A stretch of DNA of 26,506 bases. It comes from a virus. The notes under the pieces are model-generated. The model was not told where the DNA came from, searched no databases, and worked only from the letters and a program-made list of their open reading frames with translations. The first letter of the stretch is position 1. Each line of letters starts with the position of its first letter. Positions 1-26,506 of this stretch are shown one piece after another. Both the position numbers and the translations under genes were made by a program. The DNA lies in the IMG/VR virus record IMGVR_UViG_3300005747_000203, positions 1-26,506 of that record. One strand, given 5' to 3'.

Positions 1-2407
1 CAAATTCATCTTCATATTGATAATATAACTCAGACCATTTTTTTTCAAATGGAGTTTGTGATACTTTAGTTTGTTCTAATTCTTTTAATTTATTATTTAA
101 TTTAGTTAATTTATTAACATTAATTTTGTCTTTTGATTGTTCAAATCTAATGTTTTCTTTTACATTTCTTATGTTATCTTCTACTTCTACTATTTTAGTT
201 TTATTAAATATTTTTCTTTTTTTCCACAATTCAGGATAAAAAGCTCTCATTCTTTGATTAACATTGGCAACCCTAGAGGCTCTATTAAATATGTTTTTCA
301 TTAAAGTGTCACCAGCTCCAAGTAATTTTAAAGTCATAAAAGATAGCTTACCAAGAGGTGAACCTGTAGTTGCCATCCATTGCTTTATTTTACTATCAGA
401 AGCTTTTAATTGCTCAAAATATGTTTCCATATTTCTTTGCTGTCTGCCATCAAATCTATGTTCTAAAGAATCTCCAATACTTCTGTTAGCTTTCCATGAT
501 AGCTGCGCTTTTTTAGCAGCAATGTGAAAAAATCTTAATTGAGACAATAATAAATCACTTGCCATTTGCATTTGATTTATACCTTGTGCTCTATTTCCTT
601 TAGCAAAAGTAATGACACCGCCAGTAAATTGTTCTATAATACTTGTTTGAAATTTAACAGCAGAAGAAAGTAAGTTAATTTCATGTGTTGTTGGGTCACC
701 TAATAAATTAGCTGTTGTAAATTCATTTAAAGCTTCAAAGAAACTAACATTTTTTTCTTTTGTTTTTCTATTAACATCATTAATTAATTTACGCATTTTG
801 TTATCGTTGTCACTTATCGCCGCTAAATCATTGACAACTTTTATTTTCTGTTCTGGCGTAAGTTTTTTAATTTTGGCAAGAATAGATGGTAACTCTTGAC
901 TAATAGCAATATCTGTTTCCATTCTTAATTTATCAGCTTCAGTCATCTCAACCATTAATTTTTGTTGATTTAAAGCGTCTGATACTCCTTGCACAGTATT
1001 TACATGGTTTTTAATAAGTACAGATTTTTCTTCTATAGACTGTAGAATTTTATCAGTAACTGCTAATTTTTCATCTATGTCAACAGCGTTGTCTGCTATT
1101 TTTCTTATTTCAGATACTTCTTTAGATTTATTTAAAATGTTTACACGACCTGCATAAATAGTTGGAGCTAAATCTGGTGCAATTTTGGCAACTGTTTTTA
1201 ATTCTGCGTCTAATGCATCAGCATTATTTTTACCTAATAATTTAGATGCTTTAACTTTTATTTGATTAAATAAACCAACTCTTTCAGTTGTTCTTATTTC
1301 TCCTTTTTTAACTAAATTATTTATTGTTAATTTAATTTCTTGAATAATTACATTGTGTGGTTCATCAGGATTTATTTTACTTAGATTAATAATAGGAGTT
1401 TTTCTTTTAATGTTGGTTGCTGCATTATTAATAGTGTTAACTTGACTTGTTCTTTCAGTAATTTTTGATGGTGCTTTTTGTGATGGTGTTTCAGCATTGT
1501 AGCTTTTAGATTTACCGTCTTTACCTGAAAAAGTTCCATCAGATTTGCTGCCAGCAAAACCAAAATCTCTTGAGTAATCACCTTTAAAACCTTCTCCAAT
1601 ATCATAAAATTTACCAGCTTTACCTTTAGCTGACCAAGCGGCCATTCCAGCACCTATAGTGCCTTGAGCTATTCCACCTGCTGCCGCAGATGTAAGCGTT
1701 CTAGTTAAATTATAATCAGTCATTAAACCAGCATCAATTTCAGCGGTTTGTCTTGCCACGTCTGTACCACCCGCAATTGCCGCACCAAACGCAGCTTCTT
1801 TCGCTCCTATTTCAAGTGCCACTTTCTTTTGCGCTTGTTTAACAAATTGGTCTTTAGTAAGTGCTTCTAAAGCTGTTTTACCAGCTTCTCTGGCAATAAC
1901 TTTACCAGCACCAAGTGTGAATAAATTAAGAGGGTCAGCGACTAATGCAGGAACAAAATCTTTAGCCCACTTAACAAAACCTATAGTTTCACCACCAAAA
2001 TAAGGAAGGTCAGCATATACTTGTGTTATTTCTGCCCAGTCTGATTTGTATGTTTCATCTTTAGCTAATACTTGTCCAACATCATTTGTAATACCAACAG
2101 TGTTGTACTCGCTCCAAATCCTATCTTGATAAAATTTTTCTATCATTTCAGATTTAGAAAAATCTTCAATCTTTTTACCACCATTAATATCACTAATACC
2201 ACCAGAGTAATATCTTTTTAAAACTGTTTGAAATTCATCTGATTGTAATTTTTCAAGTGCAAGACGTTGTTTGTCTGCTTTTTGCATAGCATCATATTTT
2301 TGTCTTTCAATTCTGTTTCTTCTGTTACGCTTTCTAGCGTCTAAAGCACTTTGCGTTGCATCTTGGGTTTCAGATTCCCAAGCTATTCCTAAATCTATTT
2401 CAGCCAT
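1..2407 (-). CDS. Large internal virion protein, T7 gp16-like (3' end cut by window)
   Basis: An open frame runs from an ATG at 2407 to the left edge without a stop, giving 802 codons; the C-terminus lies outside the window. Its place directly after gp14- and gp15-like genes is that of T7 gene 16, the large inner-core protein ejected into the cell to help form the DNA translocation channel. The first 70 residues are charged and helical (ALDARKRNRRNRIERQKYDA), residues about 170-260 are Ala/Gly-rich, and the rest is Lys/Asn-rich and helical. T7 gp16 begins with a lytic transglycosylase domain; I see no comparable Glu-Ser-Gly catalytic region near the start here. No clear Shine-Dalgarno precedes the ATG, which is 4 bp after the upstream stop. 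The assignment rests on position and size more than on a motif. Confidence 0.8.
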   Translation of the reverse strand, partial: MAEIDLGIAWESETQDATQSALDARKRNRRNRIERQKYDAMQKADKQRLALEKLQSDEFQTVLKRYYSGGISDINGGKKIEDFSKSEMIEKFYQDRIWSEYNTVGITNDVGQVLAKDETYKSDWAEITQVYADLPYFGGETIGFVKWAKDFVPALVADPLNLFTLGAGKVIAREAGKTALEALTKDQFVKQAQKKVALEIGAKEAAFGAAIAGGTDVARQTAEIDAGLMTDYNLTRTLTSAAAGGIAQGTIGAGMAAWSAKGKAGKFYDIGEGFKGDYSRDFGFAGSKSDGTFSGKDGKSKSYNAETPSQKAPSKITERTSQVNTINNAATNIKRKTPIINLSKINPDEPHNVIIQEIKLTINNLVKKGEIRTTERVGLFNQIKVKASKLLGKNNADALDAELKTVAKIAPDLAPTIYAGRVNILNKSKEVSEIRKIADNAVDIDEKLAVTDKILQSIEEKSVLIKNHVNTVQGVSDALNQQKLMVEMTEADKLRMETDIAISQELPSILAKIKKLTPEQKIKVVNDLAAISDNDNKMRKLINDVNRKTKEKNVSFFEALNEFTTANLLGDPTTHEINLLSSAVKFQTSIIEQFTGGVITFAKGNRAQGINQMQMASDLLLSQLRFFHIAAKKAQLSWKANRSIGDSLEHRFDGRQQRNMETYFEQLKASDSKIKQWMATTGSPLGKLSFMTLKLLGAGDTLMKNIFNRASRVANVNQRMRAFYPELWKKRKIFNKTKIVEVEDNIRNVKENIRFEQSKDKINVNKLTKLNNKLKELEQTKVSQTPFEKKWSELYYQYEDEF

Positions 2408-2410
2408 TTA

Positions 2411-4531
2411 TTATTTTAAATACTCACTTACTAACGCATCTAACTGCACTGAGCTTATATCAAAAGCTTTTGCAAGATTTAATTTAGCATCTGGCGTTAA
2501 TATTTTATTGTAAATTTCTTTAGTAACAGGTCTTCCTGTAAGTTGTTCTATAGTGTTCACAAAGAAATTTCTTTGATTTTCTACACTTGATGATTTTTCA
2601 AATAAACCCAAAGGCGTATATGTTTCTATTGAAGGTAAAGTAAATGTAGATAAATTTTGTTTAATATTATCGTTGAGTTGATTTATATCGTCAGTAAAAT
2701 CTTTTTCTTGAATACCCATTTTTTTAATTAACTCACTTGCTAAAGCTTTTTGTTTAACAGGGTCAGTAGAGAATCCTTCAAAACCTTTTGTTTTAACTAA
2801 TGCTTGAAAGTCTCTAGTGTTCATTAATGTTTGAGCTCTATCAATCATGTTTAAATCAGATTCAGATTCAATTTTACTCATAAATGGTTTGAATTTTTCT
2901 ACAGCATCATTTACTCTGTTTTCATAAAATTCTTCAGCAATATTATCTAAATCAATATTGGAGCTTAAATCAGTGCCTTCTTTATTAATTCTTTCAGCTA
3001 TACCTGATAACCAATTTGATTGACTATAAGTTTTAATTTTATCATTATATTGTTTGTCAAAGAAATTTTGCTGGTCTTGAAAGTATTTATTTTTAACTGT
3101 ATCAGGCGCATTTTTAAGTGGTCTAGGATTGTTTTTTAACCAATCTAAATAGTCACCTTGCATTTCTTGTGCGATTAAATCAGAAACATATTGATTTTTT
3201 TGTGATTGATATTTTTTATCAACATTAGGAACTAAGTCCACAATTATTTTATTTATTTTACCTACAGCTTTAGTAAAAGCTGGTTCTTGGAATGGTGGTG
3301 TATATCCAGAAGCAGCCTCTGCTTCAGCTGCTTTTTTTAATTTAAGAAGGCTTGACAGTGTTTGTGGGTTATTAGAATGTCTTCTCCACTCTTCGTTTAG
3401 AGCATTGTTGTTATAATTGTATTTACCATTCATAACATCTTGTTCTATTGTAGTAACAGCGGTTTTATCTTCAAGCATTTCATTCATATTCTTGGCAGTG
3501 CTGTTTATAGTAACAGCTAAACTAGGGTATCTGTTTAACATTTGTTGTTTTAAAACAGAAGCTTCAATTTGTCCTTCAGTTGTATTTTGGTCAATGTTAA
3601 AATATTCTGTTATGTAATTTGTTTTTTCTTCTTCTTTTGCTCTAGTCATTTGAGTATATTCAGCACTAGCCAAAACTCTTTGTTTAGTTTCAAATTTTTC
3701 AATTAACTTAGCCGCTTTTGCACTTGTTGTTCTATTTGAATATAATGAACCTAAAGGATTTCCACCAGAACCTGTTCCTCTATCAGCGTTAATAATCTGT
3801 TCTGCACGATATAATTCATCTGTTGATTTAGCACTGTCAATAACATTGTTAATATGTAAGAAAGCTTCATTATTAGCCTGTTCATAAGTTCTTAAATATC
3901 TTTTTTGTGTTTCACCTTCTGCTGGTGGTAATGGAATTACTCTTGATTTTACAGTTCCCCAAAAATCTGCAACATCAACAGATGATAATATTTTAGTTCC
4001 TTCTTCTAATTTTTTCTTTTCTGCTCTTTCATTTCTTTTTGTAGCATCATTAATTGCATCTTTAGCTTTAAATTGATTAAAGATAGAAGCAAAACCTAGT
4101 GCATATGCGCCATCTTTATCTTTAAAATCAGGTAAATATTGTTTGTAAAAAGCTGGTAAATTAGTTTCTTCAGGATTATATAAATTTTTATTTGCTTCTA
4201 TTTGAGCTATCGCAGCAGCTGCATCTGCTTTACCAGTTTCTTGTGATACAATTTTACCAACATATTGATTTGATAATTCTGGATGTTTACCAGATAATAT
4301 TTCTTGTTGAACTGTTTTAGAATCTTTAGTTAAAAGTAACTGGTTAATCTTTTCTTTAGCAGTATCTTTTTTAGTTTCAACATATTGGTCAGCAATTTTT
4401 GCTAAAGCAGGATTAACTTCTCTTTGAAGTGTGTTTATTAAATCTGTAGTTGAACTTTTGTTTGAAGATGCTACTTGCCCACCAAAAGATGAGCCCATGT
4501 ATTTATTTGTTACTCTTGATTTATATGCCAT
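2411..4531 (-). CDS. Internal virion protein, T7 gp15-like
   Basis: This 706-aa protein is close in length to T7 gp15 (747 aa) and lies between gp14-like and gp16-like genes, the T7 order. It is hydrophilic, rich in Lys, Asn, Gln and Glu, and largely helical, with no signal peptide or membrane segment. In T7 this protein is part of the inner core stack and is ejected to form the periplasmic section of the DNA channel. No catalytic motif is visible. The start is 2 bp after the gp14-like stop; an AGGAG lies too far upstream to be ideal, so translation may be coupled. The family call is positional, supported by length and composition. Confidence 0.78.
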   Translation of the reverse strand: MAYKSRVTNKYMGSSFGGQVASSNKSSTTDLINTLQREVNPALAKIADQYVETKKDTAKEKINQLLLTKDSKTVQQEILSGKHPELSNQYVGKIVSQETGKADAAAAIAQIEANKNLYNPEETNLPAFYKQYLPDFKDKDGAYALGFASIFNQFKAKDAINDATKRNERAEKKKLEEGTKILSSVDVADFWGTVKSRVIPLPPAEGETQKRYLRTYEQANNEAFLHINNVIDSAKSTDELYRAEQIINADRGTGSGGNPLGSLYSNRTTSAKAAKLIEKFETKQRVLASAEYTQMTRAKEEEKTNYITEYFNIDQNTTEGQIEASVLKQQMLNRYPSLAVTINSTAKNMNEMLEDKTAVTTIEQDVMNGKYNYNNNALNEEWRRHSNNPQTLSSLLKLKKAAEAEAASGYTPPFQEPAFTKAVGKINKIIVDLVPNVDKKYQSQKNQYVSDLIAQEMQGDYLDWLKNNPRPLKNAPDTVKNKYFQDQQNFFDKQYNDKIKTYSQSNWLSGIAERINKEGTDLSSNIDLDNIAEEFYENRVNDAVEKFKPFMSKIESESDLNMIDRAQTLMNTRDFQALVKTKGFEGFSTDPVKQKALASELIKKMGIQEKDFTDDINQLNDNIKQNLSTFTLPSIETYTPLGLFEKSSSVENQRNFFVNTIEQLTGRPVTKEIYNKILTPDAKLNLAKAFDISSVQLDALVSEYLK

Positions 4532-4533
4532 AA

Positions 4534-5118
4534 TTAATCATCTGCTCCTGCTAAAGGTGTTTGATAAAGACTTCTGTCTCCGTAAGGTGATGCAGGAGTG
4601 CCAAACAATCCACCACCGCCTGTTGCGGCTGAATGCGCTTGGTAACCGCTTGCTGCTTGTGTTGCAATTTTTAACATTGCTCCAGTTCTACTAGGCATCA
4701 TCACAGGTGCAATACTGTTGTATCTTCGCTGCTGTGCTGCATAAGCATCTGTTTCTTGTGTTCTTAATTTAAATATGTCTGTTTCATAATCTCTTGTCAC
4801 ATCTAAAAATTGCATGTCGTTAGTTCCTGCCATGTCTTGTATAATTTTATCAGCATTACCAACATTTAAATTTAATGCTTTTGCCTCTGCTGCACTAGCT
4901 TTTTGACCAGCTTTAAATTCTGCTAAAGTTTTTTCTCTTGATGCAGACACTGCTTCACTATCAATTTTAGAAATATCATTAAGGTACGCTTGGTCAGAAT
5001 TTCTTCTTGTCTGTTCATTAGCTCTTTGTTTTGCTTGTGCTACTGCTTTAGCGCTCTTGTATTCTTGCATGGTGCTAGCTATGTTTAGACCTGCGACTGC
5101 TAATTGTACTGAACACAT
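4534..5118 (-). CDS. Internal virion protein, T7 gp14-like
   Basis: At 194 aa this matches T7 gp14 (196 aa) in size and position. In T7, gp14 leaves the capsid first and inserts in the outer membrane. The sequence opens with a short hydrophobic stretch (VQLAVAGLNIAST), then a long Ala/Lys/Gln/Glu-rich helical region of about residues 20-90, a middle part, and a Gly-rich tail (TGGGGLF) near residue 165. The long amphipathic helix with Ala-rich flanks is typical of this group. It starts 3 bp after the gp13-like gene; GGAGAT lies rather far from the ATG, so coupling to the upstream gene is likely. Confidence 0.78.
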   Translation of the reverse strand: MCSVQLAVAGLNIASTMQEYKSAKAVAQAKQRANEQTRRNSDQAYLNDISKIDSEAVSASREKTLAEFKAGQKASAAEAKALNLNVGNADKIIQDMAGTNDMQFLDVTRDYETDIFKLRTQETDAYAAQQRRYNSIAPVMMPSRTGAMLKIATQAASGYQAHSAATGGGGLFGTPASPYGDRSLYQTPLAGADD

Positions 5119-5121
5119 ATC

Positions 5122-5598
5122 TTAATTATTTATCTCCTTTATCATTAATAAAAACGGTTGTTTACTATTACCGTAAGTTTCCAATTCTTGTTTAGGTTCA
5201 AAACCTAAATACTGAAGCCATTTAAGTGACTTCCAATTTCTTTTGTCTACAAAATTATATAAATATATATACCCTTTACTCATCTCATTAACCCAATGAG
5301 GAGATTGTTTAACAAATTCTTTAGTGTGCTTATATAAATCTTCAGAAGACAACAACCAAGCCACACCATATTCAGGGTCTGCACAAGGTGCTGAGCCGAA
5401 CATTCCTAAAACTTTATCAGTTTCATTTTCTACAACTGAATATGTTTTAGCATTTTTATACGTAAAAGGTTTAACTAAAGCTTCTAAAGCTGAAATGTTT
5501 TCACAAGCTTTAATTTCTTCTCTATCTATTTTTCTTAATCTAGGTGCTAATTCAATAGCATCTTTTAATTGTGCCTCACGCACATATGCTTCTTTCAT
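5122..5598 (-). CDS. T7 gp13-like protein with GNAT-like fold
   Basis: This 158-aa protein resembles T7 gp13 (138 aa): an N-terminal VREAQLKDAIELA segment, a central VLGMFGSAP strand with a following Trp-Leu-Leu segment, and a C-terminal KSLKWLQYLGFE helix-turn typical of GNAT-type acetyltransferases and of the gp13 family. In T7 gp13 is needed for proper virion assembly but is not a stable virion component. Whether it binds acetyl-CoA cannot be told, since no clear pyrophosphate-binding R/Q-x-x-G-x-G/A loop is visible. The ATG lies 1 bp after the TAA of tail tubular protein B. Confidence 0.75.
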   Translation of the reverse strand: MKEAYVREAQLKDAIELAPRLRKIDREEIKACENISALEALVKPFTYKNAKTYSVVENETDKVLGMFGSAPCADPEYGVAWLLSSEDLYKHTKEFVKQSPHWVNEMSKGYIYLYNFVDKRNWKSLKWLQYLGFEPKQELETYGNSKQPFLLMIKEINN

Positions 5599-5599
5599 A

Positions 5600-8092
5600 T
5601 TAAATTCTACGTGAACGTGCGTGATAATAACCTTCTATTTCTGCACTAGCAATGTACATAGGTAAATGTGAATTACTTTTTATATCAACTGTAACGTCTG
5701 TGTTTTTACTGGCCACAGGTGCTCTTAAAGTTCCTGAGCTGATTGCTGGGACACCTACTTTACTTGTAGCTGTTCCAATAACATAGCCATTCATAATTGA
5801 ATAACTTGTATTTCTTCCTGATGGTGTAACTTCTATTTGAAAATATCCTGAATCTTTATAATTAAAAGATATGTTTCTAAGCTGGTAACGTCCTGAAGTA
5901 ATAGCTATTAAACCTCTTCCAGTATTTTCTCTAACATATTGTGTAGATAATCTGTATGTAGATTCAAATGGGACACCAATAAATAAAGCTGTGTGGTCTC
6001 CTTCTAATGTATATGTAGACCCTGCTGTATTTGTTACTGAATAATTATTTCCATTAGTTTTATCAATAGCAATTAAACCTGTCTTTGCTCCGTATGGCGA
6101 TGTAAACGTTGTAAGGTTTGTTCCTGCATTGTATGTACCTGTAACTGAAGTTCTTAAATCTAAATAAGGATTAAAACCAAGTGTAGCATCTTTTAAATTT
6201 CGCAAATCTATTCTTATTAATTTAGTAGTCTGTCCTTCTACTACCATTAAATAAACAAAACTTTCAAATGTCATTCCACCTAATATTTTAGAATTTGAAA
6301 AAGTCCATTTAGACCAAGCAGTTTGTACTTTTTGTCCACCATCAAAAAAGTATTTGTAGATAAACATTGTTCCTGCATTAGTAGAAGTTACATCAGCACC
6401 AGCTACATAAGGTGCAACTTGTGTGTCTGCGGCATCGCTAGCTAAAGCAATAAGTGTATCTTCAGTTGTGTTACTAATTAATTGATGAACATTTGAAGGT
6501 ATTAAATTTTGTACTGAAACTGTTATGTCTAAACCATCATTTGTTAATGTATCATCATCAGCAAAATATTCTCTAATTGCCGTATTGTTATTTCTTGCCT
6601 GAGCAAAGTAAGCAAACTTACCAGCTGAAACTGGTTTAACTGCTCTATCATGTTCAAAAGAAGAAACTTCATTTAATATTGCGGATGTTGGTGATAAAGA
6701 ATCGCCGACACTTCCTAATTTAAATTGTGATTTTTCAGAAAAAACTAACAAAGTTTCATTAAAAGAAATACTGTCATATAACACACTGACTGTTGTTCCT
6801 GAAGCCGCTATATCAATGGGGTCTGTGTCTAAAACTTGTGTAACTGTTTTTTGAAAGAAATTAAAAAACTCAGCATTTTCAGTAAATATTATATTATCTA
6901 AAGATAAAATACCTAATCTATTTTGGTGAAATGTTAAATTGTTTATTTTGTTGCCTACAAAAGTTGGGTTTGGATTTGAAATACCATCTCCAACAGTTCT
7001 ATCATTCCAATCAATTTCTTGAAAAGTAAATGTGCCATCATTGTTATTAATTAAAGCATGAGGCATTGTTGAATTATTTAAACCTAAGCTAACAGATGGG
7101 GCAATACATTCTTCCCACACACCATCATTAACAAATTCTACCCAGTAATCACCTAATCTATCAGCTTCTTGACCTGTAACTTTTATTTTAGCTCCTGTAT
7201 GAGCATGAAAAGGTAATTTAGTAAAATCTTGAATTTCATCTCTAATAGAATACATTCCAGTGTTACCTGAGCCGTCACTTGTTTCTATTGTATAATCAGC
7301 GTCACCATCTGTAGGTTTTCCATAAATAACTGAAGGGTACAACGTAAAAGTAAAATGGTCTGTAAATCCTGAGTAATTACTTAATCCTTGTGTAGTTGAT
7401 ACGCTAGCTCCTGTGTCAGTTCTGTAAACATTAAAAGAAGCGTCTGATGAAGCATTCCAATAAGCACTAGAAGTGCCTTTAAATAAAATATCCGCAACAT
7501 GTGCTGTGTCTCTAAAAGCAGAATCGTGATTTGCATTAGAACCTGATGGTAATTGCAGTGAAACTTTTAAAGGAAAAGACATATCTGGGTGGTCTAATTC
7601 AATAGTGTATTCTCTTCCGTAGTTAGTTAATACAACATTAACAAAAAATTCTTCTATTTTAGCTGCACTTGTATTTGTGTCAGCAGTAACTGTTACAGAA
7701 TTATTTGCAAGAAAAGTGTAATCAGCAATGTTAACCATTCTAAAATCTGATATAGGATTTGTAGATGTTAAGTAACTAGAACCACTTGCTATGGTAACAG
7801 TTTTTTCATTACCTGCTGTGTCCCAAACTTTTACACCACCGTTGTAAAAAGCAACTAAATATTGATTTTCTTTATCTCTTTGAATGCTCCAAAATTTTGT
7901 AGTGTTAGGGTATACGTTAGTAGCATCTAAAGTTGCAAGGTATTCAAATGGTGGTCTTTTAGACAGTCCATCTACAATATTGTTTTGTAAATTTATCTGT
8001 TCTTCACCTTGATTAACACTTCTTTGTGTAGGTGTTTGTTGAGATATACCATTCAAAAAGTTTGGAATACTTTGTGAAACAACTGTACCCAT
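5600..8092 (-). CDS. Tail tubular protein B (nozzle), T7 gp12-like
   Basis: The 830-aa product begins with SIPNFLNGISQQTPTQR and a following SKRPPFEYL segment, which are characteristic of T7 gp12-type nozzle proteins (T7 gp12 is 794 aa). It is a beta-rich, Thr/Ser/Asn-rich protein that forms the distal part of the short tail with the gp11-type ring and guides DNA out. Its start codon overlaps the tail tubular A stop as TAATG, with AAGGA upstream, so the two tail genes are translated together. Other recognisable landmarks are the FHQNRLGILS segment near residue 390 and repeated beta-strand modules after it. Confidence 0.93.
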   Translation of the reverse strand: MGTVVSQSIPNFLNGISQQTPTQRSVNQGEEQINLQNNIVDGLSKRPPFEYLATLDATNVYPNTTKFWSIQRDKENQYLVAFYNGGVKVWDTAGNEKTVTIASGSSYLTSTNPISDFRMVNIADYTFLANNSVTVTADTNTSAAKIEEFFVNVVLTNYGREYTIELDHPDMSFPLKVSLQLPSGSNANHDSAFRDTAHVADILFKGTSSAYWNASSDASFNVYRTDTGASVSTTQGLSNYSGFTDHFTFTLYPSVIYGKPTDGDADYTIETSDGSGNTGMYSIRDEIQDFTKLPFHAHTGAKIKVTGQEADRLGDYWVEFVNDGVWEECIAPSVSLGLNNSTMPHALINNNDGTFTFQEIDWNDRTVGDGISNPNPTFVGNKINNLTFHQNRLGILSLDNIIFTENAEFFNFFQKTVTQVLDTDPIDIAASGTTVSVLYDSISFNETLLVFSEKSQFKLGSVGDSLSPTSAILNEVSSFEHDRAVKPVSAGKFAYFAQARNNNTAIREYFADDDTLTNDGLDITVSVQNLIPSNVHQLISNTTEDTLIALASDAADTQVAPYVAGADVTSTNAGTMFIYKYFFDGGQKVQTAWSKWTFSNSKILGGMTFESFVYLMVVEGQTTKLIRIDLRNLKDATLGFNPYLDLRTSVTGTYNAGTNLTTFTSPYGAKTGLIAIDKTNGNNYSVTNTAGSTYTLEGDHTALFIGVPFESTYRLSTQYVRENTGRGLIAITSGRYQLRNISFNYKDSGYFQIEVTPSGRNTSYSIMNGYVIGTATSKVGVPAISSGTLRAPVASKNTDVTVDIKSNSHLPMYIASAEIEGYYHARSRRI

Positions 8093-8697
8093 TAGTAAGT
8101 CCTTCTAGTAGGTCTATTAATTATTGAGTAAGTATTTGAATCACCTTCCAACATGTTAACGTCAGCTTCTTGGCTGTCTGCTTGGTGAAATGACATTAAT
8201 GCTTCATTCTCATCAGCAGAAAGTAATTCTACAATAGCTTTATCTCCAATAAATCTTGAAGCAAATCTTCTTGATGCTTTAGCTGTAATGTATTGTCTAG
8301 CATATTCTGGTAGTTGTTCAAACTGTTGTACAAGAACCATGTCAACAGACGGTGCAGTGGTAAAAATGTCTGTGTGTTTTTCTAAATCGTATAAATAACC
8401 ATTTCTTAAAGTAATGTTAATGTGTCTAAAATCTTTACTAGCGTCAACTTTAACGCAGTTAGAAGGAAGGGGAATTTTATTATCTTGGTCGAGTGCCAAA
8501 GAGGTATAGTTGGTTTGAGTGTTGAAATGCCATCCAATAGATTGAATAGACATAGAAGTTTCATCTAAAATATTTTTTGCTACAGATACGTCAACAGTAG
8601 TTGTTCCTGTTATAGAGTTGACAGGAGCTTCTCCAATGCCTGATAGCATTATGTTAACTGCTTGTAACTCGGTTGTCGGTGTAATTTGTGTAGTCAT
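8092..8697 (-). CDS. Tail tubular protein A (adaptor), T7 gp11-like
   Basis: At 201 aa this matches the T7 gp11 gatekeeper/adaptor (196 aa). The N-terminus AVNIMLSGIGEAPVNSI, the WHFNTQ segment near residue 56, and the ITAKASRRFASRF helix near residue 138 are typical of the family. The protein forms a ring between portal and nozzle. The start has a good AGGAG five bases before ATG and follows the post-capsid terminator, so it opens the tail transcript segment. It ends in TAATG overlap with the nozzle gene. Confidence 0.92.
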   Translation of the reverse strand: MTTQITPTTELQAVNIMLSGIGEAPVNSITGTTTVDVSVAKNILDETSMSIQSIGWHFNTQTNYTSLALDQDNKIPLPSNCVKVDASKDFRHINITLRNGYLYDLEKHTDIFTTAPSVDMVLVQQFEQLPEYARQYITAKASRRFASRFIGDKAIVELLSADENEALMSFHQADSQEADVNMLEGDSNTYSIINRPTRRTY

Positions 8698-8729
8698 AAT
8701 CTCCTAAATATTTTAAATGATACTTATAG

Positions 8730-8752
8730 AAAAGGGGGACTTTAATCCCCCT
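8730..8752 (-). terminator. Intrinsic terminator after major capsid gene
   Basis: On the minus strand a 7-bp perfect stem AGGGGGA/TCCCCCT closes a 6-nt loop (TTAAAG) and is followed by TTTTC. It lies 23 bp after the capsid stop codon, the position of Tphi after gene 10 in T7. The G/C-rich stem stands out in this AT-rich genome. It would reduce read-through from capsid into tail genes. Confidence 0.85.
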
Positions 8753-8774
8753 AATCTAATTGATACTAAAAGGC

Positions 8775-9761
8775 TTATGCCTCTTTGATACCTACTGCTG
8801 CTTCAGGTCTCAATACTCCGTGACCCATAGCATATTTAGCTACCATTAATGTACCTTGTCTTCTGATGTCGTATTCAGATTCGACAGCTAAGTCCATCAA
8901 TTTAACAGTACCAGCTGCACTTGGATGAGATACCAAAGCAACGTAGTTTGTTAAGTTAACTGCTTGAGGGTCAGCAATAGTTGCTGACTTTCCTGAAGAC
9001 GGTGTAGTGTCATCAGCTGCTGCAATGTTGCCATCAATAAAGTGAGCAGTTGGAATTAATTCAATTCCAGCTACTTTAACTACTTTACCTTCAGCAATCG
9101 AACCTTGACCTGAGAAGTCAACGTTAGTTACATTTGTACCGTTAGCAAGCTTGTAGTATTCTTCCAATCTAATGAAAGCTTTTCTACCATCTTTTGGTAC
9201 GTAGTTAGCATCTAAAGATTTAGCTGCATCAAATAAAGCATCAATCATAGCGTTAGCTGCTGTAGAAGCAGTTGCACTAGCGATACCAGTATTTGTTACA
9301 GTTGTACCAGCTCCGTAGCCTGAATCGCCTACGTTTGCTGATGCTTGAGATGCTTGGCCAATAGTTTGTAAGATATGCTTATCTTTTTGAAAAGCTAGTG
9401 CTCTACCGATTTCAGTAGAATATGCACTTCTTACATCCCAGTGGTTTTTAGCTTCTTCGATGTTCGATAAGAACACAGAAGATAATAGTAGGTCATTAAT
9501 TGTAATAACCTTTTCGTTGTGGTTCACATCTGAGCCAGTTATTTCCGCTCCTGCTACGTGATATGCAGCGCCAACTCTACCCATTACAGGGAAAGTTGCT
9601 GATTTGCCAGAAGATATACTTCTAACCATTTCAGCGCCAGCAGTTACTGAAGCTCTGTCGAAAGAAGTAAGAACTTCTCCAGCAAAAACTTTCAGAAACA
9701 ATGCATCTTCAGTACCAGTAGCGTTAACTAGACCCTGTGAAACAGGACTTGCGTTTGCCAT
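8775..9761 (-). CDS. Major capsid protein, T7 gp10-like
   Basis: The 328-aa product has the start (GTEDALFLKVFAGEVLTSFDR), the SISSGKSATFPVMGR segment near residue 50 and the C-terminal YDIRRQGTLMVAKYAMGHG segment typical of T7-type HK97-fold capsid proteins (T7 gp10A is 344 aa). It assembles on the scaffold into the procapsid. An AAAGGA lies 8 nt before ATG. The gene has a 139-bp upstream gap and a strong terminator after it, consistent with separate high expression. I found no obvious slippery site or extended second frame for a 10B-like minor form. Confidence 0.95.
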   Translation of the reverse strand: MANASPVSQGLVNATGTEDALFLKVFAGEVLTSFDRASVTAGAEMVRSISSGKSATFPVMGRVGAAYHVAGAEITGSDVNHNEKVITINDLLLSSVFLSNIEEAKNHWDVRSAYSTEIGRALAFQKDKHILQTIGQASQASANVGDSGYGAGTTVTNTGIASATASTAANAMIDALFDAAKSLDANYVPKDGRKAFIRLEEYYKLANGTNVTNVDFSGQGSIAEGKVVKVAGIELIPTAHFIDGNIAAADDTTPSSGKSATIADPQAVNLTNYVALVSHPSAAGTVKLMDLAVESEYDIRRQGTLMVAKYAMGHGVLRPEAAVGIKEA

Positions 9762-9900
9762 ATTGGTTTCCTTTGTTGTTATTGTTTATAAAAGCCTCTA
9801 CATAACTTTCAGTTTTTACCTAAATTGTCGCCCTCGAGCGGTAAAGTTATTACACTTAATATTTATGTTTTGGCAGTTGCCCCTTAATAAAGGTGCACAA
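9762..9900 (-). promoter_or_regulatory. 139-bp leader of the capsid gene with inverted repeats
   Basis: This is the longest non-coding gap inside the virion cluster. It has no ORF beyond an ATG-stop. Two arms, ATAACTTTACC (9840-9850 on the complement) and GGTA...AAAGTTAT (9802-9820), can pair around a near-palindromic CTCGAG core, giving a long imperfect hairpin. A second stem, TGCACCTT-TATT-AAGGGGCA with one mismatch, lies near 9880-9900. A phage promoter is expected here by analogy with phi10, but the motif found elsewhere in the window is not clearly present. The AAAGGA ribosome-binding site is close to 9770. Confidence 0.45.
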
Positions 9901-10146
9901 CTATCTACATTTCCATTTACGTAATGCTAAAGCTTTTCTTGTAGGCTGACCATTTGGTTTTTTCATAGCCCCTTTTACTCCAGACATACGTGCACAGAAA
10001 CTAGCTCTACGCTTTGCAGCTTTAGAACCTCTTTTTACTTTTCCTGTAACTGGAGCTTTTAAATTTGCACCAGTTTTATTTTTAAAATATTTCCTTCCAG
10101 CAGCGTTTAAACCACCAGAAGGAGATTGATATCTTTTAGCAGGCAT
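9901..10146 (-). CDS. Small basic protein (DUF6321-like)
   Basis: This 81-aa Lys/Arg-rich protein begins MPAKRYQSPSGGLNAAGRKY and ends WKCR, with RASFCARMSG in the middle. I recognise it as a conserved small protein of marine phages resembling DUF6321; its function is not established. It is the last of three consecutive tiny basic genes between scaffold and capsid, 3 bp after the previous one. Two Cys (RASFCAR and WKCR) could be redox- or metal-related, but no zinc motif is complete. A capsid- or DNA-associated role is only an inference from charge and position. Confidence 0.78.
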   Translation of the reverse strand: MPAKRYQSPSGGLNAAGRKYFKNKTGANLKAPVTGKVKRGSKAAKRRASFCARMSGVKGAMKKPNGQPTRKALALRKWKCR

Positions 10147-10149
10147 CGA

Positions 10150-10299
10150 CTACTTTTTCTTAGCTGTCTTTGCTGCTCTTTTAAATTGCTTCTTAGTTGG
10201 TGCTCCTTTAGCTCCAACTTTACGCATTTTTTCACCACTACCTGCTGCTATTCTTTTACGTTTAGCATGGATGTTAGCGTATAAACCTGTTTTAGCCAT
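10150..10299 (-). CDS. Tiny basic protein, 49 aa
   Basis: The ATG at 10299 opens a 49-codon frame ending in TAG at 10150. The product starts MAKTGLYANIHAKRKRIAAG and ends KTAKKK; nearly a third of its residues are Lys or Arg. Similar small proteins with the AKTGLYANIHAKR start occur in marine phages, to my recollection, with unknown function. Its ATG overlaps the stop of the preceding 35-aa gene as TAATG, so the two are likely translationally coupled. It is followed 3 bp later by the 81-aa basic gene. Confidence 0.72.
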   Translation of the reverse strand: MAKTGLYANIHAKRKRIAAGSGEKMRKVGAKGAPTKKQFKRAAKTAKKK

Positions 10300-10406
10300 T
10301 ACTTTTTTTTCTTAGCTTTCATTATTTTTTTCTTTAATGCGCTAGGTAGTCTCTTCTGTCCACCTTTTAATGCTTTACTAGGTTTTTTCATTTTACTTCC
10401 GTACAT
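10299..10406 (-). CDS. Tiny basic protein, 35 aa
   Basis: The ATG at 10406 has a good AGGAG 8-10 nt upstream and opens a 35-codon frame ending in TAA at 10299. The product begins MYGSKMKKPSKALKGGQKR and ends KAKKKK, so it is strongly positive with no hydrophobic core. It is the first of three basic ORFs between scaffold and capsid, and its stop overlaps the next ATG. The ribosome-binding site and the overlap make it more than chance. Function unknown. Confidence 0.65.
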   Translation of the reverse strand: MYGSKMKKPSKALKGGQKRLPSALKKKIMKAKKKK

Positions 10407-10417
10407 TTTGTGTTCTC

Positions 10418-11197
10418 CTATAGGTTACTGTTTGCTAATTTATCTTTAACAGAAGCTTGGTAAGCTTCGTCTTTGGCATATTTAGGGTCAGCCATAGCTT
10501 CTGTAACTTGCGCCCAAGATTGATAACCTTGTTCACTTGTAGGTGAAGCTCTACCCGCAACGTTTGTAGGCTCTGTACCATTTGCTCTTTGGTATTGACC
10601 TTGCAATGCTGTGACTGCTAGTTTTACTGTGTCCATATCGGAACTGTTAACAGCTTTATTATAAGCTGCTTTTTCACCGTCAGTCATATTGCTTGCTGCC
10701 CAGTCTACCATTTCTTGGTAAACTGCATCACCACCAACAGTAGCTTTAACTTCTACAGAAGCTTGTTCTGCAAGAGCTTGCTGGCCTGCGATGTAATTGT
10801 TGACATAGTCTTTTGTAATACCTGCTTTTTCTAAAGCTTCGTAAGACTTAACATCTAATTCACCTTTTTCAGAATATTCTTTTTGCAAAGATTCCATATT
10901 TAAACCAGCTTGTTCAACTGCTTTTTCGGCAACTTCTAAAGTGTTTGTAGATTTTACCTCTACGTTTTCTTTAGGTTGTTCTTTTAAAGAAGCTTTGTTA
11001 ACAGGGTCAACTTCTTTTTGAGATTGTCCACCAAGTTTCTTTTCTAATTCCGCATAGGATTTGGCTAAGTCTTCAACTGAATTGAATTTCTCAGGCAAAC
11101 CTTCAGGTTTACTTTGTGTTGACTGTGTCTCGTTTGTTTGTTCTACTGGTTGTTCAATACCAGTGTCTTCTGTTGTTATTTCTACTTTGTCTACCAT
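10418..11197 (-). CDS. Capsid assembly scaffolding protein, T7 gp9-like
   Basis: The 259-aa product is acidic in its N-terminal half, rich in Glu, Gln and Thr, and predicted to be helical with little hydrophobic content. This is typical of T7-type scaffold proteins (T7 gp9 is 307 aa). Segments such as EKFNSVEDLAKSYAELEKKLG near residue 40 are common in this family in marine podoviruses. It sits between portal and capsid as in T7. The start has AAGGA inside the end of the portal gene and lies 3 bp after its stop. It would direct procapsid assembly and then leave the shell. Confidence 0.9.
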   Translation of the reverse strand: MVDKVEITTEDTGIEQPVEQTNETQSTQSKPEGLPEKFNSVEDLAKSYAELEKKLGGQSQKEVDPVNKASLKEQPKENVEVKSTNTLEVAEKAVEQAGLNMESLQKEYSEKGELDVKSYEALEKAGITKDYVNNYIAGQQALAEQASVEVKATVGGDAVYQEMVDWAASNMTDGEKAAYNKAVNSSDMDTVKLAVTALQGQYQRANGTEPTNVAGRASPTSEQGYQSWAQVTEAMADPKYAKDEAYQASVKDKLANSNL

Positions 11198-11200
11198 TTA

Positions 11201-12769
11201 TTATTGTCCTTGTTGTTGTTTAACCGCACCACTTACAGCAGGTGCTACAGCTTTTTCAGCTAATTGCATCATCTGTTGGTTCTGCATTTGCTCTTCCATT
11301 GCAGCTTGTTCTTGTTGCATCTCTTCTTGAGTTTTAACAAGACCTTCTGTATCAATGCCAAGACCTGTTGCGATACGTTTTACTAAATCATCAGTGTTCA
11401 GTGATTGAGCAATCTGAGGATTTACTTGTGCTAAGTTTGCTATCTCAGCAACAAATTCTCTTAATTTTTGTAAGTCATTACCTCTGCCTAAAGCTTCTAC
11501 ACCTGTGATAATTGTAGGTTGAACAGAACCTTTTGGTAATGAAGGTATCTCTTTAGCTTGAGACATACGTTTCATTAATATTTTAACTAAAGGTAATTGA
11601 AATTCTTGTGACAATAATGAATAAATACCACCCATTGCAGTTTCTAATTGCTGAGCCATATATCTTATTTCTTGAGCTGTAACTCTTTCAGCATCTCTTT
11701 GAATAGCTGTGTTTAATAAAAATGCATAAGACATTCTTTCTTCAAGCTTGCCAATACTTCTTTCAACTACTTGTAAATCATATTGTTTCTGTGCTTGTAA
11801 TACTGCTACGTCATCTGCACTACCAGTAATGATGTCACCATTTCTTGTGTTAGCTAAATCTTTTTTTCTAGTAACTGAATTTGGTTTAACCATAAATACA
11901 ACTTTAGAAGATGCTGCTGCACTTTCAACAAGTGCTTGTGATAAACCTTCTAGTGATTTTAAATCTCCTAAAAATTCTTCTACATAACTTCTGCCATAAC
12001 TTTCGTTGTCAACTCTTATCATTCTTAATGCTTGATATGGAAAGTTTTCTACTTTGTAATTACCAATAGATTCTGGAATTTTAATTCCTTTAACTTCTTG
12101 GCAAGAATAGTATTCGTCTTTATTTAATTTATAAACGTGCGTGTAAATATCAACATCTTTGTCAGATTTGTAATCAGCATCAATTGCCAAAAGTTTTCTA
12201 ACTTCTTCACTGAGGTTAACAGGTGTTACAGTTTCTTTAATTATAATTTCTATTACATCTCCAGATTCATCTCTTTTGCATATGTAATTTGTAAGTGGGT
12301 AAACTCTCATTGAACCTTTTTTAGGAAGGTAAGTAAGAACATTGCCAGCTACAATTAAATGTTTAAGCGCTTCAAAAACTGAAACTCTTAAAGCTAAGTG
12401 TTCAATTTTATTTGACACTTCTCTTTCAATAGTTGCTAATGATTTTTCAATTTCTGATTTTAATTCTTTTTGTTCTTGTAAATCTTTTTTAGCATCTCCT
12501 GCTATAGACAGTCTGAAAAATGGTGAGTTAGGGGGGAGTAATAATAGTAGCAGTTTGGAAGCGAGGTTGTTAACACCTCTTGCTCCTACTGACTGGAAGG
12601 GATTGTATAAATCTGTAGAGACATGAAAACCATCTGGTGGTAATAATGATGGAATAGTAAGCTCACTACATTCTTGAGCTCTATCTAAAAAATGTTCTCT
12701 ATCTTCTTTTTGTGATTCGTATCGTTCTTTAGCGGTCTGTTGTAGTAAACCGCTGTTGTCATACATCAT
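11201..12769 (-). CDS. Portal (head-tail connector) protein, T7 gp8-like
   Basis: The 522-aa protein matches T7 gp8 (536 aa) in length and in segments such as AKERYESQKEDREHFLDRA near the start, LYNPFQSVGARGVNNLASKL near residue 55, a central GRSYVEEFLGDLKSLEGLSQ helix, and the RDAERVTAQEIR segment near residue 360. It forms the dodecameric ring at the capsid vertex through which DNA is packaged. The C-terminus is Gln/Glu/Met-rich. No Shine-Dalgarno precedes the ATG, which is 1 bp after the upstream stop, so coupling is likely; the second codon is also ATG and could be the true start. Confidence 0.95.
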   Translation of the reverse strand: MMYDNSGLLQQTAKERYESQKEDREHFLDRAQECSELTIPSLLPPDGFHVSTDLYNPFQSVGARGVNNLASKLLLLLLPPNSPFFRLSIAGDAKKDLQEQKELKSEIEKSLATIEREVSNKIEHLALRVSVFEALKHLIVAGNVLTYLPKKGSMRVYPLTNYICKRDESGDVIEIIIKETVTPVNLSEEVRKLLAIDADYKSDKDVDIYTHVYKLNKDEYYSCQEVKGIKIPESIGNYKVENFPYQALRMIRVDNESYGRSYVEEFLGDLKSLEGLSQALVESAAASSKVVFMVKPNSVTRKKDLANTRNGDIITGSADDVAVLQAQKQYDLQVVERSIGKLEERMSYAFLLNTAIQRDAERVTAQEIRYMAQQLETAMGGIYSLLSQEFQLPLVKILMKRMSQAKEIPSLPKGSVQPTIITGVEALGRGNDLQKLREFVAEIANLAQVNPQIAQSLNTDDLVKRIATGLGIDTEGLVKTQEEMQQEQAAMEEQMQNQQMMQLAEKAVAPAVSGAVKQQQGQ

Positions 12770-12770
12770 A

Positions 12771-12989
12771 TTATGATATATTTAAACCAGAAGTTGTTGG
12801 AATATTTAGACCAGAAGTAGTTTGTAAAGCTGAAGTACCACGTCTTTTTGACTTGGTTTTTTTCTCTTGTTCGCTTTCAACATCTAAACCAGTTTTAACT
12901 GTAGGTGCTACAGATTCTCCAATAGGAGAAGGTGTTACTGGTGGTGGTGCTGGTTTTACTTCAGGCACTTTTGGTGATGACATGCACAT
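12771..12989 (-). CDS. Small proline-rich protein, possibly T7 gp7.3-like
   Basis: This 72-aa protein has a Pro-rich N-terminal half (KVPEVKPAPPPVTPSPIGE), a basic linker (KKTKSKRRGTSALQ) and a C-terminal tandem repeat TTSGLNIP/TTSGLNIS. Its place just before the portal is that of the small T7 tail-assembly proteins such as gp7.3, and proteins ending in similar SGLNI motifs are common there in marine podoviruses. The function is inferred from position only. An in-frame ATG two codons downstream is an alternative start. It directly abuts the preceding 61-aa gene. Confidence 0.6.
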   Translation of the reverse strand: MCMSSPKVPEVKPAPPPVTPSPIGESVAPTVKTGLDVESEQEKKTKSKRRGTSALQTTSGLNIPTTSGLNIS

Positions 12990-13175
12990 TTATTTATTTT
13001 CCGCTCTCTCTTTTAAGGTTAAAATGAAATTAATTACGTCTGCTTGACCTGCTCTAAAGTATAAATCCTCAAGTTTCTCGTGTATTCTAGGAGATTTCTC
13101 TGGATATACTTCGGTTAATAACTTAATTAAATCATTAACAGTAGCAGGTAAAACTAAATCGTCTAAATCATTCAT
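12990..13175 (-). CDS. Hypothetical small protein, 61 aa
   Basis: I do not recognise this protein. It is acidic at the N-terminus (MNDLDDLVLP) and helical, with a LEDLYFRAGQADVINF segment. It is the first gene after the nrdB-end hairpin and its promoter-like motif, and thus opens the structural gene cluster. A weak AGAAG lies before the ATG. Its stop is immediately followed by the ATG of the proline-rich gene. Confidence 0.7.
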   Translation of the reverse strand: MNDLDDLVLPATVNDLIKLLTEVYPEKSPRIHEKLEDLYFRAGQADVINFILTLKERAENK

Positions 13176-13185
13176 AATTTATTCT

Positions 13186-13205
13186 TCTAAAAAGGGTACT
13201 TTAGT
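13186..13205 (-). promoter_or_regulatory. Phage promoter-like motif C
   Basis: On the minus strand ACTAAAGTACCC is followed by TTTT and TAGA. This matches the GTACCC-N4-TAGA core found at three other places in the window, and its 13-nt GACTAAAGTACCC is identical to copy A near 25.84 kb. Placing the G of TAGA at +1 puts GTACCC at -12 to -7, the specificity region of T7-family promoters. It overlaps the nrdB stop codon and lies upstream of the structural genes. It also overlaps a hairpin, so its role is ambiguous. Confidence 0.5.
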
Positions 13206-13208
13206 CCC
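13189..13208 (-). terminator. Weak intrinsic terminator at the nrdB end
   Basis: The minus strand reads GGGAC-TAAA-GTACCC followed by TTTTT. GGG/CCC and AC/GT pair with one bulged A, giving a short hairpin and U-run directly at the nrdB stop codon. The stem is short, so termination would be partial. The same bases belong to promoter-like motif C. Confidence 0.45.
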
Positions 13209-14151
13209 ACAAGCTTCCTGTAATAGTTCCTTTGTTGTATTCTGTAGCTCTGTTTTCAAAGAAGTTAGCATGTTCTACGCCATTTAACACCCAATCAAGC
13301 CATGATAATGGGTTGTCTTTGATACCATAATTAGGTTTTAAAGACAGTTGTAACAATCTTCTGTCAGCAATGTAACGTATGTATTGTTTAACTTCTTCTG
13401 CTTTTAATCCTCTAATACCACCCATCTCAAAAGCTAAATCAATAAACCTATCTTCTAGGTCTACCATATCTCTACAAGTCTGGTAGATACTTGCTTTAAA
13501 TTTTTCTGTCCAAATCTCAGGGTGCTGTTTTATTAAAGCGTGAAATAATTTAATCATGTTTTCCACGTGGTGCGTCTCATCTCTAATAGACCAAGTAACA
13601 ATCTGACACATACCCTTCATTCTTCCAAATCTTTGAAAGTTAAGAAGCATGACAAATGATGCAAACAATTGAAGTCCTTCACCAAATGCTGAGAAACAAG
13701 CCATCTCTCTTGCAAGACCATCTAGTCCTTGTCCTTTAGATTTAAATAAATAACTATGTTTGTCAGCCATTTCTTTATAATCTTGAAATGCTTTGTACTC
13801 ACTATCAGGTAAACCAATGGTATCATTAAGTAATGAATAGCTGTGTGCATGGTTTGCTTCAGAAGTTGCTATAGCTGATAGCATCATTCTAATTTCAGGC
13901 GGTTTAAATTTAGGTATGTATTTATCTAAATAAGCTTGCGCAATATCTACGTCACCTTGAGTAAAGAATTTTAGTATTTGATTTATTAAATTCTTTTCTT
14001 CTTTAGTTAATCTTTCATTCCAATCTCTAACATCTTCATGCAATGGAACTTCACTTGGTAGCCAGTGCATTTTCTGTTGCATCTCATAAGCTTCAAAAGC
14101 CCAGTCATATTCAAATGGTTTGTAGTGTGTTCTTTCTTTAAATAAACTCAT
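13201..14151 (-). CDS. nrdB: Ribonucleotide reductase class I, beta subunit
   Basis: The 316-aa protein is the radical-generating subunit that partners NrdA to reduce ribonucleotides to deoxyribonucleotides. Diiron ligands of the class I family can be matched: Asp67 (in FFTQGD), Glu98 and His101 (SEANH), Glu158 (FGEGLQLF), and Glu192 and His195 (RDETHH). Tyr105, four residues after His101, is at the position of the E. coli radical Tyr122. It is slightly shorter than E. coli NrdB (376 aa). An AGGGAG lies before ATG. It is separated from nrdA by a 70-aa gene and is the last gene of the nucleotide cassette. Confidence 0.95.
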   Translation of the reverse strand: MSLFKERTHYKPFEYDWAFEAYEMQQKMHWLPSEVPLHEDVRDWNERLTKEEKNLINQILKFFTQGDVDIAQAYLDKYIPKFKPPEIRMMLSAIATSEANHAHSYSLLNDTIGLPDSEYKAFQDYKEMADKHSYLFKSKGQGLDGLAREMACFSAFGEGLQLFASFVMLLNFQRFGRMKGMCQIVTWSIRDETHHVENMIKLFHALIKQHPEIWTEKFKASIYQTCRDMVDLEDRFIDLAFEMGGIRGLKAEEVKQYIRYIADRRLLQLSLKPNYGIKDNPLSWLDWVLNGVEHANFFENRATEYNKGTITGSLWD

Positions 14152-14152
14152 G

Positions 14153-14365
14153 TTAATTGTCTCCCTTAAATAATGGTTCTATCTCTTTTAGATATTCTTC
14201 GTTTTCTTTTTGTATTCTTTTTTCTGTGTCATAATACTTATAGGCATCCCAATCATATTCTGACTTTTCTTTTTTCTTTTTACCAAAGATTTCATTCCAT
14301 CCTTTACGGTATGCATCATTAGGTATTAATTTATCACCTCTTATTTTGTAATCTTTAAATCCCAT
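14153..14365 (-). CDS. Hypothetical protein between nrdA and nrdB, 70 aa
   Basis: I do not recognise this protein. It is highly charged and aromatic, with GWNEIFGKKKKEKSEYDWDA in the middle and a helical acidic C-terminal part. It has no Cys, so it is not a glutaredoxin, which sometimes occupies this place. AAGGA lies 4-5 nt before its ATG, within the end of nrdA, and the nrdB start is 1 bp after its stop. The tight spacing suggests co-expression with the reductase. Confidence 0.7.
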   Translation of the reverse strand: MGFKDYKIRGDKLIPNDAYRKGWNEIFGKKKKEKSEYDWDAYKYYDTEKRIQKENEEYLKEIEPLFKGDN

Positions 14366-14366
14366 A

Positions 14367-16121
14367 TTATCCTTCGCATGCCAAGCAGCTATCTGCTTCA
14401 GCTATTATTGTTCGTTCTACTTTTAATGATACTAGCTCTGCTCTTTTGATTGCTTCAGAACGACAGTAGTACAATGTTTTTAATTTCTTTTTCCAAGCTA
14501 ACATGTGCATGTTGTGCAACTCTTTAATGTTAACATCAGCAGGCACAAATATATTTATGCTTTGACTTTGACAAATGTATTGTTGCCTATCTGCTGCATG
14601 TTCAATTACCCACTGTTGATTTATTTCAATAGCAGTTTTGAAAACATCTTTCTCATGCTCTGACAAATCTTCGAGATGCATAACCGAGCCTCTTTTAGCG
14701 ACAATGGATGTCCATATATCATCATTATTTAATCCTTTCTTTTCTAGTAATTGTTCTAAATATTTGTTCTTTACCAAGAATGACCCAGACATAGTTTTTT
14801 GCACGTATGCATTTGCTCTGTATGGTTCTACTGAAGGTGAAGTTGTCCCACATATAATAGATGAAGAAGCGTTTGGTGCGATGGCTAACAAGTGTGCATT
14901 ACGCATCCCTGTGTGTTCCATATCAGGTGCTTCTCCTCTTTTAACTGCAAGTCTTTTACTTTCTTCAACAGCTTCTGTCTTTAACTTTTTAAATATTTGC
15001 ATGTTTAAAGACTTAGCTAAAGCTGATTCAAAAGGTATGTTCTTAGATTGTAAGTATGAATGAAAACCCATAGCACCTAAGCCAAGACTTCTTTCACTTA
15101 CTGCACTGAACTTGGCTCTAAATAATTCTTCAGGAGCGTGCTCAATAAAATGTTGTAGTACGTTATCTAAAAATCTAATTAAATCAGGAATAAACAAAGC
15201 ATCTTTTTTCCACTCATCATATTTTTCAATGTTAACACTAGACAGACAACAAACTGCTGTTCTGTTTTCGCTAGTAGGTAAAGTTATTTCACTACATAAA
15301 TTAGAGTGATGAACTTTTAATCCTAAATCTTTTTGTGTTTGTGGAAGAGCCTCATTAATAGTATCAATAAAAGAAATGTAAGGTTCACCAGTAGTAACTC
15401 TTGTTTCTAATATCTTTAACCACAAGTCTCTAGCTGATACAGTTCTAACTATTTCTTTTGTGTGTGGGTCAATTAAATTCCAACTGTCATCTTGAGTAGG
15501 GTTCTGAATACATTTGTCTATTAGTTCCATAAAATCATTAGTAACATTTACACCGTGATGTAAGTTAAGATTTTTTCTATGAGAATCTCCACCTGTAGGT
15601 TTTCTCATTTCAGTAAATTCTATAATCTCAGGATGCGAGATGTCTATGTAAGATGCATAACTTCCTCTTCTAGTTTTACCTTGAGAGAATGCTAGTATCT
15701 CAGAATCAACTACATGCATAAAAGGAATTGTGCCTGAGCTTTGACTTCCACCTGAAGTAGCTGTTCCATCGGAACGCACATGTCCCCAGTAACCACCAAT
15801 GCCACCACCAACAGAAGCAAGCCATGCGTTCTCTGTGTAGTGCCCTGTTAAACCTTGTCTACTATCTCCAACATAATTTAAAAAACATGAGATAGGCATG
15901 CCACGTTTAGTTCCGCCGTTAGATAAAATAGGCGTAGAAAACATAAACCACAATTTAGATGCGTAGTTATAAATTCTGTCAGCCATTTCATCGTTGTCAG
16001 AGAAAGCTTTTGCTGCTCTCATAAACGCATCTTGTGGTGAAGTTTCTTCTGGTAATAAATATCTATCTTGTAATGTTTTCTTACCAAAGTCTGTTAATAA
16101 ATTATCTCTGCTATACTCCAT
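14367..16121 (-). CDS. nrdA: Ribonucleotide reductase class I, alpha subunit
   Basis: The 584-aa catalytic subunit carries the expected motifs: TPILSNGGT and Cys79 (ISCF), which would be one half of the active-site redox pair; NLCSE near residue 275 with the thiyl-radical Cys and its Asn and Glu partners; CCLSSVN near residue 290 with the second Cys of the pair; PNASSSIICGTTSPSVEPY; a Tyr pair in LYYCRS near residue 550; and a C-terminal CLACEG that would shuttle electrons. E. coli NrdA is 761 aa; the start here is at the core domain, so the N-terminal ATP-cone is absent. It overlaps speD by 11 bp. It supplies dNTP precursors for phage replication. Confidence 0.95.
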   Translation of the reverse strand: MEYSRDNLLTDFGKKTLQDRYLLPEETSPQDAFMRAAKAFSDNDEMADRIYNYASKLWFMFSTPILSNGGTKRGMPISCFLNYVGDSRQGLTGHYTENAWLASVGGGIGGYWGHVRSDGTATSGGSQSSGTIPFMHVVDSEILAFSQGKTRRGSYASYIDISHPEIIEFTEMRKPTGGDSHRKNLNLHHGVNVTNDFMELIDKCIQNPTQDDSWNLIDPHTKEIVRTVSARDLWLKILETRVTTGEPYISFIDTINEALPQTQKDLGLKVHHSNLCSEITLPTSENRTAVCCLSSVNIEKYDEWKKDALFIPDLIRFLDNVLQHFIEHAPEELFRAKFSAVSERSLGLGAMGFHSYLQSKNIPFESALAKSLNMQIFKKLKTEAVEESKRLAVKRGEAPDMEHTGMRNAHLLAIAPNASSSIICGTTSPSVEPYRANAYVQKTMSGSFLVKNKYLEQLLEKKGLNNDDIWTSIVAKRGSVMHLEDLSEHEKDVFKTAIEINQQWVIEHAADRQQYICQSQSINIFVPADVNIKELHNMHMLAWKKKLKTLYYCRSEAIKRAELVSLKVERTIIAEADSCLACEG

Positions 16122-16539
16122 TTTTAATACTTTCTAATGCTGAAGCTGTTGAGTAAGCTAAATCAGACATTTGTGGTACAGTAATTAAACTTCTGTCTCT
16201 GTCTAATATTTTGTACTGCACTTTAATTGGTTTAAATTGTTCTAAATGTTTAAAGATTTTATCTTCATGCATATCACTACAAGTGTAAACATCTAGTTGT
16301 AACATTGAAGGATTTTTTTCATCCCATACATGCAGTGCTATGTGTGATGTTTCAATAACAGCGACACAAGTAGCCCCTTTGTTTCCTTTTTTATCTACGT
16401 AATAGGCCTGCGGCTCACCAAGTAACTTCATTTTAATTTTAGGAACTAATTCTGTAACCCATTTAGTTACTTCTTCTATACTTTTAGGTGGCTGAGTTAC
16501 TTCAGCTCTTACTATTAAATGGTTGTGTTGTAATATCAT
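16111..16539 (-). CDS. speD: S-adenosylmethionine decarboxylase-like pyruvoyl enzyme
   Basis: The 142-aa protein matches the bacterial/archaeal SpeD family, which self-cleaves before a Ser to form a pyruvoyl group and decarboxylates S-adenosylmethionine for spermidine synthesis. Visible are MKLLGEP near residue 37, ETSHIALHVW at 63-72 and LDVYTC at 82-87. Ser65, His70 and Cys87 match the Ser63, His68 and Cys83 of the Thermotoga enzyme. The residue before the cleavage Ser is Thr64, where Thermotoga has Glu and E. coli has Lys. Some SpeD homologues act on arginine or ornithine, so the substrate is not certain. It lies between DUF3310 (1-bp overlap) and nrdA (11-bp overlap), as one operon. Confidence 0.85.
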   Translation of the reverse strand: MILQHNHLIVRAEVTQPPKSIEEVTKWVTELVPKIKMKLLGEPQAYYVDKKGNKGATCVAVIETSHIALHVWDEKNPSMLQLDVYTCSDMHEDKIFKHLEQFKPIKVQYKILDRDRSLITVPQMSDLAYSTASALESIKNGV

Positions 16540-16814
16540 TATATTTTTGTTCCAAATACTGAGTATTCTTTTTCAGGTTCGTAGTTAAGTGTGAATTGAC
16601 TAGGCTCTGGAAATTCTTGAGCAATAATCATATCAATATATTGTTTTGCTTTTTTTAAATCTTCTAATTGTTTTTCTGCCGCAAGGTGTTTGCTTTTCCA
16701 ACGACAAATATATTTAATAACATTGCCTTCTGCATACGGAATGTTATTTTTCATAATAAAATCAGCAGGTTCTATTGTCATAGAATAATGCTTAGGTTTT
16801 TTTATTGCATCCAT
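16539..16814 (-). CDS. DUF3310 protein, like the C-terminal part of T7 gp1.7
   Basis: The 91-aa protein carries the DUF3310 pattern: KPKHY at the start, then EPADFI, AEGNVIKYICRWKSK near residue 30 and LEDLKKAKQYID near residue 52. This domain is found in T7 gp1.7, a nucleotide kinase that makes T7 sensitive to dideoxythymidine, and in many stand-alone phage proteins. Here only the domain is present, so nucleotide-related function is an inference supported by its place between the exonuclease and speD/nrdA. Its ATG lies 13 bp inside the end of the exonuclease gene, with AGGAG about 10 nt upstream. In T7 the gene is early; here it has moved after gene 6. Confidence 0.85.
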   Translation of the reverse strand: MDAIKKPKHYSMTIEPADFIMKNNIPYAEGNVIKYICRWKSKHLAAEKQLEDLKKAKQYIDMIIAQEFPEPSQFTLNYEPEKEYSVFGTKI

Positions 16815-17551
16815 AGTTTTACTTCTCCTGTAGTTTTATTGTATTCACCGTGTCTAAGAATCCTTGCAACTCTTGCTTGTTGTAAAGCCTCAGCTTCGGT
16901 GTAACCCTTGTCTTTAAACATGCCTACAACAATCTTCCATAGGTCTAAGATGGGTACATTAGTGTATTTGCTTATTAACTTCTCAGCTGTCTTAACACCA
17001 ACACTAGGTATACCAGTGTAACCATCAACAGCATCACCAGCCATAGTCTGTATCATAAACCAATAATCAGCTAATCTTTTAGGTGTTTCTGTAACAACGT
17101 GTCCATCAACAGACAATAAAGAAGGTATTTGTTTAAGGTCTTTGTCAATAGATACAATAATACGTTCTTCTTTTGTAGGTTCTGTTGCCATAATACCTAG
17201 AACATCGTCAGCTTCTAAGTTTTTATAAATGACACCGTTGTGGTTTTTCATTACGTACTCACGCAGCGCATTTAATACCATAGGTTTTCTTTTTAGTTTA
17301 CGATTTGCTTTATAAGTTGGAAGCACATCTTTTCTAAAATTGTTTTTATCAGTCAAGGCCACAACATAATCATCTGCTTCAAGTTGTGCACCTAAGTCAT
17401 CTATCTGAGCATACACATCATCCATACAAACCTTTGCATCACAGTGTAAAGTCCATAAACCGTCACCCCAATGCGTGTCTATCTCATTCATAGTGGCAAT
17501 TTTATATATTAAAATATCACCATCAATTAACAATACTTTTTTCTTAGCCAT
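16802..17551 (-). CDS. 5'-3' exonuclease, T7 gp6-like
   Basis: The 249-aa protein is a FEN/PIN-family exonuclease that would remove RNA primers and degrade host DNA to nucleotides. Metal-binding acidic motifs are visible in order: LIDGD near residue 7, FRKDVLPTYKANR near 72, EADDVLG near 114, SIDKD near 134, and GDAVDGYTGIPSVGVKTAEK near 172, which contains the helix-hairpin-helix. T7 gp6 is about 300 aa, so this is a compact version. AAAGGA precedes the ATG. It overlaps DUF3310 by 13 bp and contains promoter-like motif D in its last third. Confidence 0.93.
   Translation of the reverse strand: MAKKKVLLIDGDILIYKIATMNEIDTHWGDGLWTLHCDAKVCMDDVYAQIDDLGAQLEADDYVVALTDKNNFRKDVLPTYKANRKLKRKPMVLNALREYVMKNHNGVIYKNLEADDVLGIMATEPTKEERIIVSIDKDLKQIPSLLSVDGHVVTETPKRLADYWFMIQTMAGDAVDGYTGIPSVGVKTAEKLISKYTNVPILDLWKIVVGMFKDKGYTEAEALQQARVARILRHGEYNKTTGEVKLWMQ
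16944..16963 (-). promoter_or_regulatory. Phage promoter-like motif D
   Basis: The minus strand reads ACTAATGTACCC, then ATCT and TAGA. It keeps the GTACCC-N4-TAGA core and differs from copies A and C by one base in the upstream block. It lies inside the exonuclease gene, about 130 bp before the DUF3310-speD-nrdA-nrdB cassette, where an internal promoter would make sense. A coding constraint could explain the bases, but the exact match to the other copies argues against pure chance. Confidence 0.45.
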
Positions 17552-17574
17552 ATACTATTTTCCTTTCCTATAAT

Positions 17575-17952
17575 TTACTTTAAATTTTTTGCCAAAAATA
17601 TTTCGGACAATGGTATAAGTACAAATTTACTTTTCCAATTATCACCACCGTTTTTAATATTCTTGATGTACTTTTTTGTTAAACGCTTAACTGTTTTGGT
17701 ATCAAAAATTAATCTACAATAATCTTTTTTACCATCAGCTAAAATATGAACCCAGTATTCAGCCTCAGTTGCCATAATTCCTGAAGGCTTACCATAAGAT
17801 TCAACTTCAATTGCAATGTTATTAGTTTTCTGCCACCAATCACGTTCCGTTTTAACTTCTAGTTTTCCTTCTTTAATTATTTTCTCAACGCGTTTCTCTC
17901 TTTCCTGTCCATATTTTAAATCAATATCAAATTTATTATTAGCTTTGCTCAT
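17575..17952 (-). CDS. Putative PD-(D/E)XK nuclease-like protein
   Basis: This 125-aa protein has a layout typical of small PD-(D/E)XK proteins in marine phages: a helix with Glu17 and Glu19 (YGQEREKRVEKII), then LEVKTERDWW with Glu32 and Lys34 as an E-x-K pair, then IAIEVESYGKPSGIMATEA with Glu49 and Glu51. The target is unknown; a repair or resolvase role beside DNA polymerase and exonuclease is only inferred. The canonical first Asp is not obvious, so catalysis is not certain. Its ATG overlaps the DNA polymerase stop as TAATG. Confidence 0.65.
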   Translation of the reverse strand: MSKANNKFDIDLKYGQEREKRVEKIIKEGKLEVKTERDWWQKTNNIAIEVESYGKPSGIMATEAEYWVHILADGKKDYCRLIFDTKTVKRLTKKYIKNIKNGGDNWKSKFVLIPLSEIFLAKNLK

Positions 17953-19688
17953 TAATGTGTCTCACTCCAATTGTTTCCTATTTTGTATTCCCCTGTTAGA
18001 GGAAGTCTTAGATTAAATAGTTCGCCAGTTCGTTGGATAGATTCGACAGCTAACTTACCGATTTTATCAGCATCTTTTTCAGGACACTCAATTTGTATTT
18101 CATCATGTACCCAAACAACTTGGTGCACATCTGTATACGCTTGTATTGCTTTATTAAATTCAACAAGCCATTGTTTACATACAATAGCTCCACCAGATTG
18201 TAATAAAGTATTAAGAGCTGCGTGAGAAGAGCGAACTCTAACCTGTCTTTTATCAAGACCAATTAAATAACCCTTCTCTGCAACTTTTTGCACATCTGTT
18301 ATCAATTTGTTTAGTGCAGGCAATCCATTTAAAAATCTCTTTTTAATTTTGGAAGCCGCTGCAACAGTTTTGTTAGTAACAGACGCAATTTTGGTTACGC
18401 CACCGCCGTATAAAAAGCAGTAGTAAAACCTTTTGGCTAGGTCTCTCGAATCTAAACCTGCTAGTTTTTGTGTTTCAGTATGTATATCACCGTCTAACAC
18501 AATTTTAGCATAGTCTCCATTGTCGTACCTAGCCATGTAGTGAGCCAACATCCTCACCTCTAAACCTGAGACGTCAACGCCTACAAGTTTTTTTCCTGCT
18601 GGAACTGTAAATAAGGCTCTACATTCTTTGCCAAACGGCACGCCAACGCTAGGCACTTGTGCCATGTTGGGGTATGAATGAGTAGCCCTAGCTGTAACAG
18701 TTGAATTGGTATTACATGTTCCATGTATACGCCAATTTTTCTCATGCTTTAACCAAGCTTGAGTTCCTGTTGCAAGTTGTGCAATTCTTTTATCAAGTAA
18801 AAAATGTTCACATAATATTTTAGCTTCTGGATATGGAAGTCCTGCTAAAATAGTTTCATCTAATTTTGGTTTGCCATCATCTGTATATTCTGTTGGTTTC
18901 CAATTGTATTTAGTAATTAATTTATTGGCAATGTGGTGTCTGCTTGATGGATTAAATACAACTGTGTTCTCTTTATAAAACACTTCACCCTTAACATATC
19001 CTCTAGCTTTGTTATTAACTTTTGGAATAAAAGGTGTCTTAACTATTTCAGGTGGGAACAGTTTTTGTAACTCATCTTCGATTTCAATTCTTCTCTCATT
19101 TAATTTAGAATATAATTTTTGTGCATCTTCAACATTAAAAGTAAAACCATAAACTTCTTGATTAAAAATTAAAGAAGCAACATCATGTTCTAATTGCATT
19201 GCATTTTTTGAATAACCTTTTGTTTCAATCATTTTGTATAGATTGTGAGTTACTTCAACATCTTGCACACAATAATCACGCATCTCTGGTGTGTATTCCT
19301 TCCAATCAGTATCAAATTGTGCTTTGTAAGTTCCTATTCTATTGCCCCAAGCTTTTAAACTGTGTCTGCCAATGCAATCTCTAGGAAAATCTTTTCTTTG
19401 AAAATCTTTTTCTTTAACATCTGGATATAACAATCTAGTTGCTACAAGTGTGTCAAATATTTCTGCTTTAAAATGTACAAAATTAACAAACAACTTTTTT
19501 AATACTGGAATATCGTATTTAATAATATTGTGACCAATAAGTAATTTAGCTTTTGCAAGTTTTTTAACAGCTTCATCAACTGATAATAATAAAACTTCGT
19601 TAGTGTCTATATCTTTTAAAACAATACAATGAACTTTAGACACAACATCTAAAAATCCATCGGTCTCAATGTCAAATACATATCTCAT
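17952..19688 (-). CDS. DNA polymerase, family A, T7 gp5-like
   Basis: The 578-aa replicative polymerase has a 3'-5' exonuclease domain starting at FDIETDG with Asp6 and Glu8, as in T7 Asp5 and Glu7. The polymerase domain has motif A (VDVSGLEVRML) near residue 370, motif B (DLAKRFYYCFLYGGG) near 418 and motif C (WVHDEIQIEC) near 527. T7 gp5 has 704 aa. The thumb insert that binds thioredoxin in T7 is shortened here: between LQKLF and VVFNPSS there are about 30 residues versus about 70 in T7. AAGGAT precedes the ATG. It follows two small genes downstream of primase-helicase, in T7-like order. Confidence 0.97.
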   Translation of the reverse strand: MRYVFDIETDGFLDVVSKVHCIVLKDIDTNEVLLLSVDEAVKKLAKAKLLIGHNIIKYDIPVLKKLFVNFVHFKAEIFDTLVATRLLYPDVKEKDFQRKDFPRDCIGRHSLKAWGNRIGTYKAQFDTDWKEYTPEMRDYCVQDVEVTHNLYKMIETKGYSKNAMQLEHDVASLIFNQEVYGFTFNVEDAQKLYSKLNERRIEIEDELQKLFPPEIVKTPFIPKVNNKARGYVKGEVFYKENTVVFNPSSRHHIANKLITKYNWKPTEYTDDGKPKLDETILAGLPYPEAKILCEHFLLDKRIAQLATGTQAWLKHEKNWRIHGTCNTNSTVTARATHSYPNMAQVPSVGVPFGKECRALFTVPAGKKLVGVDVSGLEVRMLAHYMARYDNGDYAKIVLDGDIHTETQKLAGLDSRDLAKRFYYCFLYGGGVTKIASVTNKTVAAASKIKKRFLNGLPALNKLITDVQKVAEKGYLIGLDKRQVRVRSSHAALNTLLQSGGAIVCKQWLVEFNKAIQAYTDVHQVVWVHDEIQIECPEKDADKIGKLAVESIQRTGELFNLRLPLTGEYKIGNNWSETH

Positions 19689-19689
19689 G

Positions 19690-19956
19690 TTATATCCTTT
19701 TTAATGATTTAATAATACTTCTTGGGTAAACGTTTCTGTCACCAAAGGCAGCATCTTTTTTGTCGTAGCTTGCAAAAGAATAAACGTAATCTTTTGTTTT
19801 TTTATAAATGTAAGCTTCGGTATATATTGTAGCACATTCCAAACCATTAAAATCTGAAATAGTAGAATCTCCAACAATATCTTCCCAAATTATAATGTAC
19901 TTAAAATATTTTACATCTCCAATAATAATTGGTGGACTTAATTTTTGTTTAGGCAT
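19690..19956 (-). CDS. Hypothetical protein, 88 aa
   Basis: I do not recognise a characterised family. The protein is rich in Ile and aromatic residues, with FKYIIIWEDIVGDSTISDF near residue 18, and looks like a beta-rich single domain with a basic C-terminus. Similar small proteins next to the polymerase occur in marine podoviruses, to my recollection, without known function. Its ATG overlaps the previous stop as TAATG, and its stop is 1 bp before the DNA polymerase ATG, so it is part of the replication operon. Confidence 0.7.
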   Translation of the reverse strand: MPKQKLSPPIIIGDVKYFKYIIIWEDIVGDSTISDFNGLECATIYTEAYIYKKTKDYVYSFASYDKKDAAFGDRNVYPRSIIKSLKRI

Positions 19957-20180
19957 TAATGTTTAGTTACTATCTTTGTTTCTAATTGCCAAGCTTCATA
20001 CGATTGCTCACACAATTCAGAAATAGCTTTGTCAATAAATTTTTTTGTTTTTTCATCAGGAACTAAAACAGCTATGGTTTTTTCTGGCTGTAATTTAGCT
20101 TTTAATAAATGAGTTATGACATATTCTGTCCAGCTCATTGCTTCTATTTTGTCATTAATTTCTTGTTTACGCAAAGTCAT
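19956..20180 (-). CDS. Hypothetical protein, 74 aa
   Basis: I do not recognise this protein. It is helical and charged, with SWTEYVITHLLKAKLQPEKT near residue 16 and a central VLVPDEKTKKFIDKAI segment. There is no membrane segment or metal motif. Its start has AGGAG 7 nt upstream and lies 14 bp inside the end of primase-helicase. Tight overlaps on both sides put it in the replication operon. Confidence 0.7.
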   Translation of the reverse strand: MTLRKQEINDKIEAMSWTEYVITHLLKAKLQPEKTIAVLVPDEKTKKFIDKAISELCEQSYEAWQLETKIVTKH

Positions 20181-21765
20181 TGTTCACTCCTGTCATTGTT
20201 TCGGTTAAACATCCAGTAGCTAAATCGTAATGCAAGTCACATGCTTTACCAGTTTCACCACTAAATCTATTTTTTAAAACGTTTACTTGTGCTATGTTAT
20301 TCTCAGCTTGCAAATCTCTGGACAAACTAATGACCATATCGCTAAGTTGAGCAATGGATTGAGAGCCTCTAAGACTGTTCATAGATACCTGCACCCCATC
20401 TTCATAACCTTTGTTGCCATCTTTAGTTCTGGACAAATGAGATACTAACAGTAACCCAATACCAGTCTCTTCAACTAAAGTTCTAAGTTTTGATACAAAG
20501 TAATCAATAAGCTTTCGCTCATCACTTGTGTGCTCATCACCCAAGGCTGACAATGCCATGTGTAAATGGTCAAGAACTACAAAATCAACATTGCAGGCTT
20601 TGGCCATGTATCTAATCTTTGAAAGTAAATTGTCAGCTATGGTAGAACCAAAGTGATTATATAAATAAAACTTCCCATTACCAACAGTTGATTTAAAAGT
20701 CTCCTGTAGTTGTTGTTCATTAACTCCCTCTCTAGTTAAATGTAAAGGTTTCTTCAACTTAACACCCATAATACCTAAAGCACTTCTCTTAACTGTTTCT
20801 TCCAAGGCTATGTAACCTACGGTGTAATCTTTTTGAAGCAAGTGCAAGGCTATGTGTCTGCAAAAACTTGACTTACCAACTCCACTTCCTGCGGTAATTG
20901 TAACAAGCTCACCTTTACGCAATCCATGTGTCTTAGTATTAAGACATTCAAACGGGTAAGGAACGCTAACTGTTTTGTCTTCTGCTTTTATTTCTGACCA
21001 CATGTCAGCACCCAATATAATACCATCAGGCCTGTAAGCTTTTGCACTCCACATACAATTAGTAAGCTCTGCTGTTTTACCTGCTAACAACATTTCATTA
21101 GCATCTTTTAAAGGTAATGTTGCTATCTTACATTTGTTTGGTGAGAATAATTTAGCACATTCTATTGCTGCTTTTTGTCCTGCATCGTCTTGGTCAAACA
21201 TTAAGACAACAGATTCAAAACCTTCAAGCCACTCAAGTTCTTTTTGAATATCTTTTTTAGCTCCTGCTGCACCTGTCTTAATACTTACTGTAGGAAATTT
21301 ATTTGAATTTAATTTACTAACTGTTAAGGCATCTATTTCACCTTCTGTAATAACAATCATTTTACCTTTGTCACGCCATAAATGCTGTCCAAACAATCCT
21401 GATGCTTTTGCATTGCCCAACCACTGAAATGTTTTATCTGGAAATCTTAATTTTTGTGCGACTAAAGTTTTATCTTTGTCGTAGTAATTTGCTATCTGGC
21501 AAGGTCTGCCAAAGTAACTACCAGTTTGATAATTAAATTTTTGTACTGTGTTTAAATCTATTTTTCTTTTTGATAACTCTGCGATATTACCTGTGATAAA
21601 ATCTTTACTAACTTCTTTTTGTATTGGTTGCATATCGTCAAGTCCTTTTTTAATTGTGTTACATGAAAAACAAAAAGTGTGACCATCCGAATACAAAGAA
21701 TTTGCATCGCTTGAGCCACACTCATCGCATGGCGTGTGGTATAAAAACTCACTAGCACTATCCAT
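20167..21765 (-). CDS. DNA primase-helicase, T7 gp4-like
   Basis: The 532-aa bifunctional protein makes RNA primers and unwinds the fork. A four-Cys zinc site (Cys13, Cys16, Cys32, Cys35) forms the primase zinc-binding domain. Toprim landmarks follow: VITEGEIDAL near residue 139 and LMFDQDDAG near 190. The RecA-type helicase has Walker A (GSGVGKSS) near 291 and Walker B (FVVLDHLH) near 395. The C-terminus NNDFA resembles the acidic-aromatic tail that T7 gp4 uses to bind polymerase. The ATG at 21765 has no Shine-Dalgarno and lies inside a small upstream ORF. An internal ATG at codon 45 has one, so a short form is plausible. Confidence 0.96.
   Translation of the reverse strand: MDSASEFLYHTPCDECGSSDANSLYSDGHTFCFSCNTIKKGLDDMQPIQKEVSKDFITGNIAELSKRKIDLNTVQKFNYQTGSYFGRPCQIANYYDKDKTLVAQKLRFPDKTFQWLGNAKASGLFGQHLWRDKGKMIVITEGEIDALTVSKLNSNKFPTVSIKTGAAGAKKDIQKELEWLEGFESVVLMFDQDDAGQKAAIECAKLFSPNKCKIATLPLKDANEMLLAGKTAELTNCMWSAKAYRPDGIILGADMWSEIKAEDKTVSVPYPFECLNTKTHGLRKGELVTITAGSGVGKSSFCRHIALHLLQKDYTVGYIALEETVKRSALGIMGVKLKKPLHLTREGVNEQQLQETFKSTVGNGKFYLYNHFGSTIADNLLSKIRYMAKACNVDFVVLDHLHMALSALGDEHTSDERKLIDYFVSKLRTLVEETGIGLLLVSHLSRTKDGNKGYEDGVQVSMNSLRGSQSIAQLSDMVISLSRDLQAENNIAQVNVLKNRFSGETGKACDLHYDLATGCLTETMTGVNNDFA
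21631..21647 (-). promoter_or_regulatory. Internal ribosome-binding site and ATG in primase-helicase
   Basis: The minus strand has AAGGA, nine bases, then an in-frame ATG at 21633 (codon 45, Met-Gln-Pro). Initiation here would give a 488-aa protein lacking all four zinc-binding Cys but keeping Toprim and helicase. T7 gene 4 uses an internal start in the same way to make gp4B. The full-length start has no comparable site. Confidence 0.55.
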
Positions 21766-21817
21766 GATTTATTAATACTAAGTTAAATATTACTAAAACA
21801 AATATTATTTCAAACAT
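21758..21817 (-). CDS. Tiny hydrophobic ORF upstream of primase-helicase, 19 aa
   Basis: ATG at 21817 has AGAGGA about 7 nt upstream and opens 19 codons ending in TAG at 21758. The product is almost entirely Ile/Val/Leu/Phe (MFEIIFVLVIFNLVLINHG), enough for one membrane span. It overlaps the primase-helicase start by 8 bp. Because primase-helicase lacks its own Shine-Dalgarno, this ORF may serve as a translational coupler, a membrane peptide, or both. It is too short to be sure by sequence alone. Confidence 0.45.
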   Translation of the reverse strand: MFEIIFVLVIFNLVLINHG

Positions 21818-21839
21818 TGTAATCCTCTGGTTATGGGTT

Positions 21840-21869
21840 AAAACTCACTGGGTATTTCTACCCAGTAAG
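21840..21869 (-). terminator. Strong intrinsic terminator after the lysozyme-like gene
   Basis: The minus strand forms an 11-bp stem CTTACTGGGTA/TACCCAGTGAG with one G-U pair, a GAAA tetraloop, and TTTT directly after. It begins 10 bp beyond the lysozyme-like stop. This is the strongest hairpin I see in the window and would separate the RNAP-SSB-endonuclease-lysozyme unit from the replication genes. Confidence 0.88.
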
Positions 21870-21879
21870 CACAAACAAA

Positions 21880-22305
21880 CTATCTCAACAATTCTTTAAC
21901 ATCGAAGTGTGGAGATAAAGAGCCAGTCACATCTCTGTGACCAACAATTTCAACTTGATTGTATTCCGTCTTTAGTTCAGTAATAAGTTTAACGAGACTA
22001 TCATACTGTTTAAAGGTATAGTTACAATCAGGCTGTCCATTGAGTGCTTGTCCGCCTATGAGACAAACTCCAATAGAATTTTTATTAGATAAAGTTATAT
22101 TATTATCAACGTGAGCTCCTGCAATTTGAATATCTCTACCATCTTGCACTGCCCCGTCTCTAGTTATAACTTTGTGAAACGCACAAGAAAACAATCCGTC
22201 TTTTCTGTGCTGTGTATCTAAATCTGTTACATCCAAGTTTTCACTTGGTTTTGTTTCGGAAGAATGAATTACGATATATTTAGTTTCTTTTCTTATATTG
22301 CTCAT
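21880..22305 (-). CDS. T7 lysozyme (gp3.5) homologue, amidase fold with altered active site
   Basis: The 141-aa protein aligns with T7 gp3.5, an N-acetylmuramoyl-L-alanine amidase that also binds and inhibits T7 RNA polymerase. Conserved parts are IVIHSSETKPS (His14), AFHKVITRDG, DGRD, NSIGVCLIGG and VGHRDV (His123). However, the third zinc ligand (T7 Cys130) is Ser131, the catalytic Lys128 is Ser129, and Tyr46 is Phe43; His133 lies two residues after Ser131. Amidase activity may therefore be lost or rebuilt. I chose ATG at 22305, with AAGGAT upstream, over a TTG two codons earlier. It overlaps the endonuclease stop by 4 bp and is followed by a strong terminator. Confidence 0.88.
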   Translation of the reverse strand: MSNIRKETKYIVIHSSETKPSENLDVTDLDTQHRKDGLFSCAFHKVITRDGAVQDGRDIQIAGAHVDNNITLSNKNSIGVCLIGGQALNGQPDCNYTFKQYDSLVKLITELKTEYNQVEIVGHRDVTGSLSPHFDVKELLR

Positions 22306-22718
22306 AACCAATCCTTTGGAACGTGTTTGTCAGCATACGTAAAACCGTATTTCTCACACCACATCCCATATGTTGTTTTTGATTTTTTACTAATTCTAGT
22401 TTTTGAATTGCTAAAGATAAATCTAATATCTAATTTTGGGTGTTGTTCTTTAATAAGACGCATCTTTTGACGGTCTTGAGTTGTAAAGTAACCTTTTGTT
22501 TCAATATAAATATCTTTGTCAATTAAATAAAAATCAGGTGTGTAAGTATGAACCTTTGAAGGCTTAGTGTAATTTAACTTAGTCTTCTCGTATTCATACT
22601 TAACACTTTTTGTTTTGAGTTCAGCTGCAATTGCATCTTCCAATCCAGACCTGAACCCATGCACTAAACCAACTTGCTTAGAAGTCAGTTTCGTTTTCCG
22701 TCTCATTGCTAGGTACAT
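22302..22718 (-). CDS. Endonuclease I (Holliday junction resolvase), T7 gp3-like
   Basis: The 138-aa protein closely follows T7 gp3 (149 aa). Active-site residues Glu27 (FRSGLED), Asp62 (TYTPDF), Glu73 and Lys75 (IETKG) correspond to T7 Glu20, Asp55, Glu65 and Lys67. Downstream are LDIRFIFSNSKTRI and a YGMWCEKYGFTYADK segment also matching T7. The enzyme resolves branched DNA and breaks host DNA. Its ATG at 22718 lies 41 bp inside the SSB gene; an ATG four codons later is an alternative. Its stop overlaps the lysozyme-like start as ATGA. Confidence 0.95.
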   Translation of the reverse strand: MYLAMRRKTKLTSKQVGLVHGFRSGLEDAIAAELKTKSVKYEYEKTKLNYTKPSKVHTYTPDFYLIDKDIYIETKGYFTTQDRQKMRLIKEQHPKLDIRFIFSNSKTRISKKSKTTYGMWCEKYGFTYADKHVPKDWL

Positions 22719-23301
22719 TTTCTTCTACTGCCTTTTCTGGTGATGTAAAACCACCTTCTACTTTGTCAAAGCCGTAGCCTTTTGCATTGTCTGCACCACC
22801 TTCAACAAGCTCTGTTATTTGCACAGCTCGCAATCTTAGTGATACACCTGCACCTGCCATAGCTGTATTCCAAGGAACAAGCTCAGCACTTACTTTCATT
22901 TTACTTCCAGACCACACATTGGTATCAACCATTGGTTTTCCAGAACTATCAAAGATAGCAACTTTAAATGGAACTACTTTTCCATCTGAAGTAATGATTT
23001 GTGCTTTACGTTTAAACTTAAACTCAATGTTTCCAGTTTCTTTACCTTCTTCATCAGTTTCAGTAACGTAAGGTGCATTAGCCATTTTTACAGGTTTCTT
23101 GCTTTTCTCCTTAGCTATCTCCATACTCTTTTGCATCTCAGCATCAATCAACGTGACTAATGGCTGAGCCTTATCTGCACTAACTGCAAGATTGACTTTG
23201 TAATGTCCATCTTTATCAAACTTAGTGTCAGGCGTAGTGAGCCAAGCGTATTTACTAACGCCTTCTTCACTAACAATTTTAACATAGTTACTTTTTGCCA
23301 T
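22678..23301 (-). CDS. Single-stranded DNA-binding protein, T7 gp2.5-like
   Basis: The 207-aa protein is similar in length to T7 gp2.5 (232 aa) and has an OB-fold-like beta-rich core followed by an acidic C-terminal tail ending in ENETDF; an acidic tail with terminal Phe is what T7 gp2.5 uses to contact polymerase and primase-helicase. SVSKYAWLTTP-like N-terminal and DTNVWSGSKMKVSAELVPW segments near residue 125 fit marine gp2.5 homologues. AGGAG lies 6 nt before ATG, immediately after promoter-like motif B. It overlaps endonuclease I by 41 bp. Confidence 0.88.
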   Translation of the reverse strand: MAKSNYVKIVSEEGVSKYAWLTTPDTKFDKDGHYKVNLAVSADKAQPLVTLIDAEMQKSMEIAKEKSKKPVKMANAPYVTETDEEGKETGNIEFKFKRKAQIITSDGKVVPFKVAIFDSSGKPMVDTNVWSGSKMKVSAELVPWNTAMAGAGVSLRLRAVQITELVEGGADNAKGYGFDKVEGGFTSPEKAVEENVPSNETENETDF

Positions 23302-23309
23302 GTATACTC

Positions 23310-23332
23310 CTATCTACTATGGGTACTTAATT
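23310..23332 (-). promoter_or_regulatory. Phage promoter-like motif B
   Basis: The minus strand reads AATTAAGTACCC, ATAG, then TAGATAG. It agrees with motif A at 18 of 21 positions and lies in the 33-bp gap between RNAP and SSB, right before the SSB ribosome-binding site. The gap leaves little room for anything else. The G of TAGA would be the start point, giving a leader of about 15 nt. Confidence 0.65.
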
Positions 23333-23334
23333 GC

Positions 23335-25782
23335 TTACGCAAAAAAGAACACACTTTCCCTGAGTTGTTTAATATCTAAATCACCTTTTTCAGGGACATC
23401 AGGTAATTTAGAGTGCAGGCTAGGATGTAATTGTTTAAGAACATCATTTCTAAAATTTAATAGAATATCATTTTCCGTAAACATTGTAACAAACGCTTCT
23501 CTCAAAGATTGATTAAGCGTTTCAACATCTCCTGCTGTAGTACCAAAACTATCATGCACGTTACAAAAATTAGTAATTCCTTTTTTGTAAGCAATGTTAA
23601 CAGTCTCCATCATGGCAGCACTGTCAACGCTGTGCACTAAATTAGGTGCTACGCCGTTTCCCATTCTTAGTTTGTCTGTCTTATCAGTCTCGGTGTTAAT
23701 TCTGGGTTTAATAACTTGACCCATTAACATAGCCTTAACCCTTTTAGATTTCATCTCAGGATAAGATTGATATACAGGAAAACCAACTGGTGTAACCCAG
23801 TGAACAGGTAACTGTTCTTTAGCCACTACTCTCGCAATAGTCTGTAAATAATTCATACCAACTCTCGCTGATTTTAAATTATCTCCAATACTATCCCAGA
23901 TAACACTAGCCAAATAGCTAGCAGGCTTAAAAACGTCATCCAAGAACGGATGGTTTTCTCCTTTGTCTTTTCTCTTAGTTAAATCCTCAACAACAAAATC
24001 AGTACATGAGTATCTAGTTGAACCGTAACAAATAGTCATAATACTACGCTTAGTCGTTGAGCGTTTAATGCCGTAGTCAAGCCACAGCTGTGCAAAAGGT
24101 TTGTTTTCTTTCACATCTAATTTTAACTTTTCAATAACAGCATCAGCCACAAGTTGATAAATATCTTGTGGTTTGTCTGTTGGTGTTAAGTTAACAAGCT
24201 TACCTGCTTTTGCATCTTTAAGCATTAACGAATAAACTTGAAGTCCATTACAAGAACCATCAACACTCACTGGTATGTGAGATATAAAGCCCTCGCCATG
24301 TTCTTTAAACTTACGCCATTCATCACAAAATGCCAGAAATTGAAATGCATTAGAAGCGTTTTCCCATCTTCTATTAGTCAACGGGTCATTAGCACATTCT
24401 AAAATCCAGTGTTCATTATCTAATACCCACTGTTCTCTGTCTGATAAAGCAACTTTGTCTTCACCATACATGTTTGCACCGTGTACAGCTAACCAAAAGA
24501 TACCTTTGTTTTCTTTAGTAATAGGCGCACCATTAGTAAAAGACAATAAAGCCTTAGCACCTGATATGCTTTGATAATTTAAAAACGCTGGCACACAATA
24601 AGCTCTGCCTCTGAAATCTAATTGCAGCGGAAAGTATAATGTTGCGTAATCTTTAAACTTATCACCAAGCCACATAATTTTAGCATACAGCAAACGCTTA
24701 GAAAATCTTCTAGCATTCTCTGTGTGAGCTATAACGGCCTGCTTCTTCCACACACGCCTAGTGTCAGGGTTCGTATCAATGTCATGCGGTTTGTTAGGTA
24801 TCTCAATGTTTTGAATTGATGGCATTCCACCAACGTCAAGACCTTTGTCCCATGCATCCTGCATTACTTTGAGTACAAACTTATTAACTTTAAAAGGCGT
24901 ATTCTGCATCAAGTTAACAGCGTTATACACTTTTGGCATATCAAAATTCTCAAGTTCTTTTTTAAACAACTTGTTTTTTTGTTTCACCAAATCTAACTCA
25001 GGCATTTCTTTTGTCCAGTAACCCCCACCAACAACAGTTGACCACATTTTAGGTGGCATAACAGTTGGTAAGTATTCTGGGTTTAAGAGTTCATTAAAAC
25101 CATTTCTGTTTTTAATCCATTCTCTAGTTTTTTCTGTTTGTTTGATTATTTTAGCTTTTTTATGATTAATGGTTTCTGTACCAATTTCAATCATACCAGT
25201 AGCATAACACATCAGTTCAACTAATCTAAGACCTACGTGTAACTTAGTTGGTGTCTCCCATTCTTCCCAAGCAGCCACTTCACCTCGTTTTGCGGTCTCT
25301 TTTAGTTTTCTTCTTTTGTATGTGTAATTGAAAGACCTTTTGTCTAAATCTTTTTTAACTGTGTCGTATAACTCAGGGTTTAAAGTTTTAAAGTTTCTAA
25401 GTGATATCTCAGTCTCAACTTTACCGCCAAGGGATATACAGGTAGCCGTTAAAGGTTTGTATTGTGTTATCGTATTGATAATATGCTTGCCTGTAATTAA
25501 AGCAAGTATCTCTGGCTCAACTTCACACATTTTAACAAAAGCAATTGGTGGTTTACCAATCGTTTTCTTAGATGCTTCCTGAAGCCATTCACCAATAGCC
25601 ATTGCTAAAGGTCGTATGGTGTTAGCCACCATTACTTTACCATAACTGGTAACACTTTCTTCTTCTCGTTCTACGTGTGACTGTAAACGCTTGTTGGTTC
25701 TATTCTTACCAAGCGCAGCCATCTCCTTTTCATGTGCCAACTCATCTTTATAAGTAGGCATGCTTTCAATTAATTTAGCCAT
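23335..25782 (-). CDS. Single-subunit DNA-directed RNA polymerase, T7-like
   Basis: The 815-aa protein (T7 gp1 is 883 aa) transcribes the phage middle and late genes. Catalytic landmarks are present: LDFRGRAYCVPAF near residue 388, SVDGSCNGLQ near 507 with the catalytic Asp, KRSIMTICYGS near 574 with the Lys and Tyr of the O helix, and NVHDSFGT near 741 with the second catalytic Asp. The C-terminus ends FFFA, like the FAFA foot of T7 RNAP. AAGGAG precedes the ATG by about 8 nt. Being encoded just before SSB and a lysozyme homologue, it fits the T7 circuit where lysozyme damps the polymerase. Confidence 0.97.
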   Translation of the reverse strand: MAKLIESMPTYKDELAHEKEMAALGKNRTNKRLQSHVEREEESVTSYGKVMVANTIRPLAMAIGEWLQEASKKTIGKPPIAFVKMCEVEPEILALITGKHIINTITQYKPLTATCISLGGKVETEISLRNFKTLNPELYDTVKKDLDKRSFNYTYKRRKLKETAKRGEVAAWEEWETPTKLHVGLRLVELMCYATGMIEIGTETINHKKAKIIKQTEKTREWIKNRNGFNELLNPEYLPTVMPPKMWSTVVGGGYWTKEMPELDLVKQKNKLFKKELENFDMPKVYNAVNLMQNTPFKVNKFVLKVMQDAWDKGLDVGGMPSIQNIEIPNKPHDIDTNPDTRRVWKKQAVIAHTENARRFSKRLLYAKIMWLGDKFKDYATLYFPLQLDFRGRAYCVPAFLNYQSISGAKALLSFTNGAPITKENKGIFWLAVHGANMYGEDKVALSDREQWVLDNEHWILECANDPLTNRRWENASNAFQFLAFCDEWRKFKEHGEGFISHIPVSVDGSCNGLQVYSLMLKDAKAGKLVNLTPTDKPQDIYQLVADAVIEKLKLDVKENKPFAQLWLDYGIKRSTTKRSIMTICYGSTRYSCTDFVVEDLTKRKDKGENHPFLDDVFKPASYLASVIWDSIGDNLKSARVGMNYLQTIARVVAKEQLPVHWVTPVGFPVYQSYPEMKSKRVKAMLMGQVIKPRINTETDKTDKLRMGNGVAPNLVHSVDSAAMMETVNIAYKKGITNFCNVHDSFGTTAGDVETLNQSLREAFVTMFTENDILLNFRNDVLKQLHPSLHSKLPDVPEKGDLDIKQLRESVFFFA

Positions 25783-25820
25783 GATTATAACTCCTTCATA
25801 TTTAGTGGGTTAATGTTTTG

Positions 25821-25843
25821 CTATCTATTACGGGTACTTTAGT
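25821..25843 (-). promoter_or_regulatory. Phage promoter-like motif A
   Basis: The minus strand reads ACTAAAGTACCC, GTAA, then TAGATAG. It overlaps the stop codon of the 65-aa gene and lies about 40 bp before the RNAP start. Together with motif B it defines a 21-bp element with three mismatches. A T7-type promoter here would let the polymerase drive its own gene. Confidence 0.65.
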
Positions 25844-26036
25844 CGTCACTTCTAAAATAAGTGTTTAGTTCCTTTTCTAAAGTCATAGCTGGGTGAGGTT
25901 CTTTACTCTCTAAAATACGCTCAATCAAAGTAGTGGCTCTGTGTGCCACTTGGTTTGGCGTAAGTTCGTCATACTCTTTAACACTATAAGACCTTTGTAG
26001 AAATCTTATAATTTGGTATTTTTTCTTCCACTTCAT
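25839..26036 (-). CDS. Hypothetical early protein, 65 aa
   Basis: I do not recognise this protein. It is basic at the N-terminus (MKWKKKYQIIRFLQRSY) and acidic later, helical, with LTPNQVAHRATTLIERILE near residue 25. Its start has a clear AAAGGAG 8-9 nt upstream, directly after the 33-aa membrane peptide gene. Early small genes before RNAP in T7-like phages often target host functions, but nothing in the sequence points to a specific one. Confidence 0.75.
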   Translation of the reverse strand: MKWKKKYQIIRFLQRSYSVKEYDELTPNQVAHRATTLIERILESKEPHPAMTLEKELNTYFRSDD

Positions 26037-26052
26037 TTTTTATACTCCTTTG

Positions 26053-26154
26053 TTAATGTTGGTCGTAAACGTATAATGCAACAAGTATTACAACGCTCGT
26101 TAAGAAAATTGCAATTTTAATATCTAATGGTAAATAAGATAATGAGATGTCCAT
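26053..26154 (-). CDS. Small single-span membrane peptide, 33 aa
   Basis: ATG at 26154 follows GGAGCGGAGC with an 8-nt spacing and opens 33 codons ending in TAA at 26053. The product starts MDISLSYLPLDIKIAIF and has one hydrophobic helix at about residues 13-30, then YDQH. The next gene's ribosome-binding site begins 2 bp after its stop, the compact spacing seen across this genome. Single-span small proteins in this position could be early host-membrane effectors or small holin-like peptides; neither can be shown from sequence. Confidence 0.6.
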   Translation of the reverse strand: MDISLSYLPLDIKIAIFLTSVVILVALYVYDQH

Positions 26155-26155
26155 A

Positions 26156-26200
26156 ATTTTTGCTCCGCTCCTTAGTAAGTTGATTTTTGCTCCGCTCCTT
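26156..26200 (-). repeat. Tandem copy of an 18-bp ribosome-binding element
   Basis: Two exact copies of AAGGAGCGGAGCAAAAAT on the minus strand occupy 26183-26200 and 26156-26173, offset by 27 bp. The downstream copy sits before the 33-aa membrane peptide ATG. The upstream copy directly follows the stop of a 16-aa ORF and has no start codon at a usable distance. Each copy contains GGAG twice. Confidence 0.85.
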
Positions 26201-26250
26201 TAGCCATGCAACAGACTAAGCACACCTGTAGCGTGCCTAGTTTCGGCCAT
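26200..26250 (-). CDS. Candidate leader ORF, 16 aa
   Basis: ATG at 26250 has GAGG 7 nt upstream and opens 16 codons (MAETRHATGVLSLLHG) ending in TAA at 26200. It is GC-richer than its surroundings and lies in an otherwise empty 200-bp gap. It ends on the first copy of the duplicated ribosome-binding element. It could be a leader peptide or a chance ORF. Confidence 0.35.
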   Translation of the reverse strand: MAETRHATGVLSLLHG

Positions 26251-26272
26251 GTTTAGGCCTCGTCAGTGTTGC

Positions 26273-26506
26273 TTATTTTGTGTTTGGTCTGCTTGGACTT
26301 GGTCGACTGTTAAAAGGTTTTACAATGTCAATAATAGTAGCATGTTTATCAATTACACAGTAAACCGCTAATTGGTTTGCCCTTGCTCCATATTCGTGCA
26401 CCAGTTCCATGAATTGCTTTATTTTATATTCAGCACCCCAGTGCGCAATTTCATAGATAGCAACTGGCTCATCGTAAATTTTACCTTTGTCCATCCAAAC
26501 GCCTTG
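26273..26506 (-). CDS. Hypothetical early protein, probably cut at its 5' end by the window edge
   Basis: The frame is open from the right edge to a TAA at 26273. A Met at 26494 would give 73 aa, but the codons before it (Gln-Gly-Val-Trp) are also in frame and read naturally into MDKGKIYDEPVAIYEIA; no good Shine-Dalgarno precedes that ATG, so the real start is probably outside the window. The protein is aromatic and mixed alpha/beta, with FMELVHEYGARANQLAVYCV near the middle and a Pro/Ser/Arg-rich tail (NSRPSPSRPNTK). I do not recognise its family. Function unknown. Confidence 0.7.
   Translation of the reverse strand, partial: QGVWMDKGKIYDEPVAIYEIAHWGAEYKIKQFMELVHEYGARANQLAVYCVIDKHATIIDIVKPFNSRPSPSRPNTK

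Follow-up and report, generated by a model that had tools for sequence, protein, structure and literature searches.

Four copies of a short element, GTACCC-N4-TAGA, on the minus strand of a phage genome fragment are very probably promoters of the T7-family RNA polymerase (RNAP) that the phage itself encodes, judging from sequence comparisons. The window, the whole stretch of 26,506 nucleotides that we analysed, reads as a 26.5-kb part of the genome of a T7-type, Pelagivirus-like member of the Autographiviridae. Its RNAP and gene order match those of Pelagivirus isolates, which have in common the order RNAP-SSB-endonuclease-lysozyme-primase-DNAP-exonuclease-RNR-portal-capsid-tail, and the phage is one of those that infect the ocean bacterium SAR11. 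As expected for T7-family promoters, a cognate single-subunit RNAP gene is present in the same genome: the presumed promoter reader is a T7-type enzyme of 815 aa encoded at 23335..25782 on the minus strand (Pfam RNA_pol, E=2.7e-107). It is 83% identical to the RNAP of HTVC168P and matches T7 RNAP structures with an E of about 1e-142; these structures align by sequence across its specificity loop, KRVKAMLMGQVIKPRIN.

The first-pass annotation had reported four minus-strand copies, and all were found where it placed them: copy A at 25821-25843 (ACTAAAGTACCCGTAATAGATAG), copy B at 23310-23332 (AATTAAGTACCCATAGTAGATAG), copy C at 16944-16963 (ACTAATGTACCCATCTTAGA), and copy D at 13186-13205 (ACTAAAGTACCCTTTTTAGA). 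They are the only exact matches to GTACCC-N4-TAGA on either strand of the window, all lie on the coding strand, and their consensus is TAA-N-GT[A/T/G]CCC-N-T-NN-TAGA. The putative promoter of copy A (TAAAGTACCCGTAATAGA, 25824..25841, minus strand) is upstream of the RNAP gene, whose ATG (25782) follows 43 nt downstream of the proposed +1, the G at 25825. Copy B (TTAAGTACCCATAGTAGA, 23313..23330, minus strand) sits between RNAP and SSB, with its proposed +1 at G 23314, 13 nt ahead of the SSB ATG (23301). Copy C (TAATGTACCCATCTTAGA, 16944..16961, minus strand) is embedded in the exonuclease reading frame; downstream of its proposed +1 (G at 16945) come ORF 16539-16814, an AdoMet-decarboxylase-like gene, and RNR alpha/beta. 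Copy D (TAAAGTACCCTTTTTAGA, 13186..13203, minus strand) follows RNR beta and precedes small genes, portal, and the structural cluster, with an ATG at 13175 located 12 nt downstream of the proposed +1 (G at 13187). Three copies are intergenic, whereas 16944-16963 falls within the exonuclease gene (16802-17551). The ACTAA said to lie immediately upstream of the hexamer is present, yet one base intervenes before GTACCC. In two copies the TAA of this ACTAA also serves as the stop codon of the gene before it: at 25837 (TAA at 25841-25839, ending ORF 25839-26036) and at 13199 (TAA at 13203-13201, ending RNR-beta). The start TAGAAG, previously assigned to copy C, actually belongs to the copy at 13186; the one at 16944 has TAGACC.

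A chance repeat picked out by reading could appeal to the search with two mismatches allowed, which gave 14 matches against 10.9 expected in the window, no clear excess and uninformative. Exact copies tell otherwise: a first-order Markov model of the window predicts 0.01 per window and four were found, in line with the earlier statement that chance would produce far fewer than one, and simulated windows contained at most 1 exact match in 300 simulations. The chance explanation, to which we give practically no probability, is refuted by syntenic copies in relatives and by their recurrence in a blind scan. Five complete relatives (HTVC168P, Eistla, HTVC142P, HTVC031P, and HTVC109P) carry 5-6 syntenic sense-strand copies per genome: before RNAP (often as GTTCCC), between RNAP and SSB, inside the exonuclease gene, after RNR-beta (GTGCCC or GTACCC), and before the tail fibre gene. 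The observation named beforehand as fatal to a promoter, absence of the motif from the corresponding positions of related phages, did not occur. The blind scan of viral contigs with the pattern TAAAGTACCCNTNNTAGA covered 75 newly fetched loci and revealed homologues of this phage at 69 of them, with 378 homologue hits on the motif strand and 1 on the other. The contexts were before the tail fibre (25), between RNAP and SSB (20), after RNR-beta (11), before RNAP (8), and after terL (6). Several near-identical short elements in gene orientation, placed before middle and late cassettes, are what is expected of T7-family promoters.

Genomes with other loop types yielded no copies by the GTACCC-type pattern. 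More distant relatives lack GTACCC and have a different hexamer at the same places and with the same spacing; the copy D site of HTVC019P, for instance, reads TAACCTTACACTTTTAG. We compared loops and promoters at the site between RNAP and SSB (that of copy B), and found, over roughly a dozen loop types, that a change of the RNAP specificity loop goes with a change of the promoter hexamer. The bases at about −12 to −7 hence vary with the specificity loop, as in the T7 family, and this, together with the synteny in the five relatives, supports the T7-family promoter interpretation of the first-pass annotation. The association is perfect at −12/−11 and looser at −10 to −7, and sequences within one clade are not independent. 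The residue equivalent to T7 N748 is K/R with GT, D/E with CC, and Q with CT; D/E with CC recalls the T7/T3 difference at residue 748. The IKPRIN loop still pairs with GTACCC in HTVC134P, where RNAP identity has dropped to 46%, whereas the HTVC019P RNAP, 67% identical, has the FAPQIK loop with GTTACAC. When the loop was left out of the tree, D-type loops with TAAACCTGCAC came out in two separate clades. For one loop type (VCSH..FAPQIK) no promoter was found behind RNAP. In T7 RNAP itself, N748 contacts −10/−11 (PMC5937735). On balance we favour, with moderate confidence, the view that pelagiphage RNAPs are a natural modular series, in which the N748-equivalent would set −12/−11, the IKPRIN/FAPQIK/IQPxI segment would set −10 to −7, and a change of loop would carry with it every promoter of the genome, including the exonuclease one, where the peptide changes to suit. 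On the promoter interpretation, exchanging the loop VKAMLMGEVIKPRIN (HTVC031P) for VRSHLMGEVFAPQIK (HTVC019P) would move the preference from GTACCC to GTTACAC.

Co-switching also bears on what reads the element. AT-rich stretches lie near each copy and SAR11 hosts are AT-rich, as host sigma-70-type promoters would have it, but the conserved core is GTACCC-N4-TAGA, with no −35/−10 hexamers. The core also follows the loop of the phage RNAP instead of being fixed per host strain: HTCC1062 is host to HTVC031P as well as to HTVC019P, and the two phages differ in hexamer at the same sites. We regard sigma-70 promoters as extremely improbable. A site for something other than RNAP (a replication protein, RNA processing, or a host factor) repeated at operon borders would fit the position of the element at gene borders, the overlap of two copies with stop codons, and the near-terminal divergent copies present in relatives. 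Such a site is nonetheless very unlikely, given that changes of the hexamer go with changes of the RNAP loop that reads DNA, that the spacing equals that of a mapped phage promoter, and that no other protein has been shown to track the hexamer. T7-family promoters can double as replication origins, and the element may have such a secondary use.

Our initial hypothesis for copy C was a coding coincidence, with function limited to the three intergenic copies, as copy C falls in the conserved peptide TNVPILDLW and some relatives with other loop types do without it. We dropped this explanation, now improbable, in view of synonymous conservation, codon bias, and clade-wise switching. The codons of copy C show the highest synonymous conservation among the 244 seven-codon windows of the exonuclease gene, and its proline is spelled CCC in 56/62 distinct proteins, versus 9/669 for other Pro codons. 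The sequence of the copy follows whichever promoter type its clade has: distant exonucleases with a different peptide, PKVPFIDNW, still spell TAAGGTGCCCTTCATAGA, which is nearly TTAGGTGCCCTTCATAGA, the promoter that such contigs have behind their RNAP gene. The exonuclease copy is therefore under codon-level constraint.

The strong promoter of KP34, TAATGTTACAGGAGTA, lies directly behind the KP34 RNAP gene and its start G was mapped by 5′-RACE (PMC6834552). Over the 16 nt that lead up to the start G it is arranged like the window element (TAA/TAAT, GT at −12/−11, C at −8, TA at −2/−1, and G at +1), although its hexamer is GTTACA instead of GTACCC and its RNAP is ~28% identical to that of the window; the KP34 enzyme has Arg at the N748-equivalent (RVR), as in the HTVC019P group. 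The register equals that of KP34 exactly and is one base off relative to T7 and two relative to Syn5. The proposal that the G of TAGA is +1 thus agrees with mapped KP34, while alignment to T7 (CACTATA followed by G) puts the start on the A of TAG and alignment to Syn5 (ACCCGTAA followed by G) puts it on the T. From these alignments we infer a start at the G of TAGA, or 1-2 nt away. The promoter of cyanophage Syn5, a marine T7-type phage, is the 15-bp ATTGGGCACCCGTAA (PMC3950665, PMC6395800); it shares ACCCGTAA with copy A and likewise lies within a gene, that of RNAP, and it recurs exactly behind terminase. Its +1 is two bases earlier relative to ACCC, and Syn5 has two exact copies, compared to five or six per genome in the close relatives of the window phage. 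T7, T3, and SP6 also have short promoters in several copies ahead of gene cassettes, with a loop reading around −12 to −7 and a start at G after TA. The window element differs by one extra base between the recognised block and the start, and the window RNAP loop is one residue shorter than that of T7 between the 748 and 758 equivalents.

A copy had been expected before the capsid gene, with the remark that none had been located. The remark was right and the expectation was not borne out: a search of the window and ten relatives gave no copy ahead of the capsid gene. T7 has its capsid promoter, phi10, and LUZ100 a local one, unlike this phage and those relatives. A conserved two-hairpin RNA element, without a match in Rfam, occupies the position. 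The single near-match, TTGTGCACCCTTTTTAGG, found there in Eistla and HTVC142P, is an arm of the conserved hairpin that varies in sequence with pairing kept, and was therefore rejected as a promoter.

Copies, strand, synteny, copy C codon constraint, loop/hexamer co-switching, and the KP34 register were computed; from them we infer binding, melting, exact start, strength, and timing. The loop KRVKAMLMGQVIKPRIN would read GTACCC, at about −12 to −7, in the major groove, the RNAP would contact the TAA-rich stretch at −16 to −14, and NNTA just upstream of the start would be melted. Copy A would drive the RNAP gene itself, in positive feedback; it resembles in placement the phage-specific promoter phi1 of LUZ100, which precedes the RNAP gene and suggests positive feedback there (PMC10134795). 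Copy B would drive SSB and the replication genes, copy C the nucleotide-metabolism genes, and copy D the portal, scaffold, capsid, and tail genes. From homology we expect one more copy ahead of the tail-fibre gene, past the left end of the fragment.

A promoter has been predicted with PHIRE for an RNAP of the same clade, that of HTVC031P (R20). The predicted sequence is AACTAATGCTCAATTTAGAGATA, and the enzyme was assayed with it and is absent from the eight active enzymes named (PMC11475235, 2024). This sequence, which does not contain GTACCC, has a single occurrence in HTVC031P, at 33805 within a gene with a lectin domain. Our comparisons contradict the published prediction and point to the GTACCC element as the corrected candidate: RNAPs of this clade would transcribe from TAAAGTACCCATAGTAGA templates, and that of HTVC031P would use TAAAGTACCCATAGTAGAATGG, not TAAAGTTACACTATTAG or the PHIRE sequence. 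In the non-subscription literature searched, no other description of a Pelagivirus promoter was found.

Pelagiphages rank among the most abundant viruses of the ocean, and the element yields a transcription map from sequence alone, as well as a corrected promoter, ready for testing, in a clade whose RNAP was assayed with another sequence. Since the promoter signal of related viruses changes in step with the stretch of polymerase that recognises it, the pair is testable. Predicting the cognate promoters of new RNA polymerases is a stated bottleneck (PMC11475235), on which this switch series bears. If the modular series is true, the loop could predict the cognate promoters of uncharacterised single-subunit RNAPs.

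All four minus-strand copies of GTACCC-N4-TAGA were confirmed at the positions proposed in the first-pass annotation (the predicted promoters themselves spanning 25824..25841, before the RNA polymerase (RNAP) gene; 23313..23330, between RNAP and SSB; 16944..16961; and 13186..13203, after RNR beta), with no further exact match in the window. They also exceed chance, as had been claimed: with the window sequence modelled as a first-order Markov chain, 0.01 exact matches were predicted, against the four found. A wider consensus, T[A/T]A-N-GT[A/T/G]CCC-N-T-NN-[T/A]AGA, matched four times in sense orientation and never in antisense; 200 simulations put the expectation for the coding strand of the window at 0.0. 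For the copies at 25837 and 13199, part of the element coincides with the stop codon of the gene before it, and that at 16957 lies within the exonuclease gene. In this 26,506-base fragment of a virus record every major gene is encoded on the minus strand; the gene order is RNAP, SSB, endonuclease, lysozyme, primase/helicase, DNA polymerase, exonuclease, AdoMet-decarboxylase-like gene, RNR alpha, RNR beta, portal, scaffold, capsid, tail tube A and tail tube B. The AdoMet-decarboxylase-like gene (16111-16539, minus; Pfam AdoMet_dc, E=1.4e-14), directly upstream of RNR alpha, lacks such an annotation in some relatives.

The window RNAP shares 82-83% identity with its counterparts in HTVC168P, Eistla, HTVC142P and HTVC031P, 75% with that in HTVC109P and 67% with that in HTVC019P, all Pelagibacter phages with records filed under Pelagivirus, Autographiviridae. 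In each of the first five, the wider pattern found five or six sense copies at syntenic sites: before RNAP, in the RNAP-SSB gap, within the exonuclease gene, after RNR beta and before the tail fibre, with an extra copy near the genome end in some. The RNAP-SSB site of HTVC168P, AAAAGTTCCC, escapes this pattern and was seen in a separate comparison of sites. No match was found in HTVC019P, HTVC022P, HTVC021P, HTVC134P, HTVC200P or Syn5; the elements of HTVC134P are related, but begin with ATTA instead of TAAA.

We also searched viral contigs blindly for TAAAGTACCCNTNNTAGA, using no gene as a guide. Among the matches listed, 69 of 75 newly fetched loci carried homologues of this phage's proteins, at least 378 homologue matches lying on the motif strand and one on the opposite strand. 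Neighbours of the motif, again among the matches listed, were tail fibre (at least 25), the RNAP-SSB junction (at least 20), RNR beta (at least 11), RNAP (at least 8) and terL (at least 6); these counts are not independent events, since some contigs may be near-duplicates. In the Syn5 genome, the Syn5 promoter ATTGGGCACCCGTAA occurs on the sense strand exactly twice (L122:4929 and L122:44797), once within RNAP and once directly behind the large terminase gene; this second copy resembles the after-terL copies in relatives of our phage. Three complete relatives carry an antisense promoter-like copy, GGT[A/T]CCCGTATAAGATA, near the genome end (L026:39034, L027:7349 and L028:38835, all minus), divergent from a sense copy some 250-330 nt away; such a copy could mark an origin or serve as an antisense promoter.

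Because of the conserved peptide TNVPILDLW, we initially expected the exonuclease copy to be a coding coincidence, an explanation contradicted by three tests. TNVPILD has the top synonymous conservation among 244 seven-codon windows in ten related genomes, and its proline codon is CCC in all ten, a codon making up 3.1% of proline codons in the window. Among 62 distinct exonuclease proteins with proline there, the codon is CCC in 56, CCA in five and CCT in one, against 9 CCC codons for the 669 prolines elsewhere in these genes; CCA occurs chiefly in relatives of the GTTACAC type, whose -7 base is A. In distant relatives the peptide has become PKVPFIDNW and the DNA reads TAAGGTGCCCTTCATAGA, nearly matching the promoter that follows the RNAP gene in contigs of this kind. 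The site has been lost in some clades.

The promoter hexamer switches with the specificity loop of the RNAP, the presumed promoter reader. The HTVC019P group has TAAAGTTACACTATTAG at syntenic sites with unchanged spacing, and at the fetched RNAP loci the hexamer following the RNAP gene can be predicted from the loop type, an association given without a formal probability owing to the kinship of the sequences. Loops VKAMLMG[E/Q]VIKPRIN or VKTMLLGEVIKPR[I/V]N accompany GTACCC (GTTCCC in some), as does VKTRMFGEIIKPRIN of HTVC134P (RNAP 46% identity); VKTMLMGEVFKPR goes with GTACCC or GTGCCC, VRSHLMGEVFAPQIK with GTTACAC, VQSHLMGEVFAPQIK with CTTACAC, VDAHLMGQVIQP[Q/V]I[R/K] with CCTGCAC, VETHLMGQVIQSTIR with CCTGCCC, KVRSHLMGEVIQPVIR with GTCTCCC, KVKSHLMGEVIQPTIR with GTTTC[A/C]C and [V/I]KSNLMGEVIMPQIK with GTTGCAC. 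Behind RNAP genes with loop VCSHLMGEVFAPQIK (loci L070-L073 and L118) no promoter was recognisable; the sole copy found there, GTTACACTTTTAGA, is within the exonuclease gene. At the residue aligned to T7 N748, K/R corresponds to GT, D/E to CC and Q to CT; in T7 RNAP, N748 contacts -10/-11, R756 -9 and Q758 -8 (PMC5937735). Because the D-type loop occupies two separately supported clades of an RNAP tree computed with the loop left out, with TAAACCTGCAC in both, loop and promoter have changed jointly more than once or been exchanged jointly by recombination.

Placement of +1 at the G of TAGA stood in part. The KP34 promoter TAATGTTACAGGAGTA (nt 22197-22212), whose start at nt 22213 was mapped by 5'-RACE (PMC6834552), was located here behind the KP34 RNAP gene, and aligns gap-free to HTVC019P TAATGTTACACTATTA followed by G and to the window element, which supports this G as the predicted start; alignments to T7 and Syn5 would move it by one or two bases.

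The first-pass remark that no copy precedes the capsid gene was right, but the promoter expected there is absent from the window and the relatives searched. Instead, a conserved two-hairpin element fills the ~140 nt upstream of the gene (9762-9905, minus) and recurs at the equivalent place in ~75 relatives: hairpin 1, with consensus AGTTGTGCAACC-loop-GGTGGCAACT, is followed by hairpin 2, CTTGACC...GACAATCTTG. Over 30 sequences, 11 of 15 pairs changed on both sides, 99.3% of cells were paired, and covariation scored 0.494, against 0.146 for shuffles and at most 0.116 for slid alignments; Rfam gave no match to the element. With hairpins there and no promoter copy, the level of capsid expression may be determined post-transcriptionally. 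Three tiny lysine-rich basic ORFs lie in tandem in the scaffold-capsid interval (9901-10405, minus; e.g. MPAKRYQSPSGGLNAAGRKYFKNKTG..., MAKTGLYANIHAKRKRIAAGSGEKMRK...), and relatives have small hypothetical genes at the equivalent place.

A published assay of 26 phage RNAPs with predicted promoters (PMC11475235) paired the HTVC031P enzyme (R20 in that list) with AACTAATGCTCAATTTAGAGATA; this enzyme is not among the eight named as active, and the authors suspected wrong promoters. In the HTVC031P genome AACTAATGCTCAATTTAGAGATA occurs once, within a lectin-domain gene, and the element at 5226 reads TAAAGTACCCATAGTAGAATGG. Several lines of sequence evidence support the prediction that the element constitutes a T7-family promoter set, which as far as could be searched is new for this phage group.

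Follow-up and report, generated by a model that had tools for sequence, protein, structure and literature searches.

A T7 lysozyme homologue with replaced amidase residues in a Pelagivirus fragment, and the separate terminase-linked endolysins of its relatives

The window, i.e. the whole stretch of DNA analyzed here, comprises positions 1-26,506 of virus record IMGVR_UViG_3300005747_000203 and is a fragment of a T7-like Pelagivirus (SAR11 phage). Its minus strand carries, in T7 order, the genes for RNA polymerase, single-stranded DNA-binding protein (SSB), endonuclease I, a gp3.5-like protein, primase-helicase and DNA polymerase, followed by ribonucleotide reductase and structural genes (Table 1). 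The gp3.5-like gene is present in one copy and lies between endonuclease I and primase-helicase, as it does in T7-like genomes. Among the matches listed, the closest cultured phages are Pelagibacter phages HTVC031P, HTVC142P, Eistla and HTVC168P of the genus Pelagivirus (71-74% gp3.5 identity), and HTVC109P gp3.5 is 57% identical. The nearest matches listed by gp3.5 are two contigs of 6-7 kb (L005 and L006). The window ends inside a gp16-like gene and therefore lacks the tail fibre, the terminase and the right end of the genome. The right end was sought with the partial gp16-like protein in a viral scan, where a 92% identical record (L464) stops short of the terminase.

Table 1. Positions in the window of the gp3.5-like gene, its key codons and the neighboring genes
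Feature	Positions	Strand	Remark
T7 gp3.5-like gene, 141 aa, amidase residues replaced	21880..22305	minus	CDS 22305 down to 21880, ATG start
His14 codon = T7 His17, zinc ligand kept	22264..22266	minus	invariant in 192/192 aligned rows
Phe43 codon = T7 Tyr46	22177..22179	minus	alignment to T7 gp3.5
His123 codon = T7 His122, zinc ligand kept here; Cys/Tyr in other Pelagivirus clades	21937..21939	minus	
Ser129 codon = T7 Lys128	21919..21921	minus	alignment
Ser131 codon (TCT) = T7 Cys130, lost zinc ligand	21913..21915	minus	alignment
His133 codon = T7 Ser132; candidate replacement ligand of the original prediction	21907..21909	minus	
Endonuclease I (T7 gp3), overlaps gp3.5-like gene start	22302..22718	minus	Phage_endo_I E 3.5e-51
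Single-stranded DNA-binding protein (T7 gp2.5)	22678..23301	minus	SBB_T7 E 1.8e-14
T7-like RNA polymerase, putative partner of the gp3.5-like protein	23335..25782	minus	RNA_pol E 2.7e-107
Primase-helicase (T7 gp4)	20167..21765	minus	

Elsewhere in the window, an S-adenosylmethionine decarboxylase gene (16111-16539; AdoMet_dc E 1.4e-14) lies beside the ribonucleotide reductase genes, and one is also annotated in HTVC109P. A small, very basic DUF6321 protein (9901-10146; E 7.1e-26) is encoded near the capsid gene; in PHROG it matches several larger proteins of unknown function, at their C-terminal ends. The gp16 protein of T7 has a lytic transglycosylase domain; the Pfam lytic transglycosylase domain was not found in the gp16-like internal virion proteins of the window (2-2407) and of HTVC109P (L098:17171-20977).

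The gp3.5-like protein belongs by descent to the T7 gp3.5 / Amidase_2 family, on homology, fold and genomic position alike. It matches Pfam Amidase_2 (PF01510; E 1.7e-13, 51.5 bits against a cut-off of 26) and the amidase family PHROG 822 (phrog_822; E 2.6e-42), and phmmer retrieves the T7 lysozyme structures 1LBA and 1ARO at E 1e-22. Its AF2 model (mean pLDDT 86.7) superimposes on T7 lysozyme 1LBA with a Z of 22.9 and an rmsd of 1.1 A, at 37% identity over 134 residues. Chance similarity and a pseudogene were both rejected, on the Amidase_2 and phmmer matches, the fold match to 1LBA, omega and column conservation.

Comparison with gp3.5 taken from the T7 record pairs T7 His17 with His14, Tyr46 with Phe43, His122 with His123, Lys128 with Ser129, Cys130 with Ser131 and T7 Ser132 with His133, which bears out the replacements and the two retained histidines of the original prediction. 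The zinc ligand set His17/His122/Cys130 of a functional T7-type amidase is thus broken at Cys130, and catalytic Tyr46 and Lys128 are likewise both replaced. The gapless alignment on which that prediction was built holds locally: a spacing of eight residues from His to Cys/Ser is common to T7 and the window protein, making the gapless pairing natural at Ser129 and Ser131. It does not extend over the full length, where the window protein has four additional residues near 66-69 and an N terminus shorter by four residues. One MAFFT alignment opens a gap near the Lys128-Ser129 pair and a second has none at these positions. Sequencing error as the source of the residues was rejected, since the proteins of L005 and L006, 98-99% identical, carry the same ones. 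Phe occupies the Tyr46 position in 83/83 tabulated relatives (84 rows with the window).

The consequences of such replacements can be gauged from homologues. The Ts2631 endolysin keeps 10% of its lytic activity with Y58F and 12% with C139S (PMC4573324), and crystals of PGRP-LB C160S contain no zinc (PMC8124813). In T7 itself, loss of amidase activity is cited for Y46F (PMC8124813), and RNA polymerase (RNAP) inhibition is reported as kept in Y46F and K128T (PMC4573324), in agreement with the earlier statement that Tyr46 and Lys128 serve the amidase and not RNAP inhibition. The Tyr to Phe and Cys to Ser replacements together with the loss of Lys128 make it very likely that T7-like amidase activity has been lost in the window protein.

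The extent of these losses was surveyed in gp3.5 proteins from 377 loci, the best 80 per scan of 177, 179 and at least 588 relatives. Complete proteins came from 373 loci; 191 were distinct, giving 192 aligned rows once the window was added. Four incomplete ones were dropped, and the 1550 gp3.5-like records of the phage collection were sampled, and the survey speaks for the sampled proteins. None of the 87 distinct Pelagivirus proteins, window included, keeps His17, Tyr46, His122, Lys128 and Cys130 together. All five are kept in 55/55 proteins of Stopavirus, which are SAR11 phages too, and in 50/50 of T7-like phages plus VP4. The alignment of relatives shows the loss of the complete set to be lineage-wide. 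Written as the states at His17, Tyr46, His122 and Cys130, the Pelagivirus rows divide into HFHS (33, with the window), HFHC (16), HFCC (31), HFYS (3) and HFCS (2), plus two Tyr-bearing proteins, HYCC (HTVC121P) and HYHC (HTVC168P, with Ala at Lys128). For Ser at Cys130, the window's group uses TCT codons (three TCG) and the HTVC021P group AGT, and His122 changed to Cys once (HTVC019P group) and to Tyr twice. Ligand losses recur inside Pelagivirus. Zinc may still be bound by the HFHC proteins and by HTVC168P, in which the three ligands are all present.

On the gp3.5 tree, 17/17 parsimony steps at the five positions fall in Pelagivirus or its stem, which make up 42% of the tree length; the remaining 10.3 substitutions per site pass without one step (naive P 4.6e-7). 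A tree built from the flanking genes needs one step for Tyr46 to Phe (165/191 loci usable, neither Tyr-bearing Pelagivirus protein among them). The same tree reconstructs Ser130 as ancestral for Pelagivirus, at a node with a support of only 0.11. An ancestral Ser130 would imply that Cys was regained in two groups or that the gene recombined or was exchanged, and some Pelagivirus groups may thus have regained Cys130 or exchanged gp3.5. In the HTVC019P group (L004, L089-L093, L159-L161, L322-L367), Cys occupies the His122 position in 34/34 distinct proteins, with Ile at T7 His68, and Cys130 is kept in 32/34. The cleft has thus been reshaped in this group in another, fixed manner, perhaps into a new Cys pair or metal site.

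If amidase activity is lost, the original prediction went on, the phage needs another lysis enzyme, and the relatives do possess a candidate. Among 36 Pelagivirus records fetched, eight were excluded for want of the terminase 3' end (G006, G012, G013, G014, G015, G032, G042, G043), and a lysin-like gene directly follows the terminase in 28/28 of the others. In G008, whose terminase has a broken frame, the downstream endolysin was counted all the same. Of these terminase-linked lysins, 26/28 pass the Pfam cut-off; those of G001 and G007 are missed by the Pfam lysozyme models and were counted on PHROG lysozyme matches, which are weaker for G007 (phrog_7 endolysin, E 0.0036; phrog_13211 tail lysozyme, E 2.8e-7). 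They are of T4 type, pesticin type or glucosaminidases. The 'putative peptidase' of HTVC031P is a pesticin-type muramidase (PF16754, E 1.5e-30, with matches to pesticin structures), HTVC109P has a glucosaminidase and a T4-type lysozyme at this place, and HTVC168P a T4-type lysozyme. Ser at Cys130 and a terminase-linked lysin occur together in 12/28 records, including G011 and G007 (gp3.5 79% identical to the window's). The G011 lysin, aligned to T4 lysozyme, has the Glu, Asp and Thr of the T4 lysozyme catalytic set in place. GenBank already labels the terminase-linked genes lysozyme, murein hydrolase or peptidase, and a pesticin-domain gene is mentioned once in a comparison with an HTVC019P-like genome (PMC5628999).

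By position, no lysin gene follows the terminase in 5/5 Stopaviruses. Three lysin HMMs had no match in 7 Stopavirus records (three of them fragments) or in 15 T7-like records; the null search with PF16754 covered 5 Stopavirus and 13 T7-like records, and the same model did match in another search. The phage of the window would itself be expected to carry a second endolysin, by analogy with its relatives.

Two further features of these endolysins were observed. Four of them (L107:14623-15348, L111:17239-17871, L113:7582-8196 and L446:10697-11413) begin with a common N-terminus that includes a hydrophobic, signal-anchor-like segment. Two of the four continue with a pesticin domain and the other two with a T4-type lysozyme domain, which amounts to a catalytic-domain swap behind one export segment. 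The glucosaminidase of HTVC109P (L098:29134-29652, gp53 region) starts with a signal-like stretch that contains a lipobox-like LASC. It stands next to the T4-type lysozyme, and this phage may therefore have two wall enzymes that differ in location.

Among phage proteins, T7 lysozyme is the textbook case of one with two jobs, and in T7 it also has a role in replication and packaging. The explanation that we favor, with moderate confidence, is that gp3.5 lost its amidase chemistry, that lysis passed to the terminase-linked endolysin, and that gp3.5 was kept as a non-amidase for its RNAP or packaging role. Lysis in Pelagivirus would be carried out by the separate endolysin adjoining the terminase, a T4-type or pesticin-type muramidase, with a glucosaminidase too in one group. 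Once relieved of lysis, gp3.5 would first have lost Tyr46 and Lys128, and the loss of single zinc ligands would have followed, in the window protein through Cys130 to Ser. It would have been retained at its middle-gene position for the other job of the T7 protein, namely binding of the phage RNA polymerase, shutdown of transcription and support of replication and packaging. What the analysis shows is the orthology of gp3.5, its fold and genomic position, its residue losses, the purifying selection on it and, in relatives, the second endolysin. A separate wall enzyme elsewhere in genomes that keep gp3.5 in place suggests that the old enzyme is kept for another job. The endolysin gain and the Tyr46 loss coincide on one branch, which leaves a single event, together with the later losses of ligands, to carry their link. 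The complete ligand sets of the HFHC proteins and HTVC168P and the ancestral Ser130 of the flanking-gene tree likewise count against the favored explanation.

Of the polymerase regulator without wall hydrolysis that had been envisaged, the amidase loss is thus supported, whereas the regulatory role is drawn from what other lysozymes do. Lysozymes of four further T7-like phages inhibit the RNAPs of their own phages, and residue 3 at the N terminus is of importance (PMC10138996). A comparison of RNAPs lends RNAP binding no support: at 17 T7 RNAP positions given as lysozyme contacts in PMC5445346, contact residues are not preferentially conserved, and the window RNAP equals T7 at 5/17, against 35% identity overall, in an alignment that held no Stopavirus RNAP and hence no intact-amidase control. 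The T7 RNAP loop 720-721 is absent from the window RNAP. In T7 and phi15, residue 3 of the N-terminal stretch is important for inhibition, and in the window protein this stretch is shorter; it is shorter still in the intact-amidase Stopaviruses, so that it cuts only weakly against an RNAP role. By analogy with T7, the window protein would be expected to bind RNAP, and regulation of the RNA polymerase or of packaging is probably the reason for keeping gp3.5.

That gp3.5 is instead a decaying remnant, its function lost and its sequence drifting, could be read from the repeated loss of active-site residues and from an omega somewhat above that of the comparison groups. Under a codon model, omega is 0.094 for HFHS, 0.108 for HFHC plus HTVC168P and 0.111 for the HTVC019P group, against 0.058 for Stopavirus and 0.069 for T7-like phages. 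Values still about 0.1 speak against drift: selection on Pelagivirus gp3.5 is slightly relaxed and still strongly purifying. The gene is moreover intact in 373/377 loci, the other four being incomplete extractions, and 51/141 columns are invariant over the 33 distinct HFHS proteins, including His14, Phe43, His65, His123 and Ser131, while synonymous codons change, at His14 and His123 among others. Decay is accordingly highly improbable. The invariance of His14, His65, His123 and Ser131 is also a counter-point to the favored explanation, being more than a pure polymerase binder needs, and it leaves room for a changed function of the cleft, either a rebuilt metal site or a Ser-His site like that of PGRP-SA.

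A rebuilt site would make the protein still a metal-dependent amidase, with zinc held by His14, His123 and Ser131 together with water or His133, and with weak auxiliary wall hydrolysis beside the main endolysin. His14 and His123 never vary in the window's group, Ser131 is paired with His133 in 35/38 distinct Ser-bearing proteins while Cys is paired with Gln133 in 17/17 Pelagivirus proteins of the H/H/C ligand set, and the 12% activity of Ts2631 C139S (PMC4573324) points the same way. Against it stand the zinc-free PGRP-LB C160S crystals (PMC8124813), the replacement of the water-positioning Tyr46 by Phe and the loss of Lys128. His133 as a new ligand, the other proposal of the original prediction, finds no support so far, as 3/38 distinct Ser-bearing proteins lack His133 (L156 has Ser with Gln133) and three that retain it have lost His123. 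We regard a rebuilt amidase as rather unlikely. The animal receptor PGRP-SA has this fold too and carries Ser instead of Cys at the corresponding position, and a non-zinc peptidoglycan site of this kind would let the phage protein bind or trim muropeptides. PGRP-SA (1S2J, Z 14.1) and other PGRPs are among the structural matches of the predicted model, and neither Ser131 nor His14 varies in 36/36 HFHS and HFYS proteins, those with Tyr at His123 included. In PGRP-SA, peptidoglycan is bound by the Ser at the old Cys position (Ser158) and a conserved His (His42), which also cleave DAP-type stem peptides at the L,D bond; this L,D-carboxypeptidase activity on DAP-type fragments is insensitive to EDTA (PMC515366). 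The Ser state is confined to part of Pelagivirus, however, the HTVC019P group having mostly Cys130 with His122 to Cys and His68 to Ile, and Tyr is described as invariant even in non-catalytic PGRPs (PMC8124813), at a position where the window protein has Phe. Such a site is improbable. More speculative, and very improbable, is that the window's Pelagivirus branch independently evolved a PGRP-SA counterpart, whose zinc-free Ser131-His14 site would bind or trim DAP-type muropeptides in the cytoplasm and possibly link wall turnover to phage transcription through RNA polymerase.

To our knowledge, the two jobs of T7 lysozyme have so far been separated only by laboratory mutation. If the favored explanation holds, i.e. 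amidase loss with lysis passed to another gene, an abundant marine lineage appears to have split them in nature, the lytic job going to a swappable endolysin adjacent to the terminase. A search of the open literature found no published report of the lost amidase residues of Pelagivirus gp3.5. As ready-made separation-of-function variants, these proteins would help to establish which of the two jobs is essential. Genes annotated as 'lysozyme' at the Pelagivirus gp3.5 locus are probably not the lysin.

Among known systems, the window protein resembles T7 gp3.5 in fold, in position and in two of three zinc ligands, and differs from it in the replacement of Tyr46, Lys128 and Cys130, in its shorter N terminus and in the second endolysin of its relatives. 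These endolysins are members of the T4-type lysozyme and pesticin-type muramidase families (PF00959, PF16754; PDB matches), encoded by a gene separate from gp3.5 and located outside the window. The non-amidase PGRPs, PGRP-SA and others, share the fold and the Cys-to-Ser change at the zinc ligand, but they are animal immune receptors that keep the Tyr, whereas the window protein has Phe and its peptidoglycan binding is putative. The T7 lysozyme mutants Y46F and K128T, which Cheng et al. reportedly found in 1994 to be amidase-dead with RNAP inhibition kept (as cited in PMC4573324 and PMC8124813), represent a separation of function obtained in the laboratory. In the window protein, by contrast, the changes are natural, combined and accompanied by the loss of a zinc ligand, and the inhibition of RNAP is presumed.
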